A stretch of DNA of 59,116 bases from assembly GCA_016875095.1 (NCBI GenBank), contig VGSG01000015.1, positions 1-59,116 on the forward strand, read 5' to 3'. The position numbers were made by a program, and so were the translations under genes. The notes beneath the pieces are model-generated. The model was given only the letters and a program-made list of their open reading frames with translations. It searched no databases and was not told the origin of the DNA. This document shows, piece after piece, positions 1 through 59,116 of this stretch. The number at the start of each line of letters is the position of its first letter. Position 1 is the stretch's first letter. The DNA is from Deltaproteobacteria bacterium (GTDB taxonomy: Bacteria > Desulfobacterota > Desulfomonilia > Desulfomonilales > Desulfomonilaceae).

Positions 1-72
1 CTGCACCAGATGCCCCCTCCCAGTGAAAACTTCCGGGCATCTCTACCAGACAACCACACCCTGATGGATGCA

Positions 73-114
73 CAAGTCTAATTGTCGCTGACGCTCAAGT
101 GTAATTGTCGCCGA
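73..114. repeat. pair of 19-bp direct repeats, possible mobile-element end
   Basis: Two 19-base copies (73-91 and 96-114) differ at two positions and are spaced 23 bases start to start; the shared core is TAATTGTCGC. Repeated short motifs of this kind are typical of the multi-repeat ends of some insertion sequences (for example IS21-type), but no transposase lies inside the window. The second copy is inside the 3' end of the diguanylate cyclase gene. Its identity as an IS end is inference only. Confidence 0.4.
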
Positions 115-1471
115 TCACCGCGCTGCTCTGAACGAGCTTGCCGTAATGGCGCCGGCCCATGCGCACACAGTTGCGACCGGATCCTTTTGCTTCGTACAGA
201 GCGTCATCCGCCCTGGTAATGAGTTCATTGAGGTCTTGTTCTCCCGCCGAGGTCTCGGTGGAGGCCGCGCCGATGCTGACGGTCACTTTGATGGGGCCCT
301 TAGAGCTCCGAAAGGGCGTTCCGCAAATTGCGCGGCGGATTCGTTCGGCGATCGATCTCGCGTGTGTGGAATCACAGTCCGGAACCGCGACCAGGAGCTC
401 CTCGCCGCCAAAGCGCGCGACCAGATCATAAGGGCGCATAGCCTCTCGTATCCGTGTCGCGACGCCGCAGAGCGCCTCGTCACCGCCCACATGACCGTAT
501 GTGTCGTTGATCTGCTTGAAATGGTCAATGTCGAGCATGAGCGCAGCAAGAGGTCGCCCCTCTCGATCCGCCCTCACCAGCTCCTGCTGCAACCGTTCGA
601 TCATGGCCGATCTGTTGAGCAAGCCGGTGAGGGAATCGTGATTGGCCCTCCAGTTGAGCGCATCCCGCGCGCTCCGGAGTTGCGAGATCAAGACTTCACG
701 CTCTATCTCCGCTTGCTTACGCTCCGTGATATCCGCGATATTACCCATGGCGGCTTTGCGGTCCCCATACGTGACCGTGCCGATGAGGGCCTCCGCCCAC
801 TTAAAGGTCCCGTCTTTGCATAGGAAACGGAACTCGTAGTGGGTGTTGAGGCTTGTGCTCTTTTGCCTGGATTCATCCATGAGCTCAATCATGTCCCAGT
901 CTTCCGGATGAATGAATTCCCAGAACATGCGCCCGACCATTTCTTCCCGAGTGTAACCGCCCATCCGCGCGAGCCTGGCATTCACATAGACAAGGCGCTG
1001 GTCCTGATGGATGTAGATTCCGGTGAACGAATTCTCAGCCAACTGCCGGTAGCGCTGTTCGGCCTGCTGCAACTCATGCTGAGCACGCTCGCGCTCCTCC
1101 GCTTCCTGCCGTAGCATCCGGAGCGCCGATTCCAACTCAGCCCGGCGGGTCCTTTCCTCCTCATAAATCTTGGCCAAATCCCGGGCATAGATGAGGGTCT
1201 GTTGGAAGGCCATATCTTGGAGGCCAGGGTCAAGATCGGCATTCGATTGCTTGCCGCCTTCTTCAGCCGCTGCGTCGCGAAAGCAGATTGGCGTGGCCGT
1301 GGCAAGCTCGTTGTGTTCTGTCCCGGCCGCGGTGCGCGGGCTTCCGCTGTGAGCGCTGTAAGCAAGGGCCGGAACCGGATAAGTAGCCTTGAGCCAGATC
1401 GATAGCGCTCGTCTCGCGCCTTCGATGAAAGAGCGCATCATGCTTTCGTAGCTGGCGCTGTTCGTTTTCAT
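95..1471 (-). CDS. PAS-GGDEF diguanylate cyclase
   Basis: Predicted cytoplasmic enzyme of 458 residues that would make cyclic-di-GMP from two GTP. Residues about 90-140 form a charged coiled coil, 140-255 a PAS domain ending in the usual DITERK segment, and 275-440 a GGDEF domain. The active loop is GGEEL (355-359), a competent variant, preceded by the metal-binding DIDHFK segment. An RPYD product-inhibition site sits five residues before the loop. There is no membrane segment, so the PAS signal is probably intracellular. A GAGGAGA ribosome site about eight bases upstream supports the start. The last ~20 residues run past the normal end of a GGDEF domain into a pair of direct repeats, so the natural C-terminus may have been altered. 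A cyclic-di-GMP phosphodiesterase gene lies 1.5 kb away. Confidence 0.9.
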   Translation of the reverse strand: MKTNSASYESMMRSFIEGARRALSIWLKATYPVPALAYSAHSGSPRTAAGTEHNELATATPICFRDAAAEEGGKQSNADLDPGLQDMAFQQTLIYARDLAKIYEEERTRRAELESALRMLRQEAEERERAQHELQQAEQRYRQLAENSFTGIYIHQDQRLVYVNARLARMGGYTREEMVGRMFWEFIHPEDWDMIELMDESRQKSTSLNTHYEFRFLCKDGTFKWAEALIGTVTYGDRKAAMGNIADITERKQAEIEREVLISQLRSARDALNWRANHDSLTGLLNRSAMIERLQQELVRADREGRPLAALMLDIDHFKQINDTYGHVGGDEALCGVATRIREAMRPYDLVARFGGEELLVAVPDCDSTHARSIAERIRRAICGTPFRSSKGPIKVTVSIGAASTETSAGEQDLNELITRADDALYEAKGSGRNCVRMGRRHYGKLVQSSAVIGDNYT

Positions 1472-1523
1472 GGTCGCGTCTCCTCTGTCCTGAGGACCTG
1501 GTGGCGGGGGTCTCGCTAATTTC

Positions 1524-2450
1524 TCAACGCCTTGTGAGCAGTTCCTGTGTCAGCTTCTTTGCCAGCTCCGGATTTTCGGCTCGGATCTGGCTCCAGAGAG
1601 CGAGCCCTTGCCTCAGCAGCTTTCCTTCCAGGGACTGCGCAGGAGCTTCAACTTTGGATGCCCTGGGGGTGACCGAAGCCGTCTGCGCCTCAGGTCGATT
1701 GTTCTTGGGCTGCTCGATCACAACGTCTTCCTGAGAGGGTGAAACGCTCGCGACGGTTTGTGTCTGTTGCCCAGCGGCCAAGGCCCGGTTCGATCTCTGG
1801 GCCTGTGCCTTTTTCACCAATTCGACGGTCCGGGCGTCGGCTTGCGCGCCCTTTGCCATGAGAAGCTCCGCCACTGCCAGCCGCTGGTCCGCGGCGGCAA
1901 GGGAGAGCGCTGTTTCACCATGACCGTCTTTGGCGTCGAGGTTTGCTCCGCGAGCTAACAGGACTTCCGCAGTCGCGACCTTACCTCTCGCGGCAGCCTC
2001 CATCAGCGCAGTGCGACCTCGGTGGTCAGTCAGGCCGACATTGGCGCCGCGATCGACCAGCAGCTCCACCATGGTGGAGTGCCCGTTCATGGCAGCCCAG
2101 AAAACAGAGGTCCAGCCTGCTCTATCCCGAGCATTCACCTCCGCGCCCCCGTCCAGCAAAGTCTTTACAGCTTCGGGCTGTACAGCCACACTGGCCCAGA
2201 AAAGAGCGGTCCATCCTTCGTCATCAGCCCAGTTCACCTTGGCGCCACGGGCGATCAGGCGTTTAATCTCGGCCACATCGCCTGAATGCGCGGCGCTTCG
2301 CAGCTCCTCTTCAGGAGAAGACTTGTAAGGCTGCATATTTTGAAGGCTTATGACGGTTTTGGCGGACCCAAGCGCGGGCAGAGCAATGACCATGATGAGG
2401 GCCGCGAGGATCGGCGCGCTCTTGCTGAGGATGCGTCGGAGGGTTGTCAT
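1524..2450 (-). CDS. secreted ankyrin-repeat protein
   Basis: A 308-residue protein with an N-terminal signal peptide (positively charged start, hydrophobic stretch, cleavage near ALGSA) followed by about five ankyrin repeats (residues ~45-205), recognised by the recurring G-TAL-WA---G and LL--GA-VN pattern. The C-terminal third is rich in Q, A and S and looks disordered. Ankyrin repeats bind proteins, so a periplasmic scaffold or inhibitor role is likely; no catalytic domain is seen. The start at 2450 is preferred over an upstream one at 2480 because AAGGAGG lies five bases before it. It is downstream of and separate from the response regulator gene, on the other strand. Confidence 0.85.
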   Translation of the reverse strand: MTTLRRILSKSAPILAALIMVIALPALGSAKTVISLQNMQPYKSSPEEELRSAAHSGDVAEIKRLIARGAKVNWADDEGWTALFWASVAVQPEAVKTLLDGGAEVNARDRAGWTSVFWAAMNGHSTMVELLVDRGANVGLTDHRGRTALMEAAARGKVATAEVLLARGANLDAKDGHGETALSLAAADQRLAVAELLMAKGAQADARTVELVKKAQAQRSNRALAAGQQTQTVASVSPSQEDVVIEQPKNNRPEAQTASVTPRASKVEAPAQSLEGKLLRQGLALWSQIRAENPELAKKLTQELLTRR

Positions 2451-2972
2451 TGTCGGCCTCCTTGCGAATGGGCGGTTCATGCCTTCTGGTCAACAATAAA
2501 GCAACACTTATGCCAGGATGATTTCAGGAAGGCCCTGCGACAAAGAGGGCGCAATATCAAGGCGTTGACAACAAGGCGAGCCCGTCGGGGCATTCGAGCG
2601 CAAGGGGGGAGATGATTGAATGCACAAAAAACCAGCAACGACAAACAAGAGCTATCAAAACAGAGAGTTATCAAATTCTTGATGCTGCCGATCTCCACGG
2701 ACAGCCCAACTTTATTGTTTGTTTATTGTGCAATCGGTCCAGGGCCGTGATTGCTGTGTTGGCAAATTGAGCAAACCGCGCTATCGGTCTCCAATCTTTG
2801 TCCGGCGGTGCGCGGCAAATCACGGCATCCAAAACTGTCAGAGAGTACAAGCGCTTGACAAAGCGCCGAGGGGAATGACATGCTAAAGCCCACTGTTCGC
2901 CCTCATATCACCACTCGCAGTCCATGACGAAACAGAGCGCGATTGTTCAGCTTTTCGAAAGGCGGTTGGACC
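2451..2972. other. intergenic region between divergent genes, 522 bp
   Basis: No convincing gene on either strand. It must hold the divergent promoters of the ankyrin gene and the HD-GYP gene. TTGACA at 2855-2860 is a good -35 candidate for the right-going gene, but no strong -10 follows at 17 bases (the nearest is weak, around 2878-2885). AT-rich patches occur at 2640-2740. Confidence 0.5.
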
Positions 2973-4070
2973 ATGACGAGCGCAAAAGCCAAGATCCTCA
3001 TAGTGGACGACGAACCTGCGATCTGCGACATTCTAGCTCGGTGGCTTTCCGCGGATGGATATGCGTGCGAGAGTGTTCACAGCGGCGAGGCGGCCCTCGA
3101 TGCGCTGGAGCAAGACGAAGTCCATCTGATCATCTCCGACATCCTTATGCCGGGAATGTCCGGGATAGATCTGCTTTCGATCGTTCGCTCAAAATTTCCC
3201 GGTGTGGCTGTTCTTATGGTCACGGCAGTGGATGATCGCAAGACGGGAATCCGGACTCTTGAGCTGGGAGCGTACGGATACGTCATCAAACCTTTTGACC
3301 GGAATGAGATCCTCATAAACGTGGCGATGGCCCTTGAGCGCCGCGAGGCGTCACTGCTTAACGATGAGTACGGCGGGAACCTCCGAGGACATATCACTCG
3401 AAGCTTGAAGCAGATCGGTCAGCTCGAGGGGATCATCTTTCACACCATATCCTCTTTCGGGCATCGGCATGGGGAGACTGACGAGCATTTGAGGAGGGTT
3501 GGGCGCTTTGCTTCCACCCTCCTGAATATTGTGAGACCCGGCCGTTCCATGCAGGAATTGGATGACATGGCGCGGGCCGCGGCCATGCATGATATCGGCA
3601 AGATTGCGGCGCCGGAGGCCATATGGCTCAAGAAGGGGAAGCTGGATGACCGTGAGCGGGTTGTGGCGCAAACCCACTCGGAAGCAGGCGCCAAGATACT
3701 CCAAGGCGCGGACGCGCCCGCTCTTCGCCTGGCGCAGGAAATAGCCTGGGCTCATCATGAATGGTGGGATGGGACAGGCTATCCGCGGGGCCTGGCAGGA
3801 GACGCGATCCCCGAAGCTGCTCGGATTGTAGCCATCGTCGACACATACGACGCGCTGTTGCACGAACGCCCGCACAGGCCGGCATTCCCGGAAGATGAAG
3901 CTCTGAGGATAATCAAGGACGAGAGCGGCGCGCACTTTGAGCCGAGACTGGTGGATTGCTTCATGCAAGCGCTGCCGCGTATGAGGGAAATTCTACAAGA
4001 ATCGAACTTGGAAGCGTCACAACGCGAGAAACTATCGCTGGACTTTGCCAAGATCCACAGAGACCGTTGA
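2973..4070 (+). CDS. response regulator with HD-GYP domain (cyclic-di-GMP phosphodiesterase)
   Basis: A 365-residue two-domain protein. Residues 7-122 are a CheY-like receiver with the acidic pocket DDE (12-14), phospho-acceptor Asp56 and the conserved Lys in IKPF (~106). Residues ~150-340 are an HD-GYP phosphodiesterase with the metal-binding HD pair in MHDIGK (206-207) and the signature HHEWWDGTGYP (261-271). The family hydrolyses cyclic-di-GMP to GMP or pGpG when the receiver is phosphorylated. No cognate kinase is adjacent. The ATG at 2973 is chosen over a TTG at 2943 because AAAGGCGG precedes it and the receiver begins right after. It converges with the Tm-1-like gene, with only 22 bases between stops. 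Confidence 0.92.
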   Translation: MTSAKAKILIVDDEPAICDILARWLSADGYACESVHSGEAALDALEQDEVHLIISDILMPGMSGIDLLSIVRSKFPGVAVLMVTAVDDRKTGIRTLELGAYGYVIKPFDRNEILINVAMALERREASLLNDEYGGNLRGHITRSLKQIGQLEGIIFHTISSFGHRHGETDEHLRRVGRFASTLLNIVRPGRSMQELDDMARAAAMHDIGKIAAPEAIWLKKGKLDDRERVVAQTHSEAGAKILQGADAPALRLAQEIAWAHHEWWDGTGYPRGLAGDAIPEAARIVAIVDTYDALLHERPHRPAFPEDEALRIIKDESGAHFEPRLVDCFMQALPRMREILQESNLEASQREKLSLDFAKIHRDR

Positions 4071-4092
4071 TCGTTGCTACCTCCGCCAGTCT

Positions 4093-5313
4093 CTATTTCT
4101 TTGCTTTCATCATGAGATGCAGGTGGGACACGGCCGCGCGTGCGAAGGCCTCGTCATTGATGTGGGCATCTACCTCGACCACATCGATGTTTCCATCGAG
4201 CAACGATTTTAGCCTCGTGATGAATACCCTATTAGTGGTCGGTTCGTATAACGGACCGCCTTCAATATCCGCTTCCGACCAACCGCGGAGGGGAACAATG
4301 AATTTCGCCGGGCCTTTCGCACGGTTCAACTTCTCGGCGATGGTCCCCGCGAGAGACTGCATATCGTCTGCGCTGGTGCGAACTCCGGATCGAAAATCAT
4401 ACCAGAAGACTTTTCGGCCCTTCACACGCTCGGGCATGGTCTCCAGAGAATTGAACTCGAGCACGATACAATCAAGCCCACCCGGAACCACCACCTGAGG
4501 GATTCCTGCCCGCCCCGCGGCCTCCAAACGGCCCGGTCCGATTGCTCCGCAATAGCCGTTGTACATTTGATCCGAGAACTCGTGTAAGGCTAAATCAAGG
4601 ACTCCGCTAATAAGATTCTGATCGATGAGGTCCTCCATTGCCATGCCGCCGACACCGTTGGCATGAAACGGCGCCACTTCGTAACCCAGCTCTTCGAGCA
4701 TGGCCTTTACTCGCATGGCGCCTTCGGTTATGAACCCGAACGAAGTCAGCCCGATAATCGGCTTCTCCGACACGATTCGACCTTGATTCTTGGCCATGCC
4801 CGCGATCGCCGCGGCAGCGTTGGAAAGGATCTTCTTGCTGATAGGATTGAGCCCGAGAATGTCCACTACCGAATGCATGACAGCGATGTCCTTGGTCCCA
4901 ATCAGGTCGCTCATGTCGCGGGAGGCCACGGTGGAGACCATCAGCTTGGGGGTTCCAAGCGGGAGCGCTCGCATGATGCCCGCGCCGATGTGAGTGCCCG
5001 TGCCGCCCCCCACTGAAATGAGAGCTGAAAGCCGACCGCCTCGGTGAAGCTCGCGCACAAGCGAGGCCCCACCCAGGATCATGGTCTCCACAGCCTGACG
5101 CCGGTCCTTATTTTTCACTATGGTTTCAAGTGTTATGCCGGCCCTGGAAGCGATCTCGTCACGCGTGATGTCGGGAACGACGGTCGGAGGATGAAGCGTG
5201 CCCACATCCATAACAATCGCATCGCAGCCCATATTCTCAATGAGTCCTTTAAGATAACCGACCTCATCTCCCTTGGTATCCAGAGTTCCCACAATCACCA
5301 CGGTCGGGGGCAT
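4093..5313 (-). CDS. Tm-1-like ATP-binding domain protein (UPF0261), copy A
   Basis: A 406-residue cytoplasmic protein of the Tm-1-like/UPF0261 family, recognised by the N-terminal GTLDTKG motif, the Gly-rich SVGGGTGTHIGAG segment, MRALPLGTPKLMVST and the C-terminal GIPQVVVPGGLD and PLRGWSEAD motifs. The family is named after the N-terminal half of the tomato Tm-1 resistance protein; the bacterial function is unsettled. GAGAGGTGATC before the ATG at 5313 supports this start; the longer frame to 5481 would overlap the LysR gene. It follows the LysR gene by 49 bases in a likely operon, divergent from the aromatic carboxylation genes. A second, divergent copy lies at 14174-15403. This copy keeps the central ALHEFSD segment usual for the family, so it is the more canonical of the two. 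Confidence 0.85.
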   Translation of the reverse strand: MPPTVVIVGTLDTKGDEVGYLKGLIENMGCDAIVMDVGTLHPPTVVPDITRDEIASRAGITLETIVKNKDRRQAVETMILGGASLVRELHRGGRLSALISVGGGTGTHIGAGIMRALPLGTPKLMVSTVASRDMSDLIGTKDIAVMHSVVDILGLNPISKKILSNAAAAIAGMAKNQGRIVSEKPIIGLTSFGFITEGAMRVKAMLEELGYEVAPFHANGVGGMAMEDLIDQNLISGVLDLALHEFSDQMYNGYCGAIGPGRLEAAGRAGIPQVVVPGGLDCIVLEFNSLETMPERVKGRKVFWYDFRSGVRTSADDMQSLAGTIAEKLNRAKGPAKFIVPLRGWSEADIEGGPLYEPTTNRVFITRLKSLLDGNIDVVEVDAHINDEAFARAAVSHLHLMMKAKK

Positions 5314-5362
5314 GATCACCTCTCTTGATGTTCGGTTTCCGGCGATCAAGTCCTTGGTCCTG

Positions 5363-6259
5363 CTAGGCCGGCAGCCCTTCGCGCCGGGATTTGGCGATCT
5401 TGATGAAGTATCGCATAGGCACGGACAGCGGTTCGTCCCGCCGCGTGAGGATATCCGCGTGGAAAGAGATATTGCCTTCACGCAGATTGATCTGCTTGAG
5501 TATCCCAGCGGCCAGTTCCTGCTCTATCTCGTGAGAGAGAATGAAGGACACACCCATGCGCAGCTCAATGTACGCCAGGATAAAGCTCAGGCTCTCCGAC
5601 TCCACCAGCACGGAGGGTTTTACGTCAAACTGGTTCAGTTTGCGGAGGATTGCGTCGCGTGAACCCGAACCGTGCTCCCGAATGATGAGCGATTCACCGC
5701 TCAGGTCGTTAATGGAAACGGTTTCGGACTGAGCGAGGGGATGGTCCGGCCGCGCCACCAGGATGAAATCGGCCCTGGCAAAGGGAATAGCCTTGAGCGT
5801 GGAATCATAGGTGGTGCGCTTCACCACCACTAGGTCTTCTTTGCGATTGCGAAGCCTTTGTATTAGGTCCGCGGAGTTCCCTTCACTCAAACGCACCTGC
5901 ACCTTGGGAAATTGGTGCTGAAATTCGGCCACCAGGTCCGGCATGACGGTTCGGGCATAGCCTTTGGTGCTACCGATTCTGAGGCGTTCTTGCGTGCCCT
6001 TGCGCTCCTTTGAAAGGAGCGTTTCGATCTGCCCCACACGGGCAAAAATGCGTTTGGTGAGCAGAAATGCCGTTTCGCCCATTTCAGTAAGTTTGTACTG
6101 GTTGGCTTCGCGATAAAACAGCTTGACCCCGCATTCTTCCTCAAATGTCTTGAGTTGCTGGGATACTGCGGGCTGTGTGACATTTAGGCGCTTAGCCGCC
6201 TCCTTCATGGAGCGGGAGAGGCAGAAGTGGTGGAAGATCTCCAGGTGCTTGAGGTTCAT
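5363..6259 (-). CDS. LysR-family transcriptional regulator
   Basis: A 298-residue regulator with an N-terminal winged helix-turn-helix (residues 1-60; the AKRLNVTQPAVSQQLKTFEE recognition segment is textbook LysR) and a C-terminal periplasmic-binding-protein-like effector domain (~90-295). The closest feel is the CysL/CbbR-type branch. The start at 6259 is chosen because LysR proteins begin a few residues before the helix-turn-helix; a longer reading frame to 6361 gives an atypical Tyr-rich extension. It is divergent from ubiX and the phenylphosphate synthase-like genes, the standard arrangement for a LysR activator of the neighbouring operon. A 17-base inverted repeat lies ~40 bases upstream of its start. 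The likely effector is an aromatic substrate or intermediate (inference). Confidence 0.92.
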   Translation of the reverse strand: MNLKHLEIFHHFCLSRSMKEAAKRLNVTQPAVSQQLKTFEEECGVKLFYREANQYKLTEMGETAFLLTKRIFARVGQIETLLSKERKGTQERLRIGSTKGYARTVMPDLVAEFQHQFPKVQVRLSEGNSADLIQRLRNRKEDLVVVKRTTYDSTLKAIPFARADFILVARPDHPLAQSETVSINDLSGESLIIREHGSGSRDAILRKLNQFDVKPSVLVESESLSFILAYIELRMGVSFILSHEIEQELAAGILKQINLREGNISFHADILTRRDEPLSVPMRYFIKIAKSRREGLPA

Positions 6260-6296
6260 GCCAAGTTCCCGGAATAGGAATACAGTGGTAGTATAG

Positions 6297-6313
6297 TATA
6301 AGGCGCGCTTATA
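6297..6313. promoter_or_regulatory. palindromic LysR operator candidate
   Basis: TATAAG and CTTATA form a perfect inverted repeat with a GCGCG centre, 38 bases upstream of the LysR start. It contains the A-N11-T / T-N11-A type geometry seen in LysR binding boxes. It lies in the divergent region, so it could serve autoregulation and activation of the ubiX-led operon. Confidence 0.5.
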
Positions 6314-6515
6314 TACGTATAACTTTTTCTGACTTGACTTGCCGACCCGATAACTCGACAATTTCTATTATTCAGGATACGGGTCGGAGATCCGTGCTCT
6401 CATTCTCAAGATCTCCTCGTTCAAGACCTTTCGTCTAATTAAGGACGCCTCTTGCTCCAGGGCCACGATGGTCGATTTTTTCCGGCTGGAGGACCGTCAA
6501 GATAAGAGGCCGATT

Positions 6516-6543
6516 CTCAGCTTGAGATTCTAAAGAAGCTGAG
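6516..6543. other. stem-loop in the leader of ubiX
   Basis: Perfect 8-bp stem CTCAGCTT / AAGCTGAG with a 12-base loop. No T-run follows on either side, so it is not a standard terminator; it may be a leader structure. Confidence 0.35.
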
Positions 6544-6702
6544 CTTTCCCGAGGACGACCGTGATCCGTGTGAACGGAAGTGCTTTAGAGATGATCCCGA
6601 GAGGCGACATCCCATCGTCTACTCGGGGGTGTGGGGGTGTGTGCGAAATCCCGCGGGCAATCCGAATCGAGTCCGCCGCATGGCATGCAGAAAGGCTGTT
6701 TG

Positions 6703-7266
6703 GTGAAACGAATCGTCGTCGGTATCAGTGGCGCGAGCGGCATCATTTACGGCGTTCGACTGTTGGAAGTCCTCAAGGCCATACAGGACGTGGAGACGCA
6801 CGCGATCATCACTCGTGGAGCGATGCTTACCATGGAGCATGAAGCGTCCATCAAACCCGAGGCGGTGGAGCAGCTCGCGGATTGCGTGCACGCGCCGGAG
6901 AATCTGGCTGCGTCCGTTTCCAGCGGCTCCTTTCGGACCGAAGGGATGGTGGTTGCGCCCTGCTCCATGAAGACCCTGGCCATGATTGCGAATTCGATCA
7001 ACGAAAACCTTCTTGTTCGAGCGGCTGACGTGACGTTAAAGGAGCGGCGCAAGTTGGTGCTCATCGCGAGGGAGACCCCGCTTCATCTTGGCCATTTACG
7101 TCACATGATCACGGTCACGGAAATGGGAGGCGTCATCCTGCCCCCGGTTCCTTCGTTCTACCACCGGCCTCAGACCATTGAGGACATCGTCGATCAGACC
7201 ATCGGCAAGGCATTGGATCAGTTGGGGGTTCCCCACGAGCTTTTTGAGCGCTGGGCAGGAGGATGA
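6703..7266 (+). CDS. ubiX: UbiX-type flavin prenyltransferase
   Basis: A 187-residue flavoprotein of the UbiX/Pad1 family. It makes prenylated FMN from FMN and a dimethylallyl phosphate, the cofactor needed by UbiD-type (de)carboxylases. The sequence shows the N-terminal GISGASG phosphate/FMN loop, VVAPCSMKTLA, RETPLHLGHLRHM and the PPVPSFYHRP segment near the prenyl-phosphate site. The GTG at 6703 is preferred because AAAGG lies seven bases upstream and the protein then begins exactly like other UbiX proteins. An ATG at 6685 is possible. It is the first gene of the right-going cluster and overlaps the next gene by four bases, and a ubiD gene lies 3.7 kb downstream. So it most probably supplies cofactor to that carboxylase. 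Confidence 0.95.
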   Translation: MKRIVVGISGASGIIYGVRLLEVLKAIQDVETHAIITRGAMLTMEHEASIKPEAVEQLADCVHAPENLAASVSSGSFRTEGMVVAPCSMKTLAMIANSINENLLVRAADVTLKERRKLVLIARETPLHLGHLRHMITVTEMGGVILPPVPSFYHRPQTIEDIVDQTIGKALDQLGVPHELFERWAGG

Positions 7267-7775
7267 ACCGGGAAGAGCTGGAAAGAACCGTGATTGAGCA
7301 CATGGATTCTTTCACCACCATGACCCTGGCGTGCTGCACGGAGGAGAAGCCGTGGGCCGCGGCAGTGTTCTATGCGCGTCAGGGCTGGGACCTGATTTTC
7401 TTCTCCTCGCCTGCGTCTCTGCATTCCGGCATGTTCGCGGCAAACCCTCGTGCCGCCGCGACGATTCACGGCGATTACACCGGCTGGAAGGAAATCAAGG
7501 GACTCCAAATGGAAGGGACGGTCATACGGATTTCCGGCGCGAAGGCAAAGGCCAGGGCCACTGCAACGTACCTGAGCCGTTATCCGTTTGTGAAGGAATT
7601 CCTTTCCGATCCCGGGTCCATCTCTTCACTCCTGACGAAGAAGATGGCGAGCGTGGTTCTGTACATGTTTCGCCCGACCACCATACGGTACCTGAATAAC
7701 GAATCAGGCTTCGGCGCCAGATGGCAACTCCAAATCCGAAACGGACGAGTAATAGGCGACGCTGTGCCCGGTTAA
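7263..7775 (+). CDS. pyridoxamine 5'-phosphate oxidase-like (split beta-barrel) protein
   Basis: A 170-residue protein resembling the FMN-binding split beta-barrel superfamily (YhbP/UPF0306-like): an N-terminal helix, the strand FTTMTLACCTEEKPWAAAVF, and the later motif WKEIKGLQMEGTV. Members bind FMN, F420 or heme, and many are of unknown function. The ATG overlaps the ubiX stop (ATGA), so the two are translationally coupled; a role in flavin handling or delivery for the prenyl-FMN system is an inference from this coupling. True PdxH activity is unlikely because the PLP-binding C-terminal motif is absent. A 9-bp stem-loop follows it before the next gene. Confidence 0.75.
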   Translation: MNREELERTVIEHMDSFTTMTLACCTEEKPWAAAVFYARQGWDLIFFSSPASLHSGMFAANPRAAATIHGDYTGWKEIKGLQMEGTVIRISGAKAKARATATYLSRYPFVKEFLSDPGSISSLLTKKMASVVLYMFRPTTIRYLNNESGFGARWQLQIRNGRVIGDAVPG

Positions 7776-7793
7776 ATTTGCGCGCCCATGAGG

Positions 7794-7815
7794 GGAAGCG
7801 AACGGGTTCGCTTCC
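7794..7815 (+). other. intercistronic stem-loop upstream of ppsA-like gene
   Basis: Perfect 9-bp stem GGAAGCGAA / TTCGCTTCC with a CGGG loop, between the split-barrel gene and the phenylphosphate synthase-like alpha gene. No T-run follows, so it could be an mRNA processing or stabilising site rather than a terminator. Confidence 0.4.
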
Positions 7816-7890
7816 GGGATACATTCGAGTCGTTCAGGTATACCGGACCAACCGGTCCCAAGAACACGAAAGGGAGGAGGAGTAAGAGAG

Positions 7891-9723
7891 ATGGCCGAAT
7901 TGAAGTTCCCCAATCCACACCAAGCGGAACGCATCCCAGGAACCGAGGGCTGGGAGCGGATGTACCCCTATCACTATCAATTCAGCACGGACGATCCGAC
8001 GCGGGCCAAGTACGAAGAGAACATGTTCTGGTTCTACGATGGGCTCCACTATCCCGAACCAATGTATCCCTTCGACATCATTTGGGACGAAGCTTGGTTT
8101 CTCGCCTTGTCTCAGTTCAACACCCGCATCTTCATTGTCCCGCCTGCGCTGGGCATCGATCATCGCATCCACAACGGCTACATCTACATAACTCCACTGC
8201 CGGTGCCCAATCCGGAAGACATTCCCAAACGCGTCGAACTATTCATGAAACGAGCAGGCTACTACTACCAGAACTGGGATCGGTTGCACGACCAGTGGGA
8301 AGAGAAGATGAAGAACCTCATCAAGGAGCTGGTGGACTGCGAGATCCCTGTGTTGCCTGAGATGGAAGACGAATCGGTGGTAACCGAGGGCATTGGTATC
8401 TCTACCGGCTACAAGCTGCTCAACGCGTACGACAAGCTAATCGATTTGGGCATCAAATGCTGGCAGTACCACTTTGAATTTCTAAACCTGGGCTATGCGG
8501 CCTATGTAGTCTTCGTGGACTTCTGCCAGAAGGCCTTTCCGGACATCCCCTTGCAGCGGATTACCCAGATGGTGGGCGGCATTGACGTCATCATCTATCG
8601 GCCTGACGAGGAGCTCAAGAAGCTGGCCAAGATGGCCGTGGAACTGGGTGTGGACGACGTGGCCATGAGTGGGAACGCCGCAAGCGTGCTCAAGGCTATG
8701 GAAGGGACGGCAAACGGCAAGAAATGGCTCCAGGCTTTCAATGGCGCTCGTGACCCATGGTTCCATGTGTCCACCGGCACAGGCTGGTATCACCACGACA
8801 GGTCATGGAACGATGATTTGGACATCCCGCTGGACGCCATGCGGATCTACATTGAAAAGGTCCGCAAGGGGGAGAATATCTCTCGACCCACCCAAAAGGT
8901 GATCGAAGAGCGGGAAAAGCTCGCCTCCGAATATCGAGCCCTACTTAAGACGGACCAGGACCGGGCCACGTTCGATCAGATGCTCGGCACTTCTCGCACG
9001 GTCTTCCCCTACGTGGAGAACCACCTGTTTTATGTGGAGCATTGGTTCCACAGCATCTTCTGGAACAAGATGCGCGAAGTGGCCGCGATCCTTGTGGACC
9101 ATAAGTTCATCAAGGACGTGGAAGACGTCTGGTACCTCAAGCGGTCGGAAATCAAAGACGCTCTTTGGGATCTGGTCACGGCCTGGGCCACTGGGTGTAA
9201 CGCCCGCGGGCCCTTGATCTGGCCCAAGGAGATAGAGTGGCGCAAAGAGGTCATGAAGAAGTTCCGACAATGGACCCCACCCGACGCGATGGGCATGGTC
9301 CCGGAGACTATCACTGAACCCTTTACCATCGTCCTATGGGGCATAACCTCCGACTCTATGGCCCAGTGGGCCAAGCTCAAGGCTATTGCGGATTCGGATT
9401 TGAGCAAGATCGTGGGCTTCCCCGGTTCGCCGGGAACCGTCGAAGGCGTGGTCCGCGTATGCCGCACCGTCTCTGAGATCGGCCAACTGAGGGAGGGTGA
9501 AATCCTCGTGGCGCCCACCACATCACCGAGCTGGGCGCCCGCGTTCCAGAAAATCAAGGCTGCAATCACTGACGTGGGCGGGGTGATGTGTCACGCGGCG
9601 ATTGTGTGTCGTGAGTACGGCTTGCCCGCGGTGGTCGGGACCGGTTCGGCCACGTCCAGGTTGAAAACGGGCCAGCGGATCAAGGTCAACGGCGCCACCG
9701 GAGAAATCGACATCCTCGGATGA
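7891..9723 (+). CDS. ppsA: phenylphosphate synthase-like alpha subunit (phosphohistidine protein)
   Basis: A 610-residue (about 70 kDa) protein whose C-terminal ~100 residues are the swivelling phosphohistidine domain of PEP synthase-type enzymes. The motif GGVMCHAAIVCREYGLPAVV carries the phosphorylated His568, and the GSPGTVEGVVRV segment opens the domain. The long N-terminal part lacks the PEP/pyruvate TIM barrel of true PEP synthase. Size, order and the histidine position match protein 1 of Thauera aromatica phenylphosphate synthase, which transfers the beta-phosphate of ATP to phenol. The start is supported by GGGAGGAGGAG. The ATP-grasp subunit follows 25 bases later and a CBS third subunit is at 15466. 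The exact acceptor (phenol, catechol, another phenol) cannot be read from the sequence. The symbol follows phenylphosphate synthase usage, not PEP synthase. Confidence 0.85.
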   Translation: MAELKFPNPHQAERIPGTEGWERMYPYHYQFSTDDPTRAKYEENMFWFYDGLHYPEPMYPFDIIWDEAWFLALSQFNTRIFIVPPALGIDHRIHNGYIYITPLPVPNPEDIPKRVELFMKRAGYYYQNWDRLHDQWEEKMKNLIKELVDCEIPVLPEMEDESVVTEGIGISTGYKLLNAYDKLIDLGIKCWQYHFEFLNLGYAAYVVFVDFCQKAFPDIPLQRITQMVGGIDVIIYRPDEELKKLAKMAVELGVDDVAMSGNAASVLKAMEGTANGKKWLQAFNGARDPWFHVSTGTGWYHHDRSWNDDLDIPLDAMRIYIEKVRKGENISRPTQKVIEEREKLASEYRALLKTDQDRATFDQMLGTSRTVFPYVENHLFYVEHWFHSIFWNKMREVAAILVDHKFIKDVEDVWYLKRSEIKDALWDLVTAWATGCNARGPLIWPKEIEWRKEVMKKFRQWTPPDAMGMVPETITEPFTIVLWGITSDSMAQWAKLKAIADSDLSKIVGFPGSPGTVEGVVRVCRTVSEIGQLREGEILVAPTTSPSWAPAFQKIKAAITDVGGVMCHAAIVCREYGLPAVVGTGSATSRLKTGQRIKVNGATGEIDILG

Positions 9724-9748
9724 CACTCAGGCGTGTAAGGATTGTGTC

Positions 9749-10828
9749 ATGGACGCCTCCACGTATGTGCTTCCTTTCGAGGTGTGCGACCTGTCATTTG
9801 TCAACCGGGTGGGGGGCAAGTGCGCCAGCTTGGGTGAGCTGATCAAGGCCGGCATTCCCGTCCCGCCCGGTTTCGCCATCACGACGGAAGCGTACCAGAG
9901 TTTCCTGGATGACAACGGCCTAACCGACAAGGTTAACAAGCGGATGGATGGGCTGGAATTATCCTTGTTGGACGAGATCGACCGGGCCTCCCAAGATGTC
10001 CGAAACTGGATCGAAGCTGGAATCATACACGAGTACCTGGAAGACTATATAGCGGATCACTATCGGCTCCTCTCCCGGCGGACCAGGACTCCTGCGTTAC
10101 CCGTTGCGGTGCGGTCCTCGGCCACTGCCGAGGACCTTCCCGACGCAAGCTTCGCGGGCCAGCAGGAGACCTACCTATGGGTGCGCGGAGTGGACGATCT
10201 GCTGGATAGGGCCAGGAAATGTTGGTCCAGCCTGTTCACCCCGCGTGCGATCTCGTACCGGATCAAGATGGGATTCGACCACTCCAAAGTCCTGATCAGT
10301 GTGGCTGTGCAGAAAATGGTCCGATCCTTCACCGCGGGAGTCATGTTCACCCTGAACCCCGCAACAGGAGATGAAGCCACCATCGTGATCGACTCCAACT
10401 GGGGATTCGGCGAAAGCGTGGTTTCCGGTGAAGTGACCCCCGATCAGTTCCTCATAAACAAAATCACCATGGACGTTGTGAGAAAGACCGTCTCAGACAA
10501 GCATATCTACTACACCACGGATCCTGGGACCGATGAAGTGAAGAAACTGGAGGTGGATGAGGAGAGACGCAAGTCCCAGAGTATCCTGGACCAAGAGATT
10601 ATCGAGTTGGCGCGGCTGGGGAAGATTATCGAAAAACACTACGGCAAGCCCATGGATATCGAATGGGCTGTGGAGAAATCACTCCCGCACAAGGGCGAGA
10701 TTTACATAGTCCAGAGCCGGCCGGAAACAGTCTGGAGCCAGAAGGAGGTGAAACCGATCACTGAGGCGAAGGCCTCCGTGGTAGAACACATCGTTGCCGG
10801 GCTTATGCAAGGCAAGAAAATGAAGTGA
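9749..10828 (+). CDS. ppsB: phenylphosphate synthase-like beta subunit (ATP-grasp)
   Basis: A 359-residue (about 40 kDa) protein equal to the N-terminal nucleotide-binding part of PEP synthase. It shows VGGKCASLGEL near residue 23, the ATP-binding VRSSATAEDLPDASFAGQQE segment (~118-137), GVMFTLNP, and the C-terminal DIEWAVE and YIVQSRPET motifs. It would use ATP to phosphorylate the histidine of the alpha subunit. In true PEP synthase these parts are fused in one ~800-residue chain with a PEP domain; here they are split and the PEP domain is missing, as in phenylphosphate synthase. It starts 25 bases after ppsA and is followed by 184 bases before ubiD. Confidence 0.87.
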   Translation: MDASTYVLPFEVCDLSFVNRVGGKCASLGELIKAGIPVPPGFAITTEAYQSFLDDNGLTDKVNKRMDGLELSLLDEIDRASQDVRNWIEAGIIHEYLEDYIADHYRLLSRRTRTPALPVAVRSSATAEDLPDASFAGQQETYLWVRGVDDLLDRARKCWSSLFTPRAISYRIKMGFDHSKVLISVAVQKMVRSFTAGVMFTLNPATGDEATIVIDSNWGFGESVVSGEVTPDQFLINKITMDVVRKTVSDKHIYYTTDPGTDEVKKLEVDEERRKSQSILDQEIIELARLGKIIEKHYGKPMDIEWAVEKSLPHKGEIYIVQSRPETVWSQKEVKPITEAKASVVEHIVAGLMQGKKMK

Positions 10829-11012
10829 GCCGTTTTTCCGAGCACGTGTCCGTATCCACGCTTGTTGCTTGAACGAGGACTTGATCTGCGACCAAGGGCC
10901 GAGGCTTCGCGATTGCCGCAGCCTTATTATTCAAGCGCGTCTCGAGCGCCACGAACCCGCCGGCGATCGGAATTGACCGCCGAGAAAAGCGATTCATTGA
11001 GGAGATGAAAGT

Positions 11013-12452
11013 ATGAAAGAACTGCGCGACTTCATCAACAAATGCGAACAAGAAGGTGAACTGCTCCGTATCAAGACCGAGGTTGACTGGAACTTAGAAC
11101 TCTCCCATGTCGCCAAGCTCAACGAAGAGCGCAAAGGCCCGGCCCTGCTCTTCGAGAACGTGAAAGGTTACGATATCCCGGTGCTTACCAGCGCCTTCAC
11201 CACGGCCAGGCGTCTGGCCATCGGGCTAAACATGCCTCTGAATTACACAATGTGCGATATGGCCCGGGAATGGATGGAACTGACCACCAAACAGCTCGTC
11301 AAGCCCAAGGTGGTCGATTCCGGCCCGGTCTGCGAAATGGTGATCGAAGGCAAGGACGTGGATATACTTTCTCTTCCCGTCCCGTTCTTCTATCCCCTGG
11401 ATGGCGGTCGGTTTGTGGGAACCGCGGTGTACCTGGTGAGTGAAGACAAAGAAACGGGTTGGATCAACCTGGGGACGTATCGCATGCAGATCCATGACCG
11501 CAATCATTGCGGCATTCAGATCATCAAAGGAAAGCACGCGGATTTCCATTTCAACCAACACAAAAAAGACGGCACCAAGATGCCCGCAGCGGCTGTCATC
11601 GGCGCGGACTCGGTCCATTTCCTTGTCTCCTCCACACTGGTCTCTGCGCAAGTAGATGAGTACGACATCATCAGCACGCTGCGAGGAGAGCCCTGCGAAG
11701 TATTCAAGAGCGACCTGACCGGTCTGCTTCTTCCCGCGCACGCGGAGATTATCCTGGAGGGCTTTGTCGATCCGAACGATCTGCGGGAAGAGGGGCCGTT
11801 CGGTGAATACACGGGGTACTATTCGGGCGCCAAAGGGGAAGAGTGGCCCAAACAGGTGCTGCGCATAGAGAGGATCTTGCGACGCAAGAAACCGATATTC
11901 TGGGCAACCACGGTGGGCAAGCCGATCACCGACACCCACATGATTCAGTCGCTCAATCGAACCGCTACCCTGTGGACGGACCTGGAAAACATGAAAGTGC
12001 CGGGGATCAAGTCGGTCTACATCCCGGCTGAATCGACAGGCCGGTTCTGGGCCATCGTTTCTGTGCAGCAGAAATATCCCGGGCACGCAAACCATGTGGG
12101 GAACGCTGTTGTTGCCACTACCACCGGCCACTACGGGCTGAAGGGCGTGATCGTGGTGGACCATGACATCCCCGCGGACGACTGGGACCGGGTCATGTGG
12201 GCGCTCTCCGTCCGGTACGACCCCGCGCGAGACACCCAGATCATCTATCGAGGCCGATCCACGCCTCTTGATCCCGCGCTCCCGATCGAGGCTCGGGAGA
12301 TTGTCTCACGAGTGATCATGGACGCGTGCACGCCGTACGAATGGAAGCGCAAGCCGCAAGAGATCTTCCTGGATGAGGCGATGAAGGAGAAGGTCCTCTC
12401 CAAATGGAATGAATACGGCTTTGGTGACTGGAGCGCGTCGATCTGCAAGTAG
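11013..12452 (+). CDS. UbiD-family prenyl-FMN (de)carboxylase, phenylphosphate carboxylase-like
   Basis: A 479-residue UbiD-family enzyme. These use prenyl-FMN to add or remove CO2 on aromatic or conjugated acids. The catalytic elements are present: NLGTYRMQIHDRN with the active Arg (~157), the Glu of IILEG (~249) and EGPFGEYTGYY (~260-270). The N-terminus MKELRDFI and family length are typical. TGAGGAG ten bases upstream fits the start. Its position between the phenylphosphate synthase-like genes and an aryl-acid ligase, with ubiX in the same direction, suggests carboxylation of an aryl phosphate to a hydroxybenzoate. The known Thauera phenylphosphate carboxylase has two UbiD-like subunits plus small and phosphatase subunits; only this one UbiD is present here, so a simpler enzyme or a different substrate is possible. 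Confidence 0.93.
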   Translation: MKELRDFINKCEQEGELLRIKTEVDWNLELSHVAKLNEERKGPALLFENVKGYDIPVLTSAFTTARRLAIGLNMPLNYTMCDMAREWMELTTKQLVKPKVVDSGPVCEMVIEGKDVDILSLPVPFFYPLDGGRFVGTAVYLVSEDKETGWINLGTYRMQIHDRNHCGIQIIKGKHADFHFNQHKKDGTKMPAAAVIGADSVHFLVSSTLVSAQVDEYDIISTLRGEPCEVFKSDLTGLLLPAHAEIILEGFVDPNDLREEGPFGEYTGYYSGAKGEEWPKQVLRIERILRRKKPIFWATTVGKPITDTHMIQSLNRTATLWTDLENMKVPGIKSVYIPAESTGRFWAIVSVQQKYPGHANHVGNAVVATTTGHYGLKGVIVVDHDIPADDWDRVMWALSVRYDPARDTQIIYRGRSTPLDPALPIEAREIVSRVIMDACTPYEWKRKPQEIFLDEAMKEKVLSKWNEYGFGDWSASICK

Positions 12453-12515
12453 CTTCACCAAGCCGATCGAAGGGCCATCAAAGCGGAGGAGCTCTCCACG
12501 GAGGAATGCAGTCTT

Positions 12516-14174
12516 ATGAGACCGATCCGATACACAGACGCGATCATCGAAGAATTCAAGGCTGAAGGATACTGGACCGACGAGGTGTTCACCGATTTCT
12601 GGCTGAAGAACGCCAAAGAGCGCCCTAACAGAGAGGCTCTGGTCGATTCCACCTTGCGTGTCACCTGGGGCGAGGCGGGCAAAATCATGGATCGTTTTGC
12701 CCTTGCTTGGACAGACCTGGGACTGGACAAGGACGACCGGGTGATTCTCCAGTCCCCCAACTGCGCGTACGGGTTCCTGGCGCGGGTGGCCTGCGAACGC
12801 GCGGGCCTTATCAACATCACGGTAATGCCGTACCTGCGCCATAAGGAACTGACGCACATCATCGAGAAGATAGATCCCCGGGCGATCATCATCCCGGGGA
12901 TCTATCGTAAGTTCAATTACCTGGAGATGGTGGAAGAGCTTAAGGCCGATCATCCAAACCTGAAGTTCGCCTTCCTGCTGGACGAAACCATCCCCGGGCC
13001 TTATCCGCCGAATACCTATTCCCTTATGGCCATAGCGAGGGAGCCCTGGGAAGAAAAGAAAGACCCTTCCGTCCTGGCGGAAAGAAAATTCCATCCTACC
13101 ATGGATGTGGGAGCGCTCACCAGCACCAGCGGCACCACCGGGGTTCCCAAGATCGTGGAATGGCCCCTCGCTCCGAGGCTGATGACCTCAAAATGTCGCG
13201 TGGACATATGGAAGCTCACGGGTGAAGACGTGACTATGGCGGTCGCGCCTTTTGCGGGGGGCGCGGCCGGGACACTCACGTACTTCGCCGCGCCGCTGGT
13301 TGGGGCCAAGATCGTGCTGCTGGAAGAGTTCACGCCGGAGGGCGCGTTAGAGATGATCCAGAAAGAGAAGGTCACCTGCATCGGTGTGGTCCCGACCCAT
13401 ATTATCCGCATGTTGGAGTGCGACCTCCCGAAGTACGATCTGACGTCGCTCCGATTCATCCGGTCCGCGGGAGGTTACCTGCCGCCGCAAGTGGCAATAG
13501 AGGCTGAAGAGCGCCTGGGAGGCAGGATTACCTCAGACCTGGGGACGCAGGATGTGGGCTCTGTTTCCGGCTGCTATATAGACGACCCTGCGGACGTGCG
13601 GCGTCGGACCGTCGGCAAGCCGCTTGCGGGCAACAAGATCAAACTTCTGGACGAAAGCGGCAAGGAGGTACCGCCTGGTGAGCCGGGAATCCTCTATCTG
13701 AGAGGGCCGCATTCCCCCGCCGGCTATTGGAGAGACCCGGCAACGACAAAAGACGTCTTTGACGACAACAACTGGACCACCACCGGCGACATCGTGACAC
13801 TGGAAGAAGGCCGCATCTGGATCATGGGGAGGCAAAAGGACGTGATCATTCGTGGCGGCCAGAATATCTACCCGGCTGAAATCGAAGGGCTCCTCAACGA
13901 GCATCCCAAAGTGGCCTCAATTGCCATAGTGGCTATGCCCGATCGGGAATTCGTCGAACGCGCGTGCGCATACGTGGTGCCAAAGGCCGGGGAGACATTC
14001 ACCTTTGACGAGATGATCTCATTCCTGAAATCCAAGAAGCTCGCCATGTATAAGCTGCCGGAACGCCTGGAGATCATCGCGGCGATGCCGACGGTGGGCG
14101 ACTCGGGGAAAATCGACAAGAAGGTCCTGAAGAAACAGATTGAAGACAAGGTTGCGGCCGAAGGTAAAGCTTAA
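12516..14174 (+). CDS. aryl-acid AMP/CoA ligase (DhbE-like ANL superfamily)
   Basis: A 552-residue adenylate-forming enzyme. It has the P-loop STSGTTGVPK (~203-212), the TTGDIV hinge region motif, GGQNIYPAEIEG and the C-terminal catalytic Lys in DSGKIDKK. The N-terminus (EGYWTDEVFTDFW, then PNREALVD) resembles 2,3-dihydroxybenzoate-AMP ligases more than benzoate-CoA ligases. It could activate the hydroxy- or dihydroxybenzoate made by the UbiD enzyme as an acyl-CoA. No carrier protein or siderophore genes are near, so a catabolic CoA ligase role is favoured (inference). The start follows GGAGGAA; the stop overlaps the next start as TAATG, indicating coupling to the second Tm-1-like gene. Confidence 0.85.
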   Translation: MRPIRYTDAIIEEFKAEGYWTDEVFTDFWLKNAKERPNREALVDSTLRVTWGEAGKIMDRFALAWTDLGLDKDDRVILQSPNCAYGFLARVACERAGLINITVMPYLRHKELTHIIEKIDPRAIIIPGIYRKFNYLEMVEELKADHPNLKFAFLLDETIPGPYPPNTYSLMAIAREPWEEKKDPSVLAERKFHPTMDVGALTSTSGTTGVPKIVEWPLAPRLMTSKCRVDIWKLTGEDVTMAVAPFAGGAAGTLTYFAAPLVGAKIVLLEEFTPEGALEMIQKEKVTCIGVVPTHIIRMLECDLPKYDLTSLRFIRSAGGYLPPQVAIEAEERLGGRITSDLGTQDVGSVSGCYIDDPADVRRRTVGKPLAGNKIKLLDESGKEVPPGEPGILYLRGPHSPAGYWRDPATTKDVFDDNNWTTTGDIVTLEEGRIWIMGRQKDVIIRGGQNIYPAEIEGLLNEHPKVASIAIVAMPDREFVERACAYVVPKAGETFTFDEMISFLKSKKLAMYKLPERLEIIAAMPTVGDSGKIDKKVLKKQIEDKVAAEGKA

Positions 14175-15403
14175 TGGAGCGAGTTATTCTGCTCCTTTCC
14201 ACGCTCGACACAAAGGGGCCTGAAACCCTCTTCTTGCGGGAGAGTATCCGGCAACGGGGCGGAGTTCCGCTCATACTTGATATGAGCATGTCCGGGGAAA
14301 CAGCAGGAGCTGACATATCTTCGGCGGATGTGGCCCGGGCCGCGGGCGTGAACATTGAGGAGATCCGTCAATCCCGAGAACGTAAGCGCATTACCCGCAC
14401 GATGATTCACGGCGCGATCAAGTTGACCCGCGATCTGCTCGATTCGGGCCGATTGGCCGGAGTCATCGGTCTGGGAGGCTCCACCGGGAGCCTCATGGCC
14501 ACGGATGTTATGCGCGCGCTCCCGTTTGGGACGCCCAAACTCATGGTCTCGTCCACTGCGGCGCTTCCTGGCCTCGCCACGCGGTACATCGGAACCGGCG
14601 ACGTGGCGATCCTCCACACGGTGATTGAGATTGCAGGTCTTGTCGGACCTCTGCGAAACCTGCTGGAGCGCGCCGCAGCCGCAATCGTGGGCATGGCCCA
14701 GGTCGCGCCTCTTACGGTTGAATCGGCTCGGGAAGGGAATAAGCCTCTGGTGGCCATGTCAATGTTTGGACCTACCGAGCGGTGCGCTCATCATGTGCAA
14801 CAGCGGCTGGAGCAGCGCGGTTTCCAGGTGATCGGCTTTTCTGCGGCCGGAGTTTGCGATCGCGCGATGGAAGAGATGATCGGCATGGGGTTCTTCGATG
14901 GTGTGGTGGAATTGGCCCCCGGCGGCGCGGGGGAAGAGCTCCTGGGAGGAATGAGAGCCGCGGGACCGGACCGGCTCACGGCTGCGGGCAAGCTCGGCAT
15001 CCCCCAAGTGGTGGCTCCCGGGGGTGTAAACCTGACCAGCCCGCGGAAATCGCACTATAAGCCCGAGCACTATGAACGACGCAAATTCGATCTAGACGAG
15101 TTGCGAACTTTCCTGAGGGTTTCTGACGAAGAGATGGTGAAGGTGGCCGCATTGTTTGCCGAGAAACTCGGACGCTCGTCCGGACCGGTGGTTTTTTTGT
15201 TTCCCAAGCGGGGATGGTCCGCAGTGGATCCACCCGAAGGCCACATGTACGATGAAGCCCAGGACCGGCTTTTCCTGAACATTCTGCGAGAGAAGGCCGG
15301 TCCTAACGTCACGGTGTGCGAAGTAGACGCGAACCTGGAAGATGAAACGTTTATCCGGGCAGTGGAAGACTCGTGCGTTGAAATCTTCCCCCATCCCGGG
15401 TAA
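14174..15403 (+). CDS. Tm-1-like ATP-binding domain protein (UPF0261), copy B
   Basis: A 409-residue protein of the same UPF0261/Tm-1-like family as the gene at 4093. It has STLDTKGPE at the N-terminus, GLGGSTGSLMATDVMRALPF, GTPKLMVSS, GIPQVVAPGGVN and PKRGWSAVD. It is clearly diverged from copy A: the central LHEFSD-type segment is replaced by ELAPGGAGEEL, and the sequence after VAPGGVN differs. It is translationally coupled to the ligase gene (TAATG) and followed by the CBS gene 62 bases on, so it sits firmly inside the aromatic operon. The function is not known; an ATP-dependent or substrate-binding step in the pathway is conceivable. Nothing here shows an active site directly. Confidence 0.85.
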   Translation: MERVILLLSTLDTKGPETLFLRESIRQRGGVPLILDMSMSGETAGADISSADVARAAGVNIEEIRQSRERKRITRTMIHGAIKLTRDLLDSGRLAGVIGLGGSTGSLMATDVMRALPFGTPKLMVSSTAALPGLATRYIGTGDVAILHTVIEIAGLVGPLRNLLERAAAAIVGMAQVAPLTVESAREGNKPLVAMSMFGPTERCAHHVQQRLEQRGFQVIGFSAAGVCDRAMEEMIGMGFFDGVVELAPGGAGEELLGGMRAAGPDRLTAAGKLGIPQVVAPGGVNLTSPRKSHYKPEHYERRKFDLDELRTFLRVSDEEMVKVAALFAEKLGRSSGPVVFLFPKRGWSAVDPPEGHMYDEAQDRLFLNILREKAGPNVTVCEVDANLEDETFIRAVEDSCVEIFPHPG

Positions 15404-15465
15404 ATGGATGACTTCCCAAAGCTCATGGGTTTCGAAGACGCTTCCGTGAGTTCTTGGAGGCGAAC

Positions 15466-16110
15466 ATGTATGTGCGAAACTGGATGTTGCCCCAACAGTT
15501 CTCGATTTCCAGCGACGATCTGGCAATCGAGGCGGCCAGGATCATCAGAGAGAACAAGCTGAAAATGCTTCCGGTCGTGGACAAAGGGCGGCTGCGAGGC
15601 GTCGTGCATCGCAGGGACCTCAGCGAAGCGGCCATGAGCGTGAGTGACAGCGGTGACGTATGCGAAATCAATTACTTTTGTCGCAAGCTCAAAGTCAAAG
15701 ACGTCATGGTGCGTATGCCGGTGACTGTCAGCATCGATGACACCGTCGAGGATACCCTGATCAAGGGGAAGGCCATGATGATGAGCACCTTCCCTGTTAT
15801 GGACGGCGAAACGGTGGTGGGAGTGGTCTCTGACCGGGAGATCTTCGTTACCCTTTTCAAGCTCCTCGAGGCAGGACAGAGGCGGACCCGCATCACCCTT
15901 TCGGACGTCACGATTGAAAAAGGGACGCTTTCAGACATCCTGAGGATTGTCGACGAGTGCGACGCCAAGGCAAGATCCATTTTCACAGTCCCTGAAAAAA
16001 ATATTTATGAAAAAGCCCGCGTCCTACTTCGCGTGGAATCGGATAACCCCGAAGCGCTTGGGAGAGCCCTGGAAGCCAACGGTTACAAGATCATGGAACT
16101 CGTGAGATAG
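15466..16110 (+). CDS. ppsC: CBS-domain protein, phenylphosphate synthase-like third subunit
   Basis: A 214-residue (~24 kDa) protein with a tandem CBS pair: the first CBS about residues 5-60 (LPVVDKGRLRGVVHRRDL), the second ~80-135 (FPVMDGETVVGVVSDREI), then an ACT-like C-terminal tail. CBS pairs bind adenine nucleotides and tune enzyme activity. Thauera phenylphosphate synthase has a third, stimulating 24-kDa CBS subunit, and this gene has the right size and location to be its counterpart, although it is separated from ppsAB by ubiD, the ligase and a Tm-1-like gene. The ATG at 15466 has a strong TTGGAGG five bases upstream, so the in-frame TTG at 15454 is rejected. A hairpin follows ten bases after the stop and probably ends the operon. 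Confidence 0.8.
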   Translation: MYVRNWMLPQQFSISSDDLAIEAARIIRENKLKMLPVVDKGRLRGVVHRRDLSEAAMSVSDSGDVCEINYFCRKLKVKDVMVRMPVTVSIDDTVEDTLIKGKAMMMSTFPVMDGETVVGVVSDREIFVTLFKLLEAGQRRTRITLSDVTIEKGTLSDILRIVDECDAKARSIFTVPEKNIYEKARVLLRVESDNPEALGRALEANGYKIMELVR

Positions 16111-16119
16111 CGTGCTTCC

Positions 16120-16150
16120 GTCATTGCGAGGGCCTCACCCTCACAATGAC
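16120..16150 (+). terminator. stem-loop after the aromatic operon
   Basis: Stem of 13 positions with one mismatch (GTCATTG-GAGGG paired with CCCTC-CAATGAC) and a 5-base loop, ten bases after the CBS gene stop. No T-run follows. The GTCATTGCGAGG / CAATGAC arms also resemble a widespread class of intergenic repeats, so it may be both repeat and terminator. Confidence 0.5.
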
Positions 16151-16235
16151 ATCTTTCGGCTCATCCGCCTGTGGGAAATCGGATGCCGGTCTTGGAAATC
16201 GCTGTTGATCCACTAGGATCGCAAAGGAAGGGAAA

Positions 16236-16787
16236 TCAGAAGACCGAAAAATTAAGCCGGCGAGCAAGTTTGTCGTCAATGTAGATCTCGACGGTCCAGA
16301 GGCCCGGTTTGTGTGCGAACAGCTCTTTGGTGGACAGCGAGTGGATGCGCCGAATGCCATCTTTGGGTCGTTCCACGCTTTCTTCCTTTTCCTCCTGGAG
16401 CTTATGGGTTTGGCGGATCGTACGGAATTCCAGACCGGAAGGGTCTTTCCAAATGGTCTTGGTAACATAGTGGAATTTCTCGTCCTTGGTAATGAAGGAG
16501 GCTACGACCGAGTCCTGCATAGTATGATCAAAGGACTTCCTCGGGTGCAATGAGGAACCCGCGCTGAGTAGCACATCTTTGAGTAAATAGTACGCCTCGT
16601 CTCCCGGAGTCCATTCGATTCCTCTGTATTTGCCTAGGGTGAAATATCCGCATCCGGCCACGAGTACTGCAAAGAGCAGCGCTGCCGGAATGCGCCATAT
16701 TCCTCGAAATGAAAACGTCGTCAGCAGTCCGGAAGAACGACGCGCGACAATCCGCGACGCTTCCCTCGGGTCACGGTCGCGCCTCAT
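16236..16787 (-). CDS. predicted lipoprotein of unknown function
   Basis: A 183-residue protein with a basic N-terminus, a hydrophobic segment (~32-45) and a lipobox VAG-Cys46, so it is likely anchored to the inner or outer membrane by lipid on Cys46. The mature part is small, mixed alpha/beta and charged, with FDHTMQDSVVASFITKDE and a C-terminal WTVEIYIDDKLARRLNF segment that reads like a beta-sandwich strand. I do not recognise a named family. Its ATG overlaps the stop of the acetyltransferase gene (ATGA), placing it last in a nadK-recN-acetyltransferase-lipoprotein operon. Confidence 0.75.
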   Translation of the reverse strand: MRRDRDPREASRIVARRSSGLLTTFSFRGIWRIPAALLFAVLVAGCGYFTLGKYRGIEWTPGDEAYYLLKDVLLSAGSSLHPRKSFDHTMQDSVVASFITKDEKFHYVTKTIWKDPSGLEFRTIRQTHKLQEEKEESVERPKDGIRRIHSLSTKELFAHKPGLWTVEIYIDDKLARRLNFSVF

Positions 16788-17239
16788 GTGCTCCTCACCA
16801 GCGCAATTTCGTCACATTCGGGGAATTTGGCGCAGCGCAGGCAATCCGCCCATATCTTGTGCGGGAGCGAACCCTTATCCATCTGTTTGAAGCCGTGTCT
16901 TTCGAAGAGGCTTGGTCGGTAGGTCAGCACAAAGACCCTCTGAACACCCATCTCCTGCGCATCTTCCAGGAGCGCGCGGATCATCAAGGACCCGATTCCG
17001 CCGCCTTGATGCGAGGTTTTTACCGCCAAAGATCGGATCTCCGCAAGATCTTCCCAGCATATCTCAAGCGCCCCACAGCCTATGATATCTTCGGAAGAGC
17101 CGTCCACGCTCACAATGAAGGACCTGACCTGAGAATAAAGCTCGCTCATAGCGCGGGGAAGTATCCGGCCGGCCTCCGCTTGTTCGGTTATTATCCGGTA
17201 GATAGCCTTTACGTCCGCTATCCTTGCTCTGCGAATCAA
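16784..17239 (-). CDS. GNAT N-acetyltransferase, short ArgA-type N-acetylglutamate synthase
   Basis: A 151-residue single GNAT domain. The acetyl-CoA loop is HQGGGIGSLMI (~80-90). The CWEDLAEIRSLAV strand before it and the C-terminal DKGSLPHKIWADCLRCAKFPECDE match the short stand-alone N-acetylglutamate synthases that start arginine synthesis in bacteria lacking a classical ArgA. The four cysteines in the tail are also typical of that group. The start is a TTG that overlaps the recN stop (TTGA), with GGAGG upstream, so translation is coupled to recN. Confidence 0.82.
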   Translation of the reverse strand: MIRRARIADVKAIYRIITEQAEAGRILPRAMSELYSQVRSFIVSVDGSSEDIIGCGALEICWEDLAEIRSLAVKTSHQGGGIGSLMIRALLEDAQEMGVQRVFVLTYRPSLFERHGFKQMDKGSLPHKIWADCLRCAKFPECDEIALVRST

Positions 17240-18915
17240 CCCTGCGCCTCCGCGGTGGTAGGATTGATAAGCCTCCGGACGTGTTCTTTCAACTCATCCG
17301 AGCAATGGGGCGCCCCGATCATGCGGGCCAGCTCGTTCACCCGCGCTTCTTGGTCTAACGCCGTCACTTCGATCATGGTTCGACCTTGACGCACTCGCTT
17401 CCGGACCGATAGATGATGGTCCGCGAGGGCCGCGATCTGATGCAAGTGAGTTACGCAAAGGACCTGCTGTCGGCGGGCCACCCGCGCAAGCCTGCTGCCC
17501 ACCGCCAGGGCCGTGTGCCCGCCGATTCCCGCATCCACTTCATCAAAAATGACGGATCCGGTGGAGGCCGCATCCACCTGGAGAGCTTTCAAAGCCAACA
17601 TGATCCTGGAGAGTTCTCCGCCCGACGCAATGTGAGCCAGCGGCCTCGCCGCTTCCCCGGGATTGGACGCGAGCAGAAATTCAACTTTCTCCAGCCCCAT
17701 CGCCGCGCCTTGGTCCTCATCGAGAGGCTGAAATGAAACAAAGAACTCAGCCTCCGGCATTGCCAATTCAGCCAGCTCTTTCTTCAAAGATCTCTCAAGC
17801 GCGACCGCCGCTTCCCGTCTGGCCTGGGACAGGACCCGGGCCGCACGCAGGTAAGCTTCTCGGGCGGCCTGAACCGCTTCCTCCGCTTTCCGCAGACGAC
17901 CCCGGAGATCCAAAATCTCGCCCGCTTCCTGCGAGAGATCTTTCAGGTGGGCCAGGAGCCCTTCCAAATCCGTCCCGTATTTTCGTTTGAGCCGCCGGAT
18001 GAGGGCCAACCGCTCTTCGATCTTTTCCAGTCGCGCAGGGTCGCTCTCAGCGTGTTCCGCGACTTCTCTGAGTTCCAGAGCCACGTCCTCGGCCCGGTAC
18101 ATTGCTTCTTCCAGGTTTTCCCTCACTCCGGCCAGCTTGGGGTTCACGGAGACCAGGAAGTCCACAGCTTTTCTGATATCCGCAAAGCGCTCCATGATGC
18201 TGCCGGAGCGCCCGTACAGCTCGTAGTGAGCTTCGAAGGCCCTCTCCCTGATCTGGACCGCTTTTCCCAGAATTTCTTTCTCTTGAACCAGCTCCTGTTC
18301 TTCACCCGTCTTCAATTGCGCGGCAGCAAGCTCCGCCGCGGCCTCGGAATTCTCGCGACTCAGCTGTTCAAGAGCGGCCAAGCGGGTCCTAGTCTCTTCC
18401 AGCTCTCGCATGCGGCGTTTCCACTCGTGGAACGCCCGCGCTGTCTCCGAGCGTTTGTCGCTCAACTCACCGGAGCGGTCCACAATTTCCACATGCTCTT
18501 CCGGATGGAGCAGGGCATGGTGTTCGTGTTGCCCGAAAATGCTCACCAGCGAGTTTCCCACAGCCTGCAAAGTAGCTTGGGGAACAAGGTTTCCGTTCAA
18601 GAGGCAGCGAGAGCGACCTGACTGAAACAAACGTCGCGCAAGGACCAGTTCACCACCGGGGACAGCCGATTGATCCAGGTTTCCCGGCAACGAGAAACCC
18701 TCGGGAAGGTCGAAAAGTCCTTCCACCAAGGCTTCTTCCTCTCCGGTCCTGATGATATCGCCCGGGACCTTGCCGCCCAACAGAAGATTCAAAGCGCCGA
18801 TCAGAATGGACTTGCCCGCGCCGGTTTCACCCGTAAGAACGTTGAAGCCCTCATGAAACTCCACGTCCACGTGGTCGATGATCGCGACATTAGAGACTTT
18901 CAGATATCGTAACAT
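17236..18915 (-). CDS. recN: DNA repair protein RecN
   Basis: A 559-residue SMC-like ATPase for double-strand break repair. The Walker A motif GETGAGKS lies near residue 30 in the typical N-terminus (MLRYLKVSNVAIIDHV). A long coiled coil spans ~150-350, and the C-terminal half carries the ABC signature ASGGELSR and Walker B VIFDEVDAGIGG. The ATG at 18915 is chosen because RecN proteins begin exactly there; a TTG at 18975 would add an unrelated extension. It follows nadK by ~60 bases, a pairing common in bacteria. Confidence 0.96.
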   Translation of the reverse strand: MLRYLKVSNVAIIDHVDVEFHEGFNVLTGETGAGKSILIGALNLLLGGKVPGDIIRTGEEEALVEGLFDLPEGFSLPGNLDQSAVPGGELVLARRLFQSGRSRCLLNGNLVPQATLQAVGNSLVSIFGQHEHHALLHPEEHVEIVDRSGELSDKRSETARAFHEWKRRMRELEETRTRLAALEQLSRENSEAAAELAAAQLKTGEEQELVQEKEILGKAVQIRERAFEAHYELYGRSGSIMERFADIRKAVDFLVSVNPKLAGVRENLEEAMYRAEDVALELREVAEHAESDPARLEKIEERLALIRRLKRKYGTDLEGLLAHLKDLSQEAGEILDLRGRLRKAEEAVQAAREAYLRAARVLSQARREAAVALERSLKKELAELAMPEAEFFVSFQPLDEDQGAAMGLEKVEFLLASNPGEAARPLAHIASGGELSRIMLALKALQVDAASTGSVIFDEVDAGIGGHTALAVGSRLARVARRQQVLCVTHLHQIAALADHHLSVRKRVRQGRTMIEVTALDQEARVNELARMIGAPHCSDELKEHVRRLINPTTAEAQG

Positions 18916-18977
18916 CCGATCGCGCAGAGCGGTTCCGCCCCAAGCCCTCCTGGTCAGGCAATACCATATCGGCAAAC

Positions 18978-19811
18978 CTAGAGCAAATTGAGCTTTTCTT
19001 TGAGGACCTCGAAATAGTCCTTGGCCCCGGACTTCACCATGATAAACGACAATTCCGAACGAACGATGCGCAGCGTTTGACCTGCCGCAAGAGGGAAACG
19101 TTTACGTCCGTCCAGTGTCAGGATCAGGTCCTCGCCCCGGCGAAGTACGAGTTCTGTCGCCAGGTGGGCCGGCACGAGCAAGGTGCGTCTCAGGCCGGCG
19201 TACGGGCATATGGGTGTAAGGATGATCGCTTCGATATCCGGGTGTACCAGCGGCCCGTTTGCCGCCAGCGAATAAGCGCTCGAACCGATAGGCGTGGAAA
19301 CGATGAGGCCGTCGGCCCTCATTTCAATTTCTCTGGTTTCCCCTATGCGAATTCCCAGGTCGATTAGGCGGGCTATGCCCCCCCAGTGGATGACCGCGTC
19401 ATTGAGCGCCCGTGCTTTCTCGCCGTCAGGGAGGGTCACCTCCAGCATCATGCGCTCCACAAAAGCCGCGGCGCCTTCCAGGAGGGACTCGAGCACCGGG
19501 ATAGCCTCATGGGGTGACACTTCCGCCATATATCCCACCCGGCCCAAATTGACTCCCAGCACAGGCACTGACCGCGAGTTCAGCAAAGACGCGGCGCGCA
19601 ACATGGTGCCGTCCCCGCCAAGCACTACGAGGAGATCCGCCTCGTCGGGCATGTGTTCGGTAACCGTGCCATTCCATTGGGCGGCCAAGTCCCGGTAGGC
19701 CGGCTCCAACAGCACGTCTTTGCCGTTTTCCTTGAGGAACCTACTGATCTTTTCTCCGAGCACGAGGGCCTGTTCCTCGGAACTCTTCAAGACGAGTCCA
19801 ATGCGACGCAT
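18978..19811 (-). CDS. nadK: NAD kinase
   Basis: A 277-residue enzyme that phosphorylates NAD to NADP. The family motif GGDGTMLRAA lies near residue 69. The substrate-binding LNDAVIHWG segment, the NE/D-like core (MRADGLIVSTPIGSSAYSLAANGP) and the C-terminal Gly-rich strands are all present. It is the first gene of the left-going nadK-recN-acetyltransferase-lipoprotein operon and is divergent from rarA. Confidence 0.95.
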   Translation of the reverse strand: MRRIGLVLKSSEEQALVLGEKISRFLKENGKDVLLEPAYRDLAAQWNGTVTEHMPDEADLLVVLGGDGTMLRAASLLNSRSVPVLGVNLGRVGYMAEVSPHEAIPVLESLLEGAAAFVERMMLEVTLPDGEKARALNDAVIHWGGIARLIDLGIRIGETREIEMRADGLIVSTPIGSSAYSLAANGPLVHPDIEAIILTPICPYAGLRRTLLVPAHLATELVLRRGEDLILTLDGRKRFPLAAGQTLRIVRSELSFIMVKSGAKDYFEVLKEKLNLL

Positions 19812-19953
19812 TCACGCCTCTACAATGCTGTCAGGTATTGGTCCGCGAGTGAGTACCATGATTATGCGCCAAAATCCACTCAAAGAGAATAGATGGGGTA
19901 AGATGGTCCAGTTGCTTCTTGCTTCCGCCGCTCGCGTGCGATAGGCTAATGTT

Positions 19954-21270
19954 ATGGATCTCTTCGATATTTCAAACATCGTCCATTCCTCCAAACCCCT
20001 CGCGGATCGAATGCGACCGGAAACTTTGGAGAATTTCCTCGGTCAGGAAAAGATCCTGGGCCCGGGCTCGCTGCTGAGGCGGGCAATTGAAGAGGATCGC
20101 CTATTTTCCATGATCTTCTGGGGGCCGCCCGGAACCGGCAAGACCACTTTGGCGAGAATCGTGGCGCAACACGCTCGGTCCCATTTTGCGCCTTATTCCG
20201 CGGTCACCGCAGGGGTAAAGGAGATCAAGGAGGTGACTCGCCAGGCGCGGGAAGACCTCAAATACCGCGGCGCGCGAACCATACTTTTCCTCGATGAGAT
20301 CCATCGCTTCAACAAGTCCCAGCAGGATTATCTCTTACCGCACGTTGAGGACGGAACGGTCATTCTTATCGGCGCGACCACGGAAAACCCGTCCTTCGAG
20401 GTAAACGCCGCGCTTCTCTCCCGACTGAGAGTATTTGTCTTTGACATGTTGTCCAATGAGGCGCTCAAGGCCATAGTCTATCGAGCGCTTCAGGATCAAG
20501 ACCGAGGACTCGGAAGCCTGGAACTCATCTTGGGCGAAGATGAGGCCGACCTTATCGTCACGCTCTCGGGAGGTGACGCGCGCGCCGCGCTTAATATCCT
20601 GGAAATAGCGGCGCTGGAGACGCATAAGGACCAGGATCGAGAGATCGGTCCGGACTTGATCAGGGAGGCCGCGCAGAAGCGCAACCTGCTCTACGATAAA
20701 GCCGGCGAACAACACTACAACCTCATAAGCGCGCTTCACAAATCATTGAGGGACAGCGATCCTGACGCGGGGCTGTACTGGTTGGGTCGCATGATAGAAA
20801 GCGGAGAAGATCCGCTGTACGTAGCCCGACGCTTAGTCCGCTTTGCAAGCGAAGATGTGGGCCTGGCTTCTCCCCGCGCGCTGGAACAGGCCGTGGCCGC
20901 GTTTCAAGCTTGTAGCTTTATCGGGCTCCCCGAATGCGTCCTGGCGCTGGCCCAGGCTGTGGTCTTTCTCGCGACAGCGCCAAAATCCAATTCCCTGGAA
21001 ACAGCGTACAATGCGGTGAAGGAGGAGATCGCACATTCAGGCCATCCGCCGGTTCCGCTCCACTTGCGCAACGCGCCCACTCGACTGATGAAAGAACTGG
21101 GCTATGCCAAAGGTTATAAGTACGCCCACAATTTTCCCGACGCGAAAGTCGAGCAGGACCACCTACCGCCCGAGCTGAAGGAAAAACGCTTCTATCACCC
21201 CACCGACAGAGGCTACGAAGCCACGATCCGCGAACGAATGTCCAGCCACAACCCTGAAGACGACAAGTGA
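19954..21270 (+). CDS. rarA: replication-associated recombination protein RarA/MgsA
   Basis: A 438-residue clamp-loader-like AAA+ ATPase that acts at stalled replication forks. The sequence shows the N-terminal [18 protein letters not shown], Walker [11 protein letters not shown], Walker [16 protein letters not shown], the sensor [12 protein letters not shown], and the C-terminal tetramerisation region with [12 protein letters not shown] and the terminal [10 protein letters not shown] segment. Length is normal for the family. Its 142-base upstream gap is shared with divergent nadK. It is followed by a 100-base gap with the TetR operator candidate. Confidence 0.96.
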
Positions 21271-21309
21271 CGTCCCGGCGTCTTGATCTTGGGGGGTGTC
21301 TCGTCTAGA

Positions 21310-21325
21310 ATGACCATGCGGTCAT
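21310..21325. promoter_or_regulatory. palindromic TetR operator candidate
   Basis: ATGACC and GGTCAT form a perfect inverted repeat around ATGC, about 50 bases upstream of the TetR gene. TGACC-N4-GGTCA is a half-site geometry used by many TetR-family repressors, and the placement fits autoregulation. Confidence 0.6.
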
Positions 21326-21373
21326 CGGCCGCGCGATTATCCGGCGCCCCAGCCTCTCTAATAGGCCGTATCC

Positions 21374-22051
21374 ATGATTCCTCGATCCGGAACCAGGGTC
21401 TTTAAGGCCCTCGCGGCTGACAAACAGCAAGCTGTGCTGCAGGCGGCGCTCAATGAATTCGCGTTGCACGGGTATCGCAAGGCTTCGATGAACAACGTGG
21501 TGAAAGCAGCCGGGATCAGCAAAGGGAGCCTGTTCCAATATTTCAAAACCAAACAGGCGCTTTTTGACGGCGTGGTCGGCCTGGCGGAAAGCCTGGCCCG
21601 GAGTTACTTGCGTGAAGTGCGCGACAGGACCGCGGGGACACCCTTGCGCCAAAGGCTGGAGCGCATTCTGAGAGCGGGCTTTTTCTTTATCGATGAACAA
21701 CCGCTCCTGGCCAGGATCTACTTTCAGCTCCTGCGATCAGGTGATGCGCCGTTCGGTTCCCAACAGATTGTGACTCTACGCAGCCAAGCGCAAGAGTTCC
21801 TAGCCGACCTACTCAGGCAAGGTCTTGTGGCGAAAGAGATTGACCCTTCCGTTGACGTGGAACGGGTCGCGTTCTTGATCAATTCGCTGTTTGAGACGCT
21901 CCTGATGGCGTACTATACGGATTTCCTGGCGCCGGGGCTGGATTTGTACCAGGGAAACTCCGAAGATCTGGACCACTGGGTGGAAACTACGCTTGAAATG
22001 ATTTTCAGGGGCCTTAGACCTAAGAAGCGAGGAACAACAGAGATCCGGTAA
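21374..22051 (+). CDS. TetR-family transcriptional regulator
   Basis: A 225-residue regulator with an N-terminal TetR DNA-binding domain (~15-62; the ISKGSLFQYFKTKQALF recognition helix is diagnostic) and a variable all-helical ligand domain. It is 41 bases upstream of an ABC importer operon and on the same strand, so it likely controls that operon and itself. A perfect inverted repeat lies ~50 bases before its start. The ligand cannot be predicted from the sequence. Confidence 0.93.
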   Translation: MIPRSGTRVFKALAADKQQAVLQAALNEFALHGYRKASMNNVVKAAGISKGSLFQYFKTKQALFDGVVGLAESLARSYLREVRDRTAGTPLRQRLERILRAGFFFIDEQPLLARIYFQLLRSGDAPFGSQQIVTLRSQAQEFLADLLRQGLVAKEIDPSVDVERVAFLINSLFETLLMAYYTDFLAPGLDLYQGNSEDLDHWVETTLEMIFRGLRPKKRGTTEIR

Positions 22052-22092
22052 AGAATGCTCTGTCCTGGAGATCTAAGCCTGGAGTGATTCCC

Positions 22093-23046
22093 ATGACACC
22101 TCCTCGACCGATCCTGATCACGCTCACCGTGTGTGTTGCCTGCATTACGGCTACAGTTTCGTTTGCTTCGTCACAGGCGAAGGTTTCCATCCGTTTCGGA
22201 GCGCTGCCGGTGCTCCAAGCGCTGCCGCTCTATATCGCCCAGGAGCGAGGGTTGTTTACGAAAGCCGGCCTGGACGTCGATCTGATCCCGTTCAACACCG
22301 CCGCGGAAAAGGACATTGCGCTTTCAGCGGGCAAGATCGAAGGGTGCTTTGCGGACCTGGTCACTCCAATTGTGCTTCGTGCAAACGGCCGGAAGATCCT
22401 CATGGTCGCGACCACATATAGTTCACGCGGCGATCGACGCATGTTCGGTGTACTGGCCAAGCCCGGCTCGTCTTATCGCTTTCCCGCGGAGTTGCAGAAC
22501 GTCCCTATTGCGCTCGCATCGAATTCGATCGTGCATTACGTGACTGAAACCTTGCTCACGACCGCGGGCGTGCCCCGTGATGGAGTGGCTTCTCTAGAAT
22601 CCAAGAACATAGGCATGAGGATGCAAATGCTGCTCGCGGGGCACGTGGAAGCCGCGGCCTTGCCGGAACCCTTGGTATCGGCTGCGTTAGCCCAGGGGGC
22701 GACGCTCGTGGCGGATGACAGCGGCCTGGAAACGAGCCAGACCGTGCTGGTCTTTGCCGAGAGATTTCTCAAAGAGCAACCCGAAGCAGTGTCCAAGTTC
22801 CTCGCCGCGGTCGATGAAGCCGCGGCCATGATCAATGCGAAGCCTGATGAAGTCCGGGACGCAATGGTGCAGCACGTGCGGCTCCCTGCGCCGATGAAGG
22901 ACAAATATCCGACACCGCGTTTCCCGCGACTCAAGGCCCCGGATAAGGACGCGGCGCTCGCGGTCACCCGATGGCTTCGTGCCAGGGAAGTGATCCCTCG
23001 AACCGTTTCGTACGAAGAAGTGGTTGATGGCCGACTCATTCCATGA
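22093..23046 (+). CDS. ABC transporter substrate-binding protein (SsuA/TauA/NMT1-like)
   Basis: A 317-residue periplasmic protein with a clear signal peptide ending near FASSQA. The NMT1/THI5-like fold is indicated by ALPLYIAQERGLFTKAGLDVDLIPF and the later GKIEGCFADL segment, as in binding proteins for alkylsulfonates, nitrate, riboflavin or thiamin precursors. The ATG at 22093 is preferred (GGAG eight bases before). It overlaps the ATPase gene by ~20 bases. Substrate unknown; the downstream menG-menA genes give a hint that the cargo may relate to quinone metabolism, but this is speculative. Confidence 0.88.
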   Translation: MTPPRPILITLTVCVACITATVSFASSQAKVSIRFGALPVLQALPLYIAQERGLFTKAGLDVDLIPFNTAAEKDIALSAGKIEGCFADLVTPIVLRANGRKILMVATTYSSRGDRRMFGVLAKPGSSYRFPAELQNVPIALASNSIVHYVTETLLTTAGVPRDGVASLESKNIGMRMQMLLAGHVEAAALPEPLVSAALAQGATLVADDSGLETSQTVLVFAERFLKEQPEAVSKFLAAVDEAAAMINAKPDEVRDAMVQHVRLPAPMKDKYPTPRFPRLKAPDKDAALAVTRWLRAREVIPRTVSYEEVVDGRLIP

Positions 23047-23797
23047 CCTGATAGACTGCCGGGATGTGTCCAAGACTTACATCTCCGGGAACGGCCCGGT
23101 CTATGCGTTAGGGCCGACCACGTTCTCGGTGGAAAGCGGCGAGACTATTGCGCTGGTGGGCCCCTCCGGGTGCGGAAAAACCACGTTGCTGCTGCTCATG
23201 AGCGGATTGGAAAAACCGTCGAACGGATCGGTCCGGTTCAGGTCTCAGGAGCTGACTGCCCCACACCGCGAGATCGGGCTGGTCTTACAGCATTACGGCC
23301 TATTTCCGTGGAAGAGTGTGAAAGAGAACGTGCAGCTTGGGCTGCGGATACGCCGCGAAAGCCTCCACGGCAATCGCGTCGAAGAATTATTGTCTGAGTT
23401 GGAACTGAGCGATAAAGTCGAGTTCTACCCCCAACAGCTCTCCGGTGGGCAGCGGCAACGGGTGGCTCTCGCCAGGGCGCTGGCGCTCAACCCGAAGCTC
23501 TTGCTTCTTGACGAACCCTTCGCCGCTCTGGATACGCTGACCCGGGAGCGACTCCAGGACCTCGTCGCAGAGATGTGGCGCAAGCGACGATTCGGCATGG
23601 CGTTGGTCACGCACAACATCCAGGAGGCGGTTCGACTCGGTCGGCGTATTCTTGTCATGAGGGTGGAACCGGGCCACGGAGGACAAGTGGTGGCGGAGGT
23701 GGACAATCCATCCGCGTGTGAAGCGGCATACAGGGGCTCCGACGAATTCCACCGCAAAACCCTGATGGTGCGGGAGCGGCTGGAGTTGTGGGCATGA
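23027..23797 (+). CDS. ABC transporter ATP-binding protein (SsuB/TauB-like)
   Basis: A 256-residue ATPase with Walker A GPSGCGKTT, Q-loop LVLQHYGLFPW, signature LSGGQRQRVALARAL, Walker B LLLLDEPFAALD and the switch His in LVTHNIQEA. The LFPW context is typical of NitT/TauT-type importers. It starts inside the end of the binding-protein gene and its TGA overlaps the permease ATG (ATGA). Confidence 0.94.
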   Translation: MADSFHDLIDCRDVSKTYISGNGPVYALGPTTFSVESGETIALVGPSGCGKTTLLLLMSGLEKPSNGSVRFRSQELTAPHREIGLVLQHYGLFPWKSVKENVQLGLRIRRESLHGNRVEELLSELELSDKVEFYPQQLSGGQRQRVALARALALNPKLLLLDEPFAALDTLTRERLQDLVAEMWRKRRFGMALVTHNIQEAVRLGRRILVMRVEPGHGGQVVAEVDNPSACEAAYRGSDEFHRKTLMVRERLELWA

Positions 23798-24534
23798 AAT
23801 CCCGGCTGGCTTATCTTTGGGCTGTGGCGCTTCTCCTGGGCATGTGGGAGCTTGGAGCCCTGCTGGCGGGGGAGGTGGTCATCGCAGGACCAGGAACCGT
23901 GCTTGCGCGGCTCGTCGTTGAGGCTCAACAGGCGCGTTTTTGGCGTCATGTGGGCAGTTCGGCGTTTCGCGTGGCTGCCGCTCTCTGCATTTCGTTCGTA
24001 GCTGCGGTTCCGCTGGGACTTTTGTTGGGATCGAGCCGACGAGCCGATAAGATCGTCAGGCCTCTGATTTACCTGACCTATCCTATACCCAAGATCGTGC
24101 TCCTCCCGCTGGTCCTCCTAGTCTTTGGACTGGGCGATCCGGGCAAGATCGCAATGCTCTCCATCATTCTCTTCTTTCAGTTGCTCATTACCACTCGGGA
24201 CGCAGCCCGTGGCGTGGACCGCGAAGCAAAATACTCTCTATACAGTCTGGGTGGGACCAGACTCGATCTTTTTCGCCACGTGATCTGGCCGGCATGCTTG
24301 CCCGGGGTTTTCACAGCGCTCCGCATCGCCACCGGAACAGTGGTTGCGGTGCTCTTCTTTGTGGAATCGATCGGGACCCGTTACGGTATGGGGTTTTATA
24401 TCTTGGACGCCTGGGGAAGAGCCGATGTTCAGCAGATCTTCGTAGGCATGGTTGTTTTGGCGCTCCTGGGCGTGATCCTGTACGAGACATTCGACACGTT
24501 GGAGAGGCTCTTTTGCCGATGGAAACAGCTTTAG
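23794..24534 (+). CDS. ABC transporter permease (SsuC/TauC-like)
   Basis: A 246-residue inner-membrane permease with about six transmembrane helices and the cytoplasmic EAA loop (EAKYSLYSLGGTRLDLFRHVIWP region, ~150-170) that contacts the ATPase. The ATG overlaps the ATPase stop, and its own 3' end overlaps the menG start by 16 bases, so importer and quinone genes form one transcriptional and translational unit. Confidence 0.93.
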   Translation: MKSRLAYLWAVALLLGMWELGALLAGEVVIAGPGTVLARLVVEAQQARFWRHVGSSAFRVAAALCISFVAAVPLGLLLGSSRRADKIVRPLIYLTYPIPKIVLLPLVLLVFGLGDPGKIAMLSIILFFQLLITTRDAARGVDREAKYSLYSLGGTRLDLFRHVIWPACLPGVFTALRIATGTVVAVLFFVESIGTRYGMGFYILDAWGRADVQQIFVGMVVLALLGVILYETFDTLERLFCRWKQL

Positions 24535-25259
24535 AAAAGAACCCTCGGAATGAACCAAATCACGCGCGGCGCATTCGCGCCGTGCGCCGGATGTTTACCG
24601 ATATCTCGCCCCGTTATGATCTACTCAACCGGATTATGTCCGCCAGGCAGGACGTGAGGTGGCGCAGGTTCGCGGTGGCCCGCGTTCCGGCTGAGGCTTC
24701 TCGAGTCCTGGATGTGGCCACCGGCACAGGTGATCTGGCCATCGACTTGGCTTCCGCGAGGCCGGATGTCACAGTCTTCGGGGTCGATTTCACCGAACCG
24801 ATGCTGCGTCGGGCTGAAGCCAAGACCGCTGAGCGAGGATTGTCACGGCGCATCAGTTATGCGATAGGGGACGCGTTACGATTACCTTTTGCTGACCGCG
24901 AGTTCGACGCGGTCACCGTAGCCTTTGGCATTCGGAACATGCCTGATCGGCGCTCCGCGCTCGCCGAAATGATGAGGGTCGTCAAGCCCGGGGGAAAAGT
25001 GATCACTCTGGAGATGACTTTTCCCAAGAATTTGAAGCTAAGACGGTTTTTCGTATGGTACCTCAATAGGGTGATCCCCGCGCTGGGAGGGATCATATCG
25101 GGCAATCCTCAAGCTTATCGTTATCTGCCCGACTCAATACAGGACTTTCTCCATCCTGACGATCTCACGGAGCTGTGTCATAGCCTGGGGCTCAAGCGTG
25201 TCCAGGCCTTTCCGCTTATGTTCGGCCTTACCTACGTGCATGAAGGCCTGGTCCCGTGA
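24519..25259 (+). CDS. menG: demethylmenaquinone methyltransferase
   Basis: A 246-residue UbiE/MenG C-methyltransferase that makes menaquinone from demethylmenaquinone with S-adenosylmethionine. Evidence: FTDISPRYDLLNRIMSARQD at the N-terminus, the SAM-binding VLDVATGTGDLAIDLA, FGIRNMPDRRSAL, and VVKPGGKVITLE. GGAGAGG precedes the ATG at 24519. A much longer reading frame upstream only shadows the permease gene. Because menA is next and no ubiquinone-specific gene is seen, menG is preferred over ubiE. Confidence 0.93.
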   Translation: METALEKNPRNEPNHARRIRAVRRMFTDISPRYDLLNRIMSARQDVRWRRFAVARVPAEASRVLDVATGTGDLAIDLASARPDVTVFGVDFTEPMLRRAEAKTAERGLSRRISYAIGDALRLPFADREFDAVTVAFGIRNMPDRRSALAEMMRVVKPGGKVITLEMTFPKNLKLRRFFVWYLNRVIPALGGIISGNPQAYRYLPDSIQDFLHPDDLTELCHSLGLKRVQAFPLMFGLTYVHEGLVP

Positions 25260-26149
25260 GCGCCGGCGCTTTCCACGCCTGGTATCAGGCCAGCAGGCCG
25301 CCTTTCTTTGTCGCGACCCTCATCCCGCTCGCGCTTGGCGGAGCGGTTGCGCACGCTTCCGGGTCATGGGACGCGTTGCGTTGGGTCCTGACGCTTTTGG
25401 CGTCCTTCCTGGTTCACCTGAGCACGAATTTATCAAATGACTATTTTGATTTCATGGCCGGCGGAGATTCGGGAGAGGCCCTCGGAGGAAGCCGGGTCAT
25501 TCAGCAGAAGAAGCTCACGCCCGAGCAGATCCTCGGCGCAGTGATCTTTTGTTATGCCGCTGCATTCATCATCGGCCTGTGGATCGTCTGGACGAGTCAG
25601 ATTTGGTGGCTCATGTTCTTGATCGGCTTCGCATTCTTTTCAAGTCTTTTCTATACCGCGCCGCCGATTCGGTACGGATACCACGGGCTGGGAGAGCTCT
25701 TCGTAGGGCTGAATATGGGCCCCGTCATGGTGGTGGGAACAGCCGCGGCCGTTAGCGGCCATTTTCTGCCCAGGGGCCTATGGCTCTCATTACCGGTGGG
25801 AACCATGGTGGCCTTGATCCTCTTCTATCAGTCACTCTCCGACATCGAAGACGACCGAGCCATCGGCAAGTTCACCCTTGCGGTTCGGCTGGGTAGGCGC
25901 CGCGCGGGTTGGGGGTTTCGGCTCTTTGTGGGGGCCGCTCTCGTTTTGATCGTTATTCTGGTGTCAACAGGGCAACTTCATCCCATTGCTCTGGTGTGTT
26001 TGGGCACAATGCCGCTGGCAATCGGCGTTGATCGAATGATCACGAAAACCGGGGATTGGAGGGAACTCCATGACAGAGGAGGTGGGGTGAGGGTCTTTTA
26101 CCTGGTCAATGGAGTAATAATGGTGGCTTCAGCGCTATGGTTCAGGTAA
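25256..26149 (+). CDS. menA: 1,4-dihydroxy-2-naphthoate (or related) polyprenyltransferase MenA
   Basis: A 297-residue UbiA-superfamily membrane enzyme with about eight to nine helices. It attaches the polyprenyl tail to the naphthoate ring. The first metal motif reads NLSNDYFDF (~59-67) and the second DIEDDRAIGKFTLAVRLG (~197-214). The start is a GTG overlapping the menG stop (GTGA). Its 3' end overlaps the convergent thioredoxin-HEAT gene by 15 bases. Confidence 0.92.
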   Translation: MSAGAFHAWYQASRPPFFVATLIPLALGGAVAHASGSWDALRWVLTLLASFLVHLSTNLSNDYFDFMAGGDSGEALGGSRVIQQKKLTPEQILGAVIFCYAAAFIIGLWIVWTSQIWWLMFLIGFAFFSSLFYTAPPIRYGYHGLGELFVGLNMGPVMVVGTAAAVSGHFLPRGLWLSLPVGTMVALILFYQSLSDIEDDRAIGKFTLAVRLGRRRAGWGFRLFVGAALVLIVILVSTGQLHPIALVCLGTMPLAIGVDRMITKTGDWRELHDRGGGVRVFYLVNGVIMVASALWFR

Positions 26150-27148
26150 TCTCTCGCCGAATTCGAGGGCTGCGAGCGCTTCTTCAGCGGCTTCACGCAC
26201 GTCCGGATCGGCATCTTGGGCGGCTTTCCGGAGAGCCGGCACGGCTCGCGGGTCGCGGATCTTGCCGAGGAGTTCCGCAGTATCACCACGGAGGCCCACA
26301 TCTGTGTCTGAGAGCAAGGAAATCAATTCTCCCACAATTGAGTCCAGGCTGCGGGTGTCTAATTCCAGCGCGGTTTCAAAGGTAACGAGCGCGCCCATGC
26401 GGACCGCGAACTCTTGAGAGCGGTACAGCGGCAGAACCGATCCAGGATCTTGTTCGCGACAGATCAACCGAGCTGCGTCTTCGGCCCGCCCGGCGGCGAT
26501 CATTGATTCCACGGTATCGGTGAGCGAGCCGCCTTGCCCAGCGCGAGCGAGCGCGTCAACGACTTGCGCTTCGGACAACGCTCCCACAAGCGTTGTTCCC
26601 TCATTGACAACGATTGTTGGGGTTGATTTCACGCGGTACCGTTCCGCGAGATCCTGGAACTCGACCGCGTCCACAATGCAGGCGGTTATCAGAGGTTGCC
26701 GAACGGCGGTGGACAGCGCCTTGCGCACCACGCTGGGACAGTGGGGGCAGGTCGCGGCCATGAGGACCAGCACGTGAGCGGGTGAGGCCATGGTATCCAG
26801 CGAGCGAAGAGCTTCGGAATCCGGGATCGGCTCGCCCAGACCCAACCACTTTACCACATCGAGAAAAGGGGCCAGTTCCGCTCCTTCCGGCGCCGCAAAG
26901 TAGTGAATGTTCCGAAAGGCCCCCGCCTCGAGGGTAATCGAAGGCTTATTCGGAAAGACGGACTCCATTCCCTCCTCGATATCTACCCGGCCCATGGAGA
27001 CGCCCGCGACTTGACGAGCAATATTGAACAGATTTCGCTGAAACGGATCTTCAGGTGTCACATGGTTGAGGAGCAATTTCACCGGCCGCGTGAGGTTTTC
27101 TACGGCCGCCTGAACTTGGGCAAGATCGTTGTCGGAGAGCACAGACAC
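26135..27148 (-). CDS. tandem thioredoxin-fold / HEAT-repeat fusion protein
   Basis: A 337-residue soluble protein. Residues ~10-105 look like a first thioredoxin fold without a CxxC. Residues ~110-215 are a second fold with the redox motif CPHC (134-137) and the cis-Pro in KSTPTIVV; this doubled layout is like the N-terminal domain of AhpF or archaeal protein disulfide oxidoreductases. Residues ~225-330 carry HEAT-like repeats (RDPRAVPALRKAAQDADPDVREAAEEAL). There is no signal peptide, so it likely acts in the cytoplasm. The fusion suggests a redox protein tethered to a protein partner. It converges with menA, sharing 15 bases at the 3' ends. Confidence 0.83.
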   Translation of the reverse strand: MSVLSDNDLAQVQAAVENLTRPVKLLLNHVTPEDPFQRNLFNIARQVAGVSMGRVDIEEGMESVFPNKPSITLEAGAFRNIHYFAAPEGAELAPFLDVVKWLGLGEPIPDSEALRSLDTMASPAHVLVLMAATCPHCPSVVRKALSTAVRQPLITACIVDAVEFQDLAERYRVKSTPTIVVNEGTTLVGALSEAQVVDALARAGQGGSLTDTVESMIAAGRAEDAARLICREQDPGSVLPLYRSQEFAVRMGALVTFETALELDTRSLDSIVGELISLLSDTDVGLRGDTAELLGKIRDPRAVPALRKAAQDADPDVREAAEEALAALEFGERLPEP

Positions 27149-27285
27149 TTTCCTCTGGTTTATTCGTATTGAGCCCTGAATTGCTTAATCGCCTTCACCT
27201 GGCGATCCACCCTTTCAGATAAGAAATCCGAGAGCGCCCTTTCAGATCGTAGGGGCTCCCAGACTTCCGGAGATGTTGAGGCACA

Positions 27286-27663
27286 TCATCTCTGTGGCGG
27301 ATACGGACCGGGTTGCGCGGGCATGGAGCCGGGGACGAAATTGATGATCGTCTGCCCGGAACCGGGGGGAAGCAGGTACGGCGATTCGGCTCCGCGAATC
27401 GGAGCCGGGAGCCAGCTCCACAGGTATTCTCCCACGCCGTAGGCCCCTCTGGCGCCTCTGAAGATCAGGCCGTCCTGCCCGTAGTACTGCTGCTGTTGTG
27501 GAGGCTGCTGACCGCGTGGGGGGTGCATGGGCTTAAAGACAGGCTGGCCGTAATAGTTACGGGGGCCCCCGTAGTTCGTGTCGTAAATGGGGCTTTGTTG
27601 CGCCCACGCGAAGGCGGGGAAGAGGAGCGCACATGCGATGATAACGGGAATTGTCGCTTTCAT
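27286..27663 (-). CDS. small secreted Pro/Gln/Tyr-rich protein
   Basis: A 125-residue protein with a clean signal peptide (MKATIPVIIACALLFPAFAWA, cleavage about residue 21). The mature part is low-complexity and rich in P, Q, G and Y (QQPPQQQQYY), ending in GSMPAQPGPYPPQR. AAGAGG upstream supports the start. No domain is recognised; a periplasmic or surface-exposed structural role is possible. Confidence 0.7.
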   Translation of the reverse strand: MKATIPVIIACALLFPAFAWAQQSPIYDTNYGGPRNYYGQPVFKPMHPPRGQQPPQQQQYYGQDGLIFRGARGAYGVGEYLWSWLPAPIRGAESPYLLPPGSGQTIINFVPGSMPAQPGPYPPQR

Positions 27664-27745
27664 GCTTGGGCCTCTTGATGTTAAGAGTTGACTTTAAGTC
27701 ATTAGCATATCTGGCGTCCAAAATAAAGATGGTTGGTTAAGTAAG

Positions 27746-27775
27746 TTGACAAAGAGGAGAGAAATATGAAATAAT
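27746..27775 (+). promoter_or_regulatory. sigma70-type promoter for the 27809 gene
   Basis: TTGACA (27746-27751), 18 bases, then AATAAT (27770-27775), about 34 bases upstream of the start of the small secreted protein. A strong match to the consensus. Confidence 0.65.
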
Positions 27776-27808
27776 CAGCCGCTCAGTTTCACTGCGGAGG
27801 TCCATCCG

Positions 27809-28177
27809 ATGATAAAGCCAATCATGATGGCAGTTTGCGTCATCGTTGCGATTTCGCTGGCTGTTCCGGTCTCGTGGGCCGATGGTTCATTGAAGGATGT
27901 CTCGCTGCGCAAGATACCCGGACAAGCTTACTCCAAGGGCGCCAATATCGCGAAAGAGACGGAGTATCATGTCACGGAGATCATGAGGAACACGTTCTCG
28001 CTGTTCAACCCTTGTCTTGATCTGATCAAGGGCTGCACGGGAGTGATTATGACACCGCTGGAGGGGCCGCTGAGTATATTTGGTAAACCGGCCCCGAAGG
28101 CAAAGGCGAGCGCAACCAAGCCGGCGGAAACAAAGATTCCGCCGCCGGAGAAGCCCGCGCTTCCACAAGCAAAATAG
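27809..28177 (+). CDS. small secreted protein, exosortase-independent, unknown function
   Basis: A 122-residue protein with an N-terminal signal peptide (cleavage near SWADG), a short conserved-looking core with two cysteines (NPCLDLIKGCTGVIMTPLEGP, about 69-89) and a Lys/Pro/Ala-rich tail. The core resembles small exported proteins with a membrane-seeking helix found in deltaproteobacteria, but I cannot name a family. A consensus promoter precedes it. It is followed 95 bases later by the lytic transglycosylase gene on the same strand. Confidence 0.7.
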   Translation: MIKPIMMAVCVIVAISLAVPVSWADGSLKDVSLRKIPGQAYSKGANIAKETEYHVTEIMRNTFSLFNPCLDLIKGCTGVIMTPLEGPLSIFGKPAPKAKASATKPAETKIPPPEKPALPQAK

Positions 28178-28272
28178 TGGCTTCCGATTGTTGAGGGGTT
28201 GTCGCAGGAAAGCTCCGCGGACCATTACCGGGCGTATAGAGCTTGCCTGCGGTTTGAGGGAGGGTGTTTTAC

Positions 28273-28971
28273 GTGGTCGGAAAGGTTCTTTCCGCGCTCG
28301 TTTTATGCGCGGCGCTGATTCCGCCTCAGGAGGCTTGGACATCCGACCGGGTGCATAAGCACTCGATCACCATTTGCTCGCTCATCATCACCGAAATGAC
28401 TGAGGGGAGGGTCAGTGTGGCAAAGGCCAGGGAAATGTCCCTGGCCATCGCCCACGCTGGAAACCAGCATTTTGGGCGAGTTACCTGCGGCGACATGTGG
28501 CTATATATGGCCATTGTCTATGTGGAGAGCGGATTCCGGAACAACATCATCAACTATCAGAACTGCCACGGCATGTTTCAGGTCCACGCGCCGTCCTGGG
28601 CCAGCAAGTTCGGCATTAAGTCCAGAGACCTTCTCGATGTCCACATCAATGCCCATGTGGGCATCTGGGTCTACAAGTACTATCTGGAACAGTATAAGTC
28701 CGTTGTGCCGGCGCTGAGCGCGTACAACAGCGATCATCCTACCGCCGCGAGGGGATATGCCCGAACCGTGCTGGGCGCCAAACAGTCGATCAAGCGACGC
28801 TACACCCAACTGTATAGGAGTTTCCTGAAAAACGAGATGATGGCGTTCAACATGTGCTCGCTGGACACGGCCCGGCCGTCGAGCGCCGCCGCGGAAGAGC
28901 CGCACTCCCACATGCCACTGGAAATGCCTCTGATTCTGAGGGGCGTTGAGCCTCCCCCACCGACGTCTTAA
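28273..28971 (+). CDS. lytic transglycosylase-like (SLT domain) protein
   Basis: A 232-residue exported protein with a signal peptide. The SLT lysozyme-like fold is indicated by MAIVYVESGFRNNIINYQNCHGMFQVHAPSWAS split over residues ~80-115, with the catalytic Glu in VESGF, the GMFQV strand, and the AYNSDHPTAARGYARTV segment. Such enzymes cleave peptidoglycan to make room for envelope machines. The GTG at 28273 is favoured because GAGGGAGGG ends eight bases before it; a GTG at 28264 falls inside that ribosome site. No secretion-system genes are next to it. Confidence 0.8.
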   Translation: MVGKVLSALVLCAALIPPQEAWTSDRVHKHSITICSLIITEMTEGRVSVAKAREMSLAIAHAGNQHFGRVTCGDMWLYMAIVYVESGFRNNIINYQNCHGMFQVHAPSWASKFGIKSRDLLDVHINAHVGIWVYKYYLEQYKSVVPALSAYNSDHPTAARGYARTVLGAKQSIKRRYTQLYRSFLKNEMMAFNMCSLDTARPSSAAAEEPHSHMPLEMPLILRGVEPPPPTS

Positions 28972-29060
28972 GCATAGCGGCCCTCAAGAACAATTGCGAG
29001 AAGAGCATTCACTCCTGCCTTTCCCCTTCGGGAGATTCCGGAACGCAGAGAAAGCCTGCT

Positions 29061-29240
29061 GAAAGTAACGCTCAGATAACTGGTAGCGCTGCTGCTTGGA
29101 CTGGGAGTACGATCCAATTCGGACAAAACTTTCGAGAATGGATATAGTCTACCGAAAGTAACGGACGGATCACTGGTAGGGCAAATACGGGATTGTGCAG
29201 GAGAATGACGCGATTCCTCCGGAACTTTCAAGGATGGATG
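29061..29240. repeat. imperfect tandem repeat, two units of about 93 bp
   Basis: Unit 1 (29061-29153) and unit 2 (29154-29240) both begin GAAAGTAACG and share CACTGGTAG/AACTGGTAG near position 18 and an ACTTTC-A-GATGGAT-TAG block near the end; the middles have diverged. It fills most of the 280-base gap between the transglycosylase gene and yggU. The function is unknown. Confidence 0.55.
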
Positions 29241-29252
29241 TAGCAACTGATT

Positions 29253-29546
29253 TCATGGCGAGGGCGCCCGGAGTCTCTCACGCGCCGTCGCCAAATCCAG
29301 GCCGGTGACGAGCAGGGTCTTATCCCGTGAGGTCGATCCACGAAGCACGCTGATAGAAGAGGGAGCTATACGGAGCACTTTCCCCAAGAACTTCACCAGG
29401 TCTTGATTCGCTTTGCCTTCTACCGGTGGGGAGGTTAACCTGATGCGAAGATTGCCGCTCTTTTCGCCAGTTATCACATTCCTGGCCGACCGCGGAGTCA
29501 CCCTAACCTTAATCGTTACTCCCTGCGGATGCTCTTGTAACCACAT
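29253..29546 (-). CDS. yggU: YggU/DUF167 family protein
   Basis: A 97-residue protein of the DUF167 family, recognised by GVTIKVRVTPRSARN at the N-terminus and LTSPPVEGKANQDLVKFLGKVL in the centre, then a SISVLRGSTSRDK segment. The family is widespread, small and of unknown function, and is often encoded next to yggT, as here (27 bases apart). Confidence 0.92.
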   Translation of the reverse strand: MWLQEHPQGVTIKVRVTPRSARNVITGEKSGNLRIRLTSPPVEGKANQDLVKFLGKVLRIAPSSISVLRGSTSRDKTLLVTGLDLATARERLRAPSP

Positions 29547-29573
29547 CAGACCGTAACAGACGAGCTTAAATCC

Positions 29574-29879
29574 TCACCCTCTGAGCAGGGTGTGGGCAAG
29601 CTGGTTTAGGGTTTCGACGAGGAACATCTGTAGGAACACAATGGCCAGCAAGACAATGATCGGAGATATGTCTATGGGCATGGGAGGCAACGGGAGTTTG
29701 CGGCGCACAAAGCTGAAGACCGGCTCAGTCATGGAATAGAGAAAGCGCACGATGGGGTTGTACGGGTCCGGATTCACCCACGAGATGAGAGCAGCGATGA
29801 TTACGATCCACATATAGATCGTCAGCGCCACATTCAACACGCCGGCGAATGCCTGTATCAAGTTCGCGAGAACAAACAT
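29574..29879 (-). CDS. yggT: YggT family membrane protein
   Basis: A 101-residue inner-membrane protein with two transmembrane helices (~5-30 and ~70-95) and the family motif DPYNPIVRFLYSMTEPV. YggT proteins are linked to osmotic or ion tolerance and to cell-division gene neighbourhoods, with no proven mechanism. It is first in a yggT-yggU pair. Confidence 0.93.
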   Translation of the reverse strand: MFVLANLIQAFAGVLNVALTIYMWIVIIAALISWVNPDPYNPIVRFLYSMTEPVFSFVRRKLPLPPMPIDISPIIVLLAIVFLQMFLVETLNQLAHTLLRG

Positions 29880-30157
29880 CCATTCCTGCCTTGGGGTCTC
29901 ATATCATCGAGGAACCCGGAAACCCATCGTTGCCTCTTCACTGACGTTTCCGTTGGTCCAAGCCGCCGGTGAGACTTGTGGCTACAGATCGCCTGGTTGA
30001 GACCGCCACGACCTCGCTTAGTCTGCTCAGCTATCCGTGTATTGTCAAGAGGAAGCGCTGGGGGCATGACAGAATGCAGCCCCGTCAGTCAGGCAGGAAC
30101 GCGAACAGTGAATAATCCGCGCCCAAAGGCCAGTCCATGAGGCAAAAATCACCGTGG

Positions 30158-30183
30158 CCTCGCATCTCATGGAGATCGCGAGG
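30158..30183. other. hairpin downstream of HU gene
   Basis: CCTCGC-ATCTC paired with GAGAT-(C)-GCGAGG: 11 base pairs with one bulged base and a 3-base loop. Together with the next hairpin it may end HU transcription, but no T-run follows. Confidence 0.4.
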
Positions 30184-30189
30184 CTTATG

Positions 30190-30225
30190 CACGGCTCCGC
30201 TATTCTATGCACGGTCGGAGCCGTG
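30190..30225 (-). terminator. hairpin downstream of HU gene (possible terminator)
   Basis: Perfect 10-bp stem CACGGCTCCG / CGGAGCCGTG with a 16-base loop, about 105 bases beyond the HU stop in its reading direction. It lacks a T-run, so factor-independent termination is uncertain. Confidence 0.4.
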
Positions 30226-30330
30226 CCCGTAATATGTTAGACGCACGTCTTCCGGTTTTCGCCCCCCGTGAGCCCTGCACGTGCGCCTATGTCTATCCGA
30301 TACGATCCTACGGCCGCACAAAGGGGCCTG

Positions 30331-30603
30331 CTACTTGACGGCCTCTTTCAGGGCTTTGGCTGCCGTGAACTTGGGGGCCTTGGTGGCCTTAATCTTAATT
30401 TTCTTCTTTGTCTGCGGATTGATGCCGGTGCGCGCGGCTCGCTTCACCACGGAGAACTTGCCGAAACCAGGGACCGAAACCTGAGACCCGCTTTTGAGTT
30501 GCTCAGCGATCGTTCCGAAGATGATGCCGAGCGCCTCAGAAGCCTGTTTCTTAGTGGTTCCCCCCTTCTTGGCCAACTTCTCGATCAATTCGGCCTTTGT
30601 CAT
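30331..30603 (-). CDS. HU-family DNA-binding protein
   Basis: A 90-residue histone-like protein that bends DNA as a dimer. It begins MTKAELIEKLAKKGGTTKKQ, carries the VPGFGKFSVVKRAARTGINP segment with the intercalating Pro of the beta arm, and ends with a Lys/Ala-rich helix including APKFTAAKALKEAV. GAGAGGAGG precedes the ATG. A near-consensus promoter lies ~50 bases upstream. Whether it is HU or IHF-like cannot be settled, but the single copy and sequence fit HU. Confidence 0.95.
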   Translation of the reverse strand: MTKAELIEKLAKKGGTTKKQASEALGIIFGTIAEQLKSGSQVSVPGFGKFSVVKRAARTGINPQTKKKIKIKATKAPKFTAAKALKEAVK

Positions 30604-31076
30604 GACCCCTCCTCTCAGCTTCTGGTGGTGTTACGTGGAAAGTTGGAGACTCTATAAGCACCCCTTGAACTGCGAGTCAAGCAAATAAAAGCCTGCGAGA
30701 TGCCGTTTTGTGCGTGTTTCTGCTTTTCCCTGAAAGCGATCTGTGGGAGGAAACGGTTCTATTCCGTTGTCATTATGGAGGAAAGTCACGTTATGGCTTT
30801 TTTTCCTTCTCGCGCCGGGCTTGGCGTAGAGGCCGCCAAGGTCGGCAAGGCTACCTCTTCGGCGCGCGTTCCCGAGTTCAATCCCCCCTGCGATGCCTCA
30901 GATTGTCCTGCGATTTGAGAGGGCGCCGAAGGCTCGGGCTGGATAGGCAAAAGTCTCCCAAAGCTGCGCTCACCGGCTTTTCCGCACAATTCTGGTTGAC
31001 TGGAATGAGCGTAAGATGTAAAGGTCAAAAGATAACTCTGGCGCCGCCAATTCCAAGTCACCGGAAAGGAGAACAA
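30604..31076. other. divergent intergenic region, 473 bp
   Basis: Holds the HU promoter (30651-30680, leftward) and a possible weak promoter for the ferredoxin gene (TTGACT at 30996-31001). No supported gene; the small open frames here have no ribosome site or family resemblance. Confidence 0.5.
30651..30680 (-). promoter_or_regulatory. sigma70-type promoter of HU gene
   Basis: On the minus strand TTGACT (30680-30675), 18 bases, then TATAGA (30656-30651), with the HU ATG 48 bases further on. Confidence 0.6.
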
Positions 31077-31271
31077 ATGGCAAAGAACGTTGTTATCGAT
31101 GAGGAAGCTTGCACCGGATGCGGAACCTGTGCAGCCATAGCCGAGGATTGTTTCGCACTCAATGAAGAAACTGAGAAGGCCTATGTGAAGGACGTTTCAG
31201 CGTGCTCCGAGGAGCAGGTCCAAGAAGCAATTGATACCTGTCCCGAGGAAGCCATTGCGTGGGCAGGCTGA
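31077..31271 (+). CDS. 4Fe-4S ferredoxin
   Basis: A 64-residue monocluster ferredoxin with the cluster ligands in CTGCGTC (Cys12, 15, 18) and Cys55 followed by Pro (TCPEEA). An additional Cys25 and Cys43 may form a disulfide, as in Desulfovibrio and Thermotoga ferredoxins. It is acidic, as expected for an electron carrier. GGAAAGGAG five bases upstream decides the start; longer upstream frames are not credible. It stands alone between divergent HU and a YkgJ-like gene. Confidence 0.95.
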   Translation: MAKNVVIDEEACTGCGTCAAIAEDCFALNEETEKAYVKDVSACSEEQVQEAIDTCPEEAIAWAG

Positions 31272-31358
31272 CAAGTCCATTGTCCTTCAATACCTCACTC
31301 ATGCCGCCCCGATCCGCGTTCGAGGGAGCAGTTACCGCTCGACCGTGTTTTGGGGCGC

Positions 31359-31979
31359 ATGAGTGACCGCGTCATCCAACTCCACATGCCCCTTGCTCAC
31401 GAAGATCTAGCCTACCGCGTGAAAGAGCTTTACGACCGAATAGACGCGGTCTATGTCTCGGCAGCGCGGGACGCGGGGTTTTCATGCGCGGGGTGTGACG
31501 GCGCCAAGTGCTGCGCCGTGGATCTGATCCTCCACACCTTCGCGGAACAGCTCTACCTGAGGCGGGGATTGGACACGCTAGACGCAGCCCGTCGAGACGG
31601 AATCCTCACCAATTGCACACTCACGCTTCACGCAAAAGAGAGCGATCCTTTTGGTGAATCGTACCGCGACGCCGTCTGCGTACTCAATGAGGCCGGCTTG
31701 TGCGCTTTGTATAAATACCGACCCATGATCTGTAGACTTGCGGGTATCCCCCACCTGATATTCCGCCCCGACGGAACCAAGAGGTTCGGAGAAGGGTGCG
31801 GGAAGTTCCGGAGTGAAATCGAACCGCGGCTGCCGGACCTTCGGATCGATCGGACCGCCTTTTATCGAGAGATGGGCTCCATAGAGCTTGGCGTTGTGCG
31901 CGTCACCGGCCGACGGTCCACTTCTCGAACAGTGGCTGAAACCCTCGCGTTCGCGGACCCGGATCAGTTGATTCCCTGA
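31359..31979 (+). CDS. YkgJ-like cysteine-cluster protein (putative metal chelator)
   Basis: A 206-residue soluble protein of the YkgJ/UPF0153 type. It has a Cys-rich N-terminal part (CAGCDGAKCC, ~44-53) and later CVLNEAGLCALYKYRPMICR, in which conserved Cys residues are thought to bind zinc or iron. The function is not established. The ATG at 31359 is preferred to an in-frame TTG nine bases before. It is downstream of the ferredoxin gene by 87 bases. Confidence 0.85.
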   Translation: MSDRVIQLHMPLAHEDLAYRVKELYDRIDAVYVSAARDAGFSCAGCDGAKCCAVDLILHTFAEQLYLRRGLDTLDAARRDGILTNCTLTLHAKESDPFGESYRDAVCVLNEAGLCALYKYRPMICRLAGIPHLIFRPDGTKRFGEGCGKFRSEIEPRLPDLRIDRTAFYREMGSIELGVVRVTGRRSTSRTVAETLAFADPDQLIP

Positions 31980-32031
31980 GGGTTCATGCTTCATTCGACG
32001 CGGGTCCGGCCGTGGTATTTCCGAGCTGCTC

Positions 32032-32676
32032 TTATACTTGATAGAAACGCATGGCGGGGAGTTCGACAGTGGTGAGTTTGTTGCCGTAAACCGCGCCCGT
32101 GTCGATTCCTATTTTCCCGGGCGTCACAAAGGGCGTTTCCAGCGCGGTATGGCCAAATACGATGCGCTTTTGCCAGTCATACGCGGAATAGATGAATTCC
32201 TCCCGGATCCAGAGCAGGTCTTCTTCAGCCTGTTCCGTGAGCGGGAGACCGTCCCTGAGCCCTGCGTGGACGAAAATGTAGTCCTCAGTCTCGTAGTAGT
32301 TCTGAAGCTCCAACAGGAATTCCAGGTGAGCCTCCGGAAGAACAAAGGCCTTTCGTCCTATGCCGCCCTCCACGTAGCTTGCGATGGTCTCCGCTCCTCC
32401 GTTCGCCACGTAGAGCATCTGGTCTCTTTGATGGACATAATAGTCAATGAGCATCTTCTCGTGATTGCCTTTGAGAAAAATGAAATTCCCACCTTTTTTC
32501 TTAAGGTTCACCAGATACTCGACGACTTCACGGGATTTGGGACCCCTATCAATGTAATCTCCGATGAAGAGCAGCAGGTCGTCGCTCTCCCTTTTCCAGG
32601 GGAGCGCATTCATCATGGCGGCCAGCTTCTCATAGCATCCGTGGATATCTCCGACCGCGAATATTCTCTTGCTCAT
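32032..32676 (-). CDS. PPP-family metallophosphatase (Ser/Thr phosphatase or ApaH-like)
   Basis: A 214-residue calcineurin-like phosphatase with the full PPP metal signature: GDIHGCYEKL, GDYIDRGPKS and GNHEKM. The later single His motifs HAGLRDG and FGHTALETP complete the dinuclear site. Bacterial members remove phosphate from proteins or hydrolyse dinucleoside polyphosphates; the substrate is not evident. The ATG at 32676 begins the conserved fold directly, so the longer frame to 32745 is rejected. Confidence 0.93.
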   Translation of the reverse strand: MSKRIFAVGDIHGCYEKLAAMMNALPWKRESDDLLLFIGDYIDRGPKSREVVEYLVNLKKKGGNFIFLKGNHEKMLIDYYVHQRDQMLYVANGGAETIASYVEGGIGRKAFVLPEAHLEFLLELQNYYETEDYIFVHAGLRDGLPLTEQAEEDLLWIREEFIYSAYDWQKRIVFGHTALETPFVTPGKIGIDTGAVYGNKLTTVELPAMRFYQV

Positions 32677-32852
32677 AGCATTGCCTTGCGGGCTCCATCT
32701 GGGGTATGTCAGACAGAGTATAGTGAATGCGCGAAGAGGTGTCAATGCGGCCCTTCGTGAGCGGGCCCCTATTTGTCGCCTGATGGAAAACAGGCTCGCG
32801 GGCGAGCTGAGGGGCTGGAACGCGTGTCTCAGGCCGCTCTGGGGGATATGCG

Positions 32853-33323
32853 ATGAAGGAAGAACAAGCAGGCCCGATCGACCTCGAAGCCCGGAACACC
32901 ACTGCGAAACCCCCGGACATCATGTCCGACGACAGGATCTTGCTCGCGTGGCAACGGAGCCATATGGCAAACGAACGCACCTTTCTCGCGTGGTGCCGAA
33001 CCAGCATCGCGCTGCTTGGTTTCGGATTCGTAGTGGAGCGCCTGGATCTCTTTCTACGTTATGTCTCCAGGATGGCCGGGTTGCCCGGGGAGGCTCTTGT
33101 TTCCGGGTCAATGCTCTATCTCAGTCTTTTCGCGTTTGCGCTTGGAGGTGTCTCCATCATGATTTCCGGCGCGAGGTTCCTGCGGGTGAGGAGACACATC
33201 AATCGAGGTGAGCCCTCTTTTTCCATAATGCCGGACATCCTGGTCGTCGCGTCCATGGTGGTGATCGCGGTGATGGCCCTATTCCTCTCGATGCGTGGGA
33301 TCGTCCACTTAGAGGCTTTCTAA
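32853..33323 (+). CDS. DUF202 (YidH-like) inner-membrane protein
   Basis: A 156-residue protein with a ~45-residue soluble N-terminus and three predicted transmembrane helices (~48-62, ~85-105, ~125-146). The conserved LANERTFLAW-type motif of DUF202 (here MANERTFLAWCRTSIALLGF) is clear, and the RFLRVRRHI loop follows the second helix. Its function is unknown; the family is widespread and often paired in tandem, but here there is a single copy. Confidence 0.87.
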   Translation: MKEEQAGPIDLEARNTTAKPPDIMSDDRILLAWQRSHMANERTFLAWCRTSIALLGFGFVVERLDLFLRYVSRMAGLPGEALVSGSMLYLSLFAFALGGVSIMISGARFLRVRRHINRGEPSFSIMPDILVVASMVVIAVMALFLSMRGIVHLEAF

Positions 33324-33422
33324 GATTGGAGAGAGCTGTTGAAATCGCGCGCGGCGGCGCGTTTGGCGATTACCCACGACGACCGGGCCTTTCTTTCCCC
33401 GTTTGAGAACAGGCTCCAATAG

Positions 33423-34658
33423 TCAAAATCTCCCATCCGTTCGCTGGGGGGTGACAAACCGAATGAGAACGCCCGACATCAGGCAGAAGACCGCCAGGTA
33501 GGTAAATACCACCACGAAATTCCCACCGGAGAGATCGAGGATGTAGCCGCTCAGTGACGGCCCGATAGGCCCGGCCACAAATCCGTATGCGGTGAATACC
33601 ACTCCGAATATCGCGCCGAAGTGCTCCACGCCGAAGCAGTCTATCGTGAGAGGAGCTGAGACGGCGAAAAGCGTTCCGAATGCGAAGCCGATGACGGCCG
33701 CTGTGATCGCGATGGTCGAGAGATCGCTGAGGTGCGGAAGCGCCAGATAAGCGAGTCCCGCGGCCCAAAACGTTAGACTCATGGAGAACGTGCGGCCGAT
33801 AATGTCTGAAAGATAGCCCATCAGGAGACGGCTCAGCCCATTAGTGATGTTGAATGCGGTCAATATGATCACAGCGCTTTCAAGGGCGAATCCCCGAGCA
33901 AGCCCGAACTGAGTGGACAACATCACCATCGAGATGCACGCGGATCCCTGCAGGGCCCACGTAATCCACAGGAACCAGAAGCTCGGGGCGCGGAGAGTCT
34001 GGCTCACCGTCAGGGAATGGCCCCACACCACCGTGGGAGCGGTTCCGGAGGCGGGTGTGGTTTGTGTGGGACTCTCTTCAGCTCCGGGCATCTCGGTGAA
34101 TTGGGCCGCGACCAATCCCACCAGCAACGCGATGACCCCAAGAGCCACGTTCATGAAAACGTAGTCCATCGTCTTCAACAAATAACCGAAAATCGGTGAC
34201 ATGATCGCGGCCGAAATCCCGAAGGTGCAATTGACGATTCCGGAAACGAGCCCTCTCCTCGCGGGAAACCAGCGCTGAACTGTTGTCAGGCCGGGAATGT
34301 AGATAAAGCATGATGCAAAGCCCATGAGAAACGCCCAAAGATATAACAGATAGATGTTGGAGGCAAAGCCGAGCAAGAGCTGGTCCAGGCCCACGATCAC
34401 CACTCCGATCGTCACCATGGGACGTATCCCGAGCTTCATCTGCCAACGTCCCACGACGAACATGAATATCCCGACCGCGGCCAACACGAAGAAGAGCGTG
34501 TTCCCTACGGTCCCACGCCCAACCTGAAAGAGCTCCTGCCAATATGGGGCCATCACACCGGGAAACCCGAAAATGAACGACCCACACCAGAATATGGCTA
34601 TCGAACTTCCAGCGACCGCCAAATACCCTTTCCGTTGCTCAGCCATGAAACGCCCCAT
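33423..34658 (-). CDS. MFS transporter, oxalate/formate antiporter (OFA)-like
   Basis: A 411-residue, twelve-helix major facilitator. The GFPGVMAPYWQELFQ segment after the first helix, the central MGFASCFIYIPGLTTVQRWFPARRGLVSGI motif and the hydrophilic loop ~185-215 are typical of OFA-type monocarboxylate/organic anion carriers. The cargo is probably a small carboxylate (inference). The start at 34658 avoids overlap with the SRAP gene, whose stop is five bases upstream; an ATG at 34646 is also possible. Confidence 0.87.
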   Translation of the reverse strand: MGRFMAEQRKGYLAVAGSSIAIFWCGSFIFGFPGVMAPYWQELFQVGRGTVGNTLFFVLAAVGIFMFVVGRWQMKLGIRPMVTIGVVIVGLDQLLLGFASNIYLLYLWAFLMGFASCFIYIPGLTTVQRWFPARRGLVSGIVNCTFGISAAIMSPIFGYLLKTMDYVFMNVALGVIALLVGLVAAQFTEMPGAEESPTQTTPASGTAPTVVWGHSLTVSQTLRAPSFWFLWITWALQGSACISMVMLSTQFGLARGFALESAVIILTAFNITNGLSRLLMGYLSDIIGRTFSMSLTFWAAGLAYLALPHLSDLSTIAITAAVIGFAFGTLFAVSAPLTIDCFGVEHFGAIFGVVFTAYGFVAGPIGPSLSGYILDLSGGNFVVVFTYLAVFCLMSGVLIRFVTPQRTDGRF

Positions 34659-34662
34659 GCTC

Positions 34663-35337
34663 TCAGATCGGTTCAATGCACTCCGGATCCTCGTTGGAAG
34701 GCCCATTGACAAACACGCTCACCTCGTAAGCCTCCATTGCCTCTTGAGGGTGCGGCGTGAAGAGGCGCTTGAGGTTCTCGGTATCCGTGATCGCAGTGTT
34801 GAGCCACAATTCGTAGTCTTGCGGCAGGACGATAACCGGCATCCGATCGTGGAGTGATTGAATCAGGTTGTTGGAATTCGTGGTCAAGATCACGCAGGAC
34901 TCGATTATTTTTCCTTCAGGACTTTCCCAGTTTTCCCAGAGGCCGGCGAGGGCAAAAGGCTCGCCGTTCTTCATACGGATGAAGTGTGGCTGCTTTGTCT
35001 TTTTCCCTTCTCGCCTTTTCCATTCGTAAAAACCGTCCGCAGGGATAAGGCATCTCTTGTGTTTGAAAGCAGCCCTGAACGCGGGCTTTTCCGCAACCGT
35101 CTCTGATTTGGCGTTGATCAATTTGTGCCCGATTTTTTCGTCCTTGGCCCAGAAGGGTATCAGGCCCCACCTGAACATCCGGAGTTCCCGCTTCTTTGTT
35201 TCCGGGATACGACACACTGCGGCCACCTGCTGTGAGGGCGCAATATTGTATCGCGGCTCCAGGTTCGGTTCATCATCCAGCTCGAATTGCTCCGCCACAA
35301 GCTTCCCTAAAGCCATCAGTACGAATCTTCCGCACAT
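34663..35337 (-). CDS. SRAP/HMCES-type abasic-site processing protein
   Basis: A 224-residue SOS-response-associated peptidase-like protein that forms a covalent thiazolidine with abasic DNA. The ATG at 35337 gives the N-terminus MCGRF with the required Cys2. Other hallmark residues are the Asn in RYNIAPSQ, the Glu in GFYEWKR and the His in LHDRMPVIV. The longer frame to 35382 would bury Cys2 and is therefore rejected. It lies between the MFS gene and the glycosyltransferase gene on the same strand. Confidence 0.94.
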   Translation of the reverse strand: MCGRFVLMALGKLVAEQFELDDEPNLEPRYNIAPSQQVAAVCRIPETKKRELRMFRWGLIPFWAKDEKIGHKLINAKSETVAEKPAFRAAFKHKRCLIPADGFYEWKRREGKKTKQPHFIRMKNGEPFALAGLWENWESPEGKIIESCVILTTNSNNLIQSLHDRMPVIVLPQDYELWLNTAITDTENLKRLFTPHPQEAMEAYEVSVFVNGPSNEDPECIEPI

Positions 35338-35378
35338 GGTTTCATCCGATCTGTTTGGCGTCACACAGACGGAGCGTT

Positions 35379-37055
35379 TCACCGCGCCGGATTGTCAGAG
35401 CCGGCATTCAGCATCTTCACATAGTAGTCTCTCGTGCCCGGAACCTGTTCCCAGCCTTCGACGAGCAGGTCGTTGAAGGACCTTCCTTTCCCGAGGAGCG
35501 CCCAAAAACCCCCATCCTTCATCCCTCTAGCCGCGCGGGCCCTATCTTGAACGGTAGCTTGCATAAACTCTTTCGCATCGGGGATTTCACCCAATATTTT
35601 CACCTCAGCCAGCCTAGCCCAATACATAGGTGGATTACCTACAATTCCCACCAAATCCTTGGCGGCTAAGCCCTTTCTTAAGAGATAGTCCTTGACCGCG
35701 ACCTGTTCGAAAAAAGCCTCCTTGTAGGAAGCCTTTTCCTCGGTCGAGACAAGCCCGCGCAGGCTCTGGTCCACGGCTGAGTGCGCGAGCACACCCAGCA
35801 GGCAGATACTGAGAAGGACCGCGCTCCAAGCGGCGCGGCGCAACGGCCCGGCTCCAGTCAAAGGGTATCTCAGGCCCGCGACCATTCCCATGAATGCCAG
35901 GTATACAAAAGGAGCCACGTACCGTGGCTCCATGCTGATCAGGCAGAAAAGGGCGATTCCCCAGATGCCGGGGGCGAGAAGAACGAGTGAGACGTGAAGC
36001 GGTCGGAAGCTCCACACCCGGAAGGAGCCGATGAGCAGTTGCCCCGCGAACCAAAGTATCACCAGAGCGAGCCACGGATTTTGCTCAAATACCAACGCCG
36101 CGTTGCGCGCGGCGAACGCGAAATGCGCGGGCCAGTCTAGCCTGGGCTGGAAACCGATAGTAAAGTAACAGACGTCAAAAGCCCCGGGCCTCGTGCAATC
36201 TACGTCAAAATTGTACAGGAGCGCACGGGGCTGTTCATTGATAACACCTGGCGGAAAAATCGGGGTCCCTTGCCCGGAAATGGTCAAAGCGTACAGATGC
36301 CGTCCCCCTTCGCCGTACGAGAAGCCCCCTTTCCGATAGGAGAGAGCCCCGATGAGCGGGGCGCTCACCACCAGCATTACAGCCGCGGCCAGGAGCGCTC
36401 GGATGAAGTTCTTTTTCAGGGGCGTCGCGCTCAACCAGGCTACAAGAAACATCATGGGCGAAAAAAGGAAGAAGAACGCTTTTGTGAGGTAACCGACCGC
36501 AGCCGAGACCCCCAGAAGAACCCACGGAAGCGCCTTCTCCGACGTTCGCCCGATTCGGAGCGCCAGGACCATGCAGATGAGCGCGACCGCGAAGACGAGC
36601 ATGTCCGGATTCATGAGCCTCACCCGGATCATCACCAACGCTGCCACGAGAAACATGCTGTATGAGACCAGGCAAACGGCGGGCCATGGCGGGGGCGAAG
36701 TGTCAGGATCACGCAGCGCGCCCCATTCCTTTTTCAGCGCTGTCATAAAAAGGTCGCATGCGCCCATCGCAGCCAGCAGGCAGACCACGTTCACTCCCCT
36801 GAGCGCCTGCAATTCGCTGAGTCTGTCCGGCTTCAGCAGCGTCTGGGCCGCTGCGATCAGCACGGCATAAGCCGGGCTGAAAGTGAAATTCACCAGACCC
36901 CACCAATTGCCTGCGAGAAAAGCCTCAGCCATCTCGATGTAGATCGGCGCATCGCTATTGATGAAATAACGGCCGGTATACGCGAGCAAGATGCCCAGCG
37001 TCACGCCGATCAACCAAAAAGCAGCTCGGATTCGACTACTCCACCGATCCGACAT
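35379..37055 (-). CDS. GT39/ArnT-like membrane glycosyltransferase
   Basis: A 558-residue integral membrane protein with about a dozen helices. The short loop after helix 1 (RYFINSDAPIYIEMAEAFL) places an acidic residue where ArnT/PMT-type (GT39/GT83) enzymes keep their catalytic Asp, and a large C-terminal soluble part follows (~430-558). Such enzymes transfer sugars from polyprenyl-phosphate donors to lipids or proteins in the periplasm. The ATG at 37055 has AGGAA just upstream; a TTG at 37070 is less likely. A flippase-like membrane protein is encoded immediately before it (37 bases). Confidence 0.82.
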   Translation of the reverse strand: MSDRWSSRIRAAFWLIGVTLGILLAYTGRYFINSDAPIYIEMAEAFLAGNWWGLVNFTFSPAYAVLIAAAQTLLKPDRLSELQALRGVNVVCLLAAMGACDLFMTALKKEWGALRDPDTSPPPWPAVCLVSYSMFLVAALVMIRVRLMNPDMLVFAVALICMVLALRIGRTSEKALPWVLLGVSAAVGYLTKAFFFLFSPMMFLVAWLSATPLKKNFIRALLAAAVMLVVSAPLIGALSYRKGGFSYGEGGRHLYALTISGQGTPIFPPGVINEQPRALLYNFDVDCTRPGAFDVCYFTIGFQPRLDWPAHFAFAARNAALVFEQNPWLALVILWFAGQLLIGSFRVWSFRPLHVSLVLLAPGIWGIALFCLISMEPRYVAPFVYLAFMGMVAGLRYPLTGAGPLRRAAWSAVLLSICLLGVLAHSAVDQSLRGLVSTEEKASYKEAFFEQVAVKDYLLRKGLAAKDLVGIVGNPPMYWARLAEVKILGEIPDAKEFMQATVQDRARAARGMKDGGFWALLGKGRSFNDLLVEGWEQVPGTRDYYVKMLNAGSDNPAR

Positions 37056-37092
37056 GGGTTCCTGACTCAAAGGAGATGCAGCCCGTGAACTT

Positions 37093-38064
37093 CTAAATGC
37101 CGCCGGGATCTGGGGATCCTCCGGCTTTCTTTACGCGCTTGAGCACGGCGAAGAGATAGATAACTCCGGGAATTCCGAAAACGATGCACTCCAGGAACAA
37201 TATAACCCGGTACAGGAGTGTGGCCGAGATCGACTTGGCAGGATCAAGCCCGAACATATGCGGTATCTGGATGGTGACCGCGTCAAAAACGCCCAGCGAC
37301 CCGGGAATAATCGGGACCAGGTTTGCCACATTTCCCAGGCTGGACGTGACCAGGACCGCGGACGGCGCTAATTCGATCCCGAGCGCCCGATAGACAAAAT
37401 GAAACGAGCCCGTCAAGAAGAGGGGCGCCAGAAGGAAGAGCACGGTTAGCCTGATCAGAAAAGGGCGATCCCGTGTGAGCACGTGCCAGGAATTGGCTAG
37501 TTCGAACAGCCGTCCCAGAAAGCCGCCGCGCTTCCACGCGGCCGAAGGGGGGAAAACACTCAGGTACGAACAGAACGCAAAAGAAGCCAACACCAGCATG
37601 GTCAGCGCAAGATGAGAGAAGCTGTTCACCACGTACAAGACAATCAACCCCCCCAGAGCAAGTCCGGTATTGACCAGCGCCATGAGGAGGCCCGTTCCGG
37701 CGTAGATCACCGCGAAGTCGCCAAAATTCAGCCCATGAGCTTTTTTTAGATAGATTGCCGCGCCCGCGGTCCCCGCCCGCATGGGAAGAACCAGGTTGCC
37801 GAGATAGGTGGTCATGGTGATTGCGGCGAGTTCCAAAAACCCTAGAGAAACCCCAAAATTCTTCAGAAACAGTCCCATCTGCGATATGCCAAGAAAAAAG
37901 CTTGCCAATACGAAGACTCCCGCAGCGCCCAAATCCCAAAAAGAGACGGTAGCCACAAAAGCGAAATCATCGCGATGCGAGTAGATATAACGGCCGCACA
38001 AGACCGCAAAGATCGCCACGACGGAATAGCCGATCAAGGTTCCCCAGAACCAACGGCGATCCAC
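37093..38064 (-). CDS. lysylphosphatidylglycerol synthase TM region/UPF0104-like membrane protein
   Basis: About 323 residues with some eight hydrophobic helices. The TYLGNLVLPMRAGTAGAAIYL segment and the C-terminal PIIPGSLGVFDAVTI motif mark the LPG_synthase_TM/UPF0104 superfamily, which contains flippase domains of MprF and AglD-like proteins. There is no catalytic lysyl-transferase domain. The start is uncertain: a GTG at 38064 has GGAG 11 bases before it, while an in-frame TTG at 38115 would add a polar 17-residue extension. Next to the glycosyltransferase gene, it may handle a polyprenyl-linked or phospholipid substrate (inference). Confidence 0.82.
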   Translation of the reverse strand: MDRRWFWGTLIGYSVVAIFAVLCGRYIYSHRDDFAFVATVSFWDLGAAGVFVLASFFLGISQMGLFLKNFGVSLGFLELAAITMTTYLGNLVLPMRAGTAGAAIYLKKAHGLNFGDFAVIYAGTGLLMALVNTGLALGGLIVLYVVNSFSHLALTMLVLASFAFCSYLSVFPPSAAWKRGGFLGRLFELANSWHVLTRDRPFLIRLTVLFLLAPLFLTGSFHFVYRALGIELAPSAVLVTSSLGNVANLVPIIPGSLGVFDAVTIQIPHMFGLDPAKSISATLLYRVILFLECIVFGIPGVIYLFAVLKRVKKAGGSPDPGGI

Positions 38065-38380
38065 GCGGCTGCCGTCTCCATTTGATTCATGATCTGTCCG
38101 GCGCGAGGGGTTCAACGATTTGCTGCAGCTCCTGGATTCCGAATCGCAAGAGACCGGTCCAGTGGCCGATTAAGGCGCCGGCCCAGGAATTCGGTCCGCC
38201 GATTGTATATCTCACCGACCGCTTCGTCCAGTGGACGAAACAAAGCTGGCATCAGCGGTCACCATATCGATGGTGCGTCGTCCAAATTGCGCGCCCTGGA
38301 GTGTTGTGCCATAATGGCGCTTCACACAAGGCTGGTAACGAGATAGAGAGCGCAGCCTCCACGCGCGGAGAACCTGGTCG

Positions 38381-39151
38381 ATGGATGACGTGACCGAAAG
38401 AGCGCGGGCCCTGTACGACAAATACCGTTTCGGCGATATCCGACTTGGCGCGGAAAAGGTCAGGAGCCGTCGCGAAGACAGGCATCTGCTCAAGTTCCTG
38501 GCTATGATTCCCGCTGGAGCTCATTTGTGCGACATCGGGTGCGGCGCGGGTTACTGGATGGACGTGTACCATGAATATGGCGTCCACAAGGAGAATATCA
38601 CCGCGTTGGACCTCTCGTCGGGCAATGTGGACGCGTTGCGGCAAAGGGGCTACTCGGCCTTTTGCGGCAACGCGATGGACCTTCCCTTCGCGGACGACAT
38701 TGCGGATTGCGCCATATGCCAAGGAGTGCTCCATCACACACAAGCGCCTGAGCGGGCCTTCGAGGAGCTGGTCCGCATCACGCGGTCCGGCGGGCTCATG
38801 TATATTAGCGTGTACAATCAATGGCATCCTTACTTCTATGTCGTGCACAAAGCCACGTTTCCGTTTCGTTACCTATACTGGAATTGGAACAAGACCCTGC
38901 CCACCATAGCGCTTTATCCTTTTTTCAGCGCAGCGATCCAGTCCATAACCTACCTGACCAAGGGCTCTTTCATGGATCGTAAGAGTTGTATGGCTCTCTT
39001 TATGGATCAGGTGATGACCCCCCGCGCTCATCTTTTTTCCCGGTCAAGAATCAGGAAGTATGCGGAGCGCCACGGATGTGAAGTCTTGGAATTCGGTTAT
39101 ACGCGGTGGTTTGACATGCTCTCCGCAATCATCCAGGTGGGGAAGGCATGA
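38381..39151 (+). CDS. class I SAM-dependent methyltransferase
   Basis: A 256-residue methyltransferase. SAM motif I is LCDIGCGAGYW (~49-59), the acidic residue of motif II is in ITALDLSSGN, and AICQGVLHHTQAPERAFEELVRITRSGG spans the post-motif region. The Y/F/W-rich C-terminal half (NQWHPYFYVV and onward) is seen in methyltransferases acting on lipids or sugars. The substrate cannot be named. It is followed after 66 bases by the transglutaminase-like gene. Confidence 0.9.
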   Translation: MDDVTERARALYDKYRFGDIRLGAEKVRSRREDRHLLKFLAMIPAGAHLCDIGCGAGYWMDVYHEYGVHKENITALDLSSGNVDALRQRGYSAFCGNAMDLPFADDIADCAICQGVLHHTQAPERAFEELVRITRSGGLMYISVYNQWHPYFYVVHKATFPFRYLYWNWNKTLPTIALYPFFSAAIQSITYLTKGSFMDRKSCMALFMDQVMTPRAHLFSRSRIRKYAERHGCEVLEFGYTRWFDMLSAIIQVGKA

Positions 39152-39217
39152 CAGCCAAAGTGAAGCCGCTCGCCGAGAAAGGCCGCCTCAGCCCTCGAAC
39201 TCTTGCCGGAGGACGCA

Positions 39218-39895
39218 ATGGAAAACTCAAGCACACCCATTGAAGACTATCTCAAACCCACGCAGATCTTGGACAGCACGCATCCCGACGTGACGCGATT
39301 CGCACAGGAGGAGGTGGGCGACGCGACAGACCCGGCGCTTAAGGCGCGTACGGTGTTTTATGCGGTTCGGGACAAAATCGCCTATGATGTGCAAACCCCG
39401 TTTTATCTGCCTGAGCATTATCAAGCAAGCGCGGTCCTGAAGCGAGGTAAAGGTTTCTGCGTGCCGAAAGCATCCCTCCTTTGCGCCTTGGGACGCGCAT
39501 GCGGAATTCCGTCTCGGCTTGGGCTGGCCGATATCCGGAACCAGGGAGCAAGCCCTGAGCTCATCGAAATGATGGGCTGCGATATCTTTACCTATCACGG
39601 GTTTGTGGAATTTCTCCTCAACGGTAAGTGGGTAAAGGCCACGCCGGCCTTTGATCAAGTTGTGTTCGAAAAGCACCAGATCCCGCCGGTGGAGTTCGAT
39701 GGGGAGCATGACGCGATCTTGCCCTCTCATGATCTGAACGGCAAACCGTACGTCACATACCTCACGTACCACGGGTCCTTTGCGGACCTGCCCTTAGACG
39801 AGGTCCTTTTGGGCTGGGACCGCACTTATGGGCCGGAACGGGTCCGAGTGTGGAGAGAGGCCTTCGAAGCTGCGAAAGACCAGTTCGCGGTTTAG
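39218..39895 (+). CDS. transglutaminase-like cysteine protease-fold protein
   Basis: A 225-residue protein with the transglutaminase-like triad: Cys81 in KGFCVPKASLLCALGRACGIP, His127 in YHGFVEFLLNGKWVKATPAFD, and the Asp of that same segment. There is no signal peptide, so it acts in the cytoplasm; related proteins are peptidases or amidases of unknown substrate. GGAGGA precedes the ATG at 39218, ruling out a TTG at 39203. Confidence 0.88.
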   Translation: MENSSTPIEDYLKPTQILDSTHPDVTRFAQEEVGDATDPALKARTVFYAVRDKIAYDVQTPFYLPEHYQASAVLKRGKGFCVPKASLLCALGRACGIPSRLGLADIRNQGASPELIEMMGCDIFTYHGFVEFLLNGKWVKATPAFDQVVFEKHQIPPVEFDGEHDAILPSHDLNGKPYVTYLTYHGSFADLPLDEVLLGWDRTYGPERVRVWREAFEAAKDQFAV

Positions 39896-40027
39896 AAATA
39901 GGATGACTAACGGGTGCCAGGAACGCATAGATCTTCATAAATCTCCTGCGACTCCAGCAAGACACGGCAGGTGAAGGCGGACCAACCCCGGTACGCATTA
40001 GCGCAGAGACAAGCATGGGGATATGTC

Positions 40028-41656
40028 ATGGCGCGAGAAATGAAATCCAATGGAAATAGCGATACTGCTATTCAGGATGATCGAAACGAGCCCTTGCATC
40101 CTGAAGAATCGCCCTTCGAAGAAAACCTTACACCGCTCGCCCGGATGCGGGAAGAGGCCCGAACAGGTGGTGGATCGCAGAAGATCGAGCAGCAGCACGC
40201 GCGAGGAAAGCTCACTGCGCGGGAGCGGATCGAGCTGCTTCTAGACGCCGGGTCCTTCGAGGAATTCGATATGCTCAAGGGCGGCCGCGGCGACCATCTC
40301 ACCACAGGAAAACGATACCTGGGTGATGGCGTCATCACTGGACACGGCGCAATCGATGGCCGAGAGATTTTTGTATTCAGTCAGGATTTCACTGTGATAG
40401 GCGGATCTCTGGGTGAAGCTCACTCGGAAAAGATCAGTAAAGTGATGGACCACGCGGTCAGGGTCGGGGCTCCCGTAGTGGGCATTAATGACTCGGGGGG
40501 CGCAAGAATTCAAGAAGGTGTGGATGCTCTGGCTGCGTATGGCCAGATTTTCAATCGGAACGTCATGGCCAGCGGCGTGATACCGCAGATTTCCTGCATC
40601 ATGGGACCCTGTGCGGGAGGAGCTGTGTACAGCCCTGCAATCACGGACTTCATCTTCATGGTGGAGGATTCGTCGCACATGTTTGTGACCGGTCCCTCTG
40701 TGGTGAAGACAGTGATCCACCAGGACATCAGTTTTGAGGAATTGGGAGGAGCTGGCGTGCACGGGGGGAAGAGCGGCGTGGCACACTTTGTCTTGCCCAA
40801 TGATATCTTATGCTTGCGAGAAGTGCGGCGTCTGATCAATTATCTCCCATCGAACAACCTTCAGGAACCGCCTCTGCTCGACTTGAAAGACCCCATAGAT
40901 CGTAGGGATCCTGCCTTAGACTATCTTGTGCCTGCGAATCCCAACCATCCGTACGATATGAAGGTGTTGGTGCACAGTATCCTGGACGGGGCCGAATTTT
41001 TCGAGGTGCACGGTCACTGGGCCCGGAATCTTATCGTTGGCTTTGGTCGTCTGGGCGGTAAGACCATCGGCTTGATTGCGAATCAGCCGTCCGTTCTTGC
41101 CGGCGTGCTGGATAACAATGCTTCGGTAAAGGGCGCTCGTTTCGTGCGATTTTGCGATGCCTTCAATATCCCTCTGATCTGTCTTGTTGACGTGCCGGGT
41201 TTCATGCCGGGCCCGGAACAAGAGCACGGCGGGATCATTCGTCATGGAGCAAAGTTGCTTTACGCGTTCATCGAAGCCTCGGTCCCGCGACTTACCGTCG
41301 TGATGCGCAAGGCCTACGGAGGCGCATACATCGTGATGAACTCCAAACATATCGGCGCAGACATCAATTACGCGTGGCCCACGGCCGAGATTGCGGTCTT
41401 GGGGCCAAGGGGGGCTGCAGAAGTGATTTATCGCAAAGAGATTGAATCTTCGGCGGACCCGACCGCCTCACTCCTGGAAAAGGAAGCCTTATACCGGAAG
41501 ACGTTTGCCAATCCGTTTCTCGCGGCCCAAAGGGGGTACATCGATGACGTGATCTTCCCAAGAGAGACGCGGGGAAGGCTCATCAGAAGCCTCCAGGCGC
41601 TCGAAGGAAAGAAGACCGCCAGGTTGGAAAGAAAGCATGGAAATATCCCCCTGTGA
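40028..41656 (+). CDS. acyl-CoA carboxylase carboxyltransferase subunit (PccB/MmdA-like)
   Basis: A 542-residue biotin-dependent carboxyltransferase with the two crotonase-like halves. Gly-rich oxyanion motifs are visible in NDSGGARIQEGVDALAAYG and CAGGAVYSPA (N-half), and in VPGFMPGPEQEHGGIIRHGAKLLYA and RKAYGGAYIVM (C-half). The family moves CO2 between carboxybiotin and an acyl-CoA (propionyl-, acetyl-, methylmalonyl-CoA and others). The ATG at 40028 has GGGGA upstream; a GTG at 39971 is less likely. The stop overlaps the biotin carboxylase start (GTGA). Confidence 0.92.
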   Translation: MAREMKSNGNSDTAIQDDRNEPLHPEESPFEENLTPLARMREEARTGGGSQKIEQQHARGKLTARERIELLLDAGSFEEFDMLKGGRGDHLTTGKRYLGDGVITGHGAIDGREIFVFSQDFTVIGGSLGEAHSEKISKVMDHAVRVGAPVVGINDSGGARIQEGVDALAAYGQIFNRNVMASGVIPQISCIMGPCAGGAVYSPAITDFIFMVEDSSHMFVTGPSVVKTVIHQDISFEELGGAGVHGGKSGVAHFVLPNDILCLREVRRLINYLPSNNLQEPPLLDLKDPIDRRDPALDYLVPANPNHPYDMKVLVHSILDGAEFFEVHGHWARNLIVGFGRLGGKTIGLIANQPSVLAGVLDNNASVKGARFVRFCDAFNIPLICLVDVPGFMPGPEQEHGGIIRHGAKLLYAFIEASVPRLTVVMRKAYGGAYIVMNSKHIGADINYAWPTAEIAVLGPRGAAEVIYRKEIESSADPTASLLEKEALYRKTFANPFLAAQRGYIDDVIFPRETRGRLIRSLQALEGKKTARLERKHGNIPL

Positions 41657-43674
41657 GGTATCCAGTGTACCATAAGATACTTATTGCCAACAGAGGAGAA
41701 ATAGCGGTCCGCATTATCAAGACGTGCCGCAAATTGGGAATTCAAACGGTTGCGGTATATTCAGAGGTTGATTTCCGTGCGCGGTATGTGGAATTGGCGG
41801 ATCAGGCCGTCTTTATCGGGGGTGCTAGGGCGCAGGAATCCTACCTAAGCGCGAACAAGATAATCAGCGCTGCGCTGAATGCCGGCTGTCAGGCTATTCA
41901 TCCGGGTTACGGCTTCCTTTCCGAAAATGCCGCGTTCTCCCAGAGCGTGACAGATGCAGGCATGGACTTTATCGGTCCGCCGGCCCACGCTATCTCCTTG
42001 CTTGGTGACAAGATGGCGTCGAAAGCCTTGGCGATTCGCGCAGGCCTCCCGGTAGTGGCGGGGCATCATGAACCTCTGGGCGAACCGGAAGAGGCCGTGG
42101 CCATCGCGACCCAACTTGGATTTCCCGTACTGCTCAAGCCTGCTGCGGGCGGAGGTGGCCGAGGCATGAGGGTTGTAGACAATCCCCACGAATTCGCAGC
42201 CGCTCTGAGCGCCTGCCGAGATGAAGTGCGCAAAGGGTTCTCCGACGACCGTATCTTCATCGAGCAATATGTTGAGCGACCTCGCCATATCGAAATTCAA
42301 ATTATGGCCGATCACCACGGAAACGTGATCCACCTGGGGGAGCGGGAATGCTCTGTCCAACGACGATACCAGAAGGTGATCGAGGAATCTCCTTCCGTGG
42401 CCGTGGATTCCATGCTCCGTGCGGAAATTGGTCGTGTTGCGTGCGCGCTGGCACGCGAAGCAGGATACACAAATGCAGGCACTGTGGAATTCCTACTTGC
42501 CTCGGACGGGAATTTTTATTTCTTGGAGATGAATACTCGTCTGCAGGTGGAACATCCTGTTACAGAACTCGTGACCGGCTTGGATCTCGTGGAATTGCAG
42601 CTTCGCATCGCCTCAGGGGAGCGCCTCTCGCTGCAACAGGAAGATGTGGGGATCAAAGGATGGGCCATGGAAGCCCGTGTGTGCGCCGAAGACCCCTCAC
42701 GGGGGTTTCTGCCTACCACGGGAATGATAACTCGATATGCTGAGCCTCGTGGCGAACATGTTCGTGTTGACACCGGGATCAATGCAGGAAGTGTGATTAG
42801 CATCTATTACGATTCACTTCTGGCAAAGGTTACGGCTTGGGGAGAAGATCGAGAAGCCGCGCGTCAAAGGCTCATAAGAGCCCTGAACGGGTACCATGTC
42901 GAAGGATTAACCACTAATGTGGATTTTGTGAACAGCACACTGGACCAGGCCTCGTTCGCTCGGGGAGATCTGTCGACCGGCTTTATCGAAGAGCATTTTT
43001 CATCCGGAGAGAGCAAGGCGCCTCCAGCCCCCGAGCATCTCCAATACATGGCCATGGCCTCTCTGCTTATCTATCATTCTCGTCGGAGTCTCCTAAAGAC
43101 TTCGGTGAAACCTATGACACCCCAGGTGGGCAGTTCGCCGGAGCTGGAGAAATCGCACACGTACGTAATACGGGTCGATAATGAGGTCTTTCACGTCCGG
43201 CTGGAAGGGGATCCGGTAACTCGAACGTGGGCCATTTTCGTCAACGGCACATCGTACAACGTGCGGACGCCTGAATTTGAGTTCTATCGTCGCCGCCTTG
43301 TGCTATGGATCAATGGCCGTTCACACATGTTCCGGATGCAATATGAGGGAAATCACATAAGAACTTCTTTTTGCGGCATCGTGCGCACCTTTGAGATCTA
43401 CAGCCCTGCGGAGTGGCGCCTCGCTCACTACATGCGGCGGGAAAAGAAAGCGGTGCAGGAAAATGCCTTGCGCTGTCCGATGCCTGGTCTTATTACCGCA
43501 GTGTGCGTGGCCGAAGGGGAATATGTGAGGAAAGGCCAGGAATTACTGCGCATGGAATCCATGAAAATGGAGAGCGGCATCGCGTCGCCGTACGACGCAT
43601 ACGTCGAGAAGTTACTCGTTCGGACAGGACAGACGGTCGAAACCGATGAGGTCCTTATAGGTTTCCGCACCTGA
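41653..43674 (+). CDS. acyl-CoA carboxylase alpha chain: biotin carboxylase-BT-BCCP
   Basis: A 673-residue fused subunit. Residues ~5-450 are biotin carboxylase (KILIANRGEIAVRI; ATP loop KPAAGGGGRGMRVV; active EMNTRLQVEHPVTE). Residues ~490-600 are a BT-like linker that docks the carboxyltransferase. Residues ~605-673 are the biotin carrier with MESMKME and biotinyl-Lys638. The domain order is that of propionyl-/acyl-CoA carboxylase alpha chains, not of acetyl-CoA carboxylase AccC. It is coupled to the carboxyltransferase gene. No methylmalonyl-CoA mutase or epimerase is nearby, so the acyl substrate remains open. Confidence 0.94.
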   Translation: MRYPVYHKILIANRGEIAVRIIKTCRKLGIQTVAVYSEVDFRARYVELADQAVFIGGARAQESYLSANKIISAALNAGCQAIHPGYGFLSENAAFSQSVTDAGMDFIGPPAHAISLLGDKMASKALAIRAGLPVVAGHHEPLGEPEEAVAIATQLGFPVLLKPAAGGGGRGMRVVDNPHEFAAALSACRDEVRKGFSDDRIFIEQYVERPRHIEIQIMADHHGNVIHLGERECSVQRRYQKVIEESPSVAVDSMLRAEIGRVACALAREAGYTNAGTVEFLLASDGNFYFLEMNTRLQVEHPVTELVTGLDLVELQLRIASGERLSLQQEDVGIKGWAMEARVCAEDPSRGFLPTTGMITRYAEPRGEHVRVDTGINAGSVISIYYDSLLAKVTAWGEDREAARQRLIRALNGYHVEGLTTNVDFVNSTLDQASFARGDLSTGFIEEHFSSGESKAPPAPEHLQYMAMASLLIYHSRRSLLKTSVKPMTPQVGSSPELEKSHTYVIRVDNEVFHVRLEGDPVTRTWAIFVNGTSYNVRTPEFEFYRRRLVLWINGRSHMFRMQYEGNHIRTSFCGIVRTFEIYSPAEWRLAHYMRREKKAVQENALRCPMPGLITAVCVAEGEYVRKGQELLRMESMKMESGIASPYDAYVEKLLVRTGQTVETDEVLIGFRT

Positions 43675-43691
43675 TGCGTACTCGCGGTCAA

Positions 43692-43717
43692 ATGAGCGTA
43701 CGGTCCGCTACGCTCAT
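43692..43717. terminator. hairpin between convergent genes
   Basis: Perfect 9-bp stem ATGAGCGTA / TACGCTCAT with an 8-base loop, 18 bases after the carboxylase gene and facing the convergent radical SAM gene. It lacks a T-run; a bidirectional terminator is likely. Confidence 0.45.
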
Positions 43718-43762
43718 CGGACCCTTTCCGAGGTGGCCGTCGAGTTGACGCTAGGAGCCGCC

Positions 43763-44995
43763 TTATTCATACAAACGATACTGGCGGTAAAAGAGAGGCT
43801 TGAGGACCTTGAGCGCGAGAACGGACACGATCGGTTTGACCCAGGAACCGATTCTCGATGAGCTGCCCAGGCACCGTTTGCAGTAAGGATGCTCGAGCCG
43901 ACCTTTGCTAAAGCCTGCCATAATGCGCTCCAACTCCGGGCTTTTCAGAATATCCAGCAACGATGATTGGTTGAGATTCCCCAGCGCTGTCCGGCCGTCG
44001 TAGTCCACGCAACATAGGACCACGTCCCCTGAACACAGAACGGCGAAGTGGTCCCTCATGCCGAAGCAGTGACCGTGATGGGCCTCTATAACCGAGTCCC
44101 TCACGAACGCATTGCCCCAGTCCGTCAGCACATAGGTTTCGATGAAGATGCGAGGGCCGATCTCCAGCACGTTCCAAGCATGGATCCTGACCTTGCGCAC
44201 ACGACGTCTCACCGTGTCCAATGCTTTCTCATCCAGTCCCAACCGACGATAGATGCGCTCGGACCAATCCATCACTGTGTCACGCAACTCCTGGGAGCTC
44301 CCCATGAAGTCGGGAATCGCCAGCTTGTGCCGCACCTTTCGCGCAAAGCGCGTGGTCATGATGCGCACCTTCAAGATGGGCGGCGAGGGCCTGGCTGCGC
44401 ACGCGGCGAGCAAATCGAGGAGACGTTCCTGATAATCCAGGAAGTCTATCCGGCTCCCGCGTGTGGCGGCAAAGCTCCTTGCATCAGGGCTCTGCAAGGA
44501 AACATCAATCTGGTGAAGGTCGCTTTCGGCGATCTTGGCGATGGTTGCCGGCGTGAGGAGCGCGCCGTTGGTGGTGAGACCGACTGCGAGGCCCCTCTCC
44601 CTCGCGTGATCCAGGATAGAAAACAATCGCGGGTGCAAGAGCGGCTCGCCCATTACGTGAAAGGTCACTTTTTCCGCGAGTTCCAGCTCAGCAATTTGAT
44701 CGAGCGCGGAACGGGCAAGCTCTTCCGGCATGGAATCCCGTTCGCGGGTCATGACCGCGTCGGGACAGAAAGCGCACGAGAAGTTGCACTTGTTGGTCAG
44801 CTCCACATGGATGCGTTTGAACTTTCGGGGAATGTATGGGGGCAGCTTTTCGCTAATGCGCTGAGTATCTGTACCAGCAACGATTCGATTCGACCTGTGC
44901 ATGATTCCGTCACGTGAAGTCAATGAGCCTTCCGGGCGAGCGCCACTGCTGGCTTGTCCATTAGTGCGATCCATTCGGAAGTTAATTCTCACCAT
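43763..44995 (-). CDS. radical SAM protein with SPASM-like C-terminus
   Basis: A 410-residue enzyme. The radical SAM cluster motif is CNFSCAFC (CxxxCxxC, about residues 69-76) after KRIHVELTNK. The barrel carries the GEPLLHP and LTTNGALL motifs. A C-terminal SPASM/twitch-like Cys set (CFGMRDHFAVLCSGDVVLCC and later CKRC) indicates extra clusters. Members modify peptides or small molecules. No precursor peptide gene is seen next to it. The start is a TAATG overlap with the CNT transporter gene; downstream in-frame ATGs at residues 8 and 32 are alternatives. Confidence 0.87.
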   Translation of the reverse strand: MVRINFRMDRTNGQASSGARPEGSLTSRDGIMHRSNRIVAGTDTQRISEKLPPYIPRKFKRIHVELTNKCNFSCAFCPDAVMTRERDSMPEELARSALDQIAELELAEKVTFHVMGEPLLHPRLFSILDHARERGLAVGLTTNGALLTPATIAKIAESDLHQIDVSLQSPDARSFAATRGSRIDFLDYQERLLDLLAACAARPSPPILKVRIMTTRFARKVRHKLAIPDFMGSSQELRDTVMDWSERIYRRLGLDEKALDTVRRRVRKVRIHAWNVLEIGPRIFIETYVLTDWGNAFVRDSVIEAHHGHCFGMRDHFAVLCSGDVVLCCVDYDGRTALGNLNQSSLLDILKSPELERIMAGFSKGRLEHPYCKRCLGSSSRIGSWVKPIVSVLALKVLKPLFYRQYRLYE

Positions 44996-46197
44996 TAGTA
45001 CAAATCAATGAGGGTTCCCGCGATCGCCGCGGTCAGGAAACCCGCAAATAGACCAGTGATCAGTGATCGCAGGCCCATGCCGATCACTTCTTCGCGGCGC
45101 TCCGGGGCCAGCGCGGAAATCCCTCCGATCAGAATGGCCAAGCTCCCGAAATTGGCGAATGAACAGAGCGCGTACGTGAGAATCGTCACCGCTCGGGGCG
45201 ACAGTTCCCCTGCCTTGACCATTGTCTGCATTTCACTGTATGCCAGCCACTCATTGAAGACCGTCTTCACTCCGAGCAGATTCCCCGCCTTGAGGCAATC
45301 CTCCCACGGAATGCCCAGTAGGTAGGCCACAGGAGCGAAGAGGTATCCCGTGATCCCGGCGAAGGAAGCGCCAAAAAGGCCCAGGAATGCGTCGATCATA
45401 TGAATAATGGCTACGAACGCGAGCAAGATCGCAGCTATGGTCGCGGTCAGTTTCAACCCGAGTACCGCGCCGTTCGCCGCGGCCTCGATGATGCCCTTTT
45501 CGTCAGGGAGAAGCATCGCCCACTTTACTCCCTCGGCGGTTTCAGGCTCTTCCTCTTCGGGAATGACCAGCTTGGCCAGCGCCAGACCCGCAGGAGCGCT
45601 CATGATGCTCGCGGCGAGGATATGACCCGGACTCGCGCCGAAGACTCCCACGTATACCGCCATGACCGATCCGGCAATAGTGGCCATGAAGCATGTCATC
45701 ACACTGAAGAGCTCCGACCGTGTGATACGTCCGACTACGGTTCGCAGACCGGTTACCGCCTCGATCCCCATCAGGATGAACATGGCCGCGGCAAGCGCTT
45801 CCGCGCCGCTGGTCCGCATGCTCCGGCGCATGATCTTGGCAAGAACGTAGATGAGCGCAGGCAGCACACGGATATAGTTCAGGACTCCCATAAGGGCGCT
45901 GACAAATATGATCACCGAGCCCATGCTCAGCATCACAAAATCCTGTTTTTCAACCAAAGACCCGAAGAGGAACCGGGCTCCTTTTTCCGCAAAGTGATTG
46001 ATTCCGGTGAAGAACGCCTGAGCGCCGGCGAAAATCTCATCGGGGTAAGTCTTCAGAATGAGGATCCCGAACAGGAACTGCAAGCCCAACCCCCACAACA
46101 CGCAGCGCCAGTTCACACGACGACGATCGGAGGAGATCAGCCAGCAGAAGGCCACGATCGCCGCGATCCCTATAAGGCTCATCAGTCTGGGTGGCAT
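44995..46197 (-). CDS. CNT/NupC-family nucleoside transporter
   Basis: A 400-residue concentrative nucleoside transporter. The Gly-rich N-terminal repeat (SDRRRVNWRCVLWGLGLQFLFG), GIEAVTGLRTVVGRITRSELF, GLKTVFNEWLAYSEM-like loop (GVKTVFNEWLAYSEM) and ALCSFANFGSLAILIGGISAL are family hallmarks, and about ten helices are predicted. It would import nucleosides with Na+ or H+. Its stop overlaps the start of the radical SAM gene, suggesting a shared function in nucleoside-derived chemistry (inference). Confidence 0.93.
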   Translation of the reverse strand: MPPRLMSLIGIAAIVAFCWLISSDRRRVNWRCVLWGLGLQFLFGILILKTYPDEIFAGAQAFFTGINHFAEKGARFLFGSLVEKQDFVMLSMGSVIIFVSALMGVLNYIRVLPALIYVLAKIMRRSMRTSGAEALAAAMFILMGIEAVTGLRTVVGRITRSELFSVMTCFMATIAGSVMAVYVGVFGASPGHILAASIMSAPAGLALAKLVIPEEEEPETAEGVKWAMLLPDEKGIIEAAANGAVLGLKLTATIAAILLAFVAIIHMIDAFLGLFGASFAGITGYLFAPVAYLLGIPWEDCLKAGNLLGVKTVFNEWLAYSEMQTMVKAGELSPRAVTILTYALCSFANFGSLAILIGGISALAPERREEVIGMGLRSLITGLFAGFLTAAIAGTLIDLY

Positions 46198-46317
46198 GAC
46201 GGCAGACTAGAGTGGGCGGGCGCTTCTGTCAAGGCAGGTATTGACTCGCCAATGGTATTCACGTGCGCCTGGCGTAGGAAAACCCAAGCGGAAAACTCAC
46301 TGGGAACGCAACTCGTT

Positions 46318-47067
46318 CTATTGTTCCGGGCCACAGGCGATTTCGACGAGGAATTCAGCGCCGTGCTCACCTCTGCACAGGGACAGATGGCCTCCTAGGG
46401 CCTCGGTGAGCGCGAGCGCGCCCGCAAGCCCCAGACCGTGACCTCGAACAGGGAAGCCGTCGGCAGGCACACATTGGAAGTATTGATCGAAGATCTGCTT
46501 ATGGTATGTCTCCGGAATCCCCGGGCCGTCGTCTCTCACGGACACGTTGATGGAGTCTGCATTCACCGAGCATCTCACATGGACGCTCGTCTCCCGGTAC
46601 TTGAAAGCGTTAGAGAGAAGATTGGTGAGGATCAAACAGACTTTTGTCTGGTCCGTGCGGATAGCTTGATTGAGATCCTCTATGGTGGCGTCAATGAACA
46701 CGCTGTTCGCTTCAAGCACCCGCCGGAAACTCTCCAGATCCGAAGCTTCCTCAAGAGCCTCAGCCGCGGCCGGGTCCACCACGTCGAAGACTTCCATTAA
46801 AGCGCCGCGCAGTATGTCCGCAAGGGTGCACTGGGTTGTCTTTGTAATACCTTGGGAAGCCATGTCAACTTCGAGCATATTATGGACCAGCGTCTTGATC
46901 TTCAACGCGCTGCGTAGCATGCGCATGATCACCTTTTCCTGCTTGGGATCCAGAGCGCCGTATCGGTCCTGTTTCTCCAGCAGAGCTCGCGCGCCTGTCT
47001 CGATAATGTTGACGGGGTTCTTCAGGTCATGCACCAGATGAGAAGTCTGGATATTCTTGATCGCCAC
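46318..47067 (-). CDS. histidine kinase without sensor domain
   Basis: A 249-residue protein consisting of a dimerisation/phosphoacceptor region with the H-box LVHDLKNPV (His13) and an HATPase domain (N-box NLLSNAFKY, G1 DDGPGIP, G2 GHGLGLAGAL). There is no sensing or membrane region. It starts at GTG with GAGG eight bases upstream, 40 bases after the response regulator gene. The pair forms a minimal two-component module; a partner protein probably brings the signal. Confidence 0.93.
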   Translation of the reverse strand: MAIKNIQTSHLVHDLKNPVNIIETGARALLEKQDRYGALDPKQEKVIMRMLRSALKIKTLVHNMLEVDMASQGITKTTQCTLADILRGALMEVFDVVDPAAAEALEEASDLESFRRVLEANSVFIDATIEDLNQAIRTDQTKVCLILTNLLSNAFKYRETSVHVRCSVNADSINVSVRDDGPGIPETYHKQIFDQYFQCVPADGFPVRGHGLGLAGALALTEALGGHLSLCRGEHGAEFLVEIACGPEQ

Positions 47068-47107
47068 CGGAATACCTCAAACTCCCCGAGCCTTGAGGGC
47101 TTCGGAT

Positions 47108-47626
47108 TCAGGATTGGATTATTGTGAACTTCGTGATGGCCGGTTCCTTGTCGAAGTGTTCCCAGAATTCCTTTTCGGATGTGCGCCATTGAGGTCCGAA
47201 GCGCTTGCCGAACGATGCGCCCAGTTTCTCCAGAACTGATTTCCAGCCCGACCGGTAGTTAAGTGTGAGCGCATCCCCAAGAAATGGGGCGATGCGGCCA
47301 AGCTGGTCCTTCGGAAGGTAAGCCCTGGCGCCTAGTGCGATGGATTTTTTCAGTGTGTCAGGGCTAAGCGCATGGGCGGTAAGCATCACTACCGGCAAAT
47401 CCCTCGAAACCGCCACCTGCAACAGATCGAAACCCCGGACTCCCATAATATCGAGAATGACGAGGTCATAGGTCAATGAAGTCAGCTTTTGGAGGCCCTC
47501 TTCGTATGACGGGGCCGTATCCAATCGCACGCCATATTCTTGAAGTTCCTCTTCAATGATCTCCAGCACATCCGTTTCATCATCCACCGCAAGCACATGC
47601 TTGCCATGCAAGATGCTCTTGGACAT
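47108..47626 (-). CDS. response regulator with C-terminal extension
   Basis: A 172-residue protein: receiver domain residues ~10-125 with acidic pair DDE (16-18), phospho-acceptor Asp59 in LVILDIMG, and the Lys in YLPKDQL, then a ~50-residue C-terminal extension (SVLEKLGASFGKRFGPQWRTSEKEFWEHF) with no DNA-binding domain. It probably signals by protein contact. A near-consensus promoter lies just upstream and GAGAGG marks the ribosome site. It is the first gene of the two-component operon. Confidence 0.92.
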   Translation of the reverse strand: MSKSILHGKHVLAVDDETDVLEIIEEELQEYGVRLDTAPSYEEGLQKLTSLTYDLVILDIMGVRGFDLLQVAVSRDLPVVMLTAHALSPDTLKKSIALGARAYLPKDQLGRIAPFLGDALTLNYRSGWKSVLEKLGASFGKRFGPQWRTSEKEFWEHFDKEPAITKFTIIQS

Positions 47627-47646
47627 GTCTTGATCCTCTCAATGCT

Positions 47647-47676
47647 TTTATATTATACGTAAGAGAGGCGTGTCAA
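47647..47676 (-). promoter_or_regulatory. sigma70-type promoter of the two-component operon
   Basis: On the minus strand TTGACA (47676-47671), 18 bases, then TATAAA (47652-47647). This places transcription start about 14 bases before the response regulator ATG. Confidence 0.65.
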
Positions 47677-47814
47677 GCTGGTTAGAGCTGCGGGATTCAG
47701 GCGCACAGGGTGGGTAAACCACGCACGCGCTCGCTCGATGGATCACTTATTCGGAAAGAGCTAACGAGCTCGACCGAGCCGACGGAGCAAGACGAGGAGG
47801 GAGGATCAGCGCTC

Positions 47815-48069
47815 ATGGCCGATAAGGATGACGAAAGAAGTTTCGGTGAGCTGGACAAGGGCTTTGAGATGCTCGAACTCTCGCCTCCTGTCCGGCTTGC
47901 TTACGAAGAGTTCAAAGCGCGAGACAAGCTTTGGAAACAGAGGGATCCGGAAGGATTCAAGGCCGACCTGCGTAAAATGTGCCAAGAAATGTTCGGCGAC
48001 ACCTGGATGGTCGAGTACGAGGCGATGCTGAGGGAAGAATTCCCTGATGAAGCGCAAGATGAAAAATAG
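47815..48069 (+). CDS. small acidic protein of unknown function
   Basis: An 84-residue soluble, acidic, helical protein (MADKDDERSFGELDKGFEML at the N-terminus). The ATG at 47815 is preceded by a very strong AGGAGGGAGGA, so the longer frame to 47710 is rejected. No family is recognised. It is divergent from the two-component operon and convergent with the decarboxylase gene. Confidence 0.7.
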   Translation: MADKDDERSFGELDKGFEMLELSPPVRLAYEEFKARDKLWKQRDPEGFKADLRKMCQEMFGDTWMVEYEAMLREEFPDEAQDEK

Positions 48070-48148
48070 ACGGTAAGCCCTCCGGCGACGGCCTTATGAG
48101 GTGCTTTTGCCGGCGCAAGTGGGTGACCGATGGCTCAGGTGACGCTGC

Positions 48149-49507
48149 TCACATTCGTTCAAAGACTCTGCCGGCGGCTCGTTTCGCCACGGCCCAAACG
48201 GAGTCAATCCAGTCCATGTGCTCAGGTTTCATCATGCAGCATCTGAGCGCAGTTATGGACTCTCTGTCCTGAATCAGCGACGGATACTTCCTCGAAAAAA
48301 AAGATCCGGGAACGTCAGCGAGCGCCATGTGAAGCCCTTCTCGAGACGCCTCTTCAAAGAGCGCTCTGGAGAGATCCGAAGCCTCACTGACGGTATCCGC
48401 CCGGGGAGCCCACACCACAATGTCCGTCTCCGGTGGAAACGGGCTCATGAACCGCGGGTGAGCTTCAATCAGTTCGTACAATCTCAAAGCGGCCTTTCGG
48501 CAACGCAGCAAGCTCTGTGCGAACTCGCCGCCTTTAACCAAAGGCAACATCCTCTGCGTAGCCCACAAAGCCACGGCTGCCGCTCCCGCACGGGAGCACT
48601 CCAAGCTGATCTCTCCGAGATGAAGCTCGGATGACGTGAAGTATGTGTACGGCGAATCATGCTTGTAAAATCGCCCAACCGAAGGGTCCCTGAAAAGGAT
48701 GCAGCCGCAACCGTAAGGCTGAAGACCATGCTTGTGGGGATCGACCACCAAGGAATCCACCTCGCCGACGTGACTAAAGACCGCTCTGGTATCAGGTTCC
48801 AGCTCATCCACCAGGACGTAATAGCCCCCGTACGCCGCGTCCGCATGGATACGAAAGCCGTACTCCTCCCGAAGCTCAAGGATTTCTAGCAGCGGGTCCA
48901 CTGCTCCGACTCCCGTGGTTCCCAAAGTAACCACCACCATGCCCACGTCTTTCCGATCCAGGGTCTCCCGAAGAGCTTTCATGTCCATCCGGGCCCGATC
49001 GTCGGTCGGCGCCGACTCAAACGGTATCCTGAGCGCCTCGCAAATTCGCTCGTGAGTGAAATGGGCCTGTTGAGACGCCACGATGGTCTTCCCCGGAGCA
49101 AGCTTCCCTGAGATCCACAGGGCTTCCAGATTGGCCAGGGTTCCTCCGCCGCACAGGTGGCCCAGGTGTTTTTCCCAGCCGATCATGTGGGCCAACTGTG
49201 CGACGGCTTCCTTTTCCATAGCAGAGCTTGCCCGACCACCGTCGAAGGAATGGTTGTTGGGGTTGATCCATAGAGCGAGCGCGTACGCGAGCCTTGCCAC
49301 CGGGTGAGGCGGCTTAATCATGTGCCCGATGTACAAGGGGTGCTGGTACGGATAGTTGTCACGTAGGCGACGGGCTGTTTCCAGAATTACCGGTCGCAAC
49401 GCAGCCATGTCGAACCGAGCATCGAAATCCGGAAGGTCGCGGAAACCTTCCTCAAGAATCTCCAATGCTTCTTTCAGTAAGGGAAGGCTCGCCGTCTCGA
49501 ATGCCAT
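48149..49507 (-). CDS. group II PLP-dependent amino acid decarboxylase
   Basis: A 452-residue enzyme of the aromatic/glutamate/aspartate decarboxylase fold. The PLP lysine is in SLVVDPHKHGLQPYGCG (~257), the PLP-contacting Asp in IHADAAYGGY, and HFTHERICEALRIPF is also typical. Substrates in this family include tyrosine, aspartate, glutamate and cysteine-sulfinate; the LCGGGTLANLEALW segment does not settle which. It could make beta-alanine or an amine. CAGGAG upstream supports the start. No transporter is adjacent. Confidence 0.9.
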   Translation of the reverse strand: MAFETASLPLLKEALEILEEGFRDLPDFDARFDMAALRPVILETARRLRDNYPYQHPLYIGHMIKPPHPVARLAYALALWINPNNHSFDGGRASSAMEKEAVAQLAHMIGWEKHLGHLCGGGTLANLEALWISGKLAPGKTIVASQQAHFTHERICEALRIPFESAPTDDRARMDMKALRETLDRKDVGMVVVTLGTTGVGAVDPLLEILELREEYGFRIHADAAYGGYYVLVDELEPDTRAVFSHVGEVDSLVVDPHKHGLQPYGCGCILFRDPSVGRFYKHDSPYTYFTSSELHLGEISLECSRAGAAAVALWATQRMLPLVKGGEFAQSLLRCRKAALRLYELIEAHPRFMSPFPPETDIVVWAPRADTVSEASDLSRALFEEASREGLHMALADVPGSFFSRKYPSLIQDRESITALRCCMMKPEHMDWIDSVWAVAKRAAGRVFERM

Positions 49508-49726
49508 TCTTGATTCTCCTGGGGTCTCCGAAATGCTGAGAGCGCGCCCCTACCCCGCCCCGACAGAACCACTCGTAATGCAATCATAGCCTCATCCGGG
49601 AAGTCCGGCAATCCGGTCGGATCATGCCCATTGAGTTCGTGGGATGCGCTCGGCTCGCAGTGGTTAGGAATTCGTTGCCTGAAGGGCCGCGTAATGCTAA
49701 CTCTTTCCCATTCTCGGGAGTGGTCG

Positions 49727-50728
49727 ATGGAAGCTGGGAACAGGATTATTCACGACGACATTACGGATGTGCCGGGCATTCGTGTCGGACATGCCTCGGA
49801 CCTGAAGGCCAAGACAGGCGTAACAGTGATTCTGGGCCCTCCCTGGGGCGTGCCGGCGGGCTTTCATTCCGGCGGTACAGCGACTTCCACTCGGCAGTTT
49901 GATTCGCTGCGACCGCTACACTTGGTGGATCGAGCGCATGGGGTCTGCTTCTGCGGCGGGAGCGCTTTCGGTCTGGACGCGGCCGGAGGGGTTCTTGCAT
50001 GGCTGGAAGAACAGGAGATCGGTATCCCCGTGGTTGGCAAGGTGATCCCAATCGTGCCGACCGCGGCGGTTTTCGATCTTAATTTCGGTGACGGTTCGGT
50101 TCGTCCTGATGCGGCCATGGGGCGTGAAGCCTGCATGAGTCTCGGGACAGGTCCTATTGAGCAGGGGAGCGTAGGCGCCGGAACCGGAGCTTCTGTGGGA
50201 AAACTCTTCGGCATCGCACAGGGAATGAAAGGCGGCCTGGGATCAGCCTCCGTGGTTTCGGCCGATCTCAGCGTGGCCGCGTTGGTGGTGGTGAATGCCT
50301 ACGGCGATGTCACGGACCCTTACGGAGACGTGCTGGCAGGCGCGAGGTCGCAGGCGGATTTGCTGGAGCTTGCGAATGCAGCGCGACTGCTCAAAGAAGG
50401 AACAGCGGTCTCCAGACAGGTATCGGTCGAGAATACCACCCTTGCTGTCATAGCCGTGGACGCGGCCATGGATAAGATTGCGGCGTCCAGAGTGGCAACT
50501 CAGGCGACACTGAGCCTGGGTTCCGTCATACGACCTTTTCACTCACACATAGACGGGGATTTGACGATTGTGCTAGCTGTCGGAAGTAAGGCGGCGGACC
50601 CGCAGCGCGTCGCGCTCATGGCCTCGGAGGCGCTCCAGAGAGCGGTGATCAAGGCGGTCCGGTTATGTGACGGCTTCGGTATTCTTCCCGCGTGGAAAGA
50701 CTTGCCTGCCCGCGGCGGAAGCCAATAG
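49727..50728 (+). CDS. P1-family peptidase (DmpA/L-aminopeptidase-D-esterase type)
   Basis: A 333-residue Ntn-hydrolase-like enzyme that self-cleaves before its nucleophile. The N-terminal DITDVPGIRVGHASD, Gly-rich GSVGAGTGASVGKLFG, VVNAYGDVTDP, and the nucleophile region ENTTLAVIAVDAAMDK (Thr ~237) are family signatures. It removes N-terminal residues from peptides or hydrolyses amides. GGGAG seven bases upstream favours the ATG at 49727 over 49631 and 49694. A strong hairpin follows. Confidence 0.9.
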   Translation: MEAGNRIIHDDITDVPGIRVGHASDLKAKTGVTVILGPPWGVPAGFHSGGTATSTRQFDSLRPLHLVDRAHGVCFCGGSAFGLDAAGGVLAWLEEQEIGIPVVGKVIPIVPTAAVFDLNFGDGSVRPDAAMGREACMSLGTGPIEQGSVGAGTGASVGKLFGIAQGMKGGLGSASVVSADLSVAALVVVNAYGDVTDPYGDVLAGARSQADLLELANAARLLKEGTAVSRQVSVENTTLAVIAVDAAMDKIAASRVATQATLSLGSVIRPFHSHIDGDLTIVLAVGSKAADPQRVALMASEALQRAVIKAVRLCDGFGILPAWKDLPARGGSQ

Positions 50729-50745
50729 GCTTCCGGAAGAGTTTT

Positions 50746-50781
50746 CCGGGGAGGCCCTTCTCGCAAGAAGGGCCTCCCCGG
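50746..50781. terminator. 16-bp perfect hairpin between convergent genes
   Basis: CCGGGGAGGCCCTTCT pairs perfectly with its complement around a CGCA loop, 18 bases after the peptidase stop and between it and convergent dnaJ. A GC-rich tract, not T-run, follows. A very stable bidirectional terminator or mRNA-end structure. Confidence 0.65.
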
Positions 50782-50809
50782 GCCCCTCCCCAAGAACTCC
50801 TAACTATTT

Positions 50810-50830
50810 GCAAGCGCTTCCAGCGCTTGC
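50810..50830. other. second hairpin in the same gap
   Basis: GCAAGCGCT / AGCGCTTGC, 9-bp perfect stem with a TCC loop. It is 100 bases from the dnaJ stop and may help end dnaJ transcription. Confidence 0.45.
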
Positions 50831-50930
50831 GGGGCCGACTACTTCTAAAATAGCGACCACTTACGTCAGAGCCCTCGCCACCTCCGCAGAAGAGCGCGAG
50901 GTTTTGAAATGGGCTCTGAATATCGTTCTT

Positions 50931-52025
50931 CTACGACTTCCGCGAAAAGAACCCCTTCTTTTTGGGGGTGACCTGCGATCCTTCCAGTTCCGCGAGTTGG
51001 CGGAGCAACTCTTCTTGCTCCTTGGACAGCCTCGTGGGCACATCAACGTACACGACTACCCGCATGTCTCCTCGACCCTTGCCTCTCAGGTGCGGGATAC
51101 CCTTGCTCTTCAGACTGAATTCCTGGCCGGACTGGGCGCCCGCGGGCACCGTCAACGAGTCGGCGCCTTCCAAAGTGGGAACTTCGATTGTCGCGCCCAG
51201 AGCGGCCTGAGCATAAGTGATCGGCAGAACGATTACCACGTCGTCTCCTTGGCGCTGAAAGACATCGTGGGGCTGGACCCTAAGAAGCACGTACAGGTCT
51301 CCGGGTGGCCCACCCAGTTCCCCCGGTTCGCCTTCGCCGACCAGTCGGAGACGAGAGCCCGTCTCCACGCCTGGGGGTATCTTGAGCGAAAGCTTCTTTC
51401 GTTGACGCACCCGCCCGACGCCATTACAGGCCTCACACGGATCGGTAATCACCGTGCCGCTCCCCTGGCATGCGGGACAGGTCGTGCTGATGGAAAAGAA
51501 GCCTTGTGAGCGAGTCACCTGGCCTCGGCCTCCGCACGTGTTGCATACAGAGGGCTGCGAGCCTTCTCGTGTCCCCAGTCCACGGCACTCCTGACAGACT
51601 TCATGGCGCGCCAGTTCAATCTCGGTCTCTTTGCCGAACGCGGCATCCATGAAATCGATAACCAGGTCGTAAGCCAGGTCCGCGCCTCTGCGAGCTCGCG
51701 TCCGGGAGCGCCTCCCGCCAAGGCCGAAAAATTCCTCAAAGATATCGCCGAAAGAGGAGAAGATGTCGTCAAAATCCCTGAAACCCGTAAAACCCGTCTG
51801 CTGAAGGCCGGCATGGCCGAACCTATCGTAGAGTTGCCGTTTTTCGGGATCGCTCAGGACTTCGTATGCTTCAGCCGCTTCCTTGAACCGCTCTTCCGCA
51901 GCCTTGTCACCGGGATTCCTGTCCGGGTGGTTTTGAAGGGCCATCTTTCGGTACGCCTTCTTGATCTCGTCGGGCGTCGCGGTTCTCGGTGTCTGGAGTA
52001 CTTCGTAATAGTCTCGTTTGATCAT
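50931..52025 (-). CDS. dnaJ: DnaJ-type chaperone
   Basis: A 364-residue Hsp40: J-domain residues ~4-70 with HPD (33-35), a Gly/Phe region (~75-105), the zinc region with four CxxCxGxG-like repeats ([34 protein letters not shown]), then the C-terminal substrate-binding domain. It stimulates DnaK. No dnaK/grpE or CIRCE element is next to it. A trailing [10 protein letters not shown] tail is unusual but plausible. Confidence 0.95.
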
Positions 52026-52203
52026 CGTCAGACTTAACCTACCGTCTGCGTTGGAATGAAGATGCCGTTGATCCGATCAAATAGCCTATATAATCATCCG
52101 AAGCCGATTTGTCATCCCTTGCTCGACTTTCTTGCGGTTCGGCCCCTTAAGCGACGAGGCCCGCTTTTCTTGCTGATACCTGACCGGGTTTGCCGCCGCT
52201 TGT

Positions 52204-52422
52204 CTATCTCTTTGAGCTGCTTGTCTCTCGGCAGGGCCTGAGGTCACCCGCCTTGGCGAGGTGGTCGATCACGCATGCGGTCCGAAACTGGCAGTATACT
52301 CTCGGGCTATGACAACAGGCGCATTGGGCGCACATATAATGTGCGTCTTTCTGGCAGAAAAACGTTCCTTCGCGGTCCGGATGTCGGTGACAGCCTGATC
52401 CAGCAGTCATGATTCGGGTCAC
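52204..52422 (-). CDS. small Cys/His-rich, B-box-like zinc protein
   Basis: A 72-residue protein with a run of metal-ligand residues: CHRHPDREGTFFC, then DAHYMCAQCACCH, and CQFRTACVIDHL. The spacing (C-x2-H, C, D/H, C-x2-C, C, H) recalls a B-box or treble-clef zinc site. The start is inferred as the GTG at 52422 with TAGGAA eight bases before it; a longer frame to 52497 also exists. No family is recognised with certainty, and it is not near any named partner. Confidence 0.6.
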   Translation of the reverse strand: MTRIMTAGSGCHRHPDREGTFFCQKDAHYMCAQCACCHSPRVYCQFRTACVIDHLAKAGDLRPCRETSSSKR

Positions 52423-52705
52423 GGAGGCTTTCCTACGGAGCTTCCAGTGCCTCCTGACGTCCTGCGCTTCCCGGGGCAAATTTTTATAATACGACACCTA
52501 ACCCGGTTGCGCCAGAGGGGGCGAGGCGATAGCCCTCTGTTCTCAACGGAGGTTTTTGCCTTATATTAGGGAAAATCCCTCTCACCCTCCTTTAGCAAAG
52601 GGGGAGCTCTTCTCCCCCTTTGCTAAAAGGGGGATACAGGGGGATTTTGAAATCCCTCAGCAGAATCCAGCATAAAGGAAATAGCGTCCGTCTCAGAAAG
52701 CTCTG
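52423..52705. other. intergenic region with palindromic repeat, 283 bp
   Basis: Nothing gene-like. It contains the AAATCCC-GGGATTT palindromic repeat (52572-52648) and the upstream region of the PHP gene. Confidence 0.5.
52572..52648. repeat. palindromic intergenic repeat, AAATCCC...GGGATTT family
   Basis: Two CCTCC/CCCCC TTTAGCAAAGGGGG-type hairpins in tandem, separated by AGCTCTTCT and flanked by AAATCC/GGATTT ends. It closely resembles the longer copy at 54982-55083 and elements of this type seen in many deltaproteobacterial genomes. Possibly a non-autonomous mobile repeat or REP-like element. Confidence 0.75.
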
Positions 52706-53314
52706 ATGATTATCGCTCTGCATTGCCACAGTAAATTCTCTCAGGACAATTACCTGGAGCCACGGGATCTGATTGCGCGAGCCGTGGAGCTGGGGTTGGA
52801 CGGGGTATGCTTCACCGAGCGCCATTCCCTGAATGCCTCGTTGCCCGTCACCATGCTGCGGGTCCTTCCACCGTTTGCGGTCTTTCGGAGAGTGGAAATT
52901 TCAACCGATCACGGGCATGTTCCGGTACATGGGCTTGAAGACGATGGATGGAACATCTGGGGCGGAAACAACCACCTCAAATTGAACAAGGTCTTAGAGC
53001 GAGGCCACGCGCTCGGCGGGATATGTCTTCCAGCTCATCCGTTTCGGGGATGGGAATCGATCGGGGAGAAAGTTTGCTCGGTTAAAGGGGTCGCTGCCTT
53101 GGAAACGCACAATGGCGGTAATCTGCCCCATCAGAACTCGCCGGCGATTGAAGCGGCGCTAAGACTGAGCCTACCCTCTGTCGGCGGGAGTGATTGCCAT
53201 CGACCGGAGGACGTGGGTCGCTCGGTGACAGAATTCAGCGACCAAATCAGAAGTATGAACGATTTGGTCGGAGAAATTAAGGCCGGAAACTGCCGCGGGT
53301 TGATGTTGGGATAG
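52706..53314 (+). CDS. PHP-domain metal-dependent phosphoesterase-like protein
   Basis: A 202-residue PHP protein. The first metal motif is HCHSKFSQD (residues ~6-14), the second Glu/His near TERHSL, then ISTDHGH, the PAHPF segment and the GGSDCH near the end. Such proteins are phosphatases or exonucleases for nucleotides or histidinol phosphate. It stands alone with palindromic repeats on both sides. Confidence 0.88.
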   Translation: MIIALHCHSKFSQDNYLEPRDLIARAVELGLDGVCFTERHSLNASLPVTMLRVLPPFAVFRRVEISTDHGHVPVHGLEDDGWNIWGGNNHLKLNKVLERGHALGGICLPAHPFRGWESIGEKVCSVKGVAALETHNGGNLPHQNSPAIEAALRLSLPSVGGSDCHRPEDVGRSVTEFSDQIRSMNDLVGEIKAGNCRGLMLG

Positions 53315-53321
53315 GAATACC

Positions 53322-53470
53322 CTATCCCCAATAGGGCGTCCCAACGAGCACTTAGTTGGTCCGCGACTTCTTTGCGTCCCAGAGGGACGCAAGATAATAG
53401 CTCGGCGATTTATCGCCGTGTAATTGGATCATCGTATCTGATGGAGTCCCAGAGGGACGGAAGAAACTAA
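53322..53470. repeat. intergenic repeat with three small palindromes
   Basis: GCGTCCC-AGA-GGGACGC (53374-53390), CGGCGAT-TT-ATCGCCG (53403-53418) and GTCCC-AGA-GGGAC (53446-53458), plus CCCTATCCCCAATAGGG before them. GTCCCAGAGGGAC-type motifs belong to a common family of dispersed intergenic repeats. Spacing and sequence are not regular enough for a CRISPR array. Confidence 0.65.
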
Positions 53471-53505
53471 ATCGAGTTGCGATCGAATCAACGGTCTTAA
53501 AGGAA

Positions 53506-54276
53506 TTACTCCCGGAGGCCCACCAGAATCTCGATGTCCCTCTCCAGGTCGGAGATCTCCCGCGCGTTCGTGCGGATGCGCTGCTGGAGCATGTTCACCC
53601 GTTGCTTTTGACGACGCAAAGTTTCCCGGTCGGGGTAAGAGGGCTGATTCTGAATGCCTATCAAAATTTGCCGTTCCGCTACGAACAGCTCATGCAGTCG
53701 CTCATTCTCTTTTTGAAGCGCGTCGATTTCGTTCTTCAGTCCCTCTACCATAGCTGAATTTTCGGGGGAGTAGATTCGGAACGGTGAAGTTTCGCCGGTT
53801 GCCGCTTGCTCTTCGGTGATAGGGGGCTCCACCTTCTCTGGCGCTGCGTTCCGCGCATCGCGTCTCTGGAAGTGCTTGCCCGCGGCAAGAACGAGAAAGA
53901 GGAGAGTCACCAACGCCAAACCTAAAGCCACTCCTCTGGCCCATTTCGGCAGGATGGAAGGTGTTTCCGGGGCTTCAGCTTCCGGGGCGCCGATCCGGAG
54001 TGGGAAAGGGAGTTTCAACTCGGACAGCGTCTCCGTCCCAGGGTCGCGGTCCATGCGCTCGATAATGCACAATGCGGAGATCACCTTGAGCGCTTCCATG
54101 AGCGCTTGTCCCCTCTCTTTGTCCAGTCCCTCCTTGAGCGCTACCGGGACCTGCCGGAGCAGCTCCCGCGCGTTGCTTTCACTCACCCCGAGCACCAGCC
54201 CGAGGTTCTTGCAGAAGGCCTTAGCATCTCTGCTCGTGTGCCCGTAGAGTTTGATTCGGTACTGTGGATCGGGCAT
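53506..54276 (-). CDS. single-pass membrane protein: ribosomal L7/L12 C-terminal-like domain plus coiled coil
   Basis: A 256-residue protein. Residues ~5-75 (VSESNARELLRQVPVALKEGL and IERM) read like the ribosomal protein L7/L12 C-terminal fold, without the rest of L7/L12. A transmembrane helix spans ~113-133, and ~175-255 is a coiled coil ending in heptads. With the N-terminus inside and the coiled coil outside, it could link a cytoplasmic partner to an envelope structure. I know of no named family. AGAGG upstream supports the start. It is in a gene-poor, repeat-rich zone. Confidence 0.75.
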   Translation of the reverse strand: MPDPQYRIKLYGHTSRDAKAFCKNLGLVLGVSESNARELLRQVPVALKEGLDKERGQALMEALKVISALCIIERMDRDPGTETLSELKLPFPLRIGAPEAEAPETPSILPKWARGVALGLALVTLLFLVLAAGKHFQRRDARNAAPEKVEPPITEEQAATGETSPFRIYSPENSAMVEGLKNEIDALQKENERLHELFVAERQILIGIQNQPSYPDRETLRRQKQRVNMLQQRIRTNAREISDLERDIEILVGLRE

Positions 54277-54552
54277 ATGGAGCCTCTGTTCCTCGCGCGG
54301 CCGGAGTCAAGGACCAATCCGCAGATTACGCAGAGGGCCACGGATTCTGTTCCCTGCGTGATCCGGACCAGGATATATCTGTGCCATCTGCGGAGCCTCT
54401 GTCTTTCCCACGGCGGGGGAGAAGGACATGGCATCGATATTGTACCATATCAGCTTTTTCGCACATGGTTAACAGCATCGACTCGGGGCAAGAAGGGCGC
54501 CAAGGTGACGACGGGGCTAACATCATTATTAGAAGCATTCACTAAGCCCCGG

Positions 54553-54641
54553 TCGTCACCCCGGCGAAAGCCGGGGTCCAGTATTCCGGAGCGGTCGTCC
54601 GAATCAACAACCTGGATTCCGGCTTCCGCCGGAATGACGGA
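54553..54641. repeat. paired-hairpin intergenic repeat
   Basis: ACCCCGGC-GAAA-GCCGGGGT (54558-54577) and ATTCCGGC-TTCC-GCCGGAAT (54616-54635), with complementary GTCCAG/CTGGAT segments between them. This matches a very widespread bacterial intergenic repeat. No coding function. Confidence 0.75.
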
Positions 54642-54981
54642 CGATATATGCTCAAGCCCAACGTGTCCGATGTCGCAGGGCAAAATCCGGGACGATACGA
54701 TGCCCTCGCGGATGAGTACTAATTCTTTTTACAACGCTCTCCGCTATGTCAACTTTCTGGACATGACAAAAGCCTGTTATTACCGATAGATACATCCCGC
54801 CTTCCTTCGCCGGTCGCAGATTGTCAATGAATGGGCTGGGCTTGAGGCGGCTCTTTTTCCATCCTCATCTCCTCGTCCCATAACCGCTTGAAATGACAAG
54901 GAAGGCACAGATCATGCAACGTTGAACGGCAGGTCCAAGTCTCCTACGGGAGAAAGACGCCTAACTTCCCATAAAATCAGC

Positions 54982-55083
54982 AAATCCCCCCTAACCCCCC
55001 TTTAGCAAAGGGGGGTTCTTCTCCCTCTCTTGCAAGGGGGGATTCTTCTCCCCCTTTTTGTAAAGGGGGATACAGGGGGATTT
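54982..55083. repeat. longer copy of the AAATCCCCC...GGGGGATTT palindromic repeat
   Basis: Begins AAATCCCCC and ends GGGGGATTT (perfect terminal inverted repeats of 9), with three CCCCC-TTT-GCAAAGGGGG-like units separated by TTCTTCTCC. The copy at 52572-52648 has two units. Multiplication of the unit inside the element suggests slippage or unequal pairing. Confidence 0.75.
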
Positions 55084-55170
55084 CCCCCTCGATAACTGAA
55101 GGCATATAGTCGAAATAGATTTCTCCTTGGCGCAAAAGAACAACCCCTGAACGCGGGAGGGAAATGAGAC

Positions 55171-55650
55171 ATGGTCACGTCACCCCACACCCTTGGAAAG
55201 GCGCAGGCGCTCATCCTTGCCTGTATTTTGGCTCTTCCGATTACTATGTGGCTCAACTCGGCGGCAGTAGCGCAACAGACAAGCGCTGATGCTCGGGCAA
55301 CGATTCAGACTACTCCCAAGCCATATGTTGCGGAAGTGAGCACATATGCAGCCAAGCGGTATTCCGTCATCGGGCCGGTGTCGGTGATCGCGGCAACGGA
55401 GAACACCATCCTCCTCTTCACAGGTGACAAGCCCTACCACGTCAGTGTAACGGGCAAGAGGCTCACCGTGAAGGATGAAAACGCGCAGGCCGTCTCTCTT
55501 GGGGCTGTGGAACGAGGGAGTACCGTTTACGTGTGCGGCAATAAGAGCGAGGTGATCGTGTACCTCCTGGCCAAAGCTCAGACAGGCCCGAAGCAATATA
55601 CGGTCGAAGGCGGCGTGTCGGAAAAGGGGGTGACCCGTGGAGCGCACTAA
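55171..55650 (+). CDS. secreted protein coupled to the PilY1-like gene
   Basis: A 159-residue protein with a signal peptide (hydrophobic ~12-33, cleavage near AAVAQQ) and a mature beta-rich domain (KRYSVIGPVSVIAATENTIL and VSVTGKRLTVKDENAQAVSL). No pilin N-methylation motif is present, so it is not a minor pilin. GGGAGGG lies nine bases before the ATG. Its 3' end overlaps the PilY1-like GTG by 14 bases, which implies co-translation. A periplasmic helper or partner of the PilY1-like protein is a fair inference; the function is otherwise unknown. Confidence 0.8.
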   Translation: MVTSPHTLGKAQALILACILALPITMWLNSAAVAQQTSADARATIQTTPKPYVAEVSTYAAKRYSVIGPVSVIAATENTILLFTGDKPYHVSVTGKRLTVKDENAQAVSLGAVERGSTVYVCGNKSEVIVYLLAKAQTGPKQYTVEGGVSEKGVTRGAH

Positions 55651-58600
55651 GGGCAGAGTTTTGAGGCGATGTTGTGTCGCGGCGCTGGCGCTATTCGTGG
55701 TGAGTCTCGCGTGCCTCGCGTGGGCAGGGGTGTACAACAAGTGCCGGGTTCCCCCTATTGTCGCGTCGGTTGAGAAACCCAACGTGATGATGCTCATCGA
55801 CTTCTCAGGCAGTATGCAGTACGCTCCGTACTATGGCTACGATGGACGGACTTGGGCTTACTATTATTCTACGGGGGTCATTGACCAGTACGACGAGACC
55901 TATCAGCCCGATGGTGGCGGACCTGCCATATGCCGCTACGATAAGTACCGGGATTATTATGGTTTTTTTGATCCGGGCGGATATTACCGGTACAACTCTA
56001 CTGGTGACTATTTCGAGGTATTCACTCCCACGGGGACTGTGGGTACCAGCGTCAGAACGTACACCATCAAAGAGATAAAGATCGACATCCAAGATTACAG
56101 TGACGCGGGCGGCGCGAAGATTTATCGCGCCTACTTCAAGTACGCGCTGGCCAGTGGCGGTACCGCGATAGCGGTGGATGAATGCGTATTTCTTCGCGAT
56201 GTGGACAAACAGTCCGCGCTCTTGAGCAACAAAGCTTTTCGCGTAATCGCGGTCGGCACGGTCGGGACAGACAATTATTTTGCGGTGTACTTCACCCCTT
56301 CTCGGGACGGAGACCCGCCGACAACAGACTACATAGCATGCGCCGGGAGCGCGACCACGCGGGTTACGGGCAACTTCACCAACGGAATCAGTGGTAACTT
56401 CCTCAACTTCGCGGCCATGTCCAGGATGGACAATACCCTCACTGCGCTCATCGGAGGCAAGGCCCAATGCAACACTGAGACGGAATGCGCTACCAGCGAT
56501 GACACATGTCATTGTTACATCCGAGGTCAGGGCGGCCGGCGCAATGCCCGTGATACAACCGCGCTCCATGTTGATGTCTACACCCGGGCTGGGGATTATA
56601 CATCAGCCTCGGACTGGCGACCCAACAACTACAACACGGGCAACAGCTATAAGGACAAATACTCGTTCCTCAGCGTTAGCACGCACAACCACGGCACGTT
56701 GACCCCCGCTGATCCCATCTCGTTCAAGGGAGATGGCCAGGCCGAGCTGTGGACATTTACCATGTCGCGACAAACGCGGATCTTCATTGAGATGCGGAAA
56801 GACGTGGTGGATAGCAAGAAGGCACGTATCAGGCTCTACAATGGGAGCACTCCGGCAGGGGACCCTCTCGGCACGTGGACCGCAAACGGTGTTTTCAACC
56901 CCAACGACGCGGAAATCTCGAATGGATCGACTCGAACGGCCAGAGACAATGGTTACCTGCTCAACGCGGGAACTTACTGCGTCGAAGCTACCTGCGAGAC
57001 CGCACTAGCGGGTTCCGACACGCTGGGTTACACCCTCGTGATCAACGCGGATGTGACCAAGAGCACCCATGCTGCTCACGACGGTGAAACACGGAGCACA
57101 ACTGGAGCCTTTACTGCGGGAAGAGTGGTGCTGAAGAAAGACAAAGCATTACGTTCCGGGATTATTCAGGACACGTTCGGTAGAGTGCGATACGGTTTTG
57201 CGTACTTCCAGGGCTCGACTCAAGGCAAGATTGTTGTCGGATGCGACAATACGGACCAGGATGCCCTCGTGGACGCGCTCCAGTCAAACACGACAGCGAC
57301 TTCGACCCTCTATCCTTACGGCGGGACTCCCACCGGTGAAGCCATGTGGGAGATGTACAAATACTACAAACAGGAATCTTCGGTAGACGGCCGCAGCTAT
57401 GTAAACAACGGCGCGTTCATCAGCAAGGGCGGCAGCGTAGACCCCTATTACAGCAGCGGCAGTCTCACGCCGTGTCGGAGGAGCTTTGTTCTCCTCATTT
57501 CGGACGGGGCCTGGAACGGCAGCCAGGATCCGGTGGTCCCCGCATATCGAATGCACATCAATGACATAAGGACTGATTCCGGCCTTTCAGGGACTCAGAG
57601 CGTAAACGTTTACACGGTTTACACATACTCAACCGATCAGCTCGGGCAGAATTCCATGAAGGAAATCGCCATGTATGGCGGCTTCCAGGATTTGCCTGAC
57701 TCCGCTGGTGTCAAAGACAATTATCCGTACACGGCCAATCGTGGAACTGCCTTGCCGTCCACCAGCTTGAATCTTGACTGGCCGCTGAAGGGCTGCAGCA
57801 AGTGCGTGACGGGGTCTTGGTGTACGAGCGCGTGTCTCAAGAACTGCTGCCCGCTTGCGCACGAATGCCCCAGCGCGGGTGGAGCTTGCCAGACGTATAC
57901 GTGTAGTGGATCGAGCAAGTTTTTCGACCCCTCGTGGGCCGGTCCAAATGGGACCTACTCGACACAATGCGCGGAATGGGCATTCGAGACCATGCAGCAG
58001 ATGCCGCCCGATCCTAGCAACCCCGTTTACACCGACGGCAACGCGAAGCGCACTATCTACGGAGAGCCGAGGACTTACTTTTACTCGTCCAGCGGAACCG
58101 AAATCTCGGATGCGCTGACCAGAATCATCGGCGAAATCGAGTCGGCTCATGCCGCGGCAGGCGCGGTGGCTACGGTCTCCCAGGAAATCCGAGGCTTTGA
58201 CATTGTCTTGCGAGGTGTGTTCCAGGCAGTGGATGAAACCGATCCCGCGCGGTCCGTCTGGTACGGCCACCTGGAAGCTTATAGCCCGTACGCGGACGGC
58301 ACGTACTCGTTCGAAAAATGCTGCAACGAGGACAAACTCTGCTACCAGGATTCAGGATCGGCATGTGATGGAGAAGATTGTCCTTCAGCAAGGAACTGTT
58401 GGGACGCCGCGCAAATCCTTACCTCAACCACCCGCGGGCGGATTTTTGCCGGATATGACCTGAACAGCAACGGCAAGATTGAAAGAAACGAGGTCAAGGA
58501 TTTCACCACTGCCAATGCATCGTACTTCCGGCCTCTCTTAAACCTCCAAGCGGCCAACGACTGCGATCACAATGGGACTCTCAACAATACCGACGCAGCA

Positions 58601-59116
58601 GAGCTTATTTCATGGATTCGTGGAAATGCCTCGACCTGTTACCGCAGTCGAATCGATACCGTGGATACGTCCAAGACGTGGCTCATGGGAGATGTCGCAT
58701 ATTCCACCCCGGTGATTGTTGGGGTCCCTTCGCTCGGGGCCGTTTCCCGAATGGATCCGAACATCACGGAGTACTTGACGTTCCGCAACAATCAGCTTTC
58801 AAAGCAAGAGACACCGCCGTCGGGAGTGAATACCGCGAGCCCCACGCTTGCACAGGTTATGAAGAAGGTCGTATATGTGGGGGCTAATGACGGTCAACTG
58901 CACGCGTTCGTATTCGGCGTGTGGGATTGGCGTAACCAAAAGTGGGTGTACGAGTACAACAGCAGTGACGCGTACGGCAAATATATCGGGCAGGAGCTGT
59001 GGGCGTATATCCCCAGCAACCTGGTCTCAGAACTGAAAGACCTGGCCGCGATCTCTTACGGAAACACGGGGTGCAAGCATCGGACCATGGTCGATCTTTC
59101 CCCACAAGCGTGGCAT
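55637..59116 (+). CDS. PilY1-like type IV pilus tip adhesin (3' end outside window)
   Basis: At least 1160 residues; no stop before the window ends. It has a signal peptide (~1-30) and a von Willebrand A-like region with MIDAS motif DFSGSM (55-60) and the later TPTGEAM. There are Cys-rich segments near 275, 720-755 and 900, EF-hand-like loops DLNSNGKIERNE (~941) and DCDHNGTLNNTD (~975), and the start of the PilY1 beta-propeller (GDVAYSTPVIVG ~1018; VYVGANDGQLHAF). PilY1 proteins sit at the pilus tip, bind Ca2+ and help pilus assembly and surface sensing. The start is a GTG overlapping the previous gene by 14 bases; CCGTGG context gives no clear Shine-Dalgarno, fitting coupled translation. The gene is partial here, so size and C-terminal domains are unknown. 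Confidence 0.88.
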   Translation, partial: MERTKGRVLRRCCVAALALFVVSLACLAWAGVYNKCRVPPIVASVEKPNVMMLIDFSGSMQYAPYYGYDGRTWAYYYSTGVIDQYDETYQPDGGGPAICRYDKYRDYYGFFDPGGYYRYNSTGDYFEVFTPTGTVGTSVRTYTIKEIKIDIQDYSDAGGAKIYRAYFKYALASGGTAIAVDECVFLRDVDKQSALLSNKAFRVIAVGTVGTDNYFAVYFTPSRDGDPPTTDYIACAGSATTRVTGNFTNGISGNFLNFAAMSRMDNTLTALIGGKAQCNTETECATSDDTCHCYIRGQGGRRNARDTTALHVDVYTRAGDYTSASDWRPNNYNTGNSYKDKYSFLSVSTHNHGTLTPADPISFKGDGQAELWTFTMSRQTRIFIEMRKDVVDSKKARIRLYNGSTPAGDPLGTWTANGVFNPNDAEISNGSTRTARDNGYLLNAGTYCVEATCETALAGSDTLGYTLVINADVTKSTHAAHDGETRSTTGAFTAGRVVLKKDKALRSGIIQDTFGRVRYGFAYFQGSTQGKIVVGCDNTDQDALVDALQSNTTATSTLYPYGGTPTGEAMWEMYKYYKQESSVDGRSYVNNGAFISKGGSVDPYYSSGSLTPCRRSFVLLISDGAWNGSQDPVVPAYRMHINDIRTDSGLSGTQSVNVYTVYTYSTDQLGQNSMKEIAMYGGFQDLPDSAGVKDNYPYTANRGTALPSTSLNLDWPLKGCSKCVTGSWCTSACLKNCCPLAHECPSAGGACQTYTCSGSSKFFDPSWAGPNGTYSTQCAEWAFETMQQMPPDPSNPVYTDGNAKRTIYGEPRTYFYSSSGTEISDALTRIIGEIESAHAAAGAVATVSQEIRGFDIVLRGVFQAVDETDPARSVWYGHLEAYSPYADGTYSFEKCCNEDKLCYQDSGSACDGEDCPSARNCWDAAQILTSTTRGRIFAGYDLNSNGKIERNEVKDFTTANASYFRPLLNLQAANDCDHNGTLNNTDAAELISWIRGNASTCYRSRIDTVDTSKTWLMGDVAYSTPVIVGVPSLGAVSRMDPNITEYLTFRNNQLSKQETPPSGVNTASPTLAQVMKKVVYVGANDGQLHAFVFGVWDWRNQKWVYEYNSSDAYGKYIGQELWAYIPSNLVSELKDLAAISYGNTGCKHRTMVDLSPQAWH

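Follow-up and report, generated by a model that had tools for sequence, protein, structure and literature searches.

Does the carboxylation of phenylphosphate require all four subunits (alpha-beta-gamma-delta) of the textbook, Thauera-type phenylphosphate carboxylase? Doubt about the need for all four dates from the publication of single-ppcB clusters in G. metallireducens and D. anilini (PMC6114531, PMC7500099; statements on the literature refer throughout to the portions of the cited papers at hand), and it was not dispelled because other UbiDs of D. anilini could have been recruited. The same question is raised by the locus described here. The window, i.e. the whole stretch of 59,116 nt that was analysed, corresponds to contig C15; the draft genome to which it belongs (4.7 Mb, 202 contigs) is rated 100% complete and 2.6% contaminated. 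An earlier note on this DNA had reported one UbiD and UbiX with no HAD phosphatase in the cluster, and considered a simpler enzyme, missing parts encoded elsewhere or a different phosphorylated substrate.

The locus is a run of eight co-directional genes on the + strand (6631-16110). It opens with ubiX (6631..7266), encoding the flavin prenyltransferase that makes prFMN (NF004685, 275 bits, cut-off 188; TIGR00421, 241 bits, cut-off 109), whose end is overlapped by the start of a gene for a PNPOx-like split-barrel protein (7263..7775; PF01243, 30.0 bits, cut-off 28.1). PpsA, the alpha subunit of phenylphosphate synthase (7891..9723), carries the PEP-utiliser mobile domain (PF00391) with His568, and PpsB, synthase beta (9749..10828), the ATP-binding PPDK_N domain (PF01326, 401 bits). 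The UbiD gene (11013..12452, ATG start, 479 aa), annotated as a PpcB-type decarboxylase/carboxylase, is followed by genes for an AMP-forming acyl/aryl-CoA ligase, probably a 4-hydroxybenzoate-CoA ligase (12516..14174; PF00501, PF13193), a Tm-1-like protein of UPF0261 (14174..15403; PF06792 and PF23189) and a CBS-domain protein resembling PpsC, synthase gamma (15454..16110; PF00571). PF00391 with His568, PF01326 and PF00571 constitute the domain set of phenylphosphate synthase; His568 may correspond to His569 of T. aromatica (PMC7500099). On the divergent side lie a LysR-type regulator (5363..6361, − strand; PF00126, PF03466) and a second Tm-1-like (UPF0261) gene (4093..5481, − strand; PF06792/PF23189), whose true start is probably within the ORF and which also occurs in the Desulfomonilaceae loci L065, L066, L067 and L072. 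The closest named relatives are Desulfomonile records, with UbiD identities of 90% (L071) and 86% (L072).

All three UbiD domains (PF20695, PF01977 and PF20696) are present in the ORF at 11013-12452. The protein scores 594 bits on the PpcB model TIGR02724, above the curated equivalog cut-off of 469, and 180 bits, below the cut-off of 565, on the PpcA model TIGR02723. In a quick tree it falls in a clade (clade II, see below) that is sister to clade III together with the PpcB of Azoarcus (SH-aLRT 99). Since the trees place it within the PpcB-type group and apart from PpcA, a position outside the aryl-phosphate carboxylase clade, which the earlier note had considered, was rejected. It is likewise very improbable that this UbiD works as a decarboxylase or serves another pathway, e.g. 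quinone synthesis, and merely adjoins the synthase cluster. The genome yielded no other UbiD, UbiD reactions are reversible, and UbiE- and UbiA-like genes occur at 24294-26149; against this stand the PpcB equivalog score, scores that miss the cut-offs of the E. coli-type UbiD model (232 < 788) and of the menaquinone model (293 < 496), and the presence of PpsA within 8 kb of the UbiD in 40 of the 50 solitary loci described below.

The composition of the cluster, one UbiD and UbiX without a HAD gene, was confirmed by HMM searches and by tblastn of reference sequences, which gave no match to HAD, PpcA or gamma within the window (E ≤ 1e-4), and for UbiD it was extended to the whole genome: the PF01977 search returned a single match, the window's own, leaving no sign of a second UbiD elsewhere. 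Genome-wide, there was no TIGR02723 (PpcA) match at E ≤ 1e-120; for gamma, TIGR02725 gave a best E value of 0.22, and a clade III gamma query gave no match at E ≤ 1e-5. An LpdD-like chaperone (PF21758) found no match in the genome either, with a one-protein query run without a positive control. The single delta-like match genome-wide (TIGR02726, 147 bits, cut-off 282) falls in a KdsA-KdsC fusion protein, in which KdsC forms the C-terminal domain; as read by eye, lptCAB-like genes follow the fusion. The HAD of a clade III operon scores 146 bits on the same model, so that the delta score alone cannot separate the two. The fusion, its genomic place and its higher scores on KdsC models (157 and 151, compared to 143 and 124 for the clade III HAD) are the sole marks setting KdsA-KdsC apart. 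A dedicated delta elsewhere in the genome is thereby weakened as an explanation, the fusion being all that was found and its score still being delta-compatible. The genome thus appears to encode no dedicated HAD-type delta, and KdsA-KdsC may possibly serve as a stand-in.

These searches, which found no full ppcBCD set elsewhere, bear directly on the option that missing functions are supplied from other parts of the genome, alpha by another UbiD and delta by a KdsC-type phosphatase, as was proposed for D. anilini (PMC6114531). The delta-model score of the KdsC domain, on a par with that of the clade III operon HAD, would suit such recruitment, but there is no second UbiD to recruit, KdsC is fused to KdsA and scores above the clade III HAD on the KdsC models, and the presumed D. 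anilini “alpha” also scores as beta-type (see below). For alpha and gamma this option is contradicted, for delta it comes down to the fusion, and overall we regard it as highly unlikely. With neither alpha nor gamma found genome-wide and one UbiD present, a simpler enzyme is the best supported of the three options. Lacking dedicated copies of the other three subunits in the genome-wide search, the locus looks like a natural minimal version of the known pathway and, as no second UbiD was found, the genome amounts to a natural test of sufficiency.

The wider distribution was assessed in 395 genomes of the phylum, for which best-match neighbourhoods and extra loci yielded 76 PpcB-type UbiDs, with up to four candidates scored per genome. 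The 65 genomes used for the genome-wide counts are those whose long matches reach roughly 480 bits; G231 and G238 had partial matches and were left out. From the first tree, seven of 130 rows were omitted as shorter than 300 aa (the alpha of L059, the alpha and third-type UbiDs of L112, the alpha of L120, and three partial matches, namely the second third-type UbiD of L120, L122 and L123), and loci L073, L076 and L077 were omitted as copies of L035, L036 and L040. The census comprises 76 of the 123 rows (clades I-III); the remaining rows, 47 in all, comprise 21 of PpcA type, 21 of the third type and five UbiDs that belong to none of these groups (L092_8745, L096_7121, L088_10313, L091_3591 and L092_11841). 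A careful tree, built from 53 selected rows, supports each of the three PpcB-type clades and joins clade II, to which the window belongs, with clade III as sister groups (98/99). A single clade uniting I and II was rejected by the AU test (p = 0.001), with groups named after the tree had been viewed and hence not blind.

The three clades show two architectures. Within 8 kb of the UbiD, alpha, HAD and gamma were found in 0/26 clade I and 0/24 clade II loci (0/50, denoted solitary), compared to 24/26, 24/26 and 22/26, respectively, in clade III. Among the clade III exceptions, the contig of L111 ends 680 bp past the gene, and PpcA lies on a different contig of that genome, G337, while L105 has more than 7 kb on both sides without partner genes and its genome, G324, also has the full operon L110. 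The contrast persists at genome level: of the 25 genomes that carry a clade III UbiD, all have PpcA (above the cut-off in 24) and 24 have gamma, whereas neither was found in any of the 40 genomes that lack such a UbiD; delta was searched genome-wide in the window's genome and within the fetched loci in the others. When one or two proteins of each kind were scored, clade III PpcA partners reached 690 and 715 bits (cut-off 565), the KdsC/PpcD-like HAD 146 (cut-off 282) and the gamma-like protein 56 (cut-off 136). Because the latter two are below cut-off, the delta and gamma assignments in the phylum rest on position and similarity. Eleven of the 65 genomes with PpcB-type UbiDs hold a single UbiD (G000, G319, G111, G042, G266, G245, G103, G273, G010, G368 and G286); for nine of these the completeness rating is 90% or higher.

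At residue level, the E-R-E triad of the lone UbiD (R157, E260 and E265, assigned from PMC8379154, alignments and motif reading by eye) occupies columns that are invariant across clades I-III and PpcA. Loss of catalytic residues in PpcA or the solitary UbiDs was rejected on these grounds; in the third-type UbiDs, D replaces the first E. A gain of a basic phosphate-binding residue by the solitary clades was likewise rejected, none being seen at six positions common to I and II versus III. The window UbiD is probably a prFMN-dependent enzyme, for which the UbiX in its gene run provides circumstantial support.

For the four-subunit type, tblastn against plasmids retrieved an annotated ppcB on plasmid pAZKH of Azoarcus sp. 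KH32C (L132), in the order PEP-utilizing enzyme, PEP/pyruvate-binding protein, CBS, ppcB, ppcD, ppcA, ppcG, UbiD and UbiX. The quick tree joins this PpcB to clade III as its sister (SH-aLRT 99), and clade III is therefore attributed to the Azoarcus type and presumably to the Thauera type. The window resembles the plasmid in PpsA (64% identity), PpsB (55%), the CBS protein (39%), the PpcB homologue (55%), UbiX and a PNPOx-like gene (36%), which in Azoarcus lies upstream of the pps-ppc operon. Conversely, the ppcD, ppcA, ppcG and further UbiD that accompany ppcB in Azoarcus are missing from the window, and no Tm-1-like gene was found in the 25.4 kb Azoarcus stretch, whereas the window has one. 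The synthase identities combined with the missing partners thus describe the window as a phenol-type synthase without a four-subunit carboxylase. In its single PpcB-type UbiD it is similar to the phenol operon of G. metallireducens, published as Gmet_2100-2102 (PMC1924859), which holds a ppc-beta homologue only (PMC6114531). The window also has the set of PpsAB, PpcB and UbiX-like PpcY identified in 2018 as the core common to the compared Pps-Ppc operons (PMC5946492). The window locus itself is an instance of this already published arrangement. In the portion of PMC5946492 at hand, solitary clades are not separated, whole genomes are not tested and the term “tm-1” is absent. Judged against the cited portions, what appears to be new comprises the two solitary clades and their Tm-1 pattern, the failure to find the partner subunits anywhere in the genome, the exchange of modules and the finding that the published D. 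anilini alpha is beta-type.

A frequent companion of the solitary UbiDs is the Tm-1-like gene, found at 5 kb or less in 23/26 clade I and 20/24 clade II loci (43/50 solitary) but in 1/26 clade III loci; for loci with at least 5 kb on both flanks the figures are 19/20, 11/11 and 0/14. Within 8 kb it occurs in 25, 20 and 6 loci of clades I, II and III. Among the seven solitary loci without the gene at 5 kb, L047, L049, L050 and L095 are cut by contig ends, L088 and L091 have it at 5.8 and 5.1 kb, and L079 has 6.8 kb downstream with none there. Genome-wide the contrast is weaker: UPF0261 was found in 39/40 genomes without a clade III UbiD, in 19/25 with one and in 30/328 genomes without a PpcB-type match. 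The family therefore accompanies such aromatic-type gene sets generally, and what is specific is the place beside the lone UbiD.

The earlier note had suggested the Tm-1-like protein as a stand-in for a missing subunit. The neighbourhood pattern is in line with this; the role itself, a functional replacement of the missing subunits, most likely of delta by binding and removal of phosphate or by activation of phenylphosphate, is hypothetical. The positional bias is a feature common to two solitary clades that are not sisters, and in seven loci the distance between the gene and the UbiD is 0-137 bp and the surrounding 8 kb showed no window-type ligase (L040, L078, L118, L099, L070, L064 and L101; one flank is short in L040 and L064), which argues that it is more than a mere ligase partner. 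By sequence, the closest solved structures are PDB 9mpy (UPF0261) and plant Tm-1 (3wry, 3wrw). Plant Tm-1 binds ATP. Conversely, the presence of UPF0261 in full-operon genomes indicates that the family has other uses, a ligase within 8 kb in 39/50 solitary loci means that the gene may serve the ligase step, and UPF0261 is unlike a HAD phosphatase in kind. We therefore treat the replacement as a tentative possibility. In the open-access papers searched, none was found joining Tm-1-like proteins with UbiD or Tm-1 with phenylphosphate, and the UPF0261/COG5441 literature, searched by titles and abstracts, yielded none on phenol or UbiD.

The published D. anilini clusters allow a closer comparison. 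Genome G184 very probably belongs to D. anilini DSM 4660: counted from ATG starts, two of its UbiDs have masses of 52.24 and 51.922 kDa, matching the published values of Ppc-beta2 (02059) and “Ppc-alpha” (03563) (PMC6114531); its inferred ani and phe betas are 52.0% identical, with 51.71% printed (PMC7500099); and L089 and L048 agree in gene order with phe and ani as published. The “alpha” of G184 scores 513 bits on TIGR02724 (cut-off 469) and 218 on TIGR02723 (cut-off 565). Provided that G184 is this strain, the published “alpha” (03563) is beta-type by these model scores. PpcA and gamma were not found genome-wide in G184, and D. anilini too thus appears to be without alpha and gamma. Its delta was reported to be a KDO-8-P phosphatase, transcribed but with the protein not observed in phenol-grown cells, and phenylphosphate carboxylase activity could not be shown in extracts (PMC6114531). 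A published assay argues against a lone-UbiD enzyme: Ppc-beta (ani) and Ppc-beta2 (phe), as refolded proteins with FMN, were inactive singly on phenylphosphoamidate and active together (PMC7500099).

In gene order the window is of the phe type, with UbiD, ligase and Tm-1-like gene in succession and UbiX and Pps nearby. The phenol-induced phe cluster (Ppc-beta2, 02059; inferred as L089) has one PpcB-type UbiD followed by ligase, Tm-1-like gene and UbiX, with PpsA on the far side, and its ligase is 62% identical to that of the window. Still, its UbiD belongs to clade I and is 51% identical to the clade II UbiD of the window, its PpsA is 38% identical over the available part, it holds Hcr genes, none of which were seen in the window, and G184 has five UbiDs compared to one in the window's genome. 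The aniline-induced ani cluster (PMC7500099; Ppc-beta, 03872, inferred as L048) also combines a single UbiD with a Tm-1-like gene and a ligase. Its UbiD is a clade II protein with 60% identity to that of the window, whereas its synthase alpha (26%) and ligase (39%) are more distant, and no UbiX was seen on the 12.4 kb contig while the window has one.

Comparison of close relatives suggests that the two carboxylase types exchange downstream of the synthase. Within genus g146, G374 has a full clade III operon and G319 a lone clade II UbiD, the only UbiD of this 86% complete genome; their PpsA and PpsB are 94% and 90% identical, the UbiDs 55%. The occurrence of near-identical synthases beside either type in one genus makes it probable that the lone UbiD takes the place of the four-subunit enzyme. 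In Desulfomonilaceae, the window type (window, L034 and L072) and another type (L065-L067) have the operon in common, with 65-82% identity between types for UbiX, PpsA, PpsB, Tm-1 and CBS but 50-55% for UbiD and 60-64% for the ligase; within the window type UbiD and ligase are 83-85% and 82-83% identical. The PNPOx-like gene is fast-changing (46-52% between types, 52-63% within) and was not found in L067. Among 18 Desulfomonilaceae genomes, ten of them rated below 90% complete, five carry the window-type UbiD, nine the other type, none both and four neither. In Syntrophorhabdaceae (L075, assigned by name; L063 and L114, of family f55), clade I and clade II UbiDs with 58-59% identity stand beside ligases and Tm-1-like proteins that are 93-94% and 88-90% identical, so that a constant joint swap of UbiD and ligase holds in Desulfomonilaceae and fails here. 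A PpsA tree requires 15 carboxylase-clade changes (minimum possible 2; mean with shuffled labels 21.3). These patterns are explained most simply if one carboxylase type can be exchanged for another behind a given synthase, and the pairing of different types with one synthase suggests that the carboxylation step is modular.

The same comparisons bear on the third option, a different phosphorylated substrate, i.e. another aryl phosphate or phosphoramidate (from aniline, catechol or cresol) with an enzyme that differs accordingly. Membership of clade II alongside the inferred aniline-cluster beta of D. anilini points in this direction, as does the joint divergence of UbiD and ligase between the Desulfomonilaceae operon types, which is how a change of product would look. 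It is disfavoured by the synthase, close to that of Azoarcus in PpsA and PpsB and, in PpsA, far from the aniline-type subunit, and by the near-identical Syntrophorhabdaceae ligases beside UbiDs of both solitary clades, suggestive of one common product. On balance we consider another substrate unlikely.

We thus favour, with a probability of roughly two in three, an anaerobic phenol-activation operon with a minimal carboxylase, in which a lone prFMN-dependent PpcB-type UbiD operates without dedicated alpha, gamma and delta subunits. In the proposed pathway, PpsA (via His568) and PpsB, together with the CBS protein, would convert phenol into phenylphosphate. The lone UbiD, matured by UbiX and probably a homo-oligomer, would carboxylate phenylphosphate to 4-hydroxybenzoate, which the AMP-forming ligase would activate to 4-hydroxybenzoyl-CoA. 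An Hcr-like enzyme encoded elsewhere would then remove the hydroxyl group to give benzoyl-CoA, to be degraded by the BamA route. Candidates for phosphate removal are the UbiD active site, the Tm-1-like protein and, less likely, KdsA-KdsC. Gene content, protein families, phylogeny, conservation of the operon, the failure to find alpha or gamma genome-wide and the presence of both carboxylase types next to near-identical synthases are observations, whereas we infer the substrate, the direction of the reaction, the homo-oligomeric state, the route of phosphate departure, the activity of the lone UbiD and any role of the Tm-1-like protein. Regarding the later steps, no 4-hydroxybenzoyl-CoA reductase genes were seen in the window; an Hcr alpha-like protein is encoded on contig C3 (898 bits, below the cut-off of 995) and is 69% identical to the cluster-linked homologue of L036, Hcr genes directly follow the CBS gene in the relative L072, and BamA is found on contig C42 (555 bits, cut-off 464). 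Among the studied homologues compared, the nearest to the window UbiD is the aniline-cluster beta rather than the phenol one, and this, together with the location of Hcr on another contig and the draft state of the 202-contig genome, was counted against the minimal phenol enzyme.

A carboxylase with one UbiD would be easier to express and to solve, with a view to biological CO2 fixation onto phenols, and the Tm-1-like gene so often found beside the UbiD suggests, for UPF0261, a role that can be tested. It is conceivable, albeit doubtful, that across Desulfobacterota a simpler carboxylase pairs one UbiD with one UPF0261/Tm-1-like protein, the latter taking part in catalysis or handling phosphate as a subunit in place of alpha, gamma and delta. 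If true, a function would be given to a widespread uncharacterised family, and the four-subunit textbook enzyme would be a derived elaboration of a simpler carboxylase.

Within the one family Desulfomonilaceae, the UbiD and the ligase diverge jointly between three loci (L065, L066 and L067) and the group formed by the window and two loci with its UbiD type (L034 and L072), whereas the rest of the operon is conserved. Among 18 genomes of the family, one UbiD type occurs in 5 and the other in 9, with both together in none of the 18. A clade II cluster of solitary PpcB-type UbiD, comprising Pps, UbiD, UbiX and the ligase, was observed in L079, a locus with the record title “uncultured Hippea sp.” (Campylobacterota). 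No Tm-1-like gene was seen in this cluster. Its occurrence under that title possibly reflects a transfer between phyla.

The protein published as “Ppc-alpha” (03563; L088, 4750–6147) in the inferred D. anilini genome is of the beta type according to both HMM and tree, and shares 76% identity with Ppc-beta2. A search of the window's genome for the delta-like HAD returned a sole match at E ≤ 0.001, namely a KdsA–KdsC fusion encoded as a single 470-aa protein (contig C62, locus L002, 592–2004) and followed by genes read by eye as lptCAB-like. Beyond contig C3, four more 4-hydroxybenzoyl-CoA-reductase/xanthine-dehydrogenase-like alpha subunits were found in this genome, all under the TIGR03194 cut-off (contigs C9, C35, C52 and C16; loci L080, L082, L083, L084 and L086). 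NMT1-type ABC transporter genes, then UbiE- and UbiA-like genes, lie at 22084–26149 of the window; the one UbiD detected genome-wide is of the PpcB type.

A PNPOx-like protein is encoded after ubiX (window 7263–7775), an order common to the window, L034, L065, L066 and L072. Its homologue in Azoarcus, with 36% identity to the window protein, is located upstream of the pps–ppc operon. In other loci, a PF21758 gene is found near UbiX or UbiD (Pfam match checked for two); these genes are taken as LpdD-like. LpdD has been described as a prFMNH2 chaperone (PMC10865409). Both the PNPOx-like and the PF21758 proteins could take part in prFMN handling.
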